DNA from: Rhizomicrobium sp.
GTDB taxonomy: Bacteria > Pseudomonadota > Alphaproteobacteria > Micropepsales > Micropepsaceae
Length of the DNA: 64,000 nucleotides
Direction of reading: 5' to 3'
Assembly (NCBI GenBank): GCA_037200385.1
Contig: JBBCGL010000001.1
Coordinates: 1,240,001 to 1,304,000 of the forward strand
The translations under genes and the position numbers were made by a program. Positions 1 to 64,000 of this stretch are shown in pieces. The notes under the pieces are model-generated. The model was not told where the DNA came from and made no database searches. It was given only the letters and a program-made list of their open reading frames with translations. Numbering within the stretch: the stretch's first letter is position 1; each line of letters begins with the position of its first letter.

Positions 1-141
1 GACGACGGTGCCGGTGATGACGGCGCCTTCCTGGGGGGATTGGGTCTCGAAGGAGGCTTCGAGCATGGCCGCGAAGTCGTCGCGGCTCGGGGAGGCAAGG
101 GATTCGTCTCGGATCTTGGTTGCGGTCGCGTAGCGCGCCAT
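1..141 (-). CDS. rpsA: 30S ribosomal protein S1, N-terminal fragment (runs off window)
   Basis: The first 47 codons read MARYATATKIRDESL then DDFAAMLEASFE and PQEGAVITGTVV, the usual start of S1 leading into its first S1/OB domain. S1 binds mRNA on the 30S subunit and helps initiation on weak ribosome binding sites. The rest of the gene lies beyond position 1. The ATG at 141 is the only sensible start. It lies 145 bases downstream of cmk on the same strand, the standard cmk-rpsA order; the gap holds two hairpins (separate entry). Only the N-terminus is visible, but sequence and neighbours agree. Confidence 0.93.
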   Translation of the reverse strand, partial: MARYATATKIRDESLASPSRDDFAAMLEASFETQSPQEGAVITGTVV

Positions 142-172
142 TCGGGTCTTCCAGTTCACTTCACAATGCCGA

Positions 173-229
173 TCCGCCTTCGCCCCTTGGGCTTCGGCGG
201 ACGGACTTCCCGCGCGGACGGATGTCCGC
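173..229 (-). promoter_or_regulatory. Two-hairpin structure in the rpsA leader
   Basis: In the cmk-rpsA gap two inverted repeats can fold in the rpsA mRNA. The first (173-201) has outer arms TCCGCC/GGCGGA, a symmetric 3x3 internal loop (GAA opposite GAA in the RNA) and an inner GCCC/GGGC stem. The second (214-229) is GCGGAC/GTCCGC around a 4-nt loop. Neither has a T-tract, so they do not look like terminators. Escherichia coli S1 represses its own translation through a structured leader; a similar role here is inference. Confidence 0.45.
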
Positions 230-286
230 TTGGGCGGTTGGGTTTTCAGCAAAGTTCGGGGTGGCTCGATGAGGCCGCCGGGTCTC

Positions 287-976
287 CTAACCCCTGTGGC
301 GTGCCTTGAGCGCGCTCGTGACCTTGGGAGAAACCAAGGCAAGAGCAGCCGCGAACGCGTGCTCTATAGCCAAAGCGGTGGTGTCAAGCAAGTCCGCGTC
401 GGGCGCGGGCATCATCGGGGAGATGGGCCGGTTGCGGTCGCGGTCGTCCCGCGCCACCAATTCAGCCAAAATGACCGCCTCGTCGGGCAGCTTGGAAAGG
501 CCAGGGCCTTCCGCCCACTGGCTTTTCAGTTCCAGCCAGCGGCGGTGGGCACGGACTGCCGGTGCTGCATCGACGAAGAGCTTGGCGGTCGCCTCCGGAA
601 AGACGACGGTGCCGATGTCACGACCATCGATCACCGTGCCGGGTGCGCCGCCCGGGGGCCGGCGGGCGAAGTCGCGCTGATAATCGAGCAACGCGGCACG
701 GACGGACGGAAACGCCGACACCACGGAGGCGGCGCGTCCGACCTCGACCGAGCGGATCGCCGCATCGTTGGCCCAGACGGGATCGACGGTCCTGGCGCCG
801 TCCAGGGCGGCGGCCTCGTCCGACGGATCGCGGCCGGCGCGCAGGACATTCTGCGCCGTCAGGCGATAGAGCGATCCGGAATCCAGATGCGCGAAGTTGA
901 AGTGGCGGGCCAGCCGCTTGGCGAGCGTGCCCTTGCCCGAGGCGGCGGTGCCGTCGACGGCGACGACGATGCTCAC
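287..976 (-). CDS. cmk: Cytidylate kinase
   Basis: This 229-residue protein phosphorylates CMP and dCMP to their diphosphates in the cytoplasm. The N-terminus holds the P-loop [11 protein letters not shown] (about residues 7-17), followed by LDSGSLYR typical of bacterial CMP kinases. [11 protein letters not shown] lies mid-protein, and [13 protein letters not shown] contains the Arg-rich lid. Length is normal. The start is GTG at 976, overlapping the aroA stop by 4 nt (GTGA), so the two genes are translationally coupled; rpsA follows. Assignment is secure. Confidence 0.96.
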
Positions 977-2316
977 GAATTCACCACCTGGAAATCCGCA
1001 CCCAGCTCGCGCATCAGCCCTTCGAATTCCGGGAAGCTGGTCGCGATCATCGCGGTGTCGTCGACGCTCACCGCGTCCCGCGCGGCGAGGCCCATCACCA
1101 GGAAGCTCATCGCGATGCGGTGGTCGAGATGCGTCGCGACGCGGCCGCCGCCGGGGACGCCGTCCGCGCCCCTGCCCTCGACGGCCAGCGTGTCGTGGGT
1201 CTCTTCGATGCGGACCCCGTTCGCCTTCAGGCCGGTGGCGATCGCCGAGAGACGGTCGCTCTCCTTCACGCGCAATTCCTCGAGACCGCGCATCACGGTG
1301 CGGCCCTCGGCGAAGGCGGCGGCGACGGCGAGGATGGGATATTCGTCGATCATCGCGGGCGCGCGCGCGGGCGGTACCTCGACGCCCTTCAAGGCCGAGG
1401 CGCGGACGACGAGATCGCCGATCCGCTCGCCGCCGCTGCTGCGCTCGTTCTCGATGGCGATCTTCGCGCCCATCTCGAGCAGCGTGGTGATCAGGCCGAT
1501 GCGGCGCGGGTTGAGCAGCACGGCGGGGATGCGGACCTCGGATCCCGGCACGATCAGCGCGGCGACCAGCGGGAAGGCGGCGGAGGACGGGTCGCGCGGC
1601 ACGTCGACGGCGCAGGGCTTCAGCTCGACCTCGCCGGTGACATAGACCGCTTCGCCGGTGGGGAGCGGCTCGACCGCGATCGCGGCACCGAACGCGGCCA
1701 GCATCTTTTCGGTATGGTCGCGGGTCAGCGCGTCTTGGGCGATGCGCGAGCGGCCGGGGGCGCCGAGCGCGGCCAACAGCAACGCCGACTTCACCTGCGC
1801 CGACGCGACCGCGACGTGGTGCTCGACGGAGATCGGCTCGCGGGCGCCGCAGAGCGTCACGGGCATCAGGCCGCGGGCGCGGGCCGTATAGGTCGCGCCG
1901 AAGCCCAGAAGCGGATCGAGGACGCGGGCCATCGGCCGGCCGCGCAGCGAGGCATCGCCGGTGAACACGGCGGCGATCGGCGTCGTCGCCATCGCCCCCA
2001 TCACCAGGCGCGACCCGGTGCCGGAATTGCCGAAATCGAGAACATCGTCCGGCTCGGCCCAGCCGCCCACGCCGCGGCCGGCGACCCGCCAGGCGCCGGG
2101 CGCGTCGCGGCTGACGACGGCGCCGAAGGCCCGCATGGCGGTGGCGGTGTTGAGGACGTCCTCGGCCTCCAAAAGGCCGGTGATGGCGGTCTCGCCCACC
2201 GTCAGCGCGCCCAGGATCAGCGCGCGGTGGGAAATGGACTTGTCGCCGGGAACCTCGGCGGTGCCGCGCAGCGTGGCGGCTTTGCGGGCTTTGAGCGGGC
2301 GGGGCGGGGTCCTCAT
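973..2316 (-). CDS. aroA: 3-phosphoshikimate 1-carboxyvinyltransferase (EPSP synthase), class II-like
   Basis: This 447-residue enzyme joins shikimate-3-phosphate and phosphoenolpyruvate in the shikimate pathway. Visible motifs are [13 protein letters not shown] near residue 22, [45 protein letters not shown] and, near the end, LDHRIAMSF. The pattern ([20 protein letters not shown]) is that of the class II EPSP synthases of rhizobia and relatives. The glyphosate-determining position, Ala in the class II CP4 enzyme, is Gly here (GNSGTG). The ATG at 2316 is chosen because upstream in-frame residues are unlike the family. It overlaps cmk by 4 nt and is divergent from the TIGR02300 gene. Confidence 0.96.
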
Positions 2317-2521
2317 GGCGCTTTCTTGAACGGTCGGGCGGCGGGATGCAACGACCGGCGACGTACGATGCCTTCGCTCCCGCGAAATGGCGGCACCCGG
2401 CCGCCGACCGCAGCCCGGCGCCGCAAACCCCTTGAAATCACCATGGAAATGAGGCTTTGACAGCGCCATTCAGAAGTGGCAAACGACCCGCCTTCCAAAC
2501 CACCCACGGGAAGCAAACAGC

Positions 2522-3025
2522 TTGGTCAAGGCAGATCTCGGATTGAAACGCGTGTGCCCCAATTGCGCAGCGCGATTCTACGACCTTTCGAAGCGTCCCA
2601 TCGAGTGCCCGAAGTGCTCGTTCACATTCGAGCCGGAGGCGATGTACAAGCAGCGCCGTCCGCGCCAGCCCGAAGCCGCCGCGGCGGCCGCCGTTCCGGC
2701 GGATGCCGACGACGAGGAAAGTGAGAACGAGGACGAGGAGGAAGAAGCCGAGTCCGAGGATGAGGTGGTCGAGGCGGTACCCGACGAGGCGCCCATCCAG
2801 ATCGCCGCCACCGGCGAGGACGAGGACGAGGAAGAAGAGGTCGCCGAAGAGTCCGAAGCCGAAGGCGCCGGGATGTCGGTGGTGGACGAAGACGACATCG
2901 ACGACATCGTCGTCGACGACGAAGAGGAAGACGAGGAGGACAACAGCCTCCTCGAGGAAGACGAAGACGAGACCGACGACGTCAGCGGGATCATCGACGC
3001 CGACATTGAGAAGGATGAACGCTGA
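2522..3025 (+). CDS. TIGR02300 family (FYDLN acid) zinc-ribbon protein
   Basis: This 167-residue protein of unknown function belongs to an alphaproteobacterial family named for its FYDL motif and acidic tail. Residues 10-37 form a small zinc ribbon with two CPxC knuckles (CPNC and CPKC) flanking ARFYDLSKRPIE. From about residue 60 onward the protein is mostly Glu and Asp, with VDEDDIDDIVVDDE near residue 120. The start codon is TTG at 2522, placed so that VKADLGLKRVCPNC matches the family N-terminus. It is divergent from aroA and followed by tRNA-Ala, a common arrangement. A nucleic-acid or chaperone-like role is only a guess. Confidence 0.9.
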   Translation: MVKADLGLKRVCPNCAARFYDLSKRPIECPKCSFTFEPEAMYKQRRPRQPEAAAAAAVPADADDEESENEDEEEEAESEDEVVEAVPDEAPIQIAATGEDEDEEEEVAEESEAEGAGMSVVDEDDIDDIVVDDEEEDEEDNSLLEEDEDETDDVSGIIDADIEKDER

Positions 3026-3104
3026 CGCGTTCGCCTTGAAAAGGATGGACGCCAATCGCGTCCGTTCACGATGCATCCGGCGGCCCAACGCCGGATTCTG
3101 GTAC

Positions 3105-3180
3105 GGGGCCATAGCTCAGCTGGGAGAGCGCCTGCATGGCATGCAGGAGGTCAGCGGTTCGATCCCGCTTGGCTCCACCA
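3105..3180 (+). tRNA. tRNA-Ala (anticodon GGC)
   Basis: The 76-nt gene folds into a full cloverleaf. The acceptor GGGGCCA pairs with TGGCTCC (one G-U pair), the D-arm begins TAGCTCAGCTGGGAGAG, and the anticodon stem CCTGC/GCAGG encloses loop ATGGCAT with anticodon GGC. The T-arm contains GGTTCGATCCC, and the discriminator A is followed by an encoded CCA. It reads GCC alanine codons. Confidence 0.97.
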
Positions 3181-3216
3181 ACCTACGCTGCCGCAGCAGC
3201 TCTGCATGACGGCACC

Positions 3217-4407
3217 TCACACGCGCGCAGGCTGCGTGGAGCGGGCGGTGCCGAGGAAAACCAACGGCACCGCGATTGCATAGATGACAACCACCGAAAG
3301 CCAGATGGCGCCGGGCCATCGGTTTTGGACCACAAAGTAGAAGGCCGAGAAAGCGAGCGGCGCGATGATGGTCGCCAGGCTGACAGCCGATGCCAGGACG
3401 CCCTGGAACTGGCCCTGGCGGGCCGGATCAACCAGCCTCGTGGCCAGGGCCTGAAACGCCGGTGTGCCGATGCCGCCGAGAGCAAAGATCGGCATAATGG
3501 CGAACACGATCCAGCCTTGGTTGGCGAAGGCCATGGCGACGAGAGCGATACAGGTGCAGGCAATCCCGACGACAACGGCCCAGCGTTCGCCGAGCAGTTT
3601 GGTCGTCGGGCCGGGCAAGAATGCCTGTGTCAGCGTTTGGCAGACGCCGAACGTGCCCAGCGAAAGGCCGATCCACAGGCCGTTCCACCGGAACGTGTCG
3701 AAGCCCCACAACGCCCAGCAGGTGCCGTAGGCCTCTCCAGTGGCGCTCAAGATGAAATACACGAGGACGATGGGCAGAAGCCCTTTCATCGAAAAGACCC
3801 AACGCAGCGGCCGAAGCGGGTTGAGCGCAGCCAGATCGATCTTCTGGCGGGCCGGCGTGTGAGACTCCGGCAGGACGAACAAAGCCAGCAGGAGATTGCA
3901 GGCGTTCAACACGGCGGCGGCGATGAAGGGGAGCCGCAACCAGGTGTCGCCGAGCAGCCCACCGAGAACCGGCCCGATGATGAAGCCGATGCCAAACATG
4001 GCGCTGAACAGGCCGAAGCGACGGGCTCGCTCGTCCTCGGGCGAAACGTCCGTGATGTAGGCCATTGCGACGGAGACATTGGCGCTGGTCAGGCCGGCAA
4101 TGGCGCGGCCGAGGAACAGCATCCAAAGCTGCGGCGCGAACGCCATGACGACATAATTGAGCGCCGCGCCGCCCAAGGAAATGAGCAGCACGGGACGCCT
4201 GCCGAGGTTGTCGCTCAAAACGCCGAGCACGGGCGCGAAGATGAACTGCATGACCGCATAGAGCGCGGTCATGATCCCGATGTAGGGCGCGACATCCTGG
4301 GTGTGCGTCACGTCCTCAAGAAGTCGCGGGAGAATAGGGAAGATGAGGCCTATGCCTACGGCGTCGAGGCAGATTGCGGCAAAGATGACGACAAGGGGTT
4401 TGTTCAT
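3217..4407 (-). CDS. MFS efflux transporter, TetA-like (TCR/Tet family)
   Basis: A 396-residue, 12-helix inner-membrane antiporter. The N-terminal half resembles class A tetracycline pumps: LDAVGIGLIFPILPRLL in helix 1, the loop 2-3 signature GVLSDNLGRRPVLLISL, GRAIAGLTSAN, and motif C-like GFIIGPVLGGLLG. It is the second gene of a pair; its ATG overlaps the stop of the upstream oxidoreductase by 4 nt. The divergent TetR gene and palindrome suggest drug-inducible control. The substrate cannot be read from sequence, so tetracycline resistance is not claimed. Confidence 0.88.
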   Translation of the reverse strand: MNKPLVVIFAAICLDAVGIGLIFPILPRLLEDVTHTQDVAPYIGIMTALYAVMQFIFAPVLGVLSDNLGRRPVLLISLGGAALNYVVMAFAPQLWMLFLGRAIAGLTSANVSVAMAYITDVSPEDERARRFGLFSAMFGIGFIIGPVLGGLLGDTWLRLPFIAAAVLNACNLLLALFVLPESHTPARQKIDLAALNPLRPLRWVFSMKGLLPIVLVYFILSATGEAYGTCWALWGFDTFRWNGLWIGLSLGTFGVCQTLTQAFLPGPTTKLLGERWAVVVGIACTCIALVAMAFANQGWIVFAIMPIFALGGIGTPAFQALATRLVDPARQGQFQGVLASAVSLATIIAPLAFSAFYFVVQNRWPGAIWLSVVVIYAIAVPLVFLGTARSTQPARV

Positions 4408-5321
4408 GACCTTCGGTCGATTACCAACACCAGCCTGCCGCGAACATGCCCGTGCTCACTGACGCGGTGCGCTTCTGAAATCTCGTCGAGTGGGTAGGTT
4501 CGCTCGACGGGAAGCCAAAAGCGCCCGGCTTCGATGAGCGCTCCTATTTCAGCAAGCGCGTGAAAGGCGTGGCCTTGAAAGCCGGTGCTGAAGCGCACCT
4601 TGTGTTGTTTCGCTCCGTCGCTGTCGGCGAGCGTCACGACGTTCTGCGGACCGCCGGCGAGCTCGATCAACGCGGGTAACACGCCACTTCCGGCGACGTC
4701 GAGCGCGGCGTCGACACCATCGGGCGCGAGGGCGCGAACGCGTTCGGTCATGCCTTCGCCATACGTCACGGGCTCTGCGCCGAGGAGGCGAAGGTAGTCG
4801 TGGTTGGCGGCACTGGCGGTGCCGATCACGCGCGCGCCGCGGGCGACGGCGAGTTGAACGGCGGTGCTGCCGATGCCACCTGCGGCGCCGTTGATGAGCA
4901 GTCCGGTTCCACGACCGACGTCGAGCTGGTCCAGGCTGCGCGTGGCCGTTTCGAGCGCGACGGGGAGGCCGGCGGCGTCGACGAAACCGAGGGATGGCGG
5001 GATCGGCGCCCGATAGGTCAGCAGCGCCAGTTGGGCCGCGCCGGCACCATCGTCGGAGACACCGAATACGCGGTCGCCGACAGCGACATCCGTAACACCT
5101 TCTCCGATCTCGTCGACGACGCCCGCCACGTCGCGGCCCGTCGTCTGCGGCAGCCCCGCGCCGAAGTCCAACAAGCCTTTGCGCAGCTTCCACTCGGTCG
5201 CATTGATGCCGGCGGCGTGCACGACAATCCGGATCTGTCCGGGACCGGGATGCGGGTCGGGAAGGTTCACGATCTCGAGGACCTCGGGGCCTCCGTACCG
5301 GCTGAATTGCGCTGCTTTCAT
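4404..5321 (-). CDS. NADP-dependent MDR-family oxidoreductase (quinone reductase-like)
   Basis: This 305-residue zinc-independent medium-chain reductase begins MKAAQFSRYGGPEVLE, typical of the quinone oxidoreductase subgroup. The GroES-like domain covers about residues 1-120. The NADPH-binding Rossmann fold follows with INGAAGGIGSTAVQLA near residue 145. The ATG at 5321 is chosen because the 55 in-frame upstream residues run into the operator region and match nothing expected. It is first in the operon with the TetA-like pump. It likely reduces quinones or electrophilic carbonyls; the substrate is unknown. Confidence 0.88.
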   Translation of the reverse strand: MKAAQFSRYGGPEVLEIVNLPDPHPGPGQIRIVVHAAGINATEWKLRKGLLDFGAGLPQTTGRDVAGVVDEIGEGVTDVAVGDRVFGVSDDGAGAAQLALLTYRAPIPPSLGFVDAAGLPVALETATRSLDQLDVGRGTGLLINGAAGGIGSTAVQLAVARGARVIGTASAANHDYLRLLGAEPVTYGEGMTERVRALAPDGVDAALDVAGSGVLPALIELAGGPQNVVTLADSDGAKQHKVRFSTGFQGHAFHALAEIGALIEAGRFWLPVERTYPLDEISEAHRVSEHGHVRGRLVLVIDRRS

Positions 5322-5424
5322 CGTGTCCTCATCTTCGACGCGAGCTGTGCGCCCGCCCGGTTCCTGCTCAAAGCACTCAGTATCGTGGCTGCATGGACGC
5401 AAACTTGCCGGCGCGAGCCGAAGA

Positions 5425-5447
5425 ATATATACTGGACACCAGTATGT
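5425..5447. promoter_or_regulatory. Palindromic TetR-type operator candidate
   Basis: Between the divergent oxidoreductase and TetR genes lies ATACTGG-ACA-CCAGTAT (5428-5444), a perfect 7-3-7 inverted repeat, with an extra matching TA/TA pair two bases outside. The half-site CAGTAT recurs twice nearby within a 9-bp direct repeat ACTCAGTAT (5375-5383 and 5447-5455), and AGTATACT (5451-5458) is itself palindromic. The position suits a TetR repressor controlling both directions. Binding is inferred. Confidence 0.6.
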
Positions 5448-5485
5448 ACTCAGTATACTTATGGCGCGAGGAGGGAGCCCCGTCA

Positions 5486-6118
5486 ATGCCGTCCAGCCGT
5501 CGCTCCCGCAAGCGCCTCGCCACGCGGCAAGCCATCTCCGACGCCGCCACGCTCCTCTTCATCGCGCGCGGCTTCGATCGCGTGACGGTGGACGAGATCG
5601 CGGCAGCCGCCGACGTCGGGCGGATGACGGTGTTCAATCACTTTCCCCGCAAGGAGGACATGTTCTTTGATCGCGACGAAGAGGGACGCGAGATACTGCG
5701 CGAAGCCTTGCGGCAGCGTGATCCGCAGGTCGCACCGATCGAGACATACCGTCTGCTCGCGCATCGGCTGATTGCGGAACAGAGCCCTGCCGTCGAATTT
5801 TCCGCCAGGAGCCAAAGCTTCATAGAGACGATCGAGGCCAGCGAGCCCCTCAAGGCTCGGGCCAGAGCAATACGAGACGAGCTGGCGCATGTCGTCACGG
5901 TGGCGCTGGCCGAATGCGTAGGGCGAAAGCCGGATGATCCCCTCGCCCACCTCGCGGCCGACCTGCTCTTGGCGACGTGGGCCGTGGCCTTCATCCAGGC
6001 TCACAGGACCTTTCGCCGGAGTCGCAATACAGGGGAAGCGAACGCTGTCTTTCTCGCGATTGTCGACACGGGAACCGTCGGCCTAAAAGCTGCGATGGCG
6101 GGAACGCCCTACGCTTGA
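5486..6118 (+). CDS. TetR/AcrR family transcriptional regulator
   Basis: This 210-residue repressor has an N-terminal helix-turn-helix: TRQAISDAATLLFIARGF, then VTVDEIAAAADVGRMTVFNHFPRKEDMF (about residues 13-58), followed by a helical ligand-binding domain. The ATG at 5486 is preferred over an earlier one at 5393, because the earlier start would run translation through the operator and GAGGAGGGA lies just upstream of 5486. It is divergent from the oxidoreductase and MFS genes and probably represses them and itself. Confidence 0.9.
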   Translation: MPSSRRSRKRLATRQAISDAATLLFIARGFDRVTVDEIAAAADVGRMTVFNHFPRKEDMFFDRDEEGREILREALRQRDPQVAPIETYRLLAHRLIAEQSPAVEFSARSQSFIETIEASEPLKARARAIRDELAHVVTVALAECVGRKPDDPLAHLAADLLLATWAVAFIQAHRTFRRSRNTGEANAVFLAIVDTGTVGLKAAMAGTPYA

Positions 6119-6165
6119 GCCGCCAAAATTTAGGCCGCGCCTTCGCCAGGAACGGCTTCGATCTC

Positions 6166-6477
6166 TCAGCGGGCGCGCCTGGCGGACCATTCCATGCAGT
6201 CGGCGTAGGTCTTGTCGTAAACCTGAGCATGCACCGTCTCGTCGAAGCCCTGGCGGTCGGCATCGATCGCCCGTTCGGCGGCGACGCGCGTGCACCTGTC
6301 CCGGTTCGACTGCTCGGAGACCATCTCGGTGCGGTAGTTGACGACCGCCGCGGATGGGCCGGCCGGCGACGCGTCGTCCCTGCGCAGCGCCCCGCCTCCC
6401 GGCGGGCCATAGGACCAGTCGCTTTCGGCGCAGCCGCCCAGCAGCACCAGCAGTGAGACCATGACTATTCGAAGCAC
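6166..6477 (-). CDS. Small hypothetical lipoprotein
   Basis: A 103-residue protein with a very short signal sequence ending in lipobox LLGGC, so it should be lipidated at Cys16 after cleavage. The rest is polar with no recognised domain; a late segment (YDKTYADCMEW) carries a second Cys. The start is either GTG at 6477 or ATG at 6462; the longer form gives a more plausible signal peptide. It is convergent with the TetR gene and divergent from the GMC gene. Function unknown. Confidence 0.7.
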   Translation of the reverse strand: MLRIVMVSLLVLLGGCAESDWSYGPPGGGALRRDDASPAGPSAAVVNYRTEMVSEQSNRDRCTRVAAERAIDADRQGFDETVHAQVYDKTYADCMEWSARRAR

Positions 6478-6716
6478 GCCATACCCCGATGCTGCCCGTG
6501 ACCGCCAGACACCACCTTATGCCGGAACGCCACGGCGGCGAAGCTATTGCGGCCTCGCGCGCATTTATTTGGACATCTTCGCCGCACCCCCGATTGCCTG
6601 CTTGCGCGCCGCACTGCCCAAAAGTTCGGCTTGCAGGGCCGGGACAATTTCGACAAGACAGGCCCGACCTTTCCTTATTAGCGTCAAACCGGCGCAGCCA
6701 CACCGGACGTCCTGCC

Positions 6717-8216
6717 TTGAACGCTTTCATCGACGCCCGCGCCATCCCGGCAGGCACGCTCCTCGAACCTGACCTTGCCATCGTCGGCGGCGGACCGGCC
6801 GGCATCACGCTGGCGATCGCGCTCGCCCACACGCCGCTCCGCGTGATGCTGTTCGAAAGCGGCGGGCTGGCATTCGATCCGGCAACCCAGGCGCTCTATG
6901 GCGGCGGCACGGAGGGGGTGCGCTACCTTACACTGGACGGCTCGCGCCTGCGTTATCTGGGCGGCAGCACGAACCACTGGGGCGGCTGGTGCCGGCCGCT
7001 CGATCCGATCGATTTCGAGAAGCGCGACTGGCTGCCCCATTCCGGCTGGCCGTTCGGCATCGGCGCGCTCGAGCCTCATTTCAAGCGCGCCCAAGCGCTG
7101 GTCGAGGCCGGCGCGTGGACCTACGACGCCGCGAGCCCGGCGATGAACGCGCTGGCGCCGATGCTCAATCTGGGGGACGGCGGCGTCTATACGAGCTGGT
7201 TCCAGTTCTCCAAGACGCGCGACAGCGTGCTGCCGACGCATTTCGGCGAACGCTATGCCGAAGACCTCAAGCGCATCGCCAACCTGAAGGTCTTCCTGCA
7301 TGCCAATGTGACGGCGCTGAACCTGGCGGCGAATGCCGGTGCGCTCGAGACGCTGGACGTCGCGACGCTGGGCGGCCATCGCTTCAAGGTGCGGCCCAGG
7401 ATGGCCGTGCTCGCGATGGGCGGCGTCGAGAATGCGCGGCTGATGCTGGCGTCGCGCGGCGTCGCGGCGGCCGGCGTCGGCAACCAGAACGACCTGGTCG
7501 GCCGCTTCTTCGCCGACAACCCCATCCCGCGCGACACCGCCACGCTGGTGAATTTCGCCGGCGACCTGCCGGGCTATTACTTCAACGGCACGCAGGCGAA
7601 CGGCGCGATCCTGCGCGCCACCTTCGCGCCGACCGACGACTACAAGCGCGACCGCAAGGTGCTTGGCTCCCTGACCACCGTGGAGAATCCCATCGAGCTC
7701 GACGAGACCGACAAGGCGGCGATCGTCAGCGCCGCACTGGCGGTGGGCGCGGAGGCGAACTACGCCAAGGCGTTCTCGCTGGGCTGTGGGTTGGAGCTGG
7801 CGCCCGATCCGGAGCGGCGCCTGGTGCTGACGGGAGAGCGCGACGCGCTCGGCCTGCCGCGGCTCAAGCTGATCAACCGGGTGGGCGACGCGGATTTCGC
7901 ACGCTACCGCGACACCATGAAGGAGCTGGGGCGGCAATTGCTCGCCGCCGGCAGCGGCATGATCCGGCTCAACTATCATACGCGCAAGCACTGGGAGGAC
8001 GCGCTGGACTGGGGCGATCACCATCTCGGCACGACGCGGATGCACGTCGATCCCAAGCAGGGCGTGCTGGACGCGAACCTGAAGGTGCACGGCCTCGCCA
8101 ATCTGTTCGTCGCGGGCAGCAGCGCGTTTCCGACCTATGGCGCGTCCAACCCGACGCTGAACCTGCTGGCGCTCACGCTGCGCCTGGCCCAGCATCTGCG
8201 CGGAGTCCCCAAGTGA
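6717..8216 (+). CDS. GMC-family FAD-dependent oxidoreductase, catalytic subunit
   Basis: This roughly 499-residue flavoprotein has the FAD-binding motif AIVGGGPAGITLA near residue 22, STNHWGGWCRPL in the FAD domain, and a C-terminal GMC signature with HHLGTTRMH and GSSAFPTYGASNPTLN. These features match sugar or alcohol dehydrogenases of the glucose-methanol-choline family. The best start appears to be TTG at 6717 (NAFIDARAIPAG follows); there is no good ATG before the FAD motif. There is no signal peptide, but the next gene, overlapping by 4 nt, has a Tat signal, so the pair may be exported as a complex. The substrate is unknown. Confidence 0.88.
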   Translation: MNAFIDARAIPAGTLLEPDLAIVGGGPAGITLAIALAHTPLRVMLFESGGLAFDPATQALYGGGTEGVRYLTLDGSRLRYLGGSTNHWGGWCRPLDPIDFEKRDWLPHSGWPFGIGALEPHFKRAQALVEAGAWTYDAASPAMNALAPMLNLGDGGVYTSWFQFSKTRDSVLPTHFGERYAEDLKRIANLKVFLHANVTALNLAANAGALETLDVATLGGHRFKVRPRMAVLAMGGVENARLMLASRGVAAAGVGNQNDLVGRFFADNPIPRDTATLVNFAGDLPGYYFNGTQANGAILRATFAPTDDYKRDRKVLGSLTTVENPIELDETDKAAIVSAALAVGAEANYAKAFSLGCGLELAPDPERRLVLTGERDALGLPRLKLINRVGDADFARYRDTMKELGRQLLAAGSGMIRLNYHTRKHWEDALDWGDHHLGTTRMHVDPKQGVLDANLKVHGLANLFVAGSSAFPTYGASNPTLNLLALTLRLAQHLRGVPK

Positions 8217-8590
8217 GCGAGAAGGGATTCAGTCGGCGTGCGGTGACGATCGGCGGCGGCATCGCGGCGGCGCTGGGCATCGGCGCGCTCGGCATCACCG
8301 TGCCGCGGCTGCTGGCGCATCGCTATCGCCGCAGCCCCTATGACGACCTGTTGGCGCAGCTCGTCGACCGCGAGGCCGCTGTACGGCTGGGCCAGGCGTC
8401 GATCGCCGAGACCGGCCAGCCGCCAGACCCGCGCGGCCTGGCGCGGAACCTGCGGACGCGGCTGGAACGGCGCACGCTTGCCGAGGTGACGAATTCCGAT
8501 CTTGCGCAAGGCAAGCTGCGCGAAGTCCGCGGCTGGGTGCTGCCTGAGACGCTGGTGCTGCTTTCAATCCTGGCCGCGACGCAGAGCTGA
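8213..8590 (+). CDS. Tat-signal small subunit partner of the GMC oxidoreductase
   Basis: A 125-residue protein starting at GTG 8213, overlapping the GMC gene by 4 nt (GTGA). The N-terminus FSRRAVTIGGGIAAALGIG carries twin arginines before a hydrophobic segment, as in Tat substrates. The remainder resembles in size and layout the gamma/subunit-3 proteins that accompany flavin-dependent gluconate and glucose dehydrogenases and carry the catalytic subunit through Tat. No cytochrome subunit gene is adjacent. Its 3' end overlaps the end of the convergent pabBC gene by 27 nt. Family assignment rests on context and signal. Confidence 0.7.
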   Translation: MSEKGFSRRAVTIGGGIAAALGIGALGITVPRLLAHRYRRSPYDDLLAQLVDREAAVRLGQASIAETGQPPDPRGLARNLRTRLERRTLAEVTNSDLAQGKLREVRGWVLPETLVLLSILAATQS

Positions 8591-10345
8591 CGCCGCCACC
8601 GGCTGCGCCGGGATCAGGCCGCGCAGGGAATTTCCCAGCAGCACCGCGTCCGCCGCGGCGAGGTCATCCGGCGTGAGCACAGCCTCCACGCATTGCCCGG
8701 TCTCGATCAACTCGCGGCGCAGGACGCCGTCGAGCAGGCCACTGGACAGCGGCGGGGTCACGAACGTGCCGGCGCGTCGCACGAAGATATTCGTTCGGCT
8801 GCCCTCGGTCAGCTCGCCGCGCTCGTTGAGGAACAGCGCCTCGTCGCAGCCGGTCGCTTCGGCCAAGCGAGCGTGCTCGTCATCGTAGACGGCGCGCCAA
8901 GTGGTCTTGTGGCGCAGGAGCGCGTCGGCGCTGTTCACGCGATGCGGCGAGAGCGCCCAGCGCCAGCGTGGCTGCGCCGGGCCGAGCGGCGCCGCGGTGC
9001 AGGCGAAGACGCCCTGCTCGTCCAGCGTCAGGCGCACACGCAACGGCTCGCGCGCCTGGCCCACCGTGGTCTCGAGCGCGGCAATGGCGGCGGCGCGGTC
9101 GAAGGACAGCGACAGGACCCTGGCCGAGTGCGCCATGCGCGCCAGATGGCGGTCGAGACGGACGAAGCCGGTCGCGTCATGGCGCAGCGTCTCGATCAGC
9201 CCGATGGGCCGGCGCACGCTGTCGAAATAGCGCGCCTTGAGCAGGCATTCGGCATACTCGCCCGCCGCGTTCGAATCCTGCACCACGGCACCGCCGATGC
9301 CGAGCGTGCCCTGCCCTTGCGTGACGGTGATGGTGCGGATCGCGACGTTGAAGCTTGCCGAGCCGTCCGGCGCGAAATGGCCGATGGCGCCGCAATAGAG
9401 TCCGCGTGGCGATTGCTCGAGCGCGCGGATGATCTCCATGGCGCGGATCTTGGGGGCGCCGGTGACCGAGCCGCAGGGGAAAAGCGCGCGGACGATCTGC
9501 TCGACGCCGGTCGCGGGCTTGAGCTGCGCGGTAACGGTCGAGACCATCGTATGCAGCGTGGGATAGGTCTCGACTGTGAAGAGATCGCGGACCGCGACGC
9601 TGCCGATCAGCGCGAGGCGGCCGACGTCGTTGCGCACCAGGTCGACGATCATCAGGTTCTCGGCACGGTCCTTGGGCGAGGCGGCGAGCGCGGCCTTGGC
9701 ACGGACATCGGCGCGTTCGTCGGCGCCGCGCGGCGCGGTGCCCTTCATCGGCCGGGCGGTGATCGCGCCCTGCGCCGAGATCGCGAAGAACAATTCGGGC
9801 GAGAGGCTGAGGATCTGACGCTCGCCGTCGTCGATATAAGCGCCGTGCGCCGCCTGGGCGCGGTCGCGCAGGGCGAGATAAAGCGCCAGGGGATCGCCGG
9901 CGAAGGCGAAGCGCGAACGGAAGCTCAGATTGGCCTGATAGATGTCGCCGGCTTCGATATAGCGGTGCACGCGGTCGAAGCGCGCGGCATAGGCCGCCGC
10001 GTCCCATTCATGCGACAGCGGTCCAGCATAGGCACGGCCGGCCGCGGCAAGATCGGCGCGCGCAATCGCCCGCGGGGCGCCGAAGACGCCGAACCATAGC
10101 AGCGGCGCATCGCCCGGCGGTCCCAGCAGGGGCGCCAGATGCGGTTCGAGGACATAGCCGAGCTCATAGCCCAGCCAGCCGGCGACGTGATGGCCGGCGG
10201 CCAGCGCCGCCGTGACCGCGGCCAGGGCGGGCGCGACCTCATCCGGCCGGCGGGCTTGCAGGACGGCCTTCGGCGCCCCAAATCGCAGGAGGCGCTCCGC
10301 CCCAGGGGTCGCATCGTCCAGGATGACGGTCGGCCAGTTGTCCAC
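8564..10345 (-). CDS. pabB: Aminodeoxychorismate synthase component I fused to 4-amino-4-deoxychorismate lyase
   Basis: A 593-residue PabB-PabC fusion for p-aminobenzoate (folate) synthesis. Residues 1-380 are the chorismate-utilising domain: GDIYQANLSFR, ITARPMKGTAPRG, AENLMIVDLVRND, and ALFPCGSVTGAPKIRAMEII. Residues from about 385 form a fold-type IV PLP aminotransferase/lyase domain, including RHKTTWRAVYD and a C-terminal ELTEGSRTNIFV. Fusion proteins of this kind are common in proteobacteria. The start is GTG at 10345. The 3' end overlaps the Tat-protein gene tail-to-tail by 27 nt. Confidence 0.94.
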   Translation of the reverse strand: MDNWPTVILDDATPGAERLLRFGAPKAVLQARRPDEVAPALAAVTAALAAGHHVAGWLGYELGYVLEPHLAPLLGPPGDAPLLWFGVFGAPRAIARADLAAAGRAYAGPLSHEWDAAAYAARFDRVHRYIEAGDIYQANLSFRSRFAFAGDPLALYLALRDRAQAAHGAYIDDGERQILSLSPELFFAISAQGAITARPMKGTAPRGADERADVRAKAALAASPKDRAENLMIVDLVRNDVGRLALIGSVAVRDLFTVETYPTLHTMVSTVTAQLKPATGVEQIVRALFPCGSVTGAPKIRAMEIIRALEQSPRGLYCGAIGHFAPDGSASFNVAIRTITVTQGQGTLGIGGAVVQDSNAAGEYAECLLKARYFDSVRRPIGLIETLRHDATGFVRLDRHLARMAHSARVLSLSFDRAAAIAALETTVGQAREPLRVRLTLDEQGVFACTAAPLGPAQPRWRWALSPHRVNSADALLRHKTTWRAVYDDEHARLAEATGCDEALFLNERGELTEGSRTNIFVRRAGTFVTPPLSSGLLDGVLRRELIETGQCVEAVLTPDDLAAADAVLLGNSLRGLIPAQPVAASALRRGQD

Positions 10346-10375
10346 TTATCGTCCTGTAGTTCGTAGGTTCCCGGA

Positions 10376-10403
10376 CTTGATTTGCGGGGAATGCTCCCCA
10401 CAT
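10376..10403 (+). promoter_or_regulatory. Sigma-32 (RpoH)-type promoter candidate for hsp20
   Basis: CTTGAT (10376-10381), 14 bases, then CCCCACAT (10396-10403). This differs by one base each from the CTTGAA and CCCCATnT heat-shock promoter elements, with standard spacing. It lies about 100 bases before the hsp20 start, leaving room for a structured leader. The assignment is by match and by the downstream heat-shock gene. Confidence 0.6.
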
Positions 10404-10419
10404 CCTTACCAGACGTGGT

Positions 10420-10501
10420 GCCCTTCGGGGGCCGCACAGCAAAATCGGCCGCTCCCAAAGAGGGCCAAAGCCTATCCAAGGCCGCTTGAAGGAGGGCTTT
10501 G
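10420..10501 (+). other. Possible RNA thermometer in the hsp20 leader
   Basis: The Shine-Dalgarno AAGGAGG (10489-10495) can be hidden in two ways. CAAAGCC (10466-10472) pairs perfectly with GGCTTTG (10495-10501), just 3' of it, and GCCCTTC (10420-10426) can pair with GGAGGGC (10491-10497) with one G-U. Small heat-shock genes often use such structures (ROSE and related elements). No canonical ROSE motif was recognised. Confidence 0.35.
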
Positions 10502-10504
10502 ACG

Positions 10505-10954
10505 ATGAACCGGAATGTCTACTTCAACAGCCCGTTTCTCCTGGGTTTCGAGCATCTGGAACGCCTGCTCGAACGCACCGCCAAGAGCGCCGGAGACGGG
10601 TATCCGCCCTATAACATCGAGCAGTCCGGCGAAGAGACGCTGCGCATCACCCTGGCGGTCGCCGGGTTCGCGCGCGACGAGCTGGCCGTGACCGTCGAGG
10701 GCCGCCAGCTGGTGATTCGCGGGCGGCAGGTCGAGGCCAACGACAAAACGTTCCTGCACCGCGGCATCGCGGCGCGGCAATTCCAGCGGGCCTTCGTGCT
10801 CGCCGAAGGGATCGAAGTTTCCGGTGCGGAGTTGGAACATGGGTTGCTCACCATCGAGCTGGCCCGCCCTGCCACGGAGAGCACGGTACGAACGATCGAT
10901 ATCCGGACGGATGCCGGGAAAACCAATGGGAAGGGCGACGGAGGTTTGTCATGA
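10505..10954 (+). CDS. hsp20: Small heat-shock protein, Hsp20/alpha-crystallin family
   Basis: This 149-residue ATP-independent holdase resembles IbpA-type proteins: MNRNVYFNSPFLLGFEHLERLLER, then PPYNIEQ opening the alpha-crystallin domain (about residues 35-125), which contains LAVAGFARDELAV, FLHRGIAARQFQRAFVL and LEHGLLTIEL. The ATG at 10505 is chosen over an in-frame TTG at 10499 because AAGGAGG ends 9 nt before it. The stop overlaps the DUF1150 start by 4 nt. A sigma-32-like promoter and foldable leader precede it, fitting heat control. Confidence 0.95.
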   Translation: MNRNVYFNSPFLLGFEHLERLLERTAKSAGDGYPPYNIEQSGEETLRITLAVAGFARDELAVTVEGRQLVIRGRQVEANDKTFLHRGIAARQFQRAFVLAEGIEVSGAELEHGLLTIELARPATESTVRTIDIRTDAGKTNGKGDGGLS

Positions 10955-11208
10955 GCAATGAAGAAGAACTGAAGATCGACGACGGTGCACCCGCGTTCGG
11001 CGGCAGGCGCCTGACCTACATCAAGCCGACCGGCGACGAAGAGGCCCACCGCCTGGGCCTGATCCCTCCCGGGATCACGCTGCCGCCGGGCGTGAAGCTT
11101 TACGTTCTGCATGCCGTGGACGGCAGCGTGCTCGGTTACACCGACGCGTATGACAGCGCCTATGGCGCCGCGGTGCAGAACGAACTGACGCCAGTGTCCG
11201 TCCACTAG
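10951..11208 (+). CDS. DUF1150 family protein
   Basis: This 85-residue protein of unknown function contains LTYIKPTGDEEAHRLGL and LYVLHAVDGSVLGYTDAYDSAYGAA. The family characteristically follows hsp20 in alphaproteobacteria; here it overlaps hsp20 by ATGA and ends before a strong terminator. A role in proteostasis beside Hsp20 is inferred from this linkage only. Confidence 0.88.
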   Translation: MSNEEELKIDDGAPAFGGRRLTYIKPTGDEEAHRLGLIPPGITLPPGVKLYVLHAVDGSVLGYTDAYDSAYGAAVQNELTPVSVH

Positions 11209-11234
11209 ACCGGACGGACGGGTTCAACGGGAGA

Positions 11235-11268
11235 AGCCGGTGGCCGCAAGGCCGCCGGCTTTTTCTTT
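11235..11268 (+). terminator. Rho-independent terminator of hsp20-DUF1150
   Basis: The stem AGCCGGTGGCC/GGCCGCCGGCT (one T-G pair) closes a GCAA tetraloop and is followed by TTTTCTTT. It sits 26 nt after the DUF1150 stop. The opposite strand lacks a T-tract, so it serves only the plus strand. Confidence 0.92.
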
Positions 11269-11279
11269 GTGCCCGGCGC

Positions 11280-12539
11280 CTATGCGTGAGATTCGGGCGC
11301 CGCAACTCCGCGGGCGGCAAGCAGGCGGTCGAAGTTCTGCCGCTCTAGCCGCTTGAACCATCCGGCGGCGTCCTCGCCGGTCAGCGCGGGATCGGGGTCG
11401 AGCCCGTCGGCGAGACGCTCGAGCTGGATGTTGTGCCACGCCAGCAGATGGAAAAGATTCACCTCGGGCGCTGCGACGCGCGCGATCTCGCCGGAGAGCA
11501 GCCGGGCCGGCGCGCGCGGATCGGCGATGAGCGGCCGGCCGAGACCGATGAGATCGAGCTCGCCCCTGCGCAGCGCATCCGCCATCACCGCGGCCGTGCG
11601 GAAGCCGCCTGTGACCATGACCGGCATGGTCGCGGCGGCACGGACCGCGCCCGCGAAGTCGAGGAAATAGGCTTCGCGCCGGAGCGTGCTGTCGCGGCGG
11701 CCATCGACGCCTTCGTCCTTCAGCGAGACGCCGACGATCTTGGGCTGTTCGAGCGAACCGCCGGACAGTTCGAGGAGATCGAGCGTCGAGTCGTTGAGCC
11801 ATCCGACCAGCTCCAGGCATTCGGCATTGGTGAAGCCGCCCTTCTGGAAGTCGGAGGCGTTCAGCTTGATCGCGATCGGGAAGTCTGGGCCGACGGCGGC
11901 GCGGACGGCCGCGATGGTTTCAAGGAGGAGCCGCGCGCGATTCGCCAGCGAACCGCCCCAGCGGTCGGTGCGGCGGTTCGTGAGCGGGCTGAGGAATTGC
12001 GAGAACAGATAGCCATGCGCGGCATGCAGCGCGACGCCGGTGAAGCCGGCGGCGCGGACTTGGCGGGCGGAGAACGCGAACTGGCCGATCACATGCGCGA
12101 TCTCGACCTGCGTCATCGGGCGCGGCGGCGCGAAGGCGTAGCCGGCACCGCGGACGACATCGATCTCGACGCGCGACGGCGCGAGCGGCTCGGGATTGAT
12201 CGCGCTGTCGACCTGACGGCCGGTATGGGCGAGCTGGGCCCAGAAATGCACGCCGCCTTCCGTGCCGGCGGCAGCAAACCGCGCCAGCGCCGCGGCGCCG
12301 CCCGCGTCGTCGGCGACGACGTTGAGCGGCCGCTCGAGGTGCCAGCGGTCGACCTGGATATTGCCCGACAGCAGCAGGCCGGCGCCGGACGCGGCCCAAC
12401 GCCGATACAGCGTTTCGAGACGGAGCGTCGCATGGTTCCGGGCATCGGCCATGCCTTCGCTCATCGCGGCCTTGGCGAGGCGGTTGGGCAGCGTGACGCC
12501 GCAAGGCAAGACGAGCGGCTGGGCAAGCGAATCGGACAT
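11280..12539 (-). CDS. NADH:flavin oxidoreductase (Old Yellow Enzyme family)
   Basis: A 419-residue FMN-containing TIM-barrel enzyme reducing activated C=C bonds. The N-terminus PLVLPCGVTLPNRLAKAAMSEGMAD and the central HAAHGYLFSQFLSPLTNRRTDRWGG with GGSLANRARLLLE are diagnostic. The C-terminal FMN-phosphate region includes MVTGGFRTAAVMADALRRGELDLIGLGRPLIADP. It is divergent from the LysR gene, which probably regulates it. The natural substrate cannot be told. Confidence 0.92.
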   Translation of the reverse strand: MSDSLAQPLVLPCGVTLPNRLAKAAMSEGMADARNHATLRLETLYRRWAASGAGLLLSGNIQVDRWHLERPLNVVADDAGGAAALARFAAAGTEGGVHFWAQLAHTGRQVDSAINPEPLAPSRVEIDVVRGAGYAFAPPRPMTQVEIAHVIGQFAFSARQVRAAGFTGVALHAAHGYLFSQFLSPLTNRRTDRWGGSLANRARLLLETIAAVRAAVGPDFPIAIKLNASDFQKGGFTNAECLELVGWLNDSTLDLLELSGGSLEQPKIVGVSLKDEGVDGRRDSTLRREAYFLDFAGAVRAAATMPVMVTGGFRTAAVMADALRRGELDLIGLGRPLIADPRAPARLLSGEIARVAAPEVNLFHLLAWHNIQLERLADGLDPDPALTGEDAAGWFKRLERQNFDRLLAARGVAAPESHA

Positions 12540-12558
12540 GGCGGCTCCTGGCGCGGGG

Positions 12559-12631
12559 GATATTCACCTCGAAGTTCACATATGGCCGGGACCCAATAAA
12601 TCCCGTACGATCGAAGATATTCATTTGGAAA
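12559..12631. promoter_or_regulatory. Paired direct repeats, LysR operator candidate
   Basis: In the 97-base gap between the divergent OYE and LysR genes the 8-mer GATATTCA occurs at 12559-12566 and 12616-12623. Each copy continues into a TTC-N5-GAA dyad (TTCACCTCGAA and TTCATTTGGAA). The copies are 57 bases apart. Dyads with TTC/GAA arms suit LysR-type sites, and the position suggests autoregulation plus control of the oxidoreductase. Confidence 0.5.
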
Positions 12632-12636
12632 ACTCA

Positions 12637-13578
12637 ATGATCGACCGGCTCGACGATTTCCGGCTGTTCGTGGCCATCGTCGAGCGCGGCTCGCTGACGG
12701 CGGCGGCACAGACGCTCGCGCTGTCGCCGGGCGCGGTCTCGCTGCGGCTGACGGCATTGGAGCGGGCCACCGAGACCCAGCTCCTGCGCCGCACCACGCG
12801 CCGGCTGCAGCTCACCGAGGCCGGCGACCGGTTCTATGAGACGGCGCGGCGCGTGCTGGGCGAGATCGACGATCTGTGCGAGAGCCTGGCGCAGGATCGC
12901 GGCACGCTGAAAGGGCCGGTGCGGGTGACCGCGCCGCTCGACCTGGGACGCAACCATGTCGCGCCGGCGCTCGACAGCTTCATCGCCGCGCATGCCGGGG
13001 TCTCGGCCAGCCTGATGCTGTCGGATACGACGCTCGACCTCAACCAGGCGGGGATCGACATCGCGATCCGCTATGGACGGCTGCCGGACAGCGGACTGCA
13101 GCTGCGGCGCATCTCGACCAATCGCCGTGTGCCGGTCGCGGCGCCGGCCTATCTCGACCGCGTCGGGCGGCCGGCGAAGCCCAACGACCTGCTGGCGATG
13201 AACTGCATGGCGCTGCTGCGCGGCGGCGGCCGGTTCGATCTCTGGCCGTTCGTCAGCGACGGCGTCGTCACGACGCTCAAAGTGTTCGGCGACCGCGCGG
13301 TGAACGACGGCGACCTGCTGCGGCGCTGGGCGATCGCGGGCAAGGGCGTCGTGCTGAAATCGGCCTGGGACGTGGCGGTGGATATCGAGGAAGGCCTGCT
13401 CGAACCGCTGCTGGTGGACGCCTGCCCGGCGGATGTCGACCTGCAGATCGTGCTGCCCGCGGCGCGGCAGAGACCGCGCCGGGTCGGGGCGCTGATCGGT
13501 CACCTGACGGCGATGCTGCGGGGGCTGGACGCGCGGCTCAGGCGGATCGGCCTGGCGCCGAGCGCCACGTCGCTGTGA
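12637..13578 (+). CDS. LysR-family transcriptional regulator
   Basis: A 313-residue regulator. The N-terminal winged helix DDFRLFVAIVERGSLTAAAQ, LSPGAVSLRLTALE and RRTTRRLQLTEAGDRFYE (residues 1-60) is typical, followed by a substrate-binding domain with GPVRVTAPLDLGR and IDIAIRYGRLPDSGL as in the CrgA/AaeR-like subgroup. The ATG at 12637 follows an AT-rich promoter. It is divergent from the Old Yellow Enzyme gene and convergent with ptsN, only 6 nt apart. Inducer unknown. Confidence 0.93.
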   Translation: MIDRLDDFRLFVAIVERGSLTAAAQTLALSPGAVSLRLTALERATETQLLRRTTRRLQLTEAGDRFYETARRVLGEIDDLCESLAQDRGTLKGPVRVTAPLDLGRNHVAPALDSFIAAHAGVSASLMLSDTTLDLNQAGIDIAIRYGRLPDSGLQLRRISTNRRVPVAAPAYLDRVGRPAKPNDLLAMNCMALLRGGGRFDLWPFVSDGVVTTLKVFGDRAVNDGDLLRRWAIAGKGVVLKSAWDVAVDIEEGLLEPLLVDACPADVDLQIVLPAARQRPRRVGALIGHLTAMLRGLDARLRRIGLAPSATSL

Positions 13579-13584
13579 GCGGCG

Positions 13585-14058
13585 TCAGGCCGCCTGGGCG
13601 CCGGCCGAACCGGTCGTATCGGTGAGGATGGCGTAGAGCGCTTCGGCGCTCTTGGCGGCGCGAAGCTTTTCCGTGGCCGGCTGGTTGCGCAGCAGGCGCG
13701 AGACGCGGGCCAGCGCCTTGAGATGATCGGCGCCCGCGCCTTCGGGCGCCAGCAGCATGAACACCAGATCGACCGGCTGGTTGTCGACCGCGTCGTAGTC
13801 GATCGGCGATTCGAGACGTGCGAAGACGCCGACGATATCCTTGAGATCCGGCAGACGACCATGCGGAATGGCGATGCCCTGGCCGACGCCGGTGGTGCCC
13901 AGGCGCTCGCGCTCCATCAGCGTCTCGAAGATCTTGCGCTCGGGCTGGCGCACCAGCGTCGCGGCGCGCGCCGCGAGCTCCTGCAGCAGCTGCTTCTTGC
14001 CCTGCACTTTGAGCGTGGCGATCACGGCGCCCGGCTGCAGCAGATCGGAGATGTTCAT
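13585..14058 (-). CDS. ptsN: PTS IIA-like nitrogen regulatory protein
   Basis: This 157-residue EIIA-Ntr protein accepts phosphate from NPr and regulates other systems rather than importing sugar. The phospho-acceptor His lies in GQGIAIPHGRLPDL (about residue 66), and LVFMLLAPEGAGADHLKALARVSRLLR is characteristic. It lies 22 nt after hpf in the conserved rpoN-hpf-ptsN order. Confidence 0.95.
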   Translation of the reverse strand: MNISDLLQPGAVIATLKVQGKKQLLQELAARAATLVRQPERKIFETLMERERLGTTGVGQGIAIPHGRLPDLKDIVGVFARLESPIDYDAVDNQPVDLVFMLLAPEGAGADHLKALARVSRLLRNQPATEKLRAAKSAEALYAILTDTTGSAGAQAA

Positions 14059-14080
14059 AGGCGACCTTCCCGATATCGCG

Positions 14081-14410
14081 TCAGGCGACGGCGCGCTTGC
14101 GCGCGGCGGCCTTGGCGTGATGGTTTTTCAGCTTGCGCTTGTACCGGCGCAGCTGGGATTCGATATGCACGAAGGCGGCGTCGAAAGCACGATGGGCGTC
14201 AGGCCCCTCGCCGTCCGACTTGACGATGGTCTTCGAATCGAGATGCAGCGTGCAGGCCACGCGGTAGAACGGGCCGTCATGGCTGAACACGACATGCGCG
14301 TCCGCGCCGCCGTCGAAATGCTTGGCGACTGTCTCTTCGAGACGCACCCGCACGCCGGCAGGCAGCGTCTCGCCGAGCTGGATCTGTTTGCCTGAAACCC
14401 GTACCCGCAT
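14081..14410 (-). CDS. hpf: Ribosome hibernation-promoting factor (short HPF/RaiA type)
   Basis: A 109-residue S30AE-domain protein that binds idle 30S subunits. MRVRVSGKQIQLGETLPAGVRVRLEE, then KHFDGGADAHVVFSHDGPFYRVACTLHLDS and DAHRAFDAAFVHIESQLRRYKRKLKNHHAK show the fold and its basic C-terminal helix. It lacks the C-terminal dimerisation domain of long HPF. The ATG at 14410 is preferred over an upstream start at 14470, which would lie upstream of the stress promoter at 14433-14458. It precedes ptsN. Confidence 0.94.
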   Translation of the reverse strand: MRVRVSGKQIQLGETLPAGVRVRLEETVAKHFDGGADAHVVFSHDGPFYRVACTLHLDSKTIVKSDGEGPDAHRAFDAAFVHIESQLRRYKRKLKNHHAKAAARKRAVA

Positions 14411-14432
14411 GGCCTTCTTCTGTGCTGGCCTG

Positions 14433-14458
14433 AACGCGCTTTGCGTCACAATTGTTCC
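14433..14458 (-). promoter_or_regulatory. EcfG-type general-stress promoter upstream of hpf
   Basis: On the minus strand GGAAC (14458-14454) is followed after exactly 17 bases by CGTT (14436-14433). This matches the alphaproteobacterial EcfG consensus GGAAC-N16/17-CGTT in every defined base. The hpf ATG is 23 bases downstream of the -10 element, a sensible leader length. HPF is a stationary-phase/stress protein, which fits. Confidence 0.75.
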
Positions 14459-14621
14459 GCTTTTCGACACGCCCGGAGCGAGGGCGGCGGGTGTGTAGGC
14501 CGGGGATTTCCGAATGTCAATTCTTGCAATTGGTGAACGGCCGAAGGGCGCGATTCCCGAGCGCTGCGCGGCGCCGGCGATGTTTGCGCCGCGCCCCGGG
14601 CGTCGGCCGCAAGCGGCCGAT

Positions 14622-16007
14622 CTAGGCGCTGTCGGTCAGCGGCAGGGTGAACGCGAAGCCGGCGCCGCCGTCCAGGCCGTCCACCAGCGAGATGCGGCCG
14701 CCATTCGCGGAGACCAGGACCTCGCAGATGGTGAGCCCGAGTCCCAAGCCGGTGCTCTTCGTCGTCAGGAAGGGCTGGAACAGCTTTCCACGCACCGCGC
14801 TGGTCAGGCCGGGGCCGCTGTCGCGCACCGTCACGCGCGCGCAGCCGACGTCGCTGCGTTCCGTGACGATCGAAAGCTCGCGCCTGGCGCGCCCGCGCAT
14901 CGCCTCGACGCTGTTGCGGATGAGGTTGATGAGAATCTGCTGGACCTGGACCACGTCGATGGTGACGGGCGACAGCGTTTCGTCGAGATGCAGCGTCACT
15001 GTGATCTCCTCGTCGACGGCGGTGAAGTTCGCCATGGCGAGCGACCGGTGCACGACGGCCGCGAGGTTCTCCGAGGTCTTGACCCCTTCGCGCCGCTCCA
15101 CGAAATTCCGCAAATTCCGGATGATGTCGCCGGCGCGCTTGGTCTGGTCCGCCGCCTTGTCGATCATCTGCGGCAGCAGCGACAACGCGTCGGGCTTGCC
15201 GGATTCGAGCGTCCGGCGGACCGCGGAAATATAGTTGGAGATCGCCGCGAGGGGCTGGTTCAGCTCATGCGCGATGGCCGCGGTCATCTGGCCCATGGCG
15301 TTCAGCCGCGTGACGCGCAGCAGCTCTGACTGCATCTCGTGCATGCGCAGATCCGCCGCATTGCGCTCCAGCAAAAGACGCTCCTTCTGCGCCAGCAGCG
15401 CCTCGGCCTCTTCGGCCGCATCGCGCAGACCTTGTCTGCGCTCGGCGGCGGCGGCGCCTTCGGCGAGGACATTGGCGAAGCCCGTCAGAAAGACGACATC
15501 GTCCCGGTCGAATTTGCGGGCGACCTCGCTGTCGACTTCCAGGACGCCCCACGGTCCATCGCGCCCCTTGATCAGCACGTCGACCGTCGCGACGATGCCA
15601 TGCTCGGCGTAGAAAGACGGAAGCGCGAAGCTGTTGTTCGTCGAGACGTCTTCGAGGATGACCGGCTCGCCGGTGACGAACGCGCGTCCTTGGGTGGACG
15701 TCTCGTCGGCCGGCGATACGACATAGCCGACGACGTCTTTGTGCCAGCCGCAGCCGGCCACGACGAGAAGATCGTGCTCGGTCGTGCGGTATCGGCAGAT
15801 TTTCGCGTAATGGGCATCGAGCCCCGCCGCACAAATCACGGCCGCCTGCATCAGTATTTTCTGGAGGTCGGATTCACCGAAGGCAAAGCTTCCGAAATCG
15901 GCCAGCGCCACCTGTTGCCGCAGCAATTTTTCCACGGTCTTCTGCGCCGCGACGGCGCGATACCCCGGGGAGTCCGATCCGTCGGCAGAAAGCGATGTCG
16001 AACGCAT
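14622..16007 (-). CDS. GAF-domain sensor histidine kinase (orphan)
   Basis: A 461-residue cytoplasmic kinase with no membrane segments. Residues 20-190 form a GAF domain (GDLQ-like start, then DVLIKGRDGPWGVLEVDS). A linker helix leads to the HisKA box NAMGQMTAAIAHELNQPLAA with its His, and the HATPase domain shows LINLIRNSVEAM, VRDSGPGL and TKSTGLGLGLTICE. The C-terminal half resembles FixL/DctB kinases, but there is no PAS-heme domain. No response regulator is adjacent. It lies between rpoN and hpf, which are usually neighbours. Its ligand and partner are unknown. Confidence 0.9.
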   Translation of the reverse strand: MRSTSLSADGSDSPGYRAVAAQKTVEKLLRQQVALADFGSFAFGESDLQKILMQAAVICAAGLDAHYAKICRYRTTEHDLLVVAGCGWHKDVVGYVVSPADETSTQGRAFVTGEPVILEDVSTNNSFALPSFYAEHGIVATVDVLIKGRDGPWGVLEVDSEVARKFDRDDVVFLTGFANVLAEGAAAAERRQGLRDAAEEAEALLAQKERLLLERNAADLRMHEMQSELLRVTRLNAMGQMTAAIAHELNQPLAAISNYISAVRRTLESGKPDALSLLPQMIDKAADQTKRAGDIIRNLRNFVERREGVKTSENLAAVVHRSLAMANFTAVDEEITVTLHLDETLSPVTIDVVQVQQILINLIRNSVEAMRGRARRELSIVTERSDVGCARVTVRDSGPGLTSAVRGKLFQPFLTTKSTGLGLGLTICEVLVSANGGRISLVDGLDGGAGFAFTLPLTDSA

Positions 16008-16185
16008 GTTCCAGCTTTCCTACGGGCGCCGTGACGGACAGGCGCGAACGATCCTGGCCGGAAGCATCCGAAGGCCGAATTCGGTAACGATTCAAATAAA
16101 ACCAATATCGGGCATGGCGCAGTAAAGGTTATGGAAAGACAATCCAGCCAAATACAATCCGCATTGATAACTAATTAACGTAAAT

Positions 16186-16210
16186 ATAGTTTCACCGTCA
16201 CGCAAACTAT
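16186..16210. repeat. Inverted repeat in an AT-rich rpoN-kinase gap
   Basis: ATAGTTT (16186-16192) and AAACTAT (16204-16210) form a perfect 7-11-7 inverted repeat inside an AT-rich stretch (about 16094-16215) that contrasts with the G+C-rich surroundings. It lies just after the rpoN stop and about 180 bases before the histidine kinase start. No T-tract follows in the rpoN direction, so it is more likely a protein-binding site than a terminator. Confidence 0.35.
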
Positions 16211-16240
16211 CTTCGTCTTTGCACGATATCGCCGCGCTTC

Positions 16241-17770
16241 TCAGCGATAGGCGGAAGCCTGGACGTCCTGCCCGGCCTTGAGGCGGCGGCGCTCGACCGA
16301 GGACGGGATGCGCATGGCCTCCCGGTATTTCGCAACGGTGCGGCGCGCGATATTCACGCCGTCCGCGGTCAGCAGCGAGACGATGCGGTCATCGGAGAGG
16401 ATCTCGATCGCCTCCTCGTTCTGGATCATCTCCTTGATGCGGTCGCGCACCGCTTCGGCGGAATGAGCCTCGGCGCCGTTGATCGACTGGATCGAGGCGG
16501 TGAAGAAGTATTTGAGCTCGAACAGGCCGCGCGGCGTGGCGATGTACTTGTTCGAGGTGACGCGGCTGACGGTGGATTCGTGCATGCCGATCGCGTCGGC
16601 GACCGTGCGCAGATTGAGCGGCCGCAGATGGCGCACGCCATAGGTGAGGAAGCCGTCCTGCTGGCGCACGATCTCGGACGAGACCTTGAGGATGGTGCGG
16701 GCGCGCTGGTCGAGGCTTTTCACCAGCCAGTTGGCGGTGTTGAGGCATTCGGCGAGATAGGTCTTCGAATCCTTGTCGCGGGCGCCCTTGTTCACCTGTG
16801 CGTAGTAGCGCGTGTTGACGAGGAGGCGCGGCAGCGTGTCGGAGTTGAGCTCGATCGCCCAGCCGCCGTCGGAGGCGACGCGCACGAAGACGTCGGGGAC
16901 GACGGGCTGCACGGGCTCGGACCCGAAGGCGAGGCCGGGCTTGGGCGTGAGGCCGCGGATCTCCGCGATCATGTCGCCGACGTCCTCGACATCGACGCCG
17001 CAGAGCTGCGACAGCGCGGAAAGATCGCGGCGGGCGACGAGGTCGAGCCGCGACAGCAGCGCGGCGATGGCGGGATCGTAGCGGTTCTGCGCCTTGAGCT
17101 GCAGCGCAAGGCATTCGGCGAGATCGCGGGCGCCGACGCCGACGGGATCGAAGCCCTGCAGCGTGCGCAGCACCTGCTCGGCCGTGGCAAGCTCGCAGCC
17201 CAGGCGCTGCGCCACCTCGGCGATGTCGGCGCGCAGATAGCCCGCCTCGTCCACCGAGTCGATCAGGGTGAGGCAGATCAGGCGCTTCTCCGGCGCGAGC
17301 GCGGCAATGCCGAGCTGGTCGAGGAGATGGTCCTTCAGCGTACCCCCATCGGCGAGCGTCGATTCGAGGAAATCCTCTTCACCCTCGAAGCTGTTGCCGG
17401 ATTTGACGGTGGTCCAGTCGGTGAGCGGCGCGGCATCGCCCTGCGGCGGCGCCGGCTGCGGCGTGTCGCCGTCATACATGTTCTCGTGCGAGGCCGTGTC
17501 CATGTCGGCGACCTTGGAAAAGTCGTCGCGGGCGAGTTCGGTGTCGAGGCTCTCGGATTTCGCGGCCGGCTCGACGGTCTCGCGCTCGCCATCGGCGGCG
17601 GCCGGACCGTCGTCGCGCTCCAGCAGCGGGTTGCGCTCGAGCTCCTGCTCGCAATATTCGGCGAGCTCGACGTTGGACAATTGCAGCAGCTTGATCGCCT
17701 GCTGCAGCTGCGGCGTCATGACAAGGCCCTGGCCCTGCCGGATCTCCAGTCTTTGTCCTACGCCAGCCAT
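16241..17770 (-). CDS. rpoN: RNA polymerase sigma-54 factor
   Basis: A 509-residue sigma factor recognising -24/-12 promoters with enhancer-binding activators. Region I is Gln/Leu-rich (MTPQLQQAIKLLQLSNVEL, NPLLERDD), an acidic region II follows, and the C-terminus holds the helix-turn-helix (ADAIGMHESTVSRVTSNKYI) and the RpoN box ARRTVAKYRE near residue 480. It lies 22 nt after lptB in the conserved lpt-rpoN order. Confidence 0.97.
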   Translation of the reverse strand: MAGVGQRLEIRQGQGLVMTPQLQQAIKLLQLSNVELAEYCEQELERNPLLERDDGPAAADGERETVEPAAKSESLDTELARDDFSKVADMDTASHENMYDGDTPQPAPPQGDAAPLTDWTTVKSGNSFEGEEDFLESTLADGGTLKDHLLDQLGIAALAPEKRLICLTLIDSVDEAGYLRADIAEVAQRLGCELATAEQVLRTLQGFDPVGVGARDLAECLALQLKAQNRYDPAIAALLSRLDLVARRDLSALSQLCGVDVEDVGDMIAEIRGLTPKPGLAFGSEPVQPVVPDVFVRVASDGGWAIELNSDTLPRLLVNTRYYAQVNKGARDKDSKTYLAECLNTANWLVKSLDQRARTILKVSSEIVRQQDGFLTYGVRHLRPLNLRTVADAIGMHESTVSRVTSNKYIATPRGLFELKYFFTASIQSINGAEAHSAEAVRDRIKEMIQNEEAIEILSDDRIVSLLTADGVNIARRTVAKYREAMRIPSSVERRRLKAGQDVQASAYR

Positions 17771-17792
17771 GTTCCTGCCCCCGGAGCCATGG

Positions 17793-18590
17793 TTACAAAG
17801 AGAACCTTTCGCCCAGATAAACGCGGCGGACGTCGCGGTCGCCGACGATCTCGGACGGCGTGCCTTCCTTCAGGACGACGCCATCATGCAGGATATAGGC
17901 ACGGTCGATGATCTCCAGCGCGTCGCGGACATTGTGGTCGGTGATCAGCACGCCGATGCCGCGGTCCTTCAGATGCACCACCAGGGCGCGGATGTCGGCG
18001 ACGGCGATGGGATCGATGCCGGCCAGCGGTTCGTCGAGCAGGATGTAGGACGGGTGCGTGGCGAGGGCGCGGGCGATCTCGACCCGGCGGCGCTCGCCGC
18101 CCGACAGCGCGATGGCCGGGGTGTGGCGGACATGGCTGACGCCGAACTCAGCGAGCAGCTCCTCGACCATGGCATTGAGGCGGTTGGCGTCGGGCTCGAT
18201 CAGCTCGGCAGCAGCGCGGATGTTCTGTTCGGCGGTGAGGCCGCGGAAGATCGAGGCCTCCTGCGGCAGGTATCCGATGCCCAGGCGCGCGCGACGGTAC
18301 ATCGGCATGCGCGTCACGTCGGTGCCGTCGACCTCGATCGTGCCGGCATCGGCTGGGATGAGGCCGGAGATCATGTAGAAGCAGGTCGTCTTGCCGGCGC
18401 CGTTGGGGCCGAGCAAGCCGACGACCTCGCCGCGCTTCAGATTGATGGTCACCGAGCGCACGACCGGGCGGCGGTTGTAGGCCTTGGCGAGGCGCGTGGC
18501 GACGAGCCCCTTGCCGCCCGCGATCACGCGGGGGCGTGCGGCAATATCTGCCGGGCTGTCGGTGCTGGCGTCGCTCATGGCAAAAACCAT
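17793..18590 (-). CDS. lptB: LPS export ABC transporter ATPase
   Basis: A 265-residue ATPase driving lipopolysaccharide extraction by LptB2FGC. Walker A GPNGAGKT, Q-loop YLPQEASIFRGL, signature LSGGERRRVEIARAL, Walker B YILLDEPLAGIDP and H-loop ITDHN are all present. About 20 extra N-terminal residues precede the family start. Either ATG 18590 or 18578 could be used. It follows lptA by 32 nt. Confidence 0.96.
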   Translation of the reverse strand: MVFAMSDASTDSPADIAARPRVIAGGKGLVATRLAKAYNRRPVVRSVTINLKRGEVVGLLGPNGAGKTTCFYMISGLIPADAGTIEVDGTDVTRMPMYRRARLGIGYLPQEASIFRGLTAEQNIRAAAELIEPDANRLNAMVEELLAEFGVSHVRHTPAIALSGGERRRVEIARALATHPSYILLDEPLAGIDPIAVADIRALVVHLKDRGIGVLITDHNVRDALEIIDRAYILHDGVVLKEGTPSEIVGDRDVRRVYLGERFSL

Positions 18591-18622
18591 GCCCGTTCGT
18601 GTTTAAGGAAGGGTGAAGCCAT

Positions 18623-19159
18623 TCACTTTCCTCCCGATTGCGGCGGCGGGGTGAAGACGCCCTGCACGCGGCCGCCGCCGCCATGCGTGCCGGCAACGCC
18701 GCTGCCGCCGCCCAATTGCGCAACGCCGGTGACGAGGTTCACCGTGAGCTGCTGGCCGCGCATGACGTTCTTCTCCTTGGTCAGCACGACATGGCCGGTG
18801 AGCGTGACGAGGCGCGGCGCGACATCGTAGACGCCGGCATCGCCGGTCGCGGTGCCCGAAGTCGAGATCACCACGACATTGCCGTTGGCGTAGATCTTGT
18901 TCGGCTTGTTGGCGATGACGTTGATGCGTACCGTGTTGGCGCGCATCTTGATGTCGCCCTGGGTGATGACGACGTTGCCCGTATAGGTCCCGGTGATCGT
19001 GCCGGCGGCGCCGCCATCGGGATTCTTCTCCGCCATGAAGTGATCGGCGGCGACGTTGATCGGCTGGTTGGCGTCGTGGTGATCCAGCAAGGGCGTCGTG
19101 GTGGCCGCCTGCGCGGCGCCGCAAAGGCCGAGAATCGCGAACAGCAGGACACGCGTCAT
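18623..19159 (-). CDS. lptA: LPS transport periplasmic protein LptA
   Basis: A 178-residue OstA-like protein with a cleavable signal peptide (MTRVLLFAILGLCGAAQA, cut after AQA). PINVAADHFMAEK, GTYTGNVVITQGDIKMRANTV and GVYDVAPRLVTLTGHVVLTKEKNVMRG show the repeated beta-jellyroll strands of the LPS bridge. The C-terminal 35 residues are Gly-rich. Its start overlaps lptC by 4 nt. Confidence 0.93.
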   Translation of the reverse strand: MTRVLLFAILGLCGAAQAATTTPLLDHHDANQPINVAADHFMAEKNPDGGAAGTITGTYTGNVVITQGDIKMRANTVRINVIANKPNKIYANGNVVVISTSGTATGDAGVYDVAPRLVTLTGHVVLTKEKNVMRGQQLTVNLVTGVAQLGGGSGVAGTHGGGGRVQGVFTPPPQSGGK

Positions 19160-19857
19160 TTGGTTTTCGCCTCGTCGGGATAGATCATCATCTGGACATG
19201 GCCGTTGAGCACGAGCTGGCTGGTCTCCCGGTCGATCTCGAAGCTGTCGGCGCGCAGCGTGCCGGCCGGCCCCTGGCCGGTGACCGGGGCGGGACCCTTG
19301 AAGATACCCCGCTTCAGATCGACATCGGCGCGCGACGTGTGCAGCTCATAGCCGTCGTCGGAATAGATCGCGATTCCGCCGCCGAGCGCCAGCGCGCCCT
19401 TGTCCATGTCGACGAAGCCGTGCACCGCGGTGGCGTTGAGCCAGCGGCCCTTGTCGAGCGTCAGGTCGGCCTGCACCGTCCTCAGCGTGGCGCGGCGCAT
19501 ATTGGCGGGGTCCTGGACCGCGGCCTCGGCGGTGATGAGGAAGGGGTGGCCCCGCTTGTCGACGCCGGTGAGGCGCGGCTTGGTCATGGTCAGGTCGTTG
19601 TTGATGATGCCGACGGTCTGGGTGGCGAGCGACAGCTTCTCGGACTGTCGCGGCACCAGCGAATAAGCGATGACCGCGGCGATCAGAAGGCCGGCGGCGA
19701 TCGGCAGCACCCGCTTCATCACCATCACGAAGCGCGAATAGCGCAGCGCGTTCATCGCGGTGTCGCGGGTACGGGCGGTCCAGTCGCGGTTCGGCCGCGC
19801 GGGCTTGGCCGTGATCGGCTCCGCCACCGCTTCGCTCGCGCCGCTCCGCCGTGTCAT
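19156..19857 (-). CDS. lptC: LPS export protein LptC
   Basis: A 233-residue inner-membrane protein linking LptBFG to LptA. A polar N-terminal tail is followed by one transmembrane segment (about residues 48-68, VLPIAAGLLIAAVIAYSLV) and a periplasmic OstA-like fold with PRLTGVDKRGHPFLITAE. It begins 1 nt after the kdsD stop and overlaps lptA by ATGA, so kdsD-lptC-lptA-lptB-rpoN appear to be one operon. Confidence 0.93.
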   Translation of the reverse strand: MTRRSGASEAVAEPITAKPARPNRDWTARTRDTAMNALRYSRFVMVMKRVLPIAAGLLIAAVIAYSLVPRQSEKLSLATQTVGIINNDLTMTKPRLTGVDKRGHPFLITAEAAVQDPANMRRATLRTVQADLTLDKGRWLNATAVHGFVDMDKGALALGGGIAIYSDDGYELHTSRADVDLKRGIFKGPAPVTGQGPAGTLRADSFEIDRETSQLVLNGHVQMMIYPDEAKTK

Positions 19858-19858
19858 G

Positions 19859-20881
19859 TCAGGAAAGGCCTGCCCGCAGGATGTCGTGCACGCTGAGGAA
19901 GCCGACCGGCCGGCGGTCCGGGCCCTTGGGATCGACGACGAACAGATACGTGACCTTCGGCGGGGTGGCGTTCATGAAGGTCAGCGCCTCGGAGGCGAGG
20001 ATGTCGGGCGAGACGGTCTTGGGATTCGCCGTCATGACGTCGCGCGCCAGCTTGTCGAGCAGTCCGGTCTCCATGTGGCGGCGCAGGTCGCCGTCGGAGA
20101 CGATGCCGACCAGCGCGCCCTTCTTGTCGACCACGCCGGCATAGCCCGCGATGCCGAACTTGGCGGAGGTCATGGTCATGATCACGTCGCGCATCGCGGT
20201 CTCCGGCGAGACCAGCGGCAGCTCCTCACCCTTGTGCATGATGTCGCTCACCCGGATCAGCTTCTTGCCCAGCGCGCCGCCGGGATGGAAGTCGCGATAC
20301 TGGTCGGCGGAGAAGCCGCGCCGCTCCATCAGCGCAACGGCGAGCGCATCGCCGAGGGTGAGCATCATGGTGGTCGAGGTCGTCGGCGCGAGGCCCATCG
20401 GACACGCCTCCTGCGCCTTGGGCAGCAGCAGCATGATGTCGGAGGCTTGCAGCAGCCTGGAGTCGGCATTGTTCGCCATGCCGATCAGCGGAATGGAAAG
20501 CCGCTTGCCATAGGTGATGAGATCGGCGAGCTCGGCGGTCTCGCCCGAATTCGACAGCATCAGCAGCGCGTCGGCGCGGGTCACCATGCCGAGATCGCCA
20601 TGGCTGGCCTCGGCGGGATGCAGGAAGAGCGCCGGCGTGCCGGTGGAGGCGAGGGTGGCGGCGAGCTTGCGCGCGATGTGGCCGGACTTGCCCATGCCGC
20701 TGACGATGACGCGGCCGCTGACCCCGAGGATCGCGTCGATGGCGCGCGAGAACTCGCCGTTCAGCGTCTCGCCGAGGACGGTGATGGCGTCGCTGGCATG
20801 GCGCAGGACGCGGCGTGCGGCCGCGAGATCGCGCGCCTTGGTGGCGGCCGGACGTACGGCCTTGATCTTGGCGGAAGCCAT
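19859..20881 (-). CDS. kdsD: Arabinose-5-phosphate isomerase (KpsF/GutQ family)
   Basis: A 340-residue enzyme making D-arabinose-5-phosphate for Kdo synthesis. The SIS domain (about residues 40-180) shows VSGMGKSGHIARKLAATLASTG, HPAEASHGDLGM and MLSNSGETAE. Two CBS domains follow (VSDIMHKGEELPLVSP, VMTANPKTVSPD). Its position directly ahead of lptCAB links Kdo and LPS export. Confidence 0.96.
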   Translation of the reverse strand: MASAKIKAVRPAATKARDLAAARRVLRHASDAITVLGETLNGEFSRAIDAILGVSGRVIVSGMGKSGHIARKLAATLASTGTPALFLHPAEASHGDLGMVTRADALLMLSNSGETAELADLITYGKRLSIPLIGMANNADSRLLQASDIMLLLPKAQEACPMGLAPTTSTTMMLTLGDALAVALMERRGFSADQYRDFHPGGALGKKLIRVSDIMHKGEELPLVSPETAMRDVIMTMTSAKFGIAGYAGVVDKKGALVGIVSDGDLRRHMETGLLDKLARDVMTANPKTVSPDILASEALTFMNATPPKVTYLFVVDPKGPDRRPVGFLSVHDILRAGLS

Positions 20882-21083
20882 GCAGCCCCTTGTTTTTGTT
20901 GATCGTTCCTACGAACGCGCCAAACCGATCGCGCTTGTAAGCGAAATTCGTGCCAAATGTGTCCCAGCGGCGGCGGCGGCGCAAGTTACTTTATTGCGGT
21001 GCGGTAAATGGGGGATTTACCTAAGAAGCGAGTGCCGCCGTTTTCCGCCCCCGTGGTTGCGGGGGGAGGAAAGGATCGCTGCT

Positions 21084-21695
21084 TCAGTGCGCAAAGATGT
21101 CCACGTCTTCCCAGCCGGCGAGATCGAGTTCGGCGCGGGAGGGGAGGAACTCGAAGCACGCCTTCGCCAGTTCGGTGCGGTGCTCGCGCGCCAGCATGCC
21201 GTCCAGCGCCTCCTTCAGCTTGTGCAGGAAGGCGACGTCGTTGGCGGCATAGGCGAGCTGCTTCTCGGTCAGCGTGGGCGCGCCCCAGTCGGAGCTCTGC
21301 TGCTCCTTGGACAGGTCGACGCCGAGCAGTTCCTTCACGAGGTCCTTCAGGCCGTGCTTGTCCGTATACGTCCGAACCAGCTTGGAGGCGATCTTGGTGC
21401 AGTAGATCGGCGCGGTGACGACGCCGAGATAGCGCCGGAACATCGCCACGTCGAAGCGCGCGAAGTGGAAGAGCTTGGTGACCTTCGGATCGGCCAGCAT
21501 CTTCCTGAGGTTCGGCGCGGCGTAGTCGTTCGGCGCGAACTGCACCGCGTGGCAGACATTGTCGCCGGAGGAGAGCTGGACGAGGCAGAGCCGGTCGCGG
21601 AAGGGATTGAGGCCGAGCGTCTCGCTGTCGATGGCGACCAGGGGACCGAGATCGAGCGTGGCGGGCAGATCGCCCTTGTGGAGCTTGATTTTCAT
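21084..21695 (-). CDS. rnd: Ribonuclease D-like 3'-5' exonuclease (short form)
   Basis: A 203-residue DEDDy exonuclease. Catalytic residues are visible in AIDSETLGL (first D and E), FHFARFDVAMF (D) and YAANDVAFL (Y and D). It comprises only the nuclease domain and lacks the HRDC domains of the roughly 375-residue E. coli enzyme, as is usual for this short form next to kdsD in alphaproteobacteria. It is followed after about 200 bases by kdsD. Confidence 0.9.
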   Translation of the reverse strand: MKIKLHKGDLPATLDLGPLVAIDSETLGLNPFRDRLCLVQLSSGDNVCHAVQFAPNDYAAPNLRKMLADPKVTKLFHFARFDVAMFRRYLGVVTAPIYCTKIASKLVRTYTDKHGLKDLVKELLGVDLSKEQQSSDWGAPTLTEKQLAYAANDVAFLHKLKEALDGMLAREHRTELAKACFEFLPSRAELDLAGWEDVDIFAH

Positions 21696-21741
21696 CGAAC
21701 CGTCTTACAGCAAATCCGCATCCAGGCCCAAGCGTGCCGTC

Positions 21742-22926
21742 TCAGCGGGGTTGCGCGGCGAACAGGCGCCAATAGAGCACGGTCACGGGGATTGTCGCGA
21801 TCTCGGCCGCGAGCAGCGCGAAACGGGCGCCGATCCGGTCCGCCAGCCAGCCGATGGCGAAGACCGCGACGGCGAACAGGATGTTCCCGCCCAGCGAGAT
21901 CAGCGAGGCCATGGTGGCGCGCTGGGCGTCGGTGAAGGATCGTTGCATCAGGCTGCCCTGCGCGACCATGGCGGGGCCGAAGGCCAGCGAGGCGAGCGAG
22001 ACGATGGCCGGGCTGGCGATGGTCGGGAGCGCGGTCGCGGCGATGCCGCCGGCGAGGCTCGAATAGCTCGCCACCAGCAGGACGCGCAACTCGCCGAAGC
22101 GGCGATTGATGGCGCCACCCAGCCGGAAGCCGAGTGCGCCGAAGCCATGGACCAGCGCGCCCGCAAGGCCGAGCGCCCAGGCCGGCCAGAACAGCGCGAA
22201 GAAGGCGGGATGGAACATGTGCTTGGCCTCGCCCAGCGCGAAGCCGAGCATCGCGGCGAAGCTCAGGCGGCGCAGCCGCGCGTCGCGCGCGAAGGCCCCG
22301 AGCGCCTCGCGCAGATGCGTAAAGACGTTGGTGGGAATCGTGTCGCTGTGCCGTGCAGGCTCTGCAAGCAGGAGCGCGAAGCCCAGGCCGGCGACCGCCG
22401 GCGCCAGCGTCAGAGCGAACATCGCGCGCAACGGCAGGAAAGGCAGCGCCGCCATCGCGGCCAGCGCGGAGATCGCGAGCGCGAGCTGGAACATCGCGCT
22501 GACACGGCCTTGCCATTCGGCGAATTCGCCCTCACCGCCCTCGCTCTTCAGCGTGTCGTAGAGATAGGCGGCGTTGTTGCCGCTGAACAGCGAGAAGGCG
22601 AGGCCCTCGACCGCCGCGCCCAAGGCCAGCACGGCGAAATCCCGTCCGAAGGCGTAGAGCGCGATGGAGAGGACGGACGCGGCCTGCCCCAGCACCAGGG
22701 TGAGGCGGCGGCCGATGAAATCGGAGAACATACCGGTGGGCACTTCGAGCGCCGACCACGCGATCTTGGCGATGGCGAAAAGCAGCGTCGCCAGCGCGAG
22801 CGAGCCGGTGACGTCCGCGAAATACACCACCATCACGGGCGCGTAGAGGCGGAAATCGTTGCAGAAGCTGAAGGCGCTCAGCAGGCGAAGATTGCGACGC
22901 GTCCCCGGGCTCAGCGCCCCGTTCAC
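21742..22926 (-). CDS. MFS transporter
   Basis: A 394-residue protein with about 12 hydrophobic helices. The loop 2-3 motif is GMFSDFIGRRLTLVLGQ, repeated in degenerate form as WLADRIGARFALLA in the second half. No substrate can be assigned. Its ATG overlaps the stop of the upstream GNAT gene by 4 nt, so the two are co-translated. Confidence 0.85.
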   Translation of the reverse strand: MNGALSPGTRRNLRLLSAFSFCNDFRLYAPVMVVYFADVTGSLALATLLFAIAKIAWSALEVPTGMFSDFIGRRLTLVLGQAASVLSIALYAFGRDFAVLALGAAVEGLAFSLFSGNNAAYLYDTLKSEGGEGEFAEWQGRVSAMFQLALAISALAAMAALPFLPLRAMFALTLAPAVAGLGFALLLAEPARHSDTIPTNVFTHLREALGAFARDARLRRLSFAAMLGFALGEAKHMFHPAFFALFWPAWALGLAGALVHGFGALGFRLGGAINRRFGELRVLLVASYSSLAGGIAATALPTIASPAIVSLASLAFGPAMVAQGSLMQRSFTDAQRATMASLISLGGNILFAVAVFAIGWLADRIGARFALLAAEIATIPVTVLYWRLFAAQPR

Positions 22927-23369
22927 GGGCGCACCAGCGTATAGCGCTGGCGCGTGCCGCCTTCGGGGCCTTGCGGCAGCATCGCGCCGGGCACGAAGCC
23001 GTGACTTTCATAAAGGCGGCGCGCGGCGCGTCCCGCCGGATTGTCCGCGCCGAAGGTCGCGAGCGAGATCGTGCAGGGGCCGGGCCAGAGCGCGAGGACG
23101 TGGCGCAGCAGCGCCGCGCCGATGCCCTGCCCGCGCGCCGGCGAGGTCACGGCGAGCCAGCGGATCCAGTTGTCGGGCGCCGCGCCGCCCAGAAGGATCC
23201 CGCCCAGCACGGCGCCCGCCGGGCCGCGGACGCAGAAGGCGGAGCGTCGCGCGATGTTGTTCCGGAGCGTGACGTCGAACATGGGCATCGGGCCGAACAG
23301 CGGCTCGACCTCTCGCACCAGCGCGAGCCACGATTCGATATCGGTTTCGGCGGCGGGCGCGGGCGTCAT
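22923..23369 (-). CDS. GNAT family N-acetyltransferase
   Basis: A 148-residue acetyl-CoA-dependent acetyltransferase. The acetyl-CoA loop is SPARGQGIGAALLRHVL (motif A, about residues 83-99), and the C-terminal part has AARRLYESHGFVPG, typical of motif B. The ATG at 23369 is favoured over an in-frame GTG at 23393. It is upstream of, and overlaps, the MFS gene, hinting at export or detoxification of a small amine; that is inference. Confidence 0.87.
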   Translation of the reverse strand: MTPAPAAETDIESWLALVREVEPLFGPMPMFDVTLRNNIARRSAFCVRGPAGAVLGGILLGGAAPDNWIRWLAVTSPARGQGIGAALLRHVLALWPGPCTISLATFGADNPAGRAARRLYESHGFVPGAMLPQGPEGGTRQRYTLVRP

Positions 23370-23409
23370 AGGGCAGTGGTGGCGCGCCGCCACCCTTTCG
23401 TCAACGCCG

Positions 23410-23673
23410 TCAGCCGCCCTCGCCGGTCACCGGCGTCCAACTCGGCGGATCGCTGGCGGGAAAGCTCTCATCGGAGCTTTCGTCGACCGGATCGGGACGG
23501 CGGCGCGGCGCGGTCTTACGGGCCGGCACCGTCTTGCCCCGGCGCACCGGTTTCGCTTTCGCGGCCGGCTTGCGCTTCGCGGCGACCTTGCGCTTCGCGG
23601 GGGCTTTGCGCTTCGCCTTGGACGCGACCTTGGCGGCCTTCTTCGCTGAGCGCTTTTTCTTCCTGGCGGCCAT
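23410..23673 (-). CDS. Small Lys/Ala-rich histone-H1-like protein
   Basis: An 87-residue protein with two parts. Residues 1-55 are almost entirely Lys, Arg, Ala and Pro (AARKKKRSAKKAAK, then repeated AKRK units), as in histone H1-like DNA-binding proteins. The last 30 are acidic and end DESFPASDPPSWTPV, a motif I recognise from small alphaproteobacterial proteins. The start could be this ATG or one four codons upstream. Probably nucleic-acid binding; the exact role is unknown. Confidence 0.75.
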   Translation of the reverse strand: MAARKKKRSAKKAAKVASKAKRKAPAKRKVAAKRKPAAKAKPVRRGKTVPARKTAPRRRPDPVDESSDESFPASDPPSWTPVTGEGG

Positions 23674-23744
23674 GATCCATCCCATGCGTGCGGCGGCGCG
23701 ATGCTATGGTATGAGGCTCGAGACACGCAACGGCCGCCCCCTTC

Positions 23745-24473
23745 ATGATCGCACTCCTTCTCGCGCCGGCCGCCTTCGGCGCGACCATGCTCGGCGGCCT
23801 AGTGGCGCTGCGTCTGCGGGACCGGCTGCACCTAATCCTCGGCTTCAGCGCCGGCGCGGTGGTGGGCGTGGCGTTCTTCGATCTCATGCCGGAAGCGCTC
23901 AAGCTGACGCCCGGCATGCCGACGACGACGATGCTGTATGTCGCCGGGGGCTTCCTCTTCTATCTGCTGCTCGACCGGCTGGCGCTGCTGCATGGACAGG
24001 CGGACGGCGATGGGCACGATCACGAGCATGGCCATGGCGCACCGCGCAGCGGCCTGGGCGCGGTCACGCTGGTGGCGCACAGCGTGTTCGACGGCATGGC
24101 GATCGGCTTCGCGTTCCAGGTCTCCAACGCCATCGGCTTCGGGGTGGCGCTGGCGGTGCTGACGCATGACTTCTCGGACGGCATCAACACGATGAACGTG
24201 GTGCTGAAGAACGGCGGCACGCGGGCCATGGGCCTGCGCTGGCTGCTGGCGGATTCCCTCGCGCCGGCGGCCGGCATCGGCGTCACCGCCTTCGTGCACC
24301 TGCCGCCCGGCGTGTTCGGAACGGTGATTGCAGCCTTCGCCGGGCTCTTCCTCTATCTCGGCGCCAGCGACCTGGTGCCGGAGAGCCATCACGCGCACCC
24401 CAAATTCCTCACCACCGCGATGACCCTGGCCGGCGCGGCGCTGGTCTATGCGGTCAGCGTCTGGACGGCGTGA
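23745..24473 (+). CDS. ZIP family divalent metal transporter
   Basis: A 242-residue membrane protein with about eight hydrophobic segments. A His-rich cytoplasmic loop (DGHDHEHGHGAP, about residues 88-99) lies between helices 3 and 4. The family metal-site sequences HSVFDGMAIGFAF and LTHDFSDGINT lie in helices 4 and 5. It probably imports zinc or iron. A convergent hairpin follows directly after its stop. Confidence 0.87.
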   Translation: MIALLLAPAAFGATMLGGLVALRLRDRLHLILGFSAGAVVGVAFFDLMPEALKLTPGMPTTTMLYVAGGFLFYLLLDRLALLHGQADGDGHDHEHGHGAPRSGLGAVTLVAHSVFDGMAIGFAFQVSNAIGFGVALAVLTHDFSDGINTMNVVLKNGGTRAMGLRWLLADSLAPAAGIGVTAFVHLPPGVFGTVIAAFAGLFLYLGASDLVPESHHAHPKFLTTAMTLAGAALVYAVSVWTA

Positions 24474-24514
24474 GGCGCGGCCCGCGGCATCATATGGTGG
24501 CGGCAGGCCGCGCC
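24474..24514. terminator. Bidirectional terminator candidate between convergent genes
   Basis: A perfect 9-bp inverted repeat, GGCGCGGCC (24474-24482) and GGCCGCGCC (24506-24514), with a 23-base loop fills the 45-base gap between the ZIP stop and the heme receptor stop. Only short T runs flank it, so termination is plausible but unproven. Confidence 0.5.
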
Positions 24515-24518
24515 GGTT

Positions 24519-26666
24519 TCACCATGCGATCGTGTAGCTCGCGAGCGTCTTGAAATTGCGCCCCGGGGCGCTGACGCCAGCCTGGTAGGGCGTGTAATTC
24601 GCGTCGGTCACGTTGTCGACGCCCGCATCGATGCGCACGCCGCGCAACGCGCCGCCCAGGATGTCGTCGCCCGGCGCCCAGGTCGCGTAGAGATCGAGCA
24701 GCGTGTAGCCCTTGCGGCTCTCGGTCGAGGGATCGTTGCTCGCCGGGTCGTAGCTCTTGTCGAAGTCGCCCGCGAATTGCAGCCGCGCATTGAAGCTGGC
24801 GTCGACCTCCGGGACCTTGACGGTGCCGATGACGGTGACGATGTCCGGCATCAGGGACGCAAGGTCGAACGCGGTGCCGCGTTCATGACCGGTGACATGG
24901 CCGTAGTCGAGCTGGAGCCGCAGCCGGTCGGTGTCGTACAGTGCTTCGAGTTCGGTGCCCTGCAGCTCGGCGTCGACGTTGATCGCGGTCGTCGATCCGA
25001 CATTGCAGCCGACGAGGAAGGTCGGCGGCGTGAAGCAGCCGGCCGTATAGAAAGTCGGCGGCACGAAGACGCTCAGATTGATGTAGTCGTCGACGCTCTG
25101 GCTCCAGTAGGACGCCTTCACCCGCAGCGCGTCGCCCGACGCCAGAAGATCGTCGAACACGAGCCCGGCGCCCGCTTCCCAGTATTTGGAGGTCTCCGGC
25201 TTCAGGTTTGGGTTGGGCACGAAATTGTTCGCCACCGAGACACCGGGCAGGATCGGATGCGGCACGGTGAAATGCTCACCGGTGAGGTACAATTCGTTGA
25301 TCCCGGGAGCGCGGAAGGCCTTGCCGACATTGCCGAAGACGAACAGCCAGTCGACCGGCGCATAGGTCGCGGCGAATTTCGGCGAGACCGCCGTCCGGCT
25401 GGTGTCGGGATTGCCGGTGGACGAGGTGCTGTAGGAATCGTAGCGCACCGCCGGGATCAGGGTGAGCTTGCCGGGCGCGCCCAGCGGCTGGTCGATGTTC
25501 GCCTCGACCTGCGCGAAGACGCCCCAGAACGCGTCCTTGCCGTTGGGCACGCCGGAACGCACGCCTCCGGCGCCGAGCGTGTCGCGGCCGACCTGGTCGT
25601 CCTGATACCACTCGCCGCCGACCGTGAAGAGGCCCGAGACGTTGGCGAAGGCGAAGGGCGTGCGGTTGTCGACGCTGAAACCGTCGGTCTTGATGTCGCG
25701 CAGCGTGCGTTCCAGCGTAACCGGATCGACCTCCTGCACCGAACTCTGCACGTGGTAGGGCGTCAGATGCAGGTCTACCAGGCCGTCGGCGCCCGCCGGC
25801 TTCCAGTCGATCTCGCCGGAGAATTGCTGCGAGACGATCGTCTTGTCGACCGGCGCGCCGGTGGTGAGGCCCTGCCCGTCATCGGGCTCGACCGCGTCGT
25901 TCTTGAAACCCTGATAGGTGACCTTGGCGGTGAGCCCGTCGCCGAAATCGTAGCCCGCCTTGGCGAAGCCGGTGACGATGTCGTCGTCGGCCGGCAGGCT
26001 CGCACCCGAGCCGAGCTTGATGTCGCCGGAGGAGCGCTCGCCTATGCTGCCGACGAAATCGAAATCGCCGATATGGGTGAAGCCGGTCGCGGTGCGCAGG
26101 AATTCCGCATCGACGTCCTGATAGCCGAAGGCCGCGCGCAGGCCGGCGGTCTGGCCGGGTGCCAGCAGGTCGGACGCGTCTGCGGTGCGGAATGCCAACA
26201 CGCCGCCGAGCGCGCCCGAGCCGTACAGGGCCGAGGCCGGGCCACGCACCACTTCCACGGCAGTGAGCAGCGCCGGATCGAGGAAGAAGCGGCCGTCATG
26301 GCCGGAGGTCCACGCCTGGCGCACGCCGTCGACGAGGATCAGGACGTCCTGGCCGCCGAGGCCACGGATGTTGGGGCTCTCGCCGGTCCGGCGCGGCCCG
26401 CCCACGAACTGGACGTTGGGCATGTTGTCGACGAGGTCGGCGATCGTCGACGGAATCGATGCGGCGATCTGATCCGGCCCCAGCACGTCGACCATGCCGG
26501 GATAGTCGGTCGCAGAGGTCGGATTGCGCGTCGCGCTCACCGTCACCGTCTCGACCAGGGCGAGCTTGGTGGATGGTGCGCTGGCCGGCGCGTCCTGCGC
26601 CGCAGCCATCGCCCCCAAAGCCGCAAGACACACTGAAGCCAGCGCCAATTGGCGAACCGCACGCAT
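24519..26666 (-). CDS. hmuR: TonB-dependent heme/hemoglobin receptor
   Basis: A 715-residue outer-membrane beta-barrel receptor. The signal peptide ends near ALGAMAAAQ. ETVTVSATRNPTS resembles a TonB box/plug start, and the plug shows RGLGGQDVLILVDGVRQ and VEVVRGPASALYGSGALGG. The heme-receptor pair FRAP (KAFRAPGINELYL) and NPNL (PNPNLKPETSKYWE) is present, with a His between them (LTGEHF). The ATG at 26666 is chosen because it gives a clean signal peptide. It is divergent from hmuSTUV with two Fur-like boxes between. Confidence 0.92.
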   Translation of the reverse strand: MRAVRQLALASVCLAALGAMAAAQDAPASAPSTKLALVETVTVSATRNPTSATDYPGMVDVLGPDQIAASIPSTIADLVDNMPNVQFVGGPRRTGESPNIRGLGGQDVLILVDGVRQAWTSGHDGRFFLDPALLTAVEVVRGPASALYGSGALGGVLAFRTADASDLLAPGQTAGLRAAFGYQDVDAEFLRTATGFTHIGDFDFVGSIGERSSGDIKLGSGASLPADDDIVTGFAKAGYDFGDGLTAKVTYQGFKNDAVEPDDGQGLTTGAPVDKTIVSQQFSGEIDWKPAGADGLVDLHLTPYHVQSSVQEVDPVTLERTLRDIKTDGFSVDNRTPFAFANVSGLFTVGGEWYQDDQVGRDTLGAGGVRSGVPNGKDAFWGVFAQVEANIDQPLGAPGKLTLIPAVRYDSYSTSSTGNPDTSRTAVSPKFAATYAPVDWLFVFGNVGKAFRAPGINELYLTGEHFTVPHPILPGVSVANNFVPNPNLKPETSKYWEAGAGLVFDDLLASGDALRVKASYWSQSVDDYINLSVFVPPTFYTAGCFTPPTFLVGCNVGSTTAINVDAELQGTELEALYDTDRLRLQLDYGHVTGHERGTAFDLASLMPDIVTVIGTVKVPEVDASFNARLQFAGDFDKSYDPASNDPSTESRKGYTLLDLYATWAPGDDILGGALRGVRIDAGVDNVTDANYTPYQAGVSAPGRNFKTLASYTIAW

Positions 26667-26710
26667 GAAAGAAACCCCTTCGAAATGGCGGCACAGCGGC
26701 CGCGCTTGAC

Positions 26711-26731
26711 TGCAAATGACTCTCAAGTGCA
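26711..26731 (+). promoter_or_regulatory. Fur-like box 1 (hmuR/hmuS gap)
   Basis: A 21-bp site with outer TGC/GCA arms and core ATGACTCTCAA. It is about 45 bases before the hmuR start. It shares 17 of 21 positions with the box at 58355-58375 in the siderophore-receptor gap and with the inverted copy at 26749-26769. The pattern fits alphaproteobacterial Fur sites. Confidence 0.6.
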
Positions 26732-26748
26732 TATGGTCATCACACTTA

Positions 26749-26769
26749 TGCAATTGCGAGTCAATCGCA
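26749..26769 (-). promoter_or_regulatory. Fur-like box 2 (hmuS side), opposite orientation
   Basis: Read on the minus strand it has core GATTGACTCGCAATTGCA and matches box 1 at 17 of 21 positions. It overlaps a perfect inverted repeat TTGCGA-GTCAA-TCGCAA (26754-26770) ending 15 bases before the hmuS start. A repressor bound here would block hmuS expression. Confidence 0.55.
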
Positions 26770-26785
26770 AAAATAGGAGAGGCCC

Positions 26786-27865
26786 ATGAGCGAGGCGGGA
26801 ATACGGTCGAGAGAAGACGCGCATCTTTCAAGCGCGGCGCTGCGGCAGGCGTGGAGCGATCTCAGCGACCGGTCCGCCGGCCGGTTGCGGTCGCGCGATG
26901 CCGCGGCGCGACTGGGTGTCAGCGAAGGCGAACTGATCGCGAGCCTGGTCGGCGACAGCGCGACGCGGCTGCGCACGGATGGTGCGGCGATCATCCGGGA
27001 GGTGCCCGCACTGGGGCCGGTGATGGCGCTGACCCGCAACGCGCATTGCGTGCACGAGAAGATCGGGCCTTATCTCGACGTCAGCATCGAGGCGGCGCAT
27101 GGCCTGGTGCTCGGCGAGCTGATCGACCTGCGGCTCTTTCCGTCGCGCTGGCATCACACCTTTGCGGTGATCGACGAGACCGAGGACGGGCCGCGCCGCT
27201 CGCTCCAGGTCTTCGACGCGGACGGCACCGCGGTCCACAAGATCTACCAGAAGCCCGCGACCGACGTCGCGGCGTTCGACCGCCTGATTTCGCAATGGCG
27301 CGCCGAGGACCAGTCGCCGGTGCTGCAGCCCGTCGCCATCGCGGCGCCCAAGGCCGACCGGCCCGACAGCGAGATCGACGTCGAGGGCCTGCGCCGCGCC
27401 TGGAGCGCACTGGAAGACACGCACGAGTTCTTCGGCATGCTGCGCAAGCACGGCACCGGCCGTCTCCAGGCGCTGCGGCTCGCCGGCCCGCAATTCGCGC
27501 AGCCGGTAACGACGGACAGCCTCGCGCGCACGCTGGAGACCGCGCGCGACGCGGCGACGCCCATCATGGTGTTCGTCGGCAATCCCGGCTGCATCCAGAT
27601 CCATAGCGGCCCGGTGACCACCCTCAAGCGCATGGGGCCGTGGTTCAACGTGCTGGATCCGACCTTCAACCTGCATCTGCGCGAGGACGCGATCGCGAGC
27701 GCCTGGGTGGTGCGCAAGCCGACGCGCGACGGCGACGTGACGTCGCTGGAGCTGTTCGACAAGGACGGCTTCTGCTTTGCGCAGCTGTTCGGCGTGCGCA
27801 AGCCGGGCAAGCCGGAGCTCGAGGCGTGGCGCGCGGTTCTCGCGATCCTGCCGGGGCTGCTATGA
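26786..27865 (+). CDS. hmuS: Hemin-degrading/heme-trafficking factor (HemS/HmuS family)
   Basis: A 359-residue cytoplasmic protein with two HemS-type halves: LRTDGAAIIREVPALGPVMALTRNAHCVHEKIGPY in the first, and RMGPWFNVLDPTFNLHLREDAIASAWVVRKPTRDGDVTSLE-type sequence in the second. Family members take heme from the importer and release iron. It is first in the operon with hmuTUV and overlaps hmuT by ATGA. Confidence 0.93.
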   Translation: MSEAGIRSREDAHLSSAALRQAWSDLSDRSAGRLRSRDAAARLGVSEGELIASLVGDSATRLRTDGAAIIREVPALGPVMALTRNAHCVHEKIGPYLDVSIEAAHGLVLGELIDLRLFPSRWHHTFAVIDETEDGPRRSLQVFDADGTAVHKIYQKPATDVAAFDRLISQWRAEDQSPVLQPVAIAAPKADRPDSEIDVEGLRRAWSALEDTHEFFGMLRKHGTGRLQALRLAGPQFAQPVTTDSLARTLETARDAATPIMVFVGNPGCIQIHSGPVTTLKRMGPWFNVLDPTFNLHLREDAIASAWVVRKPTRDGDVTSLELFDKDGFCFAQLFGVRKPGKPELEAWRAVLAILPGLL

Positions 27866-28713
27866 CACGCCTGTTGAGGCTCGCGGCGGCGCTTTGCGTG
27901 CTGGCGCTTCCGGCGCAGGCCGCACAACGCGTCGTCGCCCTGGGCGGCGACGTGACGGAGATCGTCTATGCGCTGGGGCTCGGCGACCGGCTGGTCTGCG
28001 ACGACCAGACGTCGCTGTATCCGGCGGCAGCGACCAAGCTTCCGCAGGTCGGCTATCTGCGCACCCTCGCGGCGGAGGGCGTGTTGTCCTGCAAGCCGGA
28101 CCTGGTCATCGCCTCGCAGGATGCCGGGCCGGCGGCGGCGATGGCGCAGTTGGACGGCTCCGGCATACGCATCGTCCATGTGACCAGCGCGCATGCGCCG
28201 GACGCGGTGCTCGTCAAGATCGCCACGATCGCCGAGGCGCTCAACGCGCCGGCGCAAGGGCGCGCATTGCAGGCGCGCTTTCGCGCCGACATGGCGGCGG
28301 TGACGGCGCGGCTTGCCGCCTACAAGGATCGCCCGCGCGTGGTATTCCTGATGGCGCAGGGTCCGGGCGGTGCGATGGCGGCCGGGCGCGACACAGCTGC
28401 AGACATCATGCTCACGCTGGCGCGGGGACAGAACGTCGCCGGCGCATTCTCCGGCTACAAGCCGCTGACGCCGGAAGCCGCCATCGCGCTGAAGCCCGAT
28501 GTGATCGTGATCGCCGATCATGCGATCAAGATGCTCGGCGGCATGGAGGCGCTTCGGGCACGGCCGGAGATCGCGATGACGCCGGCCGGCAAGTCCGGAC
28601 GGATCGTCGCGATGGACGCGCTCCTGCTGCTGGGGTTCGGGCCGCGCACGCCCGAAGCGCTGGCGACGCTGGCGGATGCGCTGCATGGCAAGAGCCGGAT
28701 CGCGGCGCCGTGA
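27862..28713 (+). CDS. hmuT: Heme ABC transporter periplasmic binding protein
   Basis: A 283-residue binding protein with signal peptide MTRLLRLAAALCVLALPAQA. The class III fold shows RVVALGGDVTEIVYALGLGDRLVCDD with YP in the following region, the heme-binding layout of HmuT/ShuT. It delivers heme from the outer-membrane receptor to HmuUV. It overlaps hmuS (ATGA) and hmuU (GTGA). Confidence 0.93.
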   Translation: MTRLLRLAAALCVLALPAQAAQRVVALGGDVTEIVYALGLGDRLVCDDQTSLYPAAATKLPQVGYLRTLAAEGVLSCKPDLVIASQDAGPAAAMAQLDGSGIRIVHVTSAHAPDAVLVKIATIAEALNAPAQGRALQARFRADMAAVTARLAAYKDRPRVVFLMAQGPGGAMAAGRDTAADIMLTLARGQNVAGAFSGYKPLTPEAAIALKPDVIVIADHAIKMLGGMEALRARPEIAMTPAGKSGRIVAMDALLLLGFGPRTPEALATLADALHGKSRIAAP

Positions 28714-29792
28714 GCGCGATCTCCGCCGTGGCCTTCGATCCGCTGCGCGATCCCTTGCGGCTGCGGCGGCATCTCATCCTTGGCGGGCTTGTCGCCCTCT
28801 TGGTCGTGGCCTGCCTCGCGGCGAGCACGATCGGCGCGCTCGACATCCCGCTGTCGCATGTCGTCGCGGCGCTGGCCGGCCGGGCGGGATGGGATCTGGG
28901 CGTTCCCGTCGCGCCGTTCGAGGATGCCGCGCTGTTCAGCATCCGCCTGCCACGGGTGGCCCTCGGCCTGGGGGTCGGCATGACGCTCGGGGTAGCGGGC
29001 GCCGCGCTGCAAGCGCTGTTCCGCAATCCGCTGGCGGACCCGGGACTGATCGGCGTGTCGGGGGGCGCGGCCTGCGGTGCGGTGGGCTGGATCGTACTGG
29101 GCGCCTCGGCGCCGGCCTGGGCGAATGGTGCCATCGCGATGCCGCTGGCGGCGTTCGCGGCCGGGCTCGCCGCGACGATCGGCGTCTATCTCATCGGGCG
29201 CAGCCGCAGCCGCACCGATATCGCGACGCTTCTGCTGGCCGGCCTGGCGATGAACGCGCTGACGACGGCGATCGTCGGCTACCTCACCTTCCTGGGTACG
29301 GATGCACAGCTGCGTGCCCTCACTTTCTGGCTGCTGGGCGGACTTGGCGGTGCGACCTGGGGGCAGATCTGGCCGGTGCTGCTGCTGATGGCCGGCGCCC
29401 TGTCCGGCTTCGCGGTCCTGGCGCGCGGCTATGACGTGCTGGCGCTGGGCGAGAGCGCGGCCGGGCATCTCGGGCTGCGGGTGGAGATCCTGCGGCGCGC
29501 CACCATCGTGCTGGTCGCGCTCGGGGTGGGCGCCGGCGTGGCGCTGACCGGCATCATCGGCTTCGTCGGATTGGCGGCGCCGCATCTGGTGCGGCTGATG
29601 GGCGGCGCGGCGCACCGCTTCGTGCTGCCCGCCGCCGCGCTGATGGGCGCGCTGCTGGTGGTCTCGGCCGACCTGTTCGCGCGGATCGCGGTGATGCCGG
29701 CCGAGCTGCCCGTGGGCGTCGTGACCAGCGCGCTGGGCGCGCCGTTCTTCATCTGGCTGCTGCGCCGCCGCCTGGGAGAGACCGCGCCATGA
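28710..29792 (+). CDS. hmuU: Heme ABC transporter permease (FecCD family)
   Basis: A 360-residue permease with about 10 helices. Family signatures are RLPRVALGLGVGMTLGVAGAALQALFRNPLADPGLIGVSGGA-type sequence near residues 80-120 and GIIGFVGLAAPHLVRLMGG around residue 280. The start is GTG at 28710, overlapping hmuT by 4 nt. It pairs with HmuV and HmuT for heme import across the inner membrane. Confidence 0.93.
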   Translation: MSAISAVAFDPLRDPLRLRRHLILGGLVALLVVACLAASTIGALDIPLSHVVAALAGRAGWDLGVPVAPFEDAALFSIRLPRVALGLGVGMTLGVAGAALQALFRNPLADPGLIGVSGGAACGAVGWIVLGASAPAWANGAIAMPLAAFAAGLAATIGVYLIGRSRSRTDIATLLLAGLAMNALTTAIVGYLTFLGTDAQLRALTFWLLGGLGGATWGQIWPVLLLMAGALSGFAVLARGYDVLALGESAAGHLGLRVEILRRATIVLVALGVGAGVALTGIIGFVGLAAPHLVRLMGGAAHRFVLPAAALMGALLVVSADLFARIAVMPAELPVGVVTSALGAPFFIWLLRRRLGETAP

Positions 29793-30595
29793 CGGCAGGA
29801 CTGGCGGCGCACGGCCTCGTCGTCACCGCGGGCGGACGGCGCATCCTGGACGGCGTCGACGCCGAGGTGCCGCCCGGCCGCGTCACCGCCGTGGTCGGGC
29901 CCAATGGCGCGGGCAAGTCGACGCTGCTGAAGGTCCTGTCAGGCGATCTCGCGCCGCGCGCCGGCGACGTCACGCTGAACGGCAGGCCGTTGCGCGGCTG
30001 GAGCGCGGAAGAGATGGCGCTGCAGCGCGCCGTGCTGCCGCAGGCGCCGGAGCTCGCTTTCTCCTTCCGCGCCTGGGACGTGGTGGAGCTGGGGCGCCAT
30101 CCCCATCGCGGGCGCGCGACGCCGGACGAGGACCGCAGCGCCGTCCGCGGCGCGATGGACGCAACCGAAATCGCCGCGCTGGCGGGGCGCGACTGCCGCA
30201 CGCTGTCGGGCGGCGAGATGCACCGCACGCATTATGCGCGCACCCTGGCACAGATCTGGACGCCGCTCGCCGACGGCCGCGCCCGGATGCTGCTGCTCGA
30301 CGAGCCGACCGCGAGCCTGGATCTCTTTCACCAGCACGCGATCCTGGCGAAAGCCCGCAGCATCGCGCGCGCCGGGGCGGGCGTGCTCGCCGTCCTGCAC
30401 GATCTCAATCTCGCCGCGGCCTATGCCGACCGCCTGATCGTGCTGGCGAATGGCCGGGTCGATGCCGCCGGCGCGCCGGCGGTGGTGCTGACGGCGGAAC
30501 GCATCACCCGCATCTGGCGGGTGGACTGCGCCGTCGCCGCAGACGGCGATACCGTTCAGGTCCTGGTCAAGCCGCGGCCGCCGGAACGCGTCTAG
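29789..30595 (+). CDS. hmuV: Heme ABC transporter ATP-binding protein
   Basis: A 268-residue ATPase with Walker A VGPNGAGKSTLL, Q-loop VLPQAPEL, signature LSGGEMHRTHYARTLAQ, Walker B MLLLDEPTASLD and H-loop AVLHDLN. GEMHR replaces the usual GEQQR/GERQR, as in HmuV relatives. It overlaps hmuU by ATGA and is the last gene of the heme operon. Confidence 0.95.
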   Translation: MTAGLAAHGLVVTAGGRRILDGVDAEVPPGRVTAVVGPNGAGKSTLLKVLSGDLAPRAGDVTLNGRPLRGWSAEEMALQRAVLPQAPELAFSFRAWDVVELGRHPHRGRATPDEDRSAVRGAMDATEIAALAGRDCRTLSGGEMHRTHYARTLAQIWTPLADGRARMLLLDEPTASLDLFHQHAILAKARSIARAGAGVLAVLHDLNLAAAYADRLIVLANGRVDAAGAPAVVLTAERITRIWRVDCAVAADGDTVQVLVKPRPPERV

Positions 30596-30657
30596 GCCAT
30601 TCGCCGCCGGACCCGACAACGGCTATCATCCCGCGCCGCAGCCGTCAGGGATGACCG

Positions 30658-32844
30658 ATGAAGATCCGCGCGTTGAAGCTTGGCGCCGTCCTGGCGGTCC
30701 TGACGGCGGGCTCGCTCGCCGCCACGGCGACGGATCCCCTGGCGCCCATCGGGGCGCCGCCGAAGCCGTCTGCGGCTCCGGTCCAGCCGGTCACCGAGAC
30801 GCTGTGGGGCCGCAAGGTCACCGACGATTACCGCTATATGGAGGCGCTCGACCCGCAGACGATCGCCTGGATGAAGGCGCAAGGCGGATATACACGGTCG
30901 ATCCTCGACGGCATCGCGCCGCGCGACGCGCTGGCGCGGACGATCGCCGCCTTCACCGGCAGCTTCGGCTTCGTCCAGGGTTATGTGCGCTTCGGCGGCC
31001 GCGCGTTCTATGAGGAGCGCAGGCCGGGCTCGGACAATTTCGACCTGATGGTCCGCGACGACAAGGGCACGCGCAAGATCATAGACGTCGCCGCGCTGCG
31101 CGCCGCGCATGACGGCAAACCCTTCGCGATCAACTATTTCCTCGCCTCGCCGGACGGCAATCTGGTGGCGGCGGGCGTCTCCGAAGGCGGTTCGGAAGAC
31201 GCATCCATCGCGGTCTATGACGCGGCGACCGGCCAGCAGGTGGCCGGACCGGTCGACCGCGCCCAGTTCGGCGCCACGACCTGGTCGAAGGATTCCAAGA
31301 GGCTCTTTTTCATCCGGCTCAAGACGCTCGGCGCCGGCGATCCGGGAACGGAGCGCTACCGCGATGCGTCGCTGGTCTCCTGGGACCTCAAATCCGAACC
31401 GGTCGCCATCCTGGGGTCCAAGGTCGGGCATGGGCCGGCCTTCGGACCCGACGAGACGCCCGCCCTCGGGATCGTCCCCAACGGGCCGATGGCCGTGGCG
31501 CTGTCGATCAACGGCGTGCAGAACGAGCAGGCGCTGTGGATCGCGCCGGCCGATCGGGCCGACGATCCCAAAGCGGACTGGAAGCCCTTCGTCACACGCG
31601 CCGACGACGTCAACGGCTTCGATGCGAGCGGCGACCGCCTCTATCTGCTGTCGCACAAGGATGCGCCGACCTTCAAAGTGCTCTCGGTGAAGGCCGGCGA
31701 ACCGCTGTCCGCCGCCACGGTGCTGATCCCCGCCCAGCCCGACCGGGTGATCGATTCGGTCCGCGCCGCATCGGATGCGCTCTATGTCCTGGCGCGCAAG
31801 GGCGCCTATTCGCTGCTGCTGCGGATTCCCGACGGCGCGGGCGCGATCGAGGAGATCGCGCTGCCCTTCAAGGGCCACGTCGCGGAAGCGTTCACCGATC
31901 CCCGCGCGCCCGGCATCACGATCGAGCTGGAGAGCTTCGTCGTCCCGCCGACGACCCTCGCCTACGATCCCGCGACGAAGCGCTTCGCCGACCTGAAGCT
32001 GGGCGTCGCGCCGGCCTATGACTCGGGGCGCTACACGGTCAGCGATCTGGAGGCCAAGGCGGAGGACGGCGTGCTGGTGCCCGACACGCTGGTGCGGCCG
32101 AAGGACGCCCGGGGGCCGCAGATCGTGCTCATCCAGGCCTATGGTTCCTACGGCATCTCGCAGCTCGCCGATTTCTCGCCGCGCGCCGTCAGCTTCCTGG
32201 AGGCCGGCGGCACCTATGCCTCCTGCCATGTGCGCGGCGGCGGCGAGCTGGGCGATGCCTGGCGCCTGGCGGGCAAGGACGCCAACAAGGTCCACACCTG
32301 GCGCGATCTCATCGCCTGTGCCCAGGACCTCATCGCCCGCGGCTATACGACGAAGGACAAGCTCTTCATCTTCGGCGGCTCGGCCGGCGGGATCACGATG
32401 GGCCGGGCGCTGACCGAACGGCCCGACCTGTTCGCGGGGGTGATCGACTCGGTGCCTTCGGCGAACCCGTTGCGGGCGGAGTTCTCGCCCAACGGCCCGC
32501 CGAACATTCCGGAGTTCGGGACCATCGCGACGAAGGCCGGCTTCGAGAACCTCTACGCGATGGACACGCTGCAGCATGTGCGCAAGGGCGCGCAGTATCC
32601 CGCCGTGATGATCACGACCGGCTTGAACGACCCGCGCGTCTCGCCCTGGGAGCCGGCCAAGCTCGCGGCCTATCTGCAGGCGACGGGGACCGCCAAGCCG
32701 ATCCTGCTGCGGATCGACGAAGCAGCCGGACACGGCATCGGTTCGACCAAGTCGCAGAACGACGCGCTCTATGCCGACATGTACAGCTTCATCTTCTGGC
32801 GCGCGGGGCTTCCCGCGTGGCGGCCGGGGGCCGGTCACCCCTAA
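30658..32844 (+). CDS. S9 family prolyl oligopeptidase, exported
   Basis: A 728-residue serine peptidase with a signal-like N-terminus (LKLGAVLAVLTAGSLAATA). VTDDYRYMEALDP is the S9A N-terminal hallmark, and a seven-bladed propeller follows. The catalytic domain shows nucleophile GGSAGGITMGRAL (about residue 580), Asp in TTGLNDPRVSPWEPAK and His in EAAGHGIGSTKS. It cleaves short proline-containing peptides, probably in the periplasm. It is 62 bases after hmuV, with no clear functional link to it. Confidence 0.92.
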   Translation: MKIRALKLGAVLAVLTAGSLAATATDPLAPIGAPPKPSAAPVQPVTETLWGRKVTDDYRYMEALDPQTIAWMKAQGGYTRSILDGIAPRDALARTIAAFTGSFGFVQGYVRFGGRAFYEERRPGSDNFDLMVRDDKGTRKIIDVAALRAAHDGKPFAINYFLASPDGNLVAAGVSEGGSEDASIAVYDAATGQQVAGPVDRAQFGATTWSKDSKRLFFIRLKTLGAGDPGTERYRDASLVSWDLKSEPVAILGSKVGHGPAFGPDETPALGIVPNGPMAVALSINGVQNEQALWIAPADRADDPKADWKPFVTRADDVNGFDASGDRLYLLSHKDAPTFKVLSVKAGEPLSAATVLIPAQPDRVIDSVRAASDALYVLARKGAYSLLLRIPDGAGAIEEIALPFKGHVAEAFTDPRAPGITIELESFVVPPTTLAYDPATKRFADLKLGVAPAYDSGRYTVSDLEAKAEDGVLVPDTLVRPKDARGPQIVLIQAYGSYGISQLADFSPRAVSFLEAGGTYASCHVRGGGELGDAWRLAGKDANKVHTWRDLIACAQDLIARGYTTKDKLFIFGGSAGGITMGRALTERPDLFAGVIDSVPSANPLRAEFSPNGPPNIPEFGTIATKAGFENLYAMDTLQHVRKGAQYPAVMITTGLNDPRVSPWEPAKLAAYLQATGTAKPILLRIDEAAGHGIGSTKSQNDALYADMYSFIFWRAGLPAWRPGAGHP

Positions 32845-32878
32845 GGGCGCGTGGCGTCATCACCGAACGGAGCGGGAC

Positions 32879-33256
32879 ATGCACACGGGATCCTGTCTTT
32901 GCGGCGCGGTGCGGTTCACGGTGTCGGTTGCCCTGCCGCCGCCCGACGCCTGCCATTGCATGCAGTGCCGCAAGCAGTCCGGTCACATCTTCGTTTCGAC
33001 CGACGTGCCGCGTTCGGCCGTGACGATAGAGGGCGCCGAGAACGTCACCTGGTACCGCTCGTCGGAGAAGGTGCGGCGCGGCTTCTGTTCGACCTGCGGC
33101 GCGTCGCTGTTCTGGGATCCGATCCACAAGGACTGGATCGGCATCGCGATGGGCGCCTTCGACAGGCCGACGCAGACGCAGCTGGCGATCAACGTCTTCG
33201 TGACGGAGAAGGGCGACTATTACGAGATCACGGACGGGTTGCCGCAGAAGCCGTAG
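32879..33256 (+). CDS. GFA family (glutathione-dependent formaldehyde-activating-like) zinc protein
   Basis: A 125-residue CENP-V/GFA-fold protein. The zinc ligands are visible as CLCG (residues 6-9), CHCMQC (residues 27-32) and CSTCG (about residues 69-73), followed by SLFWDP. Most members have unknown substrates despite the family name. The ATG at 32879 is preferred because MHTGSCLCGAVRF is the canonical start. It lies 34 nt after the peptidase gene. Confidence 0.9.
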   Translation: MHTGSCLCGAVRFTVSVALPPPDACHCMQCRKQSGHIFVSTDVPRSAVTIEGAENVTWYRSSEKVRRGFCSTCGASLFWDPIHKDWIGIAMGAFDRPTQTQLAINVFVTEKGDYYEITDGLPQKP

Positions 33257-33319
33257 CGGGTTGTCGCCCTCAAGAAGCGCCTCTAGGCTGCGCCCGGCGA
33301 TCCAAAGCCCGTGGTGGTG

Positions 33320-35773
33320 ATGTCCTTGACCGTGCAATCCGAGCCCACACAGGCGGAAATCCGGGATGCCTTGCTCGCCAACGTCGTCGAGCTTCTGGGG
33401 CGCGACCCGCAGACGGCAACGAAGCGGGACTGGTTCTACGCCCTCGCCTACTATCTGCGCGGGCGGCTCAGCGCGGCGCGCGTCGAGACCTGGCGGCGCA
33501 ACTTCGATCATGGCGCGAAGTGGACCTATTACCTTTCGATGGAACTCCTGCCCGGAAAGCTCCTGCGCACCTGCCTGAACAGCCAGGGACTGCTCGAGGT
33601 CTGCCGCGGTGCGCTCGGCGATTGCGGCGTCGATCTCGACACGCTGTGGGAGATCGAGGTCGAGCCGGCGCTGGGCAATGGCGGACTCGGACGGCTCGCG
33701 GCCTGCCTGCTCGAATCCATGGCCGCGCTCGGCTATGCCGGGCTGGGCTACTGCATCCGCTACGAATACGGCATGTTCCGCCAGGAGATCGAAAACGGCG
33801 AGCAGGTCGAGTACCCGGAGAACTGGCTGAAGGAGATCAATCCGTGGGAATTCCCGCGGCCCGATTTCACCTATGCGGTTCCGTTCAAGGGCCGCGTGAC
33901 GCAGGTGACCAACTGGAAGGGCGAGCTCGAAATCCATTGGAGCGAGACGGACACCGTCAATGCCATGGCCTACGACATGCCGGTCATCGGCGCGAACGCG
34001 GAGACGACCAGCATGGTCCGGCTGTGGTCGGCGAAGGCGACGTCGGATTTCAACTTCGCCTGGTTCAATCGCGGCGACTATGCCGAAGCCGTCGAGGCAA
34101 AGGTCCAGTCGGAGACGCTGTCGCGCGTCCTCTATCCCAACGACTCGATCAATACCGGCCGCGAGCTGAGGCTGAAGCAGGAGTTCTTCCTGGTCTGCGC
34201 TTCCCTCCAGGACATCCTGCACCGCCATCTGCGGCGCGGCATGGCGATCGAAGACCTGGCCGACCATGTCGCCATCCAGCTGAACGACACCCATCCCGTG
34301 CTCGCGATCGCCGAGCTCATGCGCCTGCTCGTCGACGTCCACCGCGTCGGCTGGGACACGGCGTGGGAGATCACCTGCGCGACCTTCGCCTTCACCAACC
34401 ACACGCTGCTCTCCGAGGCGCTCGAATTGTGGCCGGTGCCGCTGTTCGAGGCCTTGCTGCCGCGCCACCTGCAGATCGTCTACGAGATCAACGCACGGTT
34501 CCTGCGCGACGTGATGCACCGCAATCCGGGCGACACGGACCTGCTGCGCCGCATGTCGATCATCGACGAGAGCGGCGCGAAGAGCGTGCGCATGGCGCAT
34601 CTGGCGATCATCGGCAGCCACCGGGTCAACGGCGTCTCGCATACCCATACCGGCATCATGCGGCAGACGCTGTTCCGCGACTTCGACCGGTTGTGGCCCG
34701 GACGCATCATCAGCCTGACGAACGGCATCTCCCAGCGGCGCTGGCTGGTCGACGCCAATCCCGCGCTGACGGCGCTGATCGCAACGCGCATCAAGGGCGG
34801 CTGGCCCGCCGATTTCGACCGGCTGCGCGAGCTCGAGCCCCATGCGGGCGACGCGGCGTTCCGCGCGGACTTCGCGGCCGTGAAACGGGCGAACAAGGCG
34901 CGGGTCGCCCAGATATTGAGCGCGCGGCACGGCCTCGCGATCGACGCGGCGTCGCTGTTCGACCTGCACATCAAGCGCATCCACGAATACAAGCGCCAGC
35001 TCCTCAACATCCTGCAGGTGATCGGCCGCTACAACCGCATCCGCGCCGGCGTCGACGAGGTCGCGCGCACCGTGATCTTCGCCGGCAAGGCCGCGCCGGG
35101 CTATGCCATGGCCAAGCGCATCATCCATCTGATCAACGCGGTGGCCGACATCGTGAACAACGATCCCAAGACGCGCGGCCTTCTGAAGATCGTGTTCGTG
35201 CCGAATTACGGCGTGCAGATCGCCGAGCAGCTGGTGAGCGCGGGCGATCTGTCCGAGCAGATCTCGGCCGCGGGCACGGAAGCCTCCGGGACCGGCAACA
35301 TGAAGCTCGCGCTGAACGGCGCGCTGTCCATCGCCACCCAGGACGGCGCCAACACCGAAATCCGCGATGCGGTCGGCCCGGAGAACATCTGGATATTCGG
35401 CCACAGCTTCGAGGAGCTCCAGGCGCTGCGCGCCGCGGGCTACGATCCGAACGCGATCTATCGCGAGAGCGCGGAAATCCGCCAGAGCCTCGACATGGTC
35501 CGCGACGGCTATTTCTCCCCGCACGACCGCGACCTGTTCGTGCCCGTGGTGGACGCGCTCTTGAAGGGCGGCGACCCCTTCATGGTGCTGGCCGACTACG
35601 ACGCCTATGTGCGCACCCAGGCAGCGGTGGACGAGGCGTGGCGCGACGGGACGGCGTGGACGACGAAAGCCATCCTCAACGTCGCGCGGATGAGCCCGTT
35701 TTCGATGGATCGCCTCGTGCGCCAATATGCCGAGCGCGTCTGGGACGTGAAGCCGGCGCCAATCTCCGGATGA
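33320..35773 (+). CDS. glgP: Glycogen/alpha-glucan phosphorylase
   Basis: An 817-residue GT35 enzyme releasing glucose-1-phosphate from alpha-1,4-glucan ends. EPALGNGGLGRLAACLLESMA (in part) marks the N-terminal domain; QLNDTHPVLAIAELMR, and the PLP-Lys motif EASGTGNMKLALNGAL near residue 655, are diagnostic. ATG 33320 is chosen; an in-frame GTG three codons earlier is possible. It is convergent with treY, 26 nt between stops, and belongs to the glucan locus though transcribed separately. Confidence 0.95.
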   Translation: MSLTVQSEPTQAEIRDALLANVVELLGRDPQTATKRDWFYALAYYLRGRLSAARVETWRRNFDHGAKWTYYLSMELLPGKLLRTCLNSQGLLEVCRGALGDCGVDLDTLWEIEVEPALGNGGLGRLAACLLESMAALGYAGLGYCIRYEYGMFRQEIENGEQVEYPENWLKEINPWEFPRPDFTYAVPFKGRVTQVTNWKGELEIHWSETDTVNAMAYDMPVIGANAETTSMVRLWSAKATSDFNFAWFNRGDYAEAVEAKVQSETLSRVLYPNDSINTGRELRLKQEFFLVCASLQDILHRHLRRGMAIEDLADHVAIQLNDTHPVLAIAELMRLLVDVHRVGWDTAWEITCATFAFTNHTLLSEALELWPVPLFEALLPRHLQIVYEINARFLRDVMHRNPGDTDLLRRMSIIDESGAKSVRMAHLAIIGSHRVNGVSHTHTGIMRQTLFRDFDRLWPGRIISLTNGISQRRWLVDANPALTALIATRIKGGWPADFDRLRELEPHAGDAAFRADFAAVKRANKARVAQILSARHGLAIDAASLFDLHIKRIHEYKRQLLNILQVIGRYNRIRAGVDEVARTVIFAGKAAPGYAMAKRIIHLINAVADIVNNDPKTRGLLKIVFVPNYGVQIAEQLVSAGDLSEQISAAGTEASGTGNMKLALNGALSIATQDGANTEIRDAVGPENIWIFGHSFEELQALRAAGYDPNAIYRESAEIRQSLDMVRDGYFSPHDRDLFVPVVDALLKGGDPFMVLADYDAYVRTQAAVDEAWRDGTAWTTKAILNVARMSPFSMDRLVRQYAERVWDVKPAPISG

Positions 35774-35799
35774 GATCCAGCGCATCGAACGGCGCGCCG

Positions 35800-38205
35800 T
35801 CACGCCACCAGCACCACGACGGGAAAGGTGTCGAACAATTCGGCGCAATCGAGCGAGCGCACGGGCGGCAAGGCGGGATCGAGCGCATTGTGCCAGCGCC
35901 CTTCGGCTCGAAGGGTGCCGGATATGGCAGGCAAAGGAATGCCGCGCTCCATGGAAGAAGCGGCCGAGAGACGCGGCACCGCGACGAAAAGCGGCCCGCG
36001 CCGGAAGGCGAAGACATGCTCGGGCGCCGTCACGGGCTCGACCTCTGCCGCGAAAGCTTCCGGCCGCTCCCCGCGCAGGGCCAACAGGCGCCGGATCAGC
36101 GCCAGTTTTGGCGCGCCGGTTTGCCAAGCGTCCAACGAGACCGGGCTCGAGACCATTTCGTTTCTTCGCGCGTAGTCGACGGGGCGGCGGTTGTCGGGAT
36201 CGACCAGGCTGAAATCCCAAAGCTCGGTGCCCTGATAGAGATCGGGGACGCCCGGCAGCGTATAGCGCAGCGCGCATTGCACGAGGCTGTCGCATAGGCC
36301 GGCCGGCGCCAGCCTCGCGACGAAGCCGGCAAGCCGCGGGACGAAGCCATGGCCGGGATCGAGAATCGCGCGCACGAACGCGGCATTCTCCTCTTCGAAC
36401 GCCGCATCGGGCGCGAACCACGAGGTCTGCAGCTTGGCCTCGCGCAGGGATTTCTCGCGCCAGGCCAGCACGCGCTCGGTCTCGATCGGCCACGAGCCGA
36501 CCAGGGTCTGATAAAGCTGGTATTCGTCGCCCGGCATCACCTTGGGCGGCCGCAACGGCGCGTTCGTCGCGAACCAGGCGCGCACCGCGTCTTCCCAGAG
36601 ATCGGGGATCTCGCTCAACGCCGCCAGCCGCGCCCGCACATCCTCGCCGCGCTTGTGGTCGTGCGTCGCGGTCGTCAGCATCGCGTTGGGAAACGTCCGG
36701 CCGCGCCGGGCCGCCTTGCCTAGAAAGTCTTCGGGGGAGATCGCGAAACGCTCCGGCGCGAAACCGACGTCGTTGCGCGAGAGCAGCCGCCCGTAGCGAT
36801 AGAAAGCGGTGTCCTCGACCGCCTTCGCCGCCACCGGCGCGGCAAGCTGATTGAAGCGCCGCATCGCATCGCGCGCCGCCTCGTCGCCGGCGCGCATGGC
36901 TTGCGCGATCGCGTCGAGCGCCTTGCCCGGCACGGCGGCCTTGGCCGCGTCATACGCCGCATCGAAGGACGGACTCGGCGTTCCGGCATAGGTGCGATAG
37001 GCGTGGAAGTTTTCCAGCAGATGCGCGAGCGCGGTCTCGAATTCGTCCTGGCCGATGGCGGGCGACAGCAGCTGGAAGGCCGCGGCCGCCGCGCGCAGCT
37101 GATTGGCGAAGGCATGCCGCATCACCTCGCGGCGCGCCGCGCGTTCCTCCGGCGCGAAGTCGGGCGAGCGCCCGCCAATCTCCGCCCAGAGCTCCGCAAA
37201 GCGTTCGGCGTTCGCGCCATCGTGCTGCAGCGCCGAGACCTGGTCCATGAAGTCGTAGCCGGTCGTGCCGTCGACGCCCCAATCCCCGGGAAGGCTCTCA
37301 TCCTGCGCCAGGATCTTCTCGACCACGATATAAGGTGCATCCTTGCGCTCGCGCTGCGCATTGAGCGCATCGAGACGCGCGCGCAGCCGCTGGCAATAGG
37401 CCTTCGGATCGGTGAGGCCGTCGACATGATCGGCGCGCACGCCATCAATCAGGCCCTCGCCATAGAGCCGGAAGACCGTGGCGTGGATGATCTCGAACAC
37501 ACCGTCGTCCTCGACGCGCAGCGCCGCGAGCTCGGTGATGTCGAAGAAGCGCCGCCAGTTGATGCGCTCGCCCGCATCGCGCCAGAAGGCGAGGCGGAAG
37601 TTCTGCCGCTCCAGCAATTCGCTCAATCGCGCGGGCGTGTTGGCCGCGGCGAGATCGGCCTCGACCTCCTCGTAATCCTCCTTGCGCAGCGGAAAGCGAT
37701 GCTCGGCATAGGCGAAAGCGTATTTGCCGAGCGCCTCGTCCTTGATCAGCGTGATCTCGCCGGCCGCGATGGCGTCGCGCGGCTTGGAGCCCAGCAGCGG
37801 CACCAGGACCTTGTCGCGCAGGTTTGGCTGCGCCGGCTCCCAGTCGATGTCGAACATGTTGGCGAAGACGCTGTCGCGCCCCTTCTCCAGCAAGTCCAGC
37901 CAGCAGGTGTTATCAGCGCCGCCGACCGCCATATGGTTCGGCACGATGTCGAGGACGATGCCGATATCGTGCGCCCGGAGCGCCGCCGCCAGGGCGCGGA
38001 AGCCGTCCTCGCCGCCGAGCTCGGGATTGATGCGCGCGTGATCGATCACATCATAGCCATGCATCGAGCCGGCGCGCGCGGCCAGGATCGGGGACGAATA
38101 CAGGTGGCTGATGCCGAGCGCGGCAAGATAGGGCGCAAGCGCCGCCGCGTCCGCGAAGGTGAAACCCTTGTGGAACTGCATGCGATAGGTCGCACGTGGG
38201 GTCAT
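35800..38205 (-). CDS. treY: Malto-oligosyltrehalose synthase
   Basis: An 801-residue GH13 enzyme that isomerises the reducing-end linkage of malto-oligosaccharides to form maltooligosyl-trehalose. TYRMQFHKGFTFADA, HLYSSPILAARAGSMHGYDV, DIVPNHMAV, GVRADHVDGL (nucleophile Asp) and VVEKIL (acid/base Glu) are TreY hallmarks. The ATG at 38205 overlaps the malQ stop by 4 nt; the long in-frame extension upstream lies inside malQ. It is the last gene of the seven-gene operon and works with TreZ. Confidence 0.95.
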   Translation of the reverse strand: MTPRATYRMQFHKGFTFADAAALAPYLAALGISHLYSSPILAARAGSMHGYDVIDHARINPELGGEDGFRALAAALRAHDIGIVLDIVPNHMAVGGADNTCWLDLLEKGRDSVFANMFDIDWEPAQPNLRDKVLVPLLGSKPRDAIAAGEITLIKDEALGKYAFAYAEHRFPLRKEDYEEVEADLAAANTPARLSELLERQNFRLAFWRDAGERINWRRFFDITELAALRVEDDGVFEIIHATVFRLYGEGLIDGVRADHVDGLTDPKAYCQRLRARLDALNAQRERKDAPYIVVEKILAQDESLPGDWGVDGTTGYDFMDQVSALQHDGANAERFAELWAEIGGRSPDFAPEERAARREVMRHAFANQLRAAAAAFQLLSPAIGQDEFETALAHLLENFHAYRTYAGTPSPSFDAAYDAAKAAVPGKALDAIAQAMRAGDEAARDAMRRFNQLAAPVAAKAVEDTAFYRYGRLLSRNDVGFAPERFAISPEDFLGKAARRGRTFPNAMLTTATHDHKRGEDVRARLAALSEIPDLWEDAVRAWFATNAPLRPPKVMPGDEYQLYQTLVGSWPIETERVLAWREKSLREAKLQTSWFAPDAAFEEENAAFVRAILDPGHGFVPRLAGFVARLAPAGLCDSLVQCALRYTLPGVPDLYQGTELWDFSLVDPDNRRPVDYARRNEMVSSPVSLDAWQTGAPKLALIRRLLALRGERPEAFAAEVEPVTAPEHVFAFRRGPLFVAVPRLSAASSMERGIPLPAISGTLRAEGRWHNALDPALPPVRSLDCAELFDTFPVVVLVA

Positions 38206-39887
38206 GGTGCCGACCGACCGCGCAGGAGCGCGGCGAGGTTGGCGCGCGCCACGGGACCTGCCAGCGTGTCGCCGGGCGGCAGGCGGCGGCGCCAGTTGGG
38301 GTGCTCGTCGATCGTGCCCGGAATATTGGGCTGCTCGATCACACCCACCACGTCTTCGACGGGCACGATCGCGATCTCGCACGGCGTGCGGCCGACGAAG
38401 GCGAGCGCCGCCTCGACGACGCGCTCGGTGTCCTCCGGCGCCGGCTCCGGCCCCTGGCCGATCGCCGACCACAGATAGGCGCGATCCTCGCCGCGTGCCC
38501 AGCGCTCCGCGGCGATGTCGCCGTGCTCGGATCTGCGGCCCAGCGTCTCCAGCCAGTCGATGTCGCGGCCGCGCCACCAGCCGGCGATGGTGGGAAGGTC
38601 GTGCGTGGTGGAGAGCGCCGCGGCCCGCGCCGACCAACGTTCCGGCGCAAGGAAGCGGCGGCCTTCGCGCTGGAACCACAGCACCTCCATGCCCAGCATG
38701 TCCGCGCCGCGCATCGCGTCGCGAAAGCCGTCCGGCACCGTGCCCAGGTCTTCACCGATCACGATGGCGCGATGGCGCCGCGAGTGCTCCGCCAGCAACG
38801 CCAGCAGCGCCCGCATCGGATAGTGCAGATAGACGCCGTCCTGCGGGCCGGCACCGTCGGGGATCACCCAGAGCCGGTTGAGGCCCATCGCATGGTCGAT
38901 CCGCACGCCGCCGGCATGGCGCATCGCGGCGTCCCAGGTGTCGGCAAAGGCCGCGCGCGGCGCCGCCGGCGACAGCGCGGTGAGGCCCCAGTTCTGGCCC
39001 TGCGGATTGAAGATGTCGGGCGGGGCGCCGATGGTGAGGCCGCGCAGGACATCGCCCGGCGCGCTCCAGGCGTGGCTGCCATGCGGGCTCATGCCGACGG
39101 CGATATCGGCGATCAGGCCGATGCGCATCCCCGCGTCGCGCGCCGCGGCTTGCGCGTCCGCCAGGCTGCGTTCCGTCAACGTCTGGAGAAAAACGTAGAA
39201 CTCGACGTCGTCACGATGTTCGCGCGCGAACGTTTCGACCGCGGCACTACGCGGATCGCGGTAGGCGATCGGCCAGTCCTGCCAGCGATACAGGCCCTGT
39301 TCGCGGAAATGCGCGTCGAGCGCCTCGAACCGGGCGTGATCGCGCAGCCGCCCGTCTGCTGGCGCCGATGGCGCGCGTGCGAAAGCGACGCGCAGCCGCG
39401 CGAGCTTCGCGCGCGCCGCCGCCGGCCAGTCGACCAGGCCGTCGCGTCCGTCGTCCGGCACGTCTTCCGCGGCGTAGAGCGGATTGAGGAACAGCCGGCT
39501 CGACGGCGAATAGGGGCTGATCTCGTCGAGCGCGGCGAGGAACGGCGCATGGATCGGGCTGACCGCGATCGCGTCGATGCCGAGAGGCGCCGCCTCGCGG
39601 GCAAAGCGCGCCAGCGCGCCGAGATCGCCGAAGCCGTCGCTGCCGCGCAGCGCGTAGAGCTGGGCCGCCAGGCCCGCCACGCGCCGCCCCGGCGCGGCTT
39701 CGCCAAGCGAAAAGCATTGCTCGGCGCTGCCTGGCTGCTCATCGCCCATCTCGTAGCCGCCCAGGGCATCGAGCACGGTGCGCAGGGTGTCCGGGGACAC
39801 GGTCTTCGGATGCCCCGACGCGTCGATCCAATCCGGTGCCAGGCCGGCCTTGCGCGCGCGGTCGTACAGGGCGGCGTCGCTCATCAT
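38202..39887 (-). CDS. malQ: 4-alpha-glucanotransferase (amylomaltase)
   Basis: A 561-residue GH77 enzyme that transfers glucan segments between chains, recycling short malto-oligosaccharides. Visible are SPIHAPFLAALDEISPYSPSSR, VRIDHAMGLNRLWVIP with the nucleophile Asp, VIGEDLGTVPDGFR with the catalytic Glu, and TTHDLPTIAGWW. It overlaps treZ (start) and treY (stop) by ATGA. Confidence 0.94.
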   Translation of the reverse strand: MMSDAALYDRARKAGLAPDWIDASGHPKTVSPDTLRTVLDALGGYEMGDEQPGSAEQCFSLGEAAPGRRVAGLAAQLYALRGSDGFGDLGALARFAREAAPLGIDAIAVSPIHAPFLAALDEISPYSPSSRLFLNPLYAAEDVPDDGRDGLVDWPAAARAKLARLRVAFARAPSAPADGRLRDHARFEALDAHFREQGLYRWQDWPIAYRDPRSAAVETFAREHRDDVEFYVFLQTLTERSLADAQAAARDAGMRIGLIADIAVGMSPHGSHAWSAPGDVLRGLTIGAPPDIFNPQGQNWGLTALSPAAPRAAFADTWDAAMRHAGGVRIDHAMGLNRLWVIPDGAGPQDGVYLHYPMRALLALLAEHSRRHRAIVIGEDLGTVPDGFRDAMRGADMLGMEVLWFQREGRRFLAPERWSARAAALSTTHDLPTIAGWWRGRDIDWLETLGRRSEHGDIAAERWARGEDRAYLWSAIGQGPEPAPEDTERVVEAALAFVGRTPCEIAIVPVEDVVGVIEQPNIPGTIDEHPNWRRRLPPGDTLAGPVARANLAALLRGRSAP

Positions 39888-41491
39888 GGCTCGATCCAGC
39901 AGCGCGTTCCGGCGCTGTCCCAGATGGGGGTTGCGGATGGGAGCGGACAGGACACCGTCTCGCGGCCGAGATTGACCAGGATGGTCAGCCGCGCGCCGTC
40001 GCCCAGGCGCCAGGCGGCGCGCACCGCTTTCGGTCCCACGACCTCGGCGCCTTCCGCCGTACAGCCCTTGAGTCGCGGCACGATCCGCGCGCGGCGCAGC
40101 TCGAGCAGATCCTTATAGAACATGTGCCATTCGGTGCCACCGTCGAGGCGCGGCCGCGCACGCTCGAAGGTATCCGGCGCGTTGGGATCGGGGATTTGCG
40201 CGCGCCTGGCGGGATCGCGGAATTCGGGGAATTTGGCGAACTCGCCGCGGCGGCCTTCGCGCACGGCATCGGCGAGCTTGCCGTCCGCGTGATCGCAGAA
40301 ATAGAGGAACGGATCGCGCGCGCCCGTCTCCTCGCCGAAGAAGAGCAGCGGGATCGGCGGCGCAAGCAGCAGCAAGCCGATGGCGGCCTTCAGCGCCGTC
40401 TCATCCGCCAGCACCGTCAAGCGCTCGCCGAACGCGCGGTTTCCGACATGGTCGTGGTTCTGCAGGAAATTCACGAAGGCGGTGGGAGGAAGCTGCGGAC
40501 CCGGTCCGCTGCGCTCCTGGATGAACCGGCCGGCGAGCGAGGTCGCCAGACCTTGCACGGGCGCCGCCGCATAGGCGCTGTAATATCCCTCGCTCTCCCC
40601 GGTCAGCAGCACATGGACGGCGTGATGGAAATCGTCGTTCCATTGCGCGATGCCGGCCTCGGCCAGCAGCTTCGCGTCGTTGCGCTCGTTCTCGACAACG
40701 ACATGGACATGGCGGCCGGGCGCCGCGGCACGCACGGTGCGCGCCAGCTCCGCGATGAAACCGTCGTCGCCGATGGCGTGCACGGCATCGAGCCTGAGCC
40801 CGTCGATATGGAATTCGCGCACCCAATAAAGCGCATTGTCGATGAAGAAGCGCCGCACCGGTTCCTTGCGGAAGTCGATGCCCGCACCCCAGGGCGTGTG
40901 GCGATCCTCGCGGAAGAAATCCGGCGCATGGACCGGCAGGTAATTCCCGTCCGGTCCGAAATGGTTGTAGACCACGTCGAGGAACACCATCAGGCCGAGC
41001 GCATGGGCGCGGTCGATCATCTGCTTCAGCGCGTCCGGAGTGCCGTAGGCCCGCGCGGGCGCATAGGGCAGCACGCCGTCATAGCCCCAATTGCGCGTGC
41101 CCGGAAAATGCGCGATCGGCATCAGCTCGACCGCGGTGATGCCGAGCTCGGCGAGCCTGGGCAGATGCGCTTCGATGCCTGTGAACCCGCCCATCAGGCC
41201 GGCATGCAGCTCGTAGAGGACGGTCTCCTCCCATGGCCGGCCGCGCCACGCGTCGTCCCGCCAGCGATAGGCGCCGGGATCGGTGACGACACTCCACTCG
41301 CCGTCCTGCAAGCGCGACGCTGGATCGGGCACGGTCGCATCGCCGATCCGGAAGCGATAGCGCGCGCCCGGCGAAAGCTGTGCGTCGGTCTCATGCCAGC
41401 CGTCCGACGCCGGCGCCATCGGTATCGTCCGTCCAGCGAGTTCGAGATCGACATGCGCACAGGCCGGCGCCCAGAGCCGGACGCGTGTCAT
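39884..41491 (-). CDS. treZ: Malto-oligosyltrehalose trehalohydrolase
   Basis: A 535-residue GH13 enzyme releasing trehalose from the TreY product. It has the TreZ N-terminal beta domain (VRLWAPACAHVDLEL), VYNHFGPDGNYL, GLRLDAVHAI (nucleophile), VVENERND (acid/base) and NFLQNHDHVGNRAFGERL. The ATG at 41491 overlaps the glgX stop; in-frame sequence upstream of it matches nothing. Confidence 0.95.
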   Translation of the reverse strand: MTRVRLWAPACAHVDLELAGRTIPMAPASDGWHETDAQLSPGARYRFRIGDATVPDPASRLQDGEWSVVTDPGAYRWRDDAWRGRPWEETVLYELHAGLMGGFTGIEAHLPRLAELGITAVELMPIAHFPGTRNWGYDGVLPYAPARAYGTPDALKQMIDRAHALGLMVFLDVVYNHFGPDGNYLPVHAPDFFREDRHTPWGAGIDFRKEPVRRFFIDNALYWVREFHIDGLRLDAVHAIGDDGFIAELARTVRAAAPGRHVHVVVENERNDAKLLAEAGIAQWNDDFHHAVHVLLTGESEGYYSAYAAAPVQGLATSLAGRFIQERSGPGPQLPPTAFVNFLQNHDHVGNRAFGERLTVLADETALKAAIGLLLLAPPIPLLFFGEETGARDPFLYFCDHADGKLADAVREGRRGEFAKFPEFRDPARRAQIPDPNAPDTFERARPRLDGGTEWHMFYKDLLELRRARIVPRLKGCTAEGAEVVGPKAVRAAWRLGDGARLTILVNLGRETVSCPLPSATPIWDSAGTRCWIEP

Positions 41492-43539
41492 GACGGCGTC
41501 TCCAGCAGCGCCGCGACCATCACACAGGCATGACTTTCGACCTTGCAGGATTTCCCGCCGCATGCGCCCGGCTCGCGGTCGGGCGCGGCGCCGTCGAAGA
41601 CCACGCGCCAGTCAAACGCCTCCGGCAGCGCGAATTCGAGCGCATCCTCCGAACCGTTCATCAGAAGCGCGATGATCTCGACCTTGCCGTCGGCGCGCCG
41701 CGACGTGCGGCGCATCACGAGCGCGCGGCCTTCCGGATTCTGCCAATCCTCGTCGGACAGGATTTCGCCGCGCTCGTCGAGCCAATCCAGATCGCGGAAG
41801 CCCGGCGCGATCTCCTGCCCATGGCGGAAGCGGTCCTCGCGGAGGCCGGCGAATTCGCGGCGCAGCGCGATGAGGCGCGCCGTCCAGGCGATCAGCGCCG
41901 CGTCGGCCGCGGACCAGTCCAGCCAGGAGATCTCGTCGTCCTGGCAATAGGCGTTGTTGTTGCCCTTCTGCGTGCGGCCGAGCTCGTCGCCGGCGAGCAG
42001 CATCGGCACGCCGCGCGACCAGAACAGCGTGGCGAGCAGCGAGCGGCGCATCCGCGCGCGCATCTCATTGACCTGCGGATCGTCGCTCGGCCCCTCCACG
42101 CCCCAGTTGCGCGAGAGATTGTCCGATATGCCGTCGCGGTTCTCCTCCCCATTGGCCTCATTGTGCTTGCCCTCGTACAGGGTGAGATCCGCCAGCGGCG
42201 CACCGTCATGGCTGGCGATATAGTTGATCGACGCCGACGGCCGGCGCAGCGCGAAGAAGTCGGAGGAGCCGGAAAGCCGCTCCGCCAGATCGGGCCGCTG
42301 GTCTGGGTCGCCGCGCCAATAGCGGCGCACCGTATCGCGATAGCGGTCGTTCCACTCCGAGAAGCCGGGCGGGTGATTGCCGAGCTGATAGCCGCCGGGT
42401 CCGATGTCCCACGGCTCCGAGATCAGCTTGACGCCGGCGAGCGCCGGATCCTGGCGCAGCGCATCGAAGAAGCCGCAGCCGGGATCGAAGCCGGAATGTT
42501 CGCGGCCGAGCGTGGCGCCGAGATCAAAGCGAAAGCCGTCGACGTGGAACGACTGTACGAAATAACGCAGCGAATCCATCACCATCTGCGCGACGCGGGC
42601 ATGGGACATATTCACGGTGTTGCCGGTGCCGGTGTCGTTCACCGTCCGGCGACGGTCTTCGTCGGGCAGCCGGTAATAGCTCGCGTGATCGAAACCGCGC
42701 CAGGACAGCGTCGGACCGAGCTCGCTGCCCTCACAAGTGTGGTTGTAGACGACGTCGAGGATGACCTCGATGCCGGCCTTGTGCAGCGCGCGGATCGCGG
42801 TGCGAAGCTCGTCCGCCGTGCCGTAGCGCGGCTCCGGCGTGAAGAACGAGAGCGTGTTGTAGCCCCAGTAATTGCTCAAGCCTTTCTCGACCAGAGTGCG
42901 ATCCTGCGCGAAGGCGTGGATGGGCAGTAGCTCGATCGCGGTGACGCCGAGCCGGCGCAGATGGTCGACCACCGGCGCGGCTCCGAGCGCCGCATAGGTC
43001 CCGCGCGCGGCTTCCGGCACGGCGCCCAGCAGCTTGGTCAGGCCTTTGACATGGGCCTCATAGATCACCGTATCGGCCCAGCCGATGCGCGGCGGGCGGT
43101 CGTCGCCCCAGTCGAATGTTTCCTTCGTCACGAGGGCTTTCGGCATGAAGGCCGCGCTGTCGCGTTCATCGAACGTAAGATCGGCATCCTCGCCGCCGGG
43201 CGCATAGCCCAGCAGCGTATCGTCCCACTTCACTGCGCCGGACAGCGCCTTGGCATAAGGATCGAGCAGAAGCTTGTTGGGATTGAAGCGGTGGCCGTTC
43301 TCCGGCTCGTAAGGACCGTGGACGCGATAGCCGTAGGCCACCCCCGGCGCGGCGCCCGGAAGATAGCCGTGCCAAACCTCGTCGATATGGCCGGGCAGCG
43401 ACATGCGCGTCTCGCCGCCGTCCTTGTCGAACACGCAGAGCTCGACCTTCGCGGCATGAGCCGAGAAGACGGCGAAGTTCACGCCGCGTCCGTCATGGGT
43501 GGCGCCGAGCGGGTAAGGCAGTCCAAGTTCCAGTTTCAT
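41488..43539 (-). CDS. glgX: Glycogen debranching enzyme (isoamylase type)
   Basis: A 683-residue GH13 enzyme with an N-terminal CBM48 ([20 protein letters not shown]). It hydrolyses alpha-1,6 branches. Motifs are [26 protein letters not shown] (nucleophile), [16 protein letters not shown] (acid/base) and [12 protein letters not shown]. In this cluster its linear products would feed TreY. It overlaps glgB and treZ by ATGA. Confidence 0.95.
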
Positions 43540-45656
43540 CCAAGTACCAATGTTGCGAGCGGCGGCAGGGTGAGTATCAACGCGCCATCGCGGGCTTCGG
43601 CCTGTCCGCCATTGCCGACATTGCTGCCGCCGTAGATCTGCGAGTCCGTGTTGAGGAGCTCGTGCCACGTGCCGTCGTGCGATACGGGAATGCGGTAATC
43701 GTAGCGCGGTACCGGCGTCATGTTGACGACGACGAGCAGCGTGCGCCCATCGGGCGCGATGCGCTCATAGGCGAAGACGCTGTTCGCGCTGTCGTCGCCG
43801 ACGGCCCAGCGGAAGCCCTTCGGATCGCCGTCCAGGGCGTGGAGCGCGGGTTCGCGCGCATAGATCCGGTTCAGGTCACCGACGACGCGCTGGACGCCGG
43901 CATGTCCGTCATCCTTGAGCAGGTCCCAATCGACCTCTCCGTCGTGATCCCATTCGCGCGGGCTTGCGATCTCGCCGCCCATGAAGAGCAGCTTGCGTCC
44001 GGGATGCGTCCACAAGAACGCGAAATAAGCACGCAACGTCGCCAACTTCTGCCAGACATCGCCCGGCACGCGGCCGTACAACGAACCTTTGCCGTGGACC
44101 ACCTCGTCATGCGAGAGCGGCAGGACGAAACGCTCGGACCAGGCATAGACAAGGCCGAAGGTCATGTCGTGGTGATGCCAGCGGCGATGCACCGGCTCGT
44201 AAGAGAGGTACGACAACGTATCGTGCATCCAGCCCATGTTCCACTTGTAGGAAAAGCCCAGCCCGTCCGGCGCGGTCACGCCCGGCCAGGCCGTCGACTC
44301 TTCCGCGATCGTGATCGCTCCGGGATGGCGCTCGCGCACCAGCGCGTTCAGGCGCTTGAGGAAGTCGACGGCCTCGAGATTCTCGCGCCCGCCGTAGCGG
44401 TTGGGGATCCACTCGCCGGGCTTGCGCGAATAGTCGCGGTAGAGCATCGACGCCACCGCATCGACGCGCAGGCCGTCGACATGGAAATGCTCGAGCCAGA
44501 ACAGCGCGCTCGCGGTGAGAAAGCCCTGCACCTCGCGGCGGCCGAGATTGTAGATGAGGGTGTTCCAGTCCTTGTGGAAGCCCTCGCGCGGATCGGCGTG
44601 CTCGTAGAGCGCGGTGCCGTCGAAATGCGCAAGGCCGTGCGCGTCGGAGGGGAAATGCGCCGGCACCCAGTCGAGGATCACGCCGAGGCCGGCGCGGTGG
44701 CAGGCATCGACAAAGCCCGCGAACCCCTCCGCCGTGCCGAAGCGCGCGCTCGGCGCGAATTGCGACAACGGCTGATAGCCCCAGGAGCCGCCGAAGGGAT
44801 GTTCCATGATCGGCAGCAGCTCGACATGGGTGAAGCCGAGCGACGTGACATAAGGGATGAGATGCTCGGCCAAGCCGCGCCAATCCATCGTCTCGCCATG
44901 CTCGGGCCGCAGCCAGGACGCGGCATGGACCTCGTAGATCGAGATCGGCGCCTCCGGCGCCTGCGCGGCGGCGCGCCGCTCCAGCCAGTCGCCGTCCGTC
45001 CAATGGAAGCGCCAGGGCGCGGCGACGACGGACGCATTCGCAGGCGGATGCTCGGTGGCACGCGCCAGGGGATCCGCCTTGAGCGGGAGCAGCGCGCCGT
45101 CCGGGCCGGCGATCTCGTATTTGTAGCGCTCGCCCGCCATCAGGCGCGGCACGAAGATCTCCCACACGCCGGCGCCGTGCCGCAGCCGCATCGGATGGCG
45201 CCGTCCGTCCCAGCCGTTGAAATCGCCGACCACCGAGACGCGCCGCGCGTTCGGCGCCCATACCGCGAAGCGCACGCCCTCCACGCCGTCGATCACGTCC
45301 ACCGCGGCGCCGAAGCGCTCCGACAGCTCCCAATGCGAACCTTCGGAGAAAAGATGCAGATCGACATCGCCCAGGATCGGCGCAAAAGCATAAGGGTCTT
45401 CCGCTTCCTGGACCGTGCCTTGCCAGTGAACGCGAAGCTTGTACGGCCGCACGCCGCGGCCGACGAACACGCCAGTGCTTCCCACCGGCAAGAGCGCCGC
45501 GACGTCCTCGCCGCAGACGATCTCGACACGCAAGGCCCCCGGCTGGAAACTGCGCACGATGCCGTCATGGGGACCGAGGAACGCGAAGGGATCGGGGTGG
45601 CGCCCATCCGCCACCATCAGCGCCTGGGCGATCTCCTGGCCGTCCTGCATGTTCAT
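43536..45656 (-). CDS. glgB: 1,4-alpha-glucan branching enzyme
   Basis: A 706-residue GH13 enzyme making alpha-1,6 branches. It has two N-terminal beta domains, including CBM48 [25 protein letters not shown], then [42 protein letters not shown] (nucleophile), [11 protein letters not shown] (acid/base) and [18 protein letters not shown] 45656 gives a 4-nt overlap with treS. In the GlgE pathway GlgB branches the GlgE product. Confidence 0.96.
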
Positions 45657-48600
45657 AGCGCCGCCGCCAGTCCGGTAAAGCCCGCCGCAGGAAGGTCGAT
45701 CCAATCCGGGCGGTTGTTGGCTTCATACACGATCTCGTAAGCTGCCTTCTCGAGCGCGAAGACGGCAAGCAGCTTCGCCTCGCGCGCGTCCAGCGGACGG
45801 CCGCGGCCTTTCGCATAGCCTTCCAGGAAGGCGTCGCGCGCGACGCGGCCGAATTCCGCGAGCAGCGTCTTGGCGCGATCCGCGCTCTGGCTGGTGTTGA
45901 CCAGCCGGTCGTTGCGCGCGACCACGCCGCCGACATAGTCGAAGGACCGCAGCATCCCGGCCACATCGCGCAAAGGAGAGTTCTTGGCGCGGCGCTCGGC
46001 CAGCGGCTTGGCCGGCTCGCCCTCGAAGTCGATGATGACCGCGTCGCCCGCCGCCACGAGGACCTGGCCGAGATGCAGGTCGCCATGTATGCGCGTGAGC
46101 GGCAACCCTTCGCCTGCGGCCAAGGCTCCTTCCGCCGCCGCGTCCAGCGCCTTGCGGTCGCCGAGGTCGCGCAGCGCAAAAGCGGCGTCGAGTTGCGCGC
46201 GCAGGCGCGTCCGCCAGGACGCGATCGTTTCGGCGGTGGCCTTCTCCGGCGCGAAATCGGGATCGTCCGAAGGCTGCGCGAGCACTTCGTGCATCTCGCC
46301 CAGCCGGCGGCCGGCAACCGCGATGAAATTGCGATAGGCTTCCAGATCGTTGCCGCTCTCGCCGTCAGTCACCGCCTTGTCGTCGATCAGGCGGCCGACC
46401 TGTTCCAGCGACCACTGAAAGGCATCGCCCTGGTTCTCGACGAAGCGCTGCACCACCGCGGCGGCAGCGTCCTTGTAGCGCACCTCGCCCATGAGCGAAG
46501 CGATGCCGGTGAAGCCGCGTTCGGTCAGCACGCGCACCATCTCCGCCTCGGGATGGACGCCGTCGACGAGGCGGCGGAACAGCTTTATCACGGCGCGGCG
46601 GCCGACGATCAGCGTCGAGTTGCTCTGTTCGGCGCCCGGCCATTCGATCTCCGCGTCCGGCGCGATATCGGCGAAGGCTGGCGCGCGGCTGCAGGTGAGA
46701 GCGCCTGGTCCGCAGCCCTCGGATAGCCCGCGCAGGAGGGCGCGCGCGAACTTCGCCGTCGCGAAACCGTCGGTCAGAAGACCGATCTTCGCGCCGCGCC
46801 GCACGCGCCCCAGGGCGAGCGCCGCCTCGAACGGGTTCGACGGCGCGTCCTCCCAGGCGATCGCGAGCGGCAGCGCATAGTGCTCGCCGTTCACGTCGAG
46901 GACGCCGAAGAGGAGCTCCTTGTCGAAGTCCCGCGTGTCCGCGATCCGGACCGCGGGCACGCCGGTGCTCTTGGCTTGGTACCAACGCCGCTGCGCGACA
47001 TAGGCCGGCAGCACTTCCTTCTCCAGGACATTGCGCTGCCGCCCGTCGATGATGTCGTTCAAGCCGTTGCGGATGATGAAGGTGTGATATTCCGCGATGT
47101 TGTCGGACGTGGCCGTGCTCCACGCCGGCTGGTTGGTCTCGGCGCTCAACGAAAACCAGTAGAACCCGAAAGGCTGGAGCGTGAGCAGATAGGTGAGCTG
47201 GCCGATCTTCGGGAACGCCACCTCGCCCGACAGCTCGACCGGCGTGCGGCCGGCGAATTCGCCGAGATCGAGCTCGACCGCCTGCGCCGTACGCGACACA
47301 TTGGCGACGCAGAGGACGGTCTCGCCCTCGAACTCGCGCAGATAGACGAGCACCTTGCGGTTCTGCGGCCGCAGGAAACGGATCGTGCCGCGGCCGAACG
47401 CCTTCCAGCGGCCGCGCACCACCAGCATGCGGCGCACCCAGTTGAGCAGCGAATAGGGGCTGCGCCACTGGGCCTCCACGTTCACGGCTTCGAAGCCGTA
47501 GATCGGGTCCATGATCGGCGGCAGCACCAGCGACGCCGGATCGGCGCGCGAGAAGCCGCCATTGCGGTCGGGCGACCATTGCATGGGCGTGCGCACCCCG
47601 TCGCGGTCGCCCAGATGGATGTTGTCCCCCATGCCGATCTCGTCGCCGTAGTAGAGGATCGGCGTTCCCATGATGGTGAGCAGCAGCGAGTTCATCAGCT
47701 CGATGCGCCGCCTGTCGTGTTCGAGCAGCGGCGCGAGCCGGCGCCGGATGCCGAGATTGAGGCGCGCCCGCTTGTCGGCGGCATAGGTCTTCCAGAGATA
47801 GTCGCGCTCCTTGTCGGTGACCATCTCCAGAGTCAGCTCGTCGTGGTTGCGCAGGAAGGTCGCCCATTGGCAATTCGCAGGCGCATCCGGCGTCTGGCGC
47901 ATGATGTCCATGATGGGGAAGCGGTCTTCCTGCGCGATCGCCATGTACATCCGCGGCATCAGCGGGAAGTGGAACAGCATGTGGCATTCGTCGCCGTCGC
48001 CGAAATAGGCCTGGACGTCCTCCGGCCACTGGTTGGCCTCGGCGAGCAGCATGCGGCCGGGATAATGGACGTCGACCTCGGCGCGGAAGCGCTTCAAGAC
48101 GGCGTGCGTCTCCGGCAAGTTCTCGTTGTTGGTGCCTTCGCGCTCCACCAGATAGGGCACCGCGTCGAGGCGCAGCCCGTCGACACCGATGTCGAGCCAG
48201 AAGCGCATCACGGAAAGCGCTTCGGCGATCACGGCGGGATTGTCGAAATTGAGATCGGGCTGGTGCGAATAGAAGCGGTGCCAGTAATAGGCCTGCGCCC
48301 CGTCATCCCAGGTCCAGTTCGACTTCTCGGTGTCCAGGAAAATGATGCGCGTGCCCGCATAGCGCTTGTCGCTATCCGACCAGACGTAGAAATCGCGCTC
48401 CGGCGAGCCTGGCGGCGCCTTGCGGGCGCGCTGGAACCAGGGGTGCTGGTCGGAGGTGTGGTTCAGCACCAGTTCGGTGATGATGCGCATGCCCTTGGCA
48501 TGCGCCAGTTCGATGAAGCGACGCACGTCGTCGATCGTGCCATAGTCGGGATGGACGCCGCGATAATCGGCGATGTCGTAGCCGTCGTCGCGCCGCGGCG

Positions 48601-48829
48601 AGGGATAGAACGGCAGCAGCCAGATCGCGGTGACGCCGAGCTCGGCCAGATAGTCGAGCTTGCCGATCAGGCCCGCGAAATCGCCCACGCCGTCATTGTT
48701 GGCATCGGCGAACGATTTGACGTGGAGCTGGTAGATGACCGCGTCCTTGTACCAGAGCGGATCGTGCGCGCGCTCCTCCTGGATCGTCTCGGCATCGCGG
48801 GGGAGATGCAGATCTTCGCGGACGTTCAT
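45653..48829 (-). CDS. treS: Trehalose synthase-maltokinase fusion (TreS-Mak)
   Basis: A 1058-residue bifunctional protein. Residues 1 to about 560 are TreS, which interconverts trehalose and maltose: [44 protein letters not shown] (nucleophile), [12 protein letters not shown] (acid/base) and [13 protein letters not shown]. Residues from about 590 are a maltokinase forming maltose-1-phosphate, with [15 protein letters not shown] and the kinase motif [10 protein letters not shown] with IIDFEGEP near residue 915. Fusion couples trehalose to GlgE substrate supply. It overlaps glgE and glgB by ATGA. Confidence 0.96.
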
Positions 48830-51708
48830 CGCTGGTCCTCCGCCGGGCAGACGCGCCACAGACGATACGGCGCGTCCGGCTCCAGGCGTAGATGCTGGAG
48901 CTTGCCGCGCCAGGTGAAATGGCGGCCGCTGAGCAAGTCTTCGACGAACAGCGCTCCGCCGTCCGGCAGTCCCCATTCCCAAAGCGGAATCTCGAAATCG
49001 CAGTCCTGCGGGGCGTGCGGATCGAGGCTGACGGCGACGAGGATGGTCTCGCCGGGGACGTGCTTGCCGTAATAGAGGACGTTCGGATTGAAGGCGTTGT
49101 AGAACGTGACGCCCAGATGCGTCTGCAGCGCAGGATGCGCCTTGCGCAGCCGGTTGAGGACCCCGATCTCCGCGACGATGTTCCCCGGCGCGTTCCAGGT
49201 GCGCGGCTTGATCTCGTATTTCTCCGAGTCGAGATATTCCTCGCGCCCCGGCAATGCGGCGGCTTCGCAGAGTTCGAAGCCCGAGTAGATGCCCCACAGG
49301 CCCGACAGCGTGGCCGCCAGCGCAGCGCGGATGAGGAAGCCGGGGCGGCCCGAGGTCTGCAGGAAATAGGGATCGATGTCCGGCGTGTTGACGAAGAAGT
49401 GCGGGCGGAAGAGATCGCGCGCCGGCGCCGCGTTAAGCTCGCGAAGATATTCCGTGAGCTCGTCCTTGGTGTTGCGCCAAGTGAAGTAGGTGTAGGACTG
49501 GGTGAAGCCGATCCTCGCCAGGTGATACATGACCTTCGGTCGCGTGAACGCTTCGGCGAGGAAGATCACGTCCGGGTCGCTTGCCCGGACGCTCGCGATC
49601 AGCCATTGCCAGAACGCGAACGGCTTGGTGTGCGGGTTATCGACCCGGAAGATGCGCACGCCCTCCCCCGCCCAGAATCCGACGATGTCGCGCAGCGCGG
49701 TCCAAAGGCCGGGAACCGCGTCCTTGGCGTAGAAGTCGACATTGACGATGTCCTCGTAAAGCTTGGGCGGGTTCTCGGCATATTTGATCGAACCGTCCGC
49801 GCGCCAATCGAACCAGCCGGGATGCTCCTCGAGCCAGGGATGATCCGGCGAGCACTGCACCGCGAAGTCGAGCGCGATCTCCAGCCCCTCCGCGCGCGCC
49901 GCGGCGATCAGGGCGCGGAAATCGTCGAGCGTCCCGAGCTGGGGATGAACCGCGTCGTGGCCGCCCTCCGCCGCGCCGATCGCGTAGACGCTGCCGGGAT
50001 CGCCCGGCCCCGGCCGCAGGGTGTTGTTGCGGCCCTTGCGGTTGGTCCGCCCGATCGGATGGATCGGCGGCATATAGAGCACGTCGAACCCCATGGCGCG
50101 GATGGCGGGCAGTCTCGCGATCACGTCGCGGAACGTGCCATGTCGCCCAGGGTCGTCCGTCAGCGAGCGCGGAAACAGCTCGTACCAGCTTGCGAAGCCG
50201 GCACCGGCGCGGTCGGCGTCTATCGGATAGCTCGGACTGCGGCTGAGGAAGCGCCGGTCCTCCAGCCGATGCATCGCTTCGATCGTTTCCGGCGCCAGCA
50301 ATATCGCGGGATCGCCGGCGGACACGCCGAGCACCTCGCGCACCATCGCGTCGCCTTCGCGGACGTCGAGCGCGATATCGCGGCCGGCCTCCTGCTTCCG
50401 GGCAAGATCGCGCACGAAGCCGCCATAGCGATCGATCCAGGCCTCGATGAAGACGTCATGACGTCCGACGCGGTCGAGCAGGAGCGATGCGCGCCAGCGA
50501 TCGTTTCCGATGGGCTGCATCGCAATGCGCCGTTCGCCATGGACGAGCTCCGCCGCGATCAGGGGATGACCGTCGGCGAATATGTCCGCCTCGACCACCA
50601 CTGCGTCGCCCACGATCCGCTTGACGGTAAATCGACCATCGCCCAAGGCGGGCGTGACGTCGGCGATGACGATCCTGGGCTCTTCCGCGCCGAGCTTTGG
50701 CGGCACGGCGCGGAGCGGAGCGCGGCGATCGACGCGCAAAAGGCGAACCTCATGCGGCGCCAGCACCGTCGCCGGCGGGATATCCCAGTCCTCGAGCGCG
50801 ATCGGAGCCGGCGATACGGTGTCGCCGGGATTGACGAGCGCGATCAGCGCGCTGCGCGCGAGGCGGGCATCGGGCTCCGCCGTGCGGACCAGGGCGTTGC
50901 CGTGACGCGCCAGCATGCCACGCGCCGCAATGACCGGATCGGATGCCACGAGCGCATTCGTCGCTCCGATGCAATCGTCGATGTCTTCGTCGGTCGCGAA
51001 TTCGGCCGGCATCCAGATGCCCGAACCCGCCACGGCGGCCACGGCATAGCGTGCCCGCCGCTCGCGGAGTCCAGCCGGGATCCCCTCCACGCCGACCCGC
51101 GCCAAGACCGGCGCGATGCGCGACGCCGCCTGATACTCCTCCTCCAGCCAAGCCGCGCGAAAATCCCACCACGCGAGCGACGACAGGCAATAGTCGAAAC
51201 CGCATCCCGCCAGTCCGGCGAGCGCCTCGCGCGCGAGCCCCGCGATGTCGGCGACGAAGACGATGGACGGCGCGTTCGACCGCAGTTCGGCAATCAACTG
51301 ACGCAGCAGCGCCGGCGGCACGCGTCCCGGCTGGCGGAGCCTGAACCCGCACACGCCTTGCGAGGCGAGCTGCACCAGCCGATCGCGCCAATACGCTCCG
51401 AATCCGTCGCATGCGGCATAGAAGCGTGCGACGGCCCGCCCTTGCAGTTGGACGAGGTGACGCGGATCGATCGCGCGAGCCGGATCCGCAGAGGGTCGGA
51501 CGGCGAACCAATCGGGATGTGCCTCGACCAGCGGATCGTCGGACGGCAATTCCGCCAGGTCGACATTCGCCAACACCTTCAACCCACTCTTCGGCCATGG
51601 CGACCCATGATTGCTCGCGAGATGGTCGAAGCCGAGCGCGCTAGCGCGTGCCGCGGCGGCGGAGTCCACAGCAGCCGCTCCGAGGTCACAAATCCGCGGT
51701 GGCGACAT
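48826..51708 (-). CDS. glgE: Alpha-1,4-glucan:maltose-1-phosphate maltosyltransferase with extra N-terminal domain
   Basis: A 960-residue GH13_3 enzyme extending alpha-glucan with maltosyl units. Residues from about 345 form the standard GlgE: a beta domain ([21 protein letters not shown]), [26 protein letters not shown] with nucleophile Asp near residue 685, FLAEAFTRP with acid/base Glu, and TYFTWRNTK. Residues 1-340 are an added region that looks like a degenerate GH13 barrel (GFRLRQP where GFRLD is expected). The ATG at 51708 is chosen because it lies 41 bases downstream of an exact EcfG promoter. First gene of the seven-gene operon. Confidence 0.94.
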
Positions 51709-51748
51709 CGGCAAGGCCCCGGTTGCACGTAAAATTCGACATGGACGC

Positions 51749-51774
51749 AACGTGGTTGCAGCGCAAAAAGTTCC
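51749..51774 (-). promoter_or_regulatory. EcfG-type general-stress promoter of the glgE operon
   Basis: On the minus strand GGAAC (51774-51770) is followed by 17 bases and CGTT (51752-51749), an exact match to the alphaproteobacterial EcfG consensus. The glgE ATG is 41 bases beyond the -10 element. The -35 GGAAC is one half of palindrome GTTCCCCGGAAC, shared with the divergent mscS side. Confidence 0.78.
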
Positions 51775-51776
51775 CC

Positions 51777-51802
51777 GGAACCCATTGGATCGCCGCGGCT
51801 TT
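51777..51802 (+). promoter_or_regulatory. Divergent EcfG-like promoter candidate for mscS-otsB
   Basis: GGAAC (51777-51781), 17 bases, then CTTT (51799-51802), one mismatch from CGTT. It uses the other half of GTTCCCCGGAAC (51770-51781), 36 bases before the mscS ATG. The match is weaker than on the glgE side. Confidence 0.45.
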
Positions 51803-51837
51803 ATGCCTGGAAGGGGAAAGCGGCAAGACGAGGATCG

Positions 51838-52941
51838 ATGACCGACAACAGACTCCTGCTCGACCTGTTCCCCTGGGCGCCGCGGCCCCTGATCGTCCTT
51901 GCGCTGGTCGTCGCGGCGATCGCGCTGGCGGTCGCCGTGCACGCTCTGCTATGGGCGCTGTTCAAGCGCTTCTTCGGGGCGCGCTACCCGTTCGTGCACG
52001 AAATCGTCGGCCGTACGAGCGGCATCAGCCGCTTCGCCTTCATCATGATCGCGTTCAGCATGGCCGTGTCCATCGCGCCGCTGCATCCGCGCGTCGCCGA
52101 CGACGCCAACCGTGCGCTCTTGGCGGCGTTCATCGTATTCCTGGGCTGGCTGGCGATCGTCGGCGTCAATCTGGCGATCGACCGCTATGTCGGACGCTTC
52201 AAGCTCGACGTTTCCGACAATCTTCTTGCCCGCAAGGCCGTGACGCAGATGCGCCTGCTCAAGCGCGCGCTGGATTCGGTGATGGTGGTGGTCACGGTCG
52301 CCTTCGCGCTGATGTCCTTCGACTCCGTGCGCGAGTTCGGCGTCAGCCTGTTCGCCTCGGCCGGCGTCGCGGGCATCGCGGCGGGGTTGGCCGCGCGGCC
52401 GGTCCTCGAGAACCTGCTGGCGGGCGTCCAGCTCGCCATCACCCAGCCGATCCGGCTGGACGATGTGCTCATCGTCGAGGGCGAATACGGAACGGTCGAG
52501 GAGATCACCTCGACCTATGTGGTTCTCAAGCTGTGGGATTGGCGCCGGATGATCGTGCCGCTCAGCTATTTCTTCGAGAAGCCCTTCCAGAACTGGACCA
52601 GGGCCTCCGCCTCGCTCATCGGCACGGTGATGGTCTATGCCGATTACACCGTGCCTGTCGAGCAGGTCCGCCGCAAGCTCGAAGAGATCGTCAAGGAGTC
52701 CAAATTGTGGGACGGCCAAGTCGTGAACCTCCAAGTCAACGACGCCAGGGACAATGTGATCGAGCTGCGTGCGCTGGTGAGCGCCCACGACTCTCCGACG
52801 GTGGCCGATCTTCGGGCGGAGGTGCGCGAAAAGCTGATCGGCTATCTCCAGAAGGAGCTTCCCTGGGCCTTGCCGACCTCGCGCCAGCGCTCGATCGCCG
52901 AAGGCGACACGCGGCCCCAGCGCCGGGCCGTGGGCGCATGA
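51838..52941 (+). CDS. mscS: Small-conductance mechanosensitive channel (MscS family)
   Basis: A 367-residue membrane channel. About four hydrophobic segments lead into the pore helix [21 protein letters not shown] with alternating Gly/Ala as in MscS TM3. The beta domain follows ([39 protein letters not shown]). MscS relatives release solutes on hypo-osmotic shock. It overlaps otsB by ATGA, tying turgor release to trehalose metabolism. The symbol denotes the family, not a proven orthologue. Confidence 0.9.
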
Positions 52942-53717
52942 CCTCCCTGCCGGCACTCGACCTCGATCGCACCGCGTTGTTCCTCGATATCGACGGCACG
53001 TTGCTGGATATCGCGCTGACGCCGGAGTCCGTCCGCGTGCCGCATATGCTGGTGGACGACCTTGCACGGCTTCGCGCGCGCTGCGACGGCGCGCTGGCAC
53101 TCGTAAGCGGACGGACGCTGGAGGACATCGACAGGTTGTTCGCGCCGCTCAGGCTTCCCGCGGCCGGCGCGCACGGCACGCAAGTCCGGCCCGACCCCAA
53201 CGCACCGATCGGTCATCTCACGCGTCCCATTCCGGCCGAATTGCGCGCCGAATTCGCGGCGCTCGCCGACCGCCCGGGCATGTTCATCGAAGACAAGGAA
53301 GTCACGCTCGCATTGCATTATCGCCTGCTCGTGGACGCGACGCTGCCGGCTGCGCGGGTCGCCGAGGTCGAGGCCGCGGCGGCACGGGCCGGTTTTTCTC
53401 TCCTGCATGGCAAGAAGGTCCTGGAGCTCAAACCTGCGGGCACCGACAAGGGCACCGCGCTGCGCACCTTCATGACCAAGCCGCCCTTCGCGGGTCGCGT
53501 GCCGCTGTTCGCCGGTGACGACGTGACCGACGGCTATGCCTTCGCGGTGCTGGAAAGCCTCGGCGGCCTCGGAATCTCGGTAGGACGCCCGTTCCCGGGC
53601 GCGGCCTATCAGGCCGCCGACCCCGAGGCGCTCCGCCAATGGCTGCATGGGCTGCTCGAACCGCAAGCCAACAAGCCAAAGGAACCTAGCACGACCGCGT
53701 TCGTTGATCGTCCATGA
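52938..53717 (+). CDS. otsB: Trehalose-6-phosphate phosphatase
   Basis: A 259-residue HAD-superfamily phosphatase. LFLDIDGTLLDIALTP holds the nucleophile DxD, ALVSGRTLEDID the second motif, KPAGTDKGTALR the conserved Lys, and FAGDDVTDGYAF the Mg-binding acidic pair. It dephosphorylates trehalose-6-phosphate. Its usual partner otsA is not in the window. It overlaps mscS and the ROK gene by 4 nt each. Confidence 0.93.
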   Translation: MTSLPALDLDRTALFLDIDGTLLDIALTPESVRVPHMLVDDLARLRARCDGALALVSGRTLEDIDRLFAPLRLPAAGAHGTQVRPDPNAPIGHLTRPIPAELRAEFAALADRPGMFIEDKEVTLALHYRLLVDATLPAARVAEVEAAAARAGFSLLHGKKVLELKPAGTDKGTALRTFMTKPPFAGRVPLFAGDDVTDGYAFAVLESLGGLGISVGRPFPGAAYQAADPEALRQWLHGLLEPQANKPKEPSTTAFVDRP

Positions 53718-54793
53718 GCGAGGGCGGGACCGCGAAGGCACCTCTGTTGTGTGGACATGGAAGCCTGCGGCTCCCCAAAGTCGACATCGTCTCCTACAAC
53801 ATCGAGCTCAAGGACAGTGGCGGATTTCTCGGCGACCGCGCGAGCAAGAAGGCCCTGGCGGCCATTCTCGACAAAGCCCGCAAACCTCTGATCAAGGAAG
53901 GCCGCGACCCGTTCGGCGAACGGCCGAGCACCGAGATCGGAAAAAAAGAGCTCGACAAGGCCTTGGAGACGGGCGACGCCGAAACAGCAGGCCTGGTCCA
54001 TACCATCGTCGAAGACTTCTCGCAGGACTTCGCGTTCGTCGTGCGGCGGCTGCTCAAGGACAAGAGCTGGCAGGACGTCGAGCGGATCGCCGTCGGCGGC
54101 GGAATGCGCGGCCACCGCATCGGCGAGCTGGCCATCGGCCGGCTCTCCGCCCTCCTCAAGGCCGAAAAGATCGACGTCGAGATCGTACCCATCGACAGCG
54201 ATCCGGACGATGCCGGACTCTTGGGCGCCGTCCAGCTCGCGCCCGAATGGGTCTTCAAGGGCCATAACGCCCTCGTCGCAGTGGATATCGGCGGCACCAA
54301 TATGCGTGTCGGCCTCGTCGCGTTCGACTTGAAGAAGGCGCCCGGCTTCGGCGACGCCGCCGTGACGGAACGCGAGATCTGGTGCCATGCCGACGACGAC
54401 GTCACGCGCGACGCCGCGGTGGGCTCGCTCGTGGAGATGATCGGCGACATCATCCGGCGCGCGGAAAAGGCCCAGCTCAGGCTGGCGCCCTTCATCGGCA
54501 TCGGCTGCCCGGGCATCATCGAGCCGGACGGCTCGATCGATCGCGGGACACAGAACCTGCCGGGCAATTGGGCCAGCGCGCGTTTCAACCTTCCTCAGCG
54601 CATCGTCGAGGCGATACCGCTCATCGGCGAGGACGACACGCAGGTGGCACTTCACAACGATGCCGTCGTGCAAGGGTTGAGCGAAACGGCAACCATGACG
54701 GATGTGCAACGGTGGGGAATCCTCACCTTGGGCACTGGTCTGGGCAATGCCTCTTTTGTGAACCGCAAGCCGCACAAAACGAAGGCAAAGTAG
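53714..54793 (+). CDS. ROK-type sugar kinase with apparently circularly permuted halves
   Basis: A 359-residue protein of the ROK/glucokinase superfamily with motifs out of the usual order. Residues 80-180 look like a ROK C-terminus: ALETGDAETAGLV, ERIAVGGGMRG and DPDDAGLLGAVQLAP, which normally ends the protein. Only then, at residues 190-200, comes the N-terminal phosphate motif VDIGGTNMRVG, followed by IGIGCPGIIEPDGSI, catalytic HNDAVVQGLSE (about residue 316) and GTGLGNA (340-346) close to the end. The Cys-rich zinc motif is absent; CGHG at residues 13-16 may be its remnant. Probably phosphorylates glucose or a related sugar; it overlaps otsB and precedes glgA. Confidence 0.82.
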   Translation: MSEGGTAKAPLLCGHGSLRLPKVDIVSYNIELKDSGGFLGDRASKKALAAILDKARKPLIKEGRDPFGERPSTEIGKKELDKALETGDAETAGLVHTIVEDFSQDFAFVVRRLLKDKSWQDVERIAVGGGMRGHRIGELAIGRLSALLKAEKIDVEIVPIDSDPDDAGLLGAVQLAPEWVFKGHNALVAVDIGGTNMRVGLVAFDLKKAPGFGDAAVTEREIWCHADDDVTRDAAVGSLVEMIGDIIRRAEKAQLRLAPFIGIGCPGIIEPDGSIDRGTQNLPGNWASARFNLPQRIVEAIPLIGEDDTQVALHNDAVVQGLSETATMTDVQRWGILTLGTGLGNASFVNRKPHKTKAK

Positions 54794-54935
54794 CGCCCGT
54801 CAACCTGTCTCCACCTCGGCTGCGACAACTTACTCCGTTCGATTCAATACCAGGGCAGCTGTTTCGCGCTCCAGCGGATGAACGGTTGGCGAGACCGCGC
54901 GTTTTGCACTGCGGAACCAAAGTTGCTTGGAAACC

Positions 54936-56348
54936 ATGCGCGTTCTTTTCGCCACGCCGGAGATGGAAGACTTCATAAGCGTCGGAGGCCTTGCTGCCGT
55001 ATCCGCGGCGCTGCCGCGTGCTTTGGCGCCGTTCGGCGAGGTCCGTGTGATCATTCCCGGCTACCGCGAGGTGCTCCGCCATCTTGCCCCTTTGGAGATC
55101 ATAGCGACATGCCGCGAAAGCGCCGGGCTTCCCGCCTGCACGCTCGGGCTAGCCAAGACCGCGGACGGCCTGCCGGTCTATGCGGTGATCTGTCCTGAAT
55201 TGTACGAACGCGACGGCGGCCCCTACGGCGACGCTCAGCAACGCGACTGGCCCGACAACGACATCCGGTTCGCCCGTTTTGCGTCGGCGGCCGCCCAACT
55301 TGCGTCGGGACTGCTCGACCCGCACTGGCGGCCGGATGTTGTCCACTGCAATGATTGGCAATCGGCGCTGATCCCCGCCTACCTGGCGTGGAGCGGCGCG
55401 GATGTCCCCACCGTGCTGACCATCCACAATCTGGCCTATCAGGGATTGTTCGACCGCACCGCCGCGCGCCGGATCGGCGCGCCGGAGAGCGCGTTCCACA
55501 TCGACGGCCTGGAATTCTACGGCAAGACCTCGTTCCTGAAGGCCGGCCTGATCTACGCCACGCATCTCACCACGGTGAGCGCGACCTATGCCCGCGAGAT
55601 CACGACGCCCGAACATGGCTGCGGCCTGGAAGGCCTGCTGCGGCGCAGAGCGGACGCCCGGCAGCTGAGCGGGATCCTGAACGGCATCGACGAGAGCTGG
55701 GATCCGCGTACCTGTCCGGCGCTGGCGGCGCCTTTCGCGGTCGGCGAATGGGATGGGAAGACCGTCAATGCCGATCACGTGCGCAAGGAATTCGGATTGG
55801 CGCTGTCGCGCGGTCCGCTTTTCGGCCTGGTGGCACGACTCGTCCATCAAAAGGGCGTGGACCTTGTCCTCGCGGCGGCGGATACGATCGTCAAGGCCGG
55901 CGGCCAGATCATCGTTACCGGCAAGGGCGAGACCGAGTTCGAAGAAGCCCTGAAAGACGTCGAGCGTCGCAACCCCGACAGCATCGCCGCCGCGATCCGC
56001 TTCGACGATGGCGAGGCGCGGCGCATTTTCGCCGGCAGCGATTTCACCTTGATGCCGTCGCGGTTCGAGCCCTGTGGCCTCAGCCAGATGTATGCGCAGC
56101 GCTTCGGCTCGCTGCCCATCGGACGCCAGACCGGCGGACTTTCGGAGACCATTGTCGACGGCGAGACCGGCTTCCTGTTCTCGGAGCCTTCGACGGAATC
56201 CCTGCTCGAGGGGATCTCCCGGGCCTTCGCGACCTTTCGGACGAAGGAACGCCTGAACCGGATGCGCGAGCGGGCGATGTCCCAGCCCTTCGGCTGGCAG
56301 CATTCGGCGCGAAACTATGGGCAGATTTACGAGAGCGTGGCCGCCTAA
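54936..56348 (+). CDS. glgA: Glycogen synthase-like glucosyltransferase (GT5)
   Basis: A 470-residue GT5 enzyme. MRVLFATPEMEDF opens the N-terminal Rossmann domain; VVHCNDWQSALIPAYL and TIHNLAYQGLF are typical. The C-terminal domain has LVARLVHQKGVDLVLAA (Arg and Lys of the active site) and MPSRFEPCGLSQMYAQRFGSLPI. The ADP-glucose-binding KTGG motif reads SVGG (ISVGGLAAVSAALP), so its Lys is missing. ATG 54936 is preferred over an in-frame TTG at 54927. It starts 142 nt after the ROK gene; no glgC is in the window. Confidence 0.9.
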   Translation: MRVLFATPEMEDFISVGGLAAVSAALPRALAPFGEVRVIIPGYREVLRHLAPLEIIATCRESAGLPACTLGLAKTADGLPVYAVICPELYERDGGPYGDAQQRDWPDNDIRFARFASAAAQLASGLLDPHWRPDVVHCNDWQSALIPAYLAWSGADVPTVLTIHNLAYQGLFDRTAARRIGAPESAFHIDGLEFYGKTSFLKAGLIYATHLTTVSATYAREITTPEHGCGLEGLLRRRADARQLSGILNGIDESWDPRTCPALAAPFAVGEWDGKTVNADHVRKEFGLALSRGPLFGLVARLVHQKGVDLVLAAADTIVKAGGQIIVTGKGETEFEEALKDVERRNPDSIAAAIRFDDGEARRIFAGSDFTLMPSRFEPCGLSQMYAQRFGSLPIGRQTGGLSETIVDGETGFLFSEPSTESLLEGISRAFATFRTKERLNRMRERAMSQPFGWQHSARNYGQIYESVAA

Positions 56349-56400
56349 CCGCCGCACCCATCGATCGGCGTCATCCGCATGTCCCTGCGCTGCGACGGCG

Positions 56401-56922
56401 TCACTTGGTCCTGCTCGGATAGGCGAACGTCCAATGCGCCCTGATCGGCTTCCACCACGCAGGAACGCCGGTCGCCTTGTCGACGTGGCGGATGAAGCCG
56501 TTGGCCGACGGCGGGGAAATCTCATACGTGAGCTGGTAAGTACCCGGTCCGTCCATGACGACGTTGTTGGCGTAGTGCGGCCCGTCACCGGCCGTCATCG
56601 GCGCCAGCGTTCCGGTCTTCTTGAACTTGGCGCCCACCTTGGTGAGCGTATAGCGGATGGTGAGATAAGGTATCCACGCATCCTCGGAGAACCCGTGTTT
56701 CTCGTCCGCGGTGGCGTGAACATCCGCTTCCAAATGCACCGAATTCGGCCCCATCGCGCCGCCCGGCGGCATGCGATCCATCTCGATCCCGACCAGGTAA
56801 TTCGGAACGATCTGCAGACCGTCCGCCACGACGGGCTCGCCGACATAGAATTCGCCGGCTTGCGCCGTGGACAGCAGTCCGCCGAACAGAAATCCTAGTG
56901 AAACCGCGATTGTCCTGCGCAT
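56401..56922 (-). CDS. Periplasmic iron transport protein (P19/FtrA-like, Iron_transport family)
   Basis: A 173-residue exported protein with signal peptide MRRTIAVSLGFLFGGLLSTAQAG. EFYVGEPVVADGLQIVPNYLVGIEMDRM and VHLEADVHATADEKHGFSEDAWIPYLTIRYTL provide the Met and His residues that bind iron/copper in this beta-sandwich family. P19 proteins usually work with an Ftr1-type permease, which is absent here. The ATG at 56922 is chosen for the signal peptide. It is 29 bases after a small membrane-protein gene. Confidence 0.85.
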   Translation of the reverse strand: MRRTIAVSLGFLFGGLLSTAQAGEFYVGEPVVADGLQIVPNYLVGIEMDRMPPGGAMGPNSVHLEADVHATADEKHGFSEDAWIPYLTIRYTLTKVGAKFKKTGTLAPMTAGDGPHYANNVVMDGPGTYQLTYEISPPSANGFIRHVDKATGVPAWWKPIRAHWTFAYPSRTK

Positions 56923-56951
56923 GTCGTCCTCCTGGATGGATGCAGATGATG

Positions 56952-57152
56952 TTACGCCGATGCGGCGGCCTGGAAAGCTCCGTGCAGGCATCGAATCGTC
57001 GCGCCGAGCGGCGCGGCAAGCGCCGCCCAGGCCAGAATGCGCGCCAAGTTGTTGTCGACCAGCAGCGCGTCCAGCAACCCGAACAGCGTGAGGCCGGCAA
57101 GCAGGAGCGGCATGCGCCACAGGACAGCGGCCTTTGTGGGTGGTGCGTTCAT
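56952..57152 (-). CDS. Small membrane protein between PepSY and P19-like genes
   Basis: A 66-residue protein, MNAPPTKAAVLWRMP, then two hydrophobic segments (LLLAGLTLFGLLDALLV and ILAWAALAAPLGATI). It begins 4 nt after the PepSY gene stop, so it is co-transcribed. Small two-helix proteins are common next to PepSY iron-uptake membrane proteins. No named family recognised. Confidence 0.7.
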   Translation of the reverse strand: MNAPPTKAAVLWRMPLLLAGLTLFGLLDALLVDNNLARILAWAALAAPLGATIRCLHGAFQAAASA

Positions 57153-57156
57153 CGGG

Positions 57157-58335
57157 CTACTCCGCAGGCGCGGGCACAAGCTCGCCCGTCGCATCGGTCC
57201 TGACGGAACGGCCGAAACGCTTGGCCGCCCAGAGATAGAGGCCGCTGCCGAGGACCGCGATGGCGACCATGTCGAACAGCGCCCAGAGGATCTTGAGCGG
57301 CAATCCGCCGTAATCGCCGAAGTGCAGCGGGCGCGATATTTCCACGGCCCGGAGATAGGCCGGCAGGGCGACGACGCGCGCGACCCGCCCGGTCCGCGCA
57401 TCGACCAGCACCGGCGTCATCAGGCGCGCGGTGAGCGGCGACGCGCCCTTGGTCCAGACGACATAGTGCAACGGACTGCCGTCGACATGCGTCGGCATCG
57501 TGATGGACGAGACGGCAGAACCGGGCATGGCGTGCAACGCCGCGTCTACGGCACTTTGAATCGACGTCGTGGGCGTGACGACCGGCAGCTTGTCATAGCC
57601 TGCGAGCATCTTTGCGACATCGGTGATCTCCCACAGACCGAACAACGGCGTGGAGAGCGTGTTCATCAGCCCCGTGAAGCCCACGACCAGCAGCCAGGCG
57701 GCGACGACGATGCCCAGGACGTTGTGCAGATCGAGCCAGAGCAAGCGATTGCTGCCGGCATTGCGCACCGTGCCGAACGGGGCGCGCCGGGCGAACGGCG
57801 CATAGAGCACGACGCCGGACGCCAGCGCGGCGAGGAACAGCAACGCCATCACGGCGAGGAAGAGGTCGCCCGGAAGCCCGAGAAAGAGCTCCGCATGCAG
57901 GATGCGAGCGAAGGTGAGAAAAGCGTCCGCGCCGCCGCCTGCCGGATGCAGGGAGTCCCGCAGCACGACGCCCGTATGCGCGTCCATCGTCAAGACGTGA
58001 TTGGCGGCGTTCGGCGCATCGATGGACGGCGCAAGGACCGCAAAGACCTGCGGCGCATCGTCGTCGAGAAAGAGGCTGCGCAAAGCGTCCTGCGGATATC
58101 GCCCGCGCGCGGCCTGCGCGAAACGGTCGAGCGGAAGGACTGGCTTCCCGGCGACGGCCGCCGCCGGCACCGGCCCGCCGGGAAACGCGTCCTCGAGCTC
58201 GTCCTGGAAGATGAGCGGCAGCCCTGTCAGGCAAAGCATCAGCAGGAACGCCGTGCAGACGAGGCTTGTCCAGGTGTGGACAAAGCGCCAGGCCCCCAGG
58301 GCACGCGTACCGGACAAAGCTCGAAACCCAAGCAA
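57157..58335 (-). CDS. PepSY-associated transmembrane protein (iron-uptake associated)
   Basis: A 392-residue inner-membrane protein with four main hydrophobic segments: TSLVCTAFLLMLCLTGLPL, FLAVMALLFLAALASGVVLY, LGIVVAAWLLVVGFTGLMN and ALFDMVAIAVLGSGLYLW. It has periplasmic PepSY-type loops (ANHVLTMDAHTGVVL, RPLHFGDYGGLPLKILW). PiuB-like members accompany siderophore receptors and may reduce ferric siderophores. The start appears to be TTG at 58335, which is uncertain. It is divergent from the TonB receptor across two Fur-like boxes. Confidence 0.85.
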   Translation of the reverse strand: MLGFRALSGTRALGAWRFVHTWTSLVCTAFLLMLCLTGLPLIFQDELEDAFPGGPVPAAAVAGKPVLPLDRFAQAARGRYPQDALRSLFLDDDAPQVFAVLAPSIDAPNAANHVLTMDAHTGVVLRDSLHPAGGGADAFLTFARILHAELFLGLPGDLFLAVMALLFLAALASGVVLYAPFARRAPFGTVRNAGSNRLLWLDLHNVLGIVVAAWLLVVGFTGLMNTLSTPLFGLWEITDVAKMLAGYDKLPVVTPTTSIQSAVDAALHAMPGSAVSSITMPTHVDGSPLHYVVWTKGASPLTARLMTPVLVDARTGRVARVVALPAYLRAVEISRPLHFGDYGGLPLKILWALFDMVAIAVLGSGLYLWAAKRFGRSVRTDATGELVPAPAE

Positions 58336-58354
58336 ACCGCGACAAACTCAATAT

Positions 58355-58375
58355 TGCAATTGACTCTCAATATCA
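58355..58375 (+). promoter_or_regulatory. Fur-like box 3 (siderophore receptor gap)
   Basis: A 21-bp site whose centre ATTGA-CTC-TCAAT (58359-58371) is a perfect 5-3-5 inverted repeat. It shares 17 of 21 positions with box 1 at the heme locus. It lies between the divergent PepSY and TonB receptor genes, about 45 bases before the receptor start. Confidence 0.6.
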
Positions 58376-58391
58376 ATAGAGACAGCGTAGT

Positions 58392-58412
58392 TGCGATCCA
58401 TTCTCAACAAGA
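58392..58412 (+). promoter_or_regulatory. Fur-like box 4 (weaker, next to receptor RBS)
   Basis: TGCGATCCATTCTCAACAAG and one more base match box 1 at 12 of 21 positions, including TGC and TCTCAA. It adjoins the GAGGGG ribosome binding site of the receptor gene. It is a weaker candidate than the other three. Confidence 0.4.
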
Positions 58413-58419
58413 GGGGCTT

Positions 58420-60534
58420 ATGCGTATCAGGATATGGGGGACATGGGCGGGTGCGGCGCTGCTGGGAACGGGGAGCCTGCTGCGCGGCGGCGCGGCCCTT
58501 GCGCAGGACATTCGCGACAAGGATTCGAAGATCGAGACCGTCGTCGTCACGGGAAGCCTGCTGACCAGCCATTCGACGACCGGCAGCAAGACAGACACGC
58601 CGATCATCCAGACGCCACAGTCGATCTCGGTGATCAACCGAAACCAGATCACGCTGCAGAACCCACAGGATATCAGCCAGGCGATCGGCTACTCGGCCGG
58701 CGTGACGCCGGCGATGTTCGGCTACGATCCGCGCTTTCCGCAGTTCCAGGTGCGCGGCTTCAGTGAGTTCTACAACGGCGTCTTCCAGGACGGCACGCGC
58801 CTTTTCGCCAGCGACTTCATCGGTCCGCTGCTGGAACCTTATGGCCTCGAACAGATCGATATCCTGCGCGGTCCGACCTCGGTGCTCTACGGCCAGAACG
58901 CACCGGGCGGCCTGGTCAATATCGTCTCCAAGCGTCCGCAGGCCGACGCCTTTGCGGAGCTTCAGCTTCAGCTGGGCAACTACGACCGCTATGACGGTCG
59001 CTGGGATCTGAACGCGCCGCTGACCGACGACGGCACGGTGCTGGCGCGGCTGACCGGCGTCTATCGCCAGTCCGGCACGCAATACGTCAATGTGCCCGAT
59101 GACGAAACCTACATCGCGCCGGCGCTGACCTGGAAGCCGCGCGCCGGCACTTCGCTCACCATCCTCGCGAGCTATCAGCGCGTCTCGGGCGGCGAATCGG
59201 AAGAGGCGTTCGACCGGGCGGTGCTGCCGCCCGGCTATCCGCAGTCGATCTGGCGCTTCGATCCCCTGTTCAACACCTCGACGCAGCAAACCTTCGCCAT
59301 CGGCTACCAGTTCGACCAGGTCCTGGCCGACGACTGGAACCTGCACCAGTCGTTCCGTTACACGGATTCGCGCGCGAATTTGCTCACCGTCAATCCGCTG
59401 TATTTCGACAGCGCCACGACGCTCGCGATGGAGGCCGAGCATCTGACCAATACGCTCGATGCCGTCACGCTCGACACCAATGTCACGGGCAAGGCCGAGA
59501 CCGGCCCGGTGAAGCACACGCTGATCTTCGGCGTGGACTATCAGAACGATCCGTTTTCGGCGCTCGATCTGGTCGGCGATGCCCCCGATGCCGATTACTT
59601 CGCGTTGTCCTACAACCTGCCCATCGCCCCGCCGACTACCGTGTCGTCGTCGGTGCATCAAGGCGCCAGTCAAGTCGGTGTCTATGCGCAGGACCAGATG
59701 GCGTTCGACGATCACTGGTTCCTGACGGCTGGGCTGCGCCAAGACTGGTCGTCGATCAAGACCGTCAACTACGCCGGCGCCTTCTTCGGCACCGCGCCGG
59801 CGCAGCAGGATGACGGCGCGCTCACCGGCCGCGCCGGCCTCGTCTATGTCTCCGATATCGGTCTGGCCCCCTATGTGAGCTATTCGACGTCTTTCGTGCC
59901 CCAATCGGGCACCGATTTCTTCGGCAAGCCGTTCAGCCCGCTCACCGGCCGGCAATATGAAGCGGGCATCCGCTACATGCCCAAGGGCGGCTGGATCAGC
60001 GCAACGCTGTCGCTCTACGACCTCACCGAGCAGCATGTCCTGAGCGCCGATCCCGATATCGCGCACAATGGCTTCCAGGTGGAGACCGGCGAGGAACGCT
60101 CGCGCGGCATCGAGTTCGAGACCGTCGTGACTCCCCTCCCCGGCCTGAACGTCACGGGCGCTTATACCTATGACGACGTGCGCATCACCGAGTCCACCGA
60201 TCCGACCGAGATCGACCGTCAGCCGGCCAACACGCCGCCCACCCAAGTCTCGCTGTTCGGCGACTACACGTTCCAGGATGGCGCCTTGCAAGGGTTCGGG
60301 CTTGGCGGCGGCATGCGCTATGCCAGCGAAACCTATACCGACACCACCAATACGATCCGCACCGGCAGCCTGACCTTCTTCGACGCCGACGCGCATTACG
60401 AAGTCGCGAACTGGCGCATCGCGCTCAACGTCGACAACGTCGCCGACAGCCGGACGCAGCTCTGTTTCGGCCAAGTGTGCCACTTCAGCCGCGGCCGCAC
60501 CATCATCGGCAGCCTCACGCGGCACTTCGAGTAA
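58420..60534 (+). CDS. TonB-dependent siderophore receptor
   Basis: A 704-residue outer-membrane receptor of the FhuA/FpvA type. After a signal peptide ending near GAALAQ, KIETVVVTGSLL is the TonB-box region. The plug has PQSISVINRNQITLQNPQDISQAIGYSAGV, FQVRGF and IDILRGPTSVLYGQNAPGGLVNIVSKRP, typical of siderophore receptors. The barrel ends GRTIIGSLTRHFE with a terminal aromatic region. A late CFGQVC pair could form a loop disulphide. Start ATG 58420 follows GAGGGG. Ligand unknown; Fur-like boxes upstream suggest iron control. Confidence 0.92.
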   Translation: MRIRIWGTWAGAALLGTGSLLRGGAALAQDIRDKDSKIETVVVTGSLLTSHSTTGSKTDTPIIQTPQSISVINRNQITLQNPQDISQAIGYSAGVTPAMFGYDPRFPQFQVRGFSEFYNGVFQDGTRLFASDFIGPLLEPYGLEQIDILRGPTSVLYGQNAPGGLVNIVSKRPQADAFAELQLQLGNYDRYDGRWDLNAPLTDDGTVLARLTGVYRQSGTQYVNVPDDETYIAPALTWKPRAGTSLTILASYQRVSGGESEEAFDRAVLPPGYPQSIWRFDPLFNTSTQQTFAIGYQFDQVLADDWNLHQSFRYTDSRANLLTVNPLYFDSATTLAMEAEHLTNTLDAVTLDTNVTGKAETGPVKHTLIFGVDYQNDPFSALDLVGDAPDADYFALSYNLPIAPPTTVSSSVHQGASQVGVYAQDQMAFDDHWFLTAGLRQDWSSIKTVNYAGAFFGTAPAQQDDGALTGRAGLVYVSDIGLAPYVSYSTSFVPQSGTDFFGKPFSPLTGRQYEAGIRYMPKGGWISATLSLYDLTEQHVLSADPDIAHNGFQVETGEERSRGIEFETVVTPLPGLNVTGAYTYDDVRITESTDPTEIDRQPANTPPTQVSLFGDYTFQDGALQGFGLGGGMRYASETYTDTTNTIRTGSLTFFDADAHYEVANWRIALNVDNVADSRTQLCFGQVCHFSRGRTIIGSLTRHFE

Positions 60535-60546
60535 GAGGATCACGGC

Positions 60547-61077
60547 ATGACGATCACGCAGCGAGACTTCCCCGCCTATGTTCCGCCGCCGGCCTATCCC
60601 GACGACGCGCCGCTATCGGGGCTGTGCACGGCAGAACTCGTGCTGGTCGCGTCTCTCCGCCTGTTCGCCTTGGCGCATTGCGACCCGGAGGGTGGACATG
60701 ACTGGCGCGGCGGTCTCCTGGCGTCCGGCGCCGGCTGCTGCGCAGTGCCGGCGTTCGATGCGCTGTTCGGCATCGTCGGTGCGGCCGGCCGACGCCCGCT
60801 CGACGTCCGCTGCCGTCATTGTCCGCATCTGAGCCGCGATGAAGGCCGCCTGCTCCAGATCGTGAGCCTGCTGCAACACGGCCGCATGTTCGATGCCCGC
60901 GACGTGCTGGCGGACTGGCTGCCGCCGGCCGTGGTGCGGCTCGCCATCCTTCCCGCAAAAGGCCTCGCGTCGGCTTTGGCACGTGCGCGCTTGCTCGTGC
61001 CATTGCGCGAGAGCCCGCGGACTTCGACCCATCACGCCTGCCGCCAGACCCATCATGGCTCCGCCCTGGTGCACTGA
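60547..61077 (+). CDS. Conserved-looking hypothetical Cys/His protein
   Basis: A 176-residue protein I cannot assign to a named family. It begins 12 nt after the TonB receptor stop with GAGGATCACGGC before its ATG, so it is very likely co-transcribed. It has a helical N-terminal region (LCTAELVLVASLRLFALAHCDPEGGHDW), a CRHCPH motif near residues 88-93 followed by LSRDEGRLLQIVSLLQHGR, and a Leu/Ala-rich helix near the end. CxxC with nearby His suggests metal binding. No signal peptide is evident. A role in iron or siderophore metabolism is inferred from position. Confidence 0.72.
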   Translation: MTITQRDFPAYVPPPAYPDDAPLSGLCTAELVLVASLRLFALAHCDPEGGHDWRGGLLASGAGCCAVPAFDALFGIVGAAGRRPLDVRCRHCPHLSRDEGRLLQIVSLLQHGRMFDARDVLADWLPPAVVRLAILPAKGLASALARARLLVPLRESPRTSTHHACRQTHHGSALVH

Positions 61078-61127
61078 AGCGGCAGGCGTTCAGCACGACA
61101 ACGGCAAAATCGACGCGAGGCTGTCCC

Positions 61128-61805
61128 ATGGCTCCGCCATCTTCGAATCCCATCGCCGATCGGCGGATCGACGCGGTTCTGCAGCGCCTGCACCGCCGGG
61201 CCACCCGGCAATTGCCGGGGCTGGTCGTCCATTTGGCGTTGGAGGCCCTGAAGGAGCTGGTAGGCGGCCCGCGGCCTGTCGAGGCGGCGTATTATCGCGA
61301 CAAGCTGATCCCGATCGATCGCGGCCAAGGCTGGCTGATCTACACGCTCTGCCGCGCCCAGCAGGCCCGGCGTGTCGTCGAGTTCGGAACTTCCTATGGC
61401 GTCTCCACGCTCTACCTTGCCGCGGCGATGCGCGATCAAGGCGCCGGTCTCGTCATCGGGACGGAGATCGACGCCGAGAAAGCGCGGCACGCGCGAAGCC
61501 ATTTTGCGGAGGCCGGCGTTGCAGACCTGATCGACCTGCGAGAGGGCGACGCGCTCGAAACCCTCAAAGACTGCGGCGGTCCCGTCGATTTTCTCCTGGT
61601 CGACGGCTTTCCCAAGCTCGCCAGGCCCATCATCGAGCTGATGGCGCCGCAACTGCGCAAGGGCGCGATCGTCATCGCCGACAATGTGGGACATTTTCCC
61701 AAGACCTTTGTTGACTATCTGGACTTCGTGCGACGCCCGGCAAACGGCTTCGTCTCGACCCTGCTGCCGCTGCGCGGCGGAACGGAATTTTCCGTGAAGA
61801 TCTGA
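61128..61805 (+). CDS. Class I SAM-dependent O-methyltransferase
   Basis: A 225-residue protein resembling caffeoyl-CoA/catechol O-methyltransferases. The SAM motif is VVEFGTSYGVSTLYLAAAM (about residues 84-102), the acidic ribose-binding strand VIGTEIDAEKARHARSHF, and motif IV VDFLLVDGFPKL. IADNVGHFP follows in place of the usual DNV(L/V) metal region. It is 50 nt after the Cys/His protein in the same direction. The methyl acceptor is unknown. Confidence 0.87.
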   Translation: MAPPSSNPIADRRIDAVLQRLHRRATRQLPGLVVHLALEALKELVGGPRPVEAAYYRDKLIPIDRGQGWLIYTLCRAQQARRVVEFGTSYGVSTLYLAAAMRDQGAGLVIGTEIDAEKARHARSHFAEAGVADLIDLREGDALETLKDCGGPVDFLLVDGFPKLARPIIELMAPQLRKGAIVIADNVGHFPKTFVDYLDFVRRPANGFVSTLLPLRGGTEFSVKI

Positions 61806-61890
61806 CCGGTGCGCGGATGCGGCCGATAAGTCCCCGTCGACGCGAACGCGGTCTCGGGTGTAGCGGCTTGCAAGCCAGCACCATGTCGAC

Positions 61891-64000
61891 CTACCGGTCC
61901 GTCTTCTCCGGTTGCAGATGGATCGCGAAGAAGTCCGTCTCGCGGCGCCAGAAATCCCGAAGCGCTGCGCCGGTCAGCACGTGTCCTTGGCCCGGATAGC
62001 GAAGCAGCGTTACATTGGCGCCGGCGGCGCGCAGGACGTTGTACAGTTCGATCGATCCCAGAAGGAAGTTTCCGTCCTCGTCCCCGTCCGCGAGCAGCAT
62101 CGGCGTCTTCACCTTGCCGGCGCGGAACACGGCCGAAAGCTTCACATAGGCGGACGGATCCTCCCACAATTTCGCGCCGGCCAGGTCCGCCATGAAGCCC
62201 AGGCCGTCGAACCAGAGGAGCGAGGTTCCGATCCAGTCGGGCAAGGCCGGCGCGACGGAGACCGCGCATTTGAACCTGTCGGTTCGCGTCACGAGGTAAT
62301 CGACGACGCCGCCGCCATTGCTATGGCCGTAGAGGCACATCCGTTCGGGATCGACGAGGCCCCGCCGCTCGAGATCCGCTACGCCGCTCATCACGTCGTC
62401 GACGGTCGTATCCCAGGCGGCAGGGCCCTCGCCTCGCTTGCAGAACGCCCGTGCGCCCGAGCAATTCGGCGCCGAATGTGGCGCACGCGGTCGTGGCTTG
62501 AACACCATGTAGCCGGCCGACGCCCAGGCCTGGTTCCCCGCCAGCGGGCTCATCCAGCCACCGCCGCCGCCCGGAAACGGATAGACATCGACGATCAGCG
62601 GATATCGCGTCCCGGGCACATAGTGCGCGGGATAGAGCAGATCGCCGGCAAGCATCTCATGATGGCCGTTGCGCCACGTGACGGTTTCCGACCTCGCCAA
62701 TTCGAGATCGCCACCGGACGTGAGAGAGAGGAGTCTTTCCGCGGTCGTCCCCCCGTCGGACGACAGCCACACGACGGGGCCGGCCTCGCCTTCGACCCAG
62801 GCCACTGCGCCGCTGCGCGCCTGCGACCATGGCCCGACCGGAGCGGATGTCCGCGCGCCGAGGAAATTGGTGTCGCGGACATGCGCGACAGGCGTGCCTC
62901 GGGCGGAGCCCCTACCGCTTCCGCTATCGTAGGAGACGAGAAAGCCGTCGCGCCCGGCAGACCGGTCCCAATCGTAATTCACGACCGGACCGTTCAATCT
63001 GTATTCGCGCGCACTGTCCACGCCATCCAGCGGGACGACACGGATAGCGGCCGGGCCGTCGAAGCGGCTGCTGACGAGAAAGGCGATACGCGCGCCGTCC
63101 GAAGACCAGAGGGGGCGGTATTTCACGCCATTGCCCACCGCCAAGGTGCGGACATTCCCGCTGCGAAGATCGAGAAGCATGATCTCGCCCTTCGTCGCCG
63201 AGATGATGCCGCCGCCGGCTGCGGCGCCTGGATCATCCGACCGGATGCGGGCGAAGGCGATGGTGCGGCCATCGGGAGACCAGGCCGGATCGAACGCCAT
63301 CGCGCTGTCGTGGGTGATCTGGCGGCTTCGATGCGAGTCGACATCGACGATGAAGAGCTGGCTGTAAAGCGCCTCTCCCGGCCGGGGGGATCGAAATCCG
63401 ACATCGCGGCCGTCCCGGGCCTCCACGATGCCGCCTGTCCCGCCGCCGGGATGGGCGAACACGTCGCTGAGGATCCGCCCTGGGGGCGTCGTGTTGTCCA
63501 AGACCAGCGGCGCGCCGGCCGCGGAGGGCACGGGCGCGAGTGATGCGACGCGGGAGGCAAGCACGATGTCGCGGCCGTCCGGCGACCACCGCATCCGGAA
63601 CGCGTCGCCGACATAGCCCATCATCCGGGTCTCGATTTCGGGATCGACGCCGGCGGTGAATTGCGTCAGCTGCTGCACGCCGCCATCGCTCCGGTTCCAC
63701 AGCCAGAGCTGCAGCGTGCCGGATCGGCGCGAATAGAAGGCGAGCCTTTCGCCGTCGGGCGACCAGCGCGGTATCAGCCCTTCGCCGAGACGTTGCAGGA
63801 TGCGGCCGTCTTCCACGCGCACGACCGACAGCTCGCCGCCGCGCTCGACGGCGAGAGACTTGCCGTCGGCGGACAGGTCGAGCGTCGCCAGCATCGAGGC
63901 TTCGCCTGAAGCCACGCCGTCGAGATCGTCCAGCGTGACCGGCCGCCTGGGACTTGCATCCGCCGCGGCCGGCCCGCCGAGAACGAGCACGGCAATCGCG
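61891..64000 (-). CDS. S9 family peptidase/acyl-peptide hydrolase-like, N-terminus cut by window end
   Basis: At least 703 codons of an exported serine hydrolase. The first visible residues (AIAVLVLGGPAAADA) are the end of a signal peptide, so the true start lies beyond 64000, and an internal GTG at 63990 is not the start. A WD40-like propeller with repeated SPDG motifs (RWSPDGERLAFYS, RWSPDGRDIVLAS, AWSPDGRTIAFAR) covers the first 450 residues. The catalytic domain has YGHSNGGGVVDYL (Ser), LLADGDEDGNF (Asp) and YPGQGHVLTG (His), all intact. Convergent with the methyltransferase. Confidence 0.9.
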   Translation of the reverse strand, partial: AIAVLVLGGPAAADASPRRPVTLDDLDGVASGEASMLATLDLSADGKSLAVERGGELSVVRVEDGRILQRLGEGLIPRWSPDGERLAFYSRRSGTLQLWLWNRSDGGVQQLTQFTAGVDPEIETRMMGYVGDAFRMRWSPDGRDIVLASRVASLAPVPSAAGAPLVLDNTTPPGRILSDVFAHPGGGTGGIVEARDGRDVGFRSPRPGEALYSQLFIVDVDSHRSRQITHDSAMAFDPAWSPDGRTIAFARIRSDDPGAAAGGGIISATKGEIMLLDLRSGNVRTLAVGNGVKYRPLWSSDGARIAFLVSSRFDGPAAIRVVPLDGVDSAREYRLNGPVVNYDWDRSAGRDGFLVSYDSGSGRGSARGTPVAHVRDTNFLGARTSAPVGPWSQARSGAVAWVEGEAGPVVWLSSDGGTTAERLLSLTSGGDLELARSETVTWRNGHHEMLAGDLLYPAHYVPGTRYPLIVDVYPFPGGGGGWMSPLAGNQAWASAGYMVFKPRPRAPHSAPNCSGARAFCKRGEGPAAWDTTVDDVMSGVADLERRGLVDPERMCLYGHSNGGGVVDYLVTRTDRFKCAVSVAPALPDWIGTSLLWFDGLGFMADLAGAKLWEDPSAYVKLSAVFRAGKVKTPMLLADGDEDGNFLLGSIELYNVLRAAGANVTLLRYPGQGHVLTGAALRDFWRRETDFFAIHLQPEKTDR

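Follow-up and report, generated by a model that had tools for sequence, protein, structure and literature searches.

The open reading frame at 53714-54793 of the window, by which we mean the whole stretch of 64,000 nucleotides of Rhizomicrobium sp. DNA that was analysed, carries the C-terminal half of a ROK-type kinase first and the N-terminal half second. Its product, here called cpROK, is a permuted variant of a known fold, real and conserved, and not a canonical ROK member. The reading that we favour, and consider quite probable, is that of a permuted, conserved protein of the ROK/hexokinase (ASKHA) fold under the control of EcfG, most likely an ATP-dependent hexokinase; the same fold also includes Hsp70 and actin.

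Permuted order of the ROK lobes

The gene and its elements lie in the window as follows.

53714..54793 (+): cpROK, circularly permuted ROK-type kinase, 359 aa (ORF, Pfam, profile alignment, AlphaFold)
53756..53761 (+): H15-G16, invariant or nearly so
53822..53845 (+): GFLGDRAS, residues 37-44, conserved
53912..54247 (+): equivalent of the ROK C-terminal lobe, residues 67-178 (ROK 193-297; profile alignment, Foldseek)
54095..54103 (+): GGG, residues 128-130, C-terminal ROK element, invariant in the alignments
54200..54229 (+): DPDDAGLLGA, residues 163-172, last element of ordinary ROK proteins
54275..54772 (+): equivalent of the ROK N-terminal lobe, residues 188-353 (ROK 2-143; Pfam, profile alignment)
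54284..54301 (+): DIGGTN, residues 191-196, first element of ordinary ROK proteins
54653..54661 (+): HND, residues 314-316, with D316 aligned to the Asp of the ROK ND motif
54731..54751 (+): GTGLGNA, residues 340-346, with the chain end shortly beyond

The DxGGT, catalytic ND, GTGxG, GGG and DxAGLxGA elements are all present in cpROK, and the motifs quoted in the initial annotation could be located in the 359-residue frame where it had placed them. The tail lobe stands ahead of the head lobe, the reverse of the ordinary ROK order (head, then tail). We take D316 to be the catalytic residue, and GTGLGNA is presumably the ATP phosphate loop. The Pfam ROK model (PF00480) matches residues 188-355 only, at profile positions 2-146 of 294, with a score above the gathering threshold (35.7 bits against a cut-off of 22.9), and a ROK match at E<=1 was obtained for 15 of the 16 homologues in alignment A1.

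Profile-profile comparison accounted for the other half. When a family profile of 30 cpROK members was aligned by hhalign with one that represents ordinary ROK proteins of the same class (25, out of 30 loci), residues 67-178 aligned to ROK 193-297 with the first half alone (E 2.3e-8) and residues 188-353 to ROK 2-143 with the second half alone (E 9.3e-9), while the reordered columns gave a single alignment of 286 columns (E 2.2e-14). Moving the cut round the chain raised the score against the same ROK profile from 59.8 in the native order to a maximum of 105.8 at residue 180, with 104.8 at 184 and 105.1 at 188. The true first half scored 59.3, against 16.2 for the reversed first half and 21.6 for the best of 20 column shuffles; judged by the re-cut scores beside these controls, the permutation signal lies far beyond chance. 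The natural circular permutation of a ROK-type kinase claimed in the initial annotation is thus borne out by a score of about 60 in the native order and about 105 after re-cutting at 180-188, and the reordered alignment that it had proposed as a check came out as one alignment.

Less sensitive comparisons gave a weaker signal for the tail lobe. Against a smaller ROK profile, built from 6 other proteins, the second half aligned at E 1e-17 and the first half weakly at E 0.012, and the reordered alignment covered 293 columns. In Pfam searches with four single reordered proteins, three had a best stretch that ended between profile positions 143 and 148 of 294, and one of these three had a second stretch whose place was not shown in the output; the fourth had no ROK match. 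The reordered profile matched two ROK-type chains among PDB sequences (E 0.002 and 0.009), with the tail stretch near 0 bits, and the native-order and first-half profiles gave weak or no matches there, none significant for the first half. Because these single-sequence Pfam and PDB-sequence results are weak, only profile-profile comparison and structure show the second lobe clearly.

AlphaFold2, run with 40 sequences, modelled the whole chain with a mean pLDDT of 86.7 and a pTM of 0.86. The eight best Foldseek matches of this model in the PDB were the two-unit human hexokinases I and II, with 402-433 alignment columns against a 359-residue query and an rmsd of about 30-37 A, an excess of columns that would be expected if the two halves of the modelled cpROK fell on neighbouring hexokinase units. 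The next matches were single-unit ROK and glucokinase structures, with TM-scores of only about 0.3-0.4. The first half modelled alone (residues 1-183) reached a pLDDT of 70.9, below the whole-chain model, and its twelve best PDB matches were all ROK-type (Foldseek; E 3.7e-3 for the best, and thus above 0.001 for all): six carry ROK in the title, and the other six (ManNAc/GlcNAc kinases and an Enterococcus glucokinase) we take to be ROK-type. Residues 1-183 alone therefore match ROK-type structures best, so that the outcome named in the initial annotation as refuting it, a fold in which residues 1-185 do not form the C-terminal ROK lobe, did not arise.

Circular permutations usually arise when a gene is duplicated and fused to its copy and the outer halves are then lost. 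In cpROK, the old C-terminus (LLGAVQLAPEW) would have been joined to the old N-terminus (ALVAVDIGGTN) through a short linker, and the new termini would have been opened after the GTGLGNA hairpin, beside the usual site of the ExGH loop and the zinc motif. The aligned members have the same termini, which suggests that the permutation was one event.

Spread of the family and its gene neighbours

Where cpROK genes are annotated, they are labelled 'ROK family protein' or 'glucokinase'. The gene was present in 5 of 61 relatives, counting the window genome itself, and a search of 385 class genomes gave matches in 17, the one in G231 being an ordinary ROK protein. Plasmids also carry it, with matches in 206 plasmid records (111 Rhizobium, 79 Sinorhizobium), and among contigs of one genome per species, at least 373 of at least 595 pattern-matching stretches encode a relative at E<=1e-3; motif order was scored in the best 80 of these. 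The phylum search detected the full-length form in 22 of 398 genomes, including five from other classes, two of which (G601 and G442) carry a stop, and the remaining 30 of the 52 positive genomes matched the head half alone.

The initial annotation had called for a search for homologues with the same order, and 122 of 126 distinct homologues share it (tail, DxGGxN, HND, GTGLGNA). They come from 131 loci, made up of the 80 best contig loci, 10 plasmid regions and the genome-search loci, which do not form a random sample. Any other order occurred in 0 of 126, and the four exceptions lacked a motif, two of them through an in-frame stop. By motif, HND was retained in 125, DxGGxN in 124 and GTGLGNA in 123. 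The window gene differs from its counterpart in G028 by 87 silent and 35 non-silent codons. Three loci from class genomes (L013, L015, L017) and two from the phylum search (L162, L163) have one in-frame stop each, and these are either decaying copies or sequencing errors. G610 and G594 (family f171) contain two full-length copies each, with an additional short fragment in G594.

In the window, mscS, otsB, cpROK and glgA follow one another on the + strand, and glgE, treS-maltokinase, glgB, glgX, treZ, malQ and treY lie on the - strand.

35800..45704 (-): treY, malQ, treZ, glgX, glgB (treZ and glgX named only from amylase/CBM48-type domains and gene order)
45653..49297 (-): treS fused to a putative maltokinase, start uncertain
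48826..51942 (-): glgE, start uncertain
51749..51774 (-): second perfect EcfG-type motif, pointing to glgE and the glucan genes
51838..52941 (+): MscS-type mechanosensitive channel gene (mscS), overlapping otsB
52938..53717 (+): otsB, trehalose-6-phosphate phosphatase
53681..53705 (+): EcfG-type promoter motif GGAAC-N16-CGTT, inside the otsB 3' end
54927..56348 (+): glgA, glycogen synthase

As the initial annotation had described, the kinase gene overlaps otsB and precedes glgA; its ATG overlaps the otsB stop codon (ATGA, 53714-53717), and the frame is open. Directly before cpROK, otsB also occurs in G028, G008 and L022. In G013, mscS and otsB are followed by an otsA-like gene and then by cpROK, with an overlap between these two; the otsA-like product scores 544.9 bits, below the OtsA model cut-off of 564.85. 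Among the 10 plasmid regions, otsB is divergent from and adjacent to cpROK on four Rhizobium plasmids and one Shinella plasmid; on the Rhizobium plasmids of L132, L135 and L138, the pair lies within a few kb of repABC. In the window's genus and on these five plasmids otsB or otsA adjoins cpROK, but cpROK is not tied in general to a glucan/trehalose locus, of which the initial annotation had suggested that it may be a dedicated enzyme. At the 50 loci titled Bradyrhizobium, otsB was found in none within the flanks examined, and cpROK is accompanied by an L21-type ribosomal gene at 42, a GNAT gene at 48 and an obgE-type gene at 41, names which we assigned from their sequences. A tblastn search with ten window neighbours in flanks of up to 8 kb at 82 loci recovered glgA, glgE and mscS at one locus each, treS at two and otsB at four, two of these several kb off, so that the idea of a glycogen-locus enzyme of general validity was given up.

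The locus L073, in a record titled Frankia sp. RB7, has cpROK in the gene order typical of the Bradyrhizobium loci and is probably mislabelled or contaminated. A ferritin-like gene occurs at three cpROK loci, an MscS gene adjoins the copy in G238 (L019), and in Sinorhizobium medicae a gene annotated as part of the NAGGN osmoprotectant system lies beside a copy. Across genomes, otsB (PF02358) was present in 15 of the 16 class genomes with cpROK, G385 being the one without it, against 84 of 369 lacking cpROK (Fisher p 8e-9, uncorrected for genome size or kinship); within the genus, its presence in 4 of 4 cpROK genomes and 19 of 33 others does not discriminate. The wider link of cpROK looks like the general stress response.

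Promoter motif, active site and probable function

A perfect GGAAC-N16-CGTT motif ends 8 nt before the cpROK ATG, which makes a leaderless transcript, or one with a very short leader, likely. The exact pattern GGAAC-N15-18-YGTT occurred in 23 of 126 distinct 350-nt upstream regions, against 4 of 126 antisense and 63 of 5039 random windows. When at least 8 of 9 letters had to match in the stretch from -160 to -40 relative to the H15 codon, the motif was present upstream of 93 of the 126 genes, compared with 2 of 126 for the opposite strand and 3 of 126 for a control region lying further upstream. Reduced to 30 lineages of less than 70% identity, 19 had the motif (other strand 0, further upstream 1) and it fell below 8 of 9 letters in 11, four of which belong to other classes. 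There was no genome-wide enrichment, with 79 sites against 92 for the backwards pattern. The window holds three perfect motifs, with 0.8 expected, and 6 of 100 shuffles reached three.

The genome encodes PhyR and NepR in one place with an ECF sigma factor, which is called EcfG from its position beside PhyR/NepR, and nepR is preceded by a perfect motif. cpROK would be transcribed from a general-stress promoter of the PhyR-NepR-EcfG system by EcfG. The perfect motif facing glgE suggests that the glucan/trehalose genes from glgE to treY may also be under general-stress control. The third perfect motif of the window lies at 14433-14458 (-), and a near match with 8 of 9 letters at 51777-51802 (+) faces mscS. 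In L176, the G013 locus, perfect motifs lie before the otsA-like gene and cpROK (2054-2078, +), beside mscS on the other strand (141-165, -) and downstream (5815-5840, +).

GGAAC-N16-CGTT is the consensus reported for EcfG1 of Rhizobium etli (PMC3892343), and the putative EcfG sites of Sphingomonas melonis include GCAAC variants (PMC6599016). The motif of cpROK is that of the EcfG/RpoE2 regulons of Alphaproteobacteria (PMC3892343, PMC6599016, PMC6180224), and MscS channels and a trehalose/GlgX cluster are EcfG-dependent in S. melonis (PMC6599016), as the window locus would be. The main texts of PMC6599016 and PMC6180224 contain neither 'ROK' nor 'glucokinase', and that of PMC3892343 does not contain 'ROK'; as a candidate promoter, the EcfG motif upstream of cpROK and most of its homologues is new here.

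The active site is less conventional. The ExGH sugar-binding loop and the zinc motif CxCGxxGCxE, which we regard as hallmarks of the ROK family, follow GTGxG in the ordinary ROK proteins inspected, and each was found in 0 of 126 distinct homologues, at least two of which are shortened by a stop. The earlier statement that all core pieces are present once fails for these two. At this place in the order, the cpROK chain ends soon after the GTGLGNA hairpin, and its start carries an HG-xxx-LP segment and then GFxGDxAS. Of two reordered profile alignments, one places H15 on the histidine of the ROK GH motif and GDRAS (of GFLGDRAS) near the ROK zinc cysteines, and the other does neither, so that the two disagree on whether GFxGDxAS is the equivalent of ExGH or takes the position of the zinc motif. 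E31 (in NxE) was considered as a hexokinase-like sugar Glu and dropped; N29 and E31 vary in distant homologues. Since ExGH is missing, ROK-like glucose binding by cpROK is doubtful, and since the whole ExGH/zinc region is missing, we infer rather than observe that cpROK is a sugar kinase.

On the favoured reading of a stress-controlled hexokinase, cpROK would catalyse ATP-dependent sugar phosphorylation. In the folded protein, ATP-Mg and a small substrate would be enclosed between the two lobes, and D316 would act as the base. Glucose may be that substrate, at somewhat short of an even chance; free glucose from MalQ or trehalose breakdown would then be converted to glucose 6-phosphate, the substrate of OtsA, with a role in osmotic or desiccation stress. 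Perhaps cpROK supplies glucose 6-phosphate for trehalose synthesis in this way.

Some ROK proteins are repressors, and a permuted ROK-fold protein that does not phosphorylate sugars, whether regulator or pseudokinase, is an unlikely alternative. It would fit the absence of ExGH and the zinc motif from the homologues and the many copies without a sugar-pathway neighbour among the genes tested. Nevertheless, the ATP and catalytic elements DxGGTN, HND and GTGLGNA, which a pseudokinase would be expected to lose, are nearly invariant, and no DNA-binding domain stood out in Pfam, where one member had a TetR C-terminal match at E 0.1. There is a similarly small probability that the permuted kinase acts not on glucose but on some different substrate, such as trehalose or a further compatible solute, and that OtsB reverses the phosphorylation. 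The altered sugar loop, the recurring adjacency of otsB and the copy beside the NAGGN-annotated gene of S. medicae agree with such a substrate, but trehalose phosphate is probably already made in G013, given the otsA-like gene that overlaps cpROK there.

The readings that deny the permutation or the gene fare far worse than these. An unrelated N-terminal domain before a truncated ROK head, as the Pfam match to the head half and the first-half profile without a significant PDB-sequence match might suggest, is very improbable and was rejected on the strength of the profile alignment, the cut scan with its controls, the ROK-type matches of the first-half model and the single confident model of the whole chain. 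The idea that the gene is dead in the window genome, or an artefact of assembly or annotation, has practically no probability left: although some homologues carry one in-frame stop, the window gene is intact, silent changes dominate against G028, and conservation refutes it, with 13 of 16 full-length class matches and 20 of 22 phylum-search genomes free of stops.

Comparison with known systems

Natural circular permutations of whole enzymes are, to our knowledge, uncommon, and a search of open-licence PMC papers turned up none in a ROK protein, a hexokinase or any other ASKHA kinase. We tentatively suggest, with the chances leaning against it, that cpROK is the first case of natural circular permutation to be recognised in the ROK/hexokinase fold and founds a family of stress-induced kinases, in which the ROK substrate site would have been replaced by the opening at the sugar/zinc loop, leading to a new substrate or regulation in osmoprotectant metabolism. 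The chain was opened at the very place of the lost sugar/zinc loop, so that the permutation could be tested jointly with a change of function. The family is widespread, with relatives of the same arrangement in many bacteria of soil and plants, and a domain search sees only half of the protein; the promoter link would place it in the general stress response.

With the ROK glucokinases and ManNAc kinases (PF00480; PDB 3vgk, 2qm1, 2yhy), cpROK shares the ASKHA fold and the DxGGT, ND, GTGxG, GGG and DxAGLxGA elements, but its order is permuted and it has neither ExGH nor CxCGxxGCxE. The tandem forms of the eukaryotic hexokinases (PF00349), such as human hexokinase I (1dgk), are its best structural matches, and 13 of 16 members match PF00349 weakly at E<=1 (residues 187-245 in the window protein); cpROK differs from them in being permuted, and it does not reach the PF00349 threshold (12.9 bits against 24.3). 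The fold of ADP-dependent glucokinase is ribokinase-like. ADP-dependent glucokinase and a ribokinase-type kinase are related by a segment swap, with ATP/ADP-site residues drawn from non-sequential parts (PMC2213659), and permuted topologies are allowed within kinase fold groups in general (PMC1079889), but the fold of that pair is not the ROK/ASKHA fold of cpROK. The GH70 glucansucrases, compared with GH13, offer a parallel for a whole catalytic domain that is naturally permuted and keeps its catalytic motifs, as in cpROK (PMC11046441), although they are TIM-barrel glycoside hydrolases and cpROK is kinase-like.
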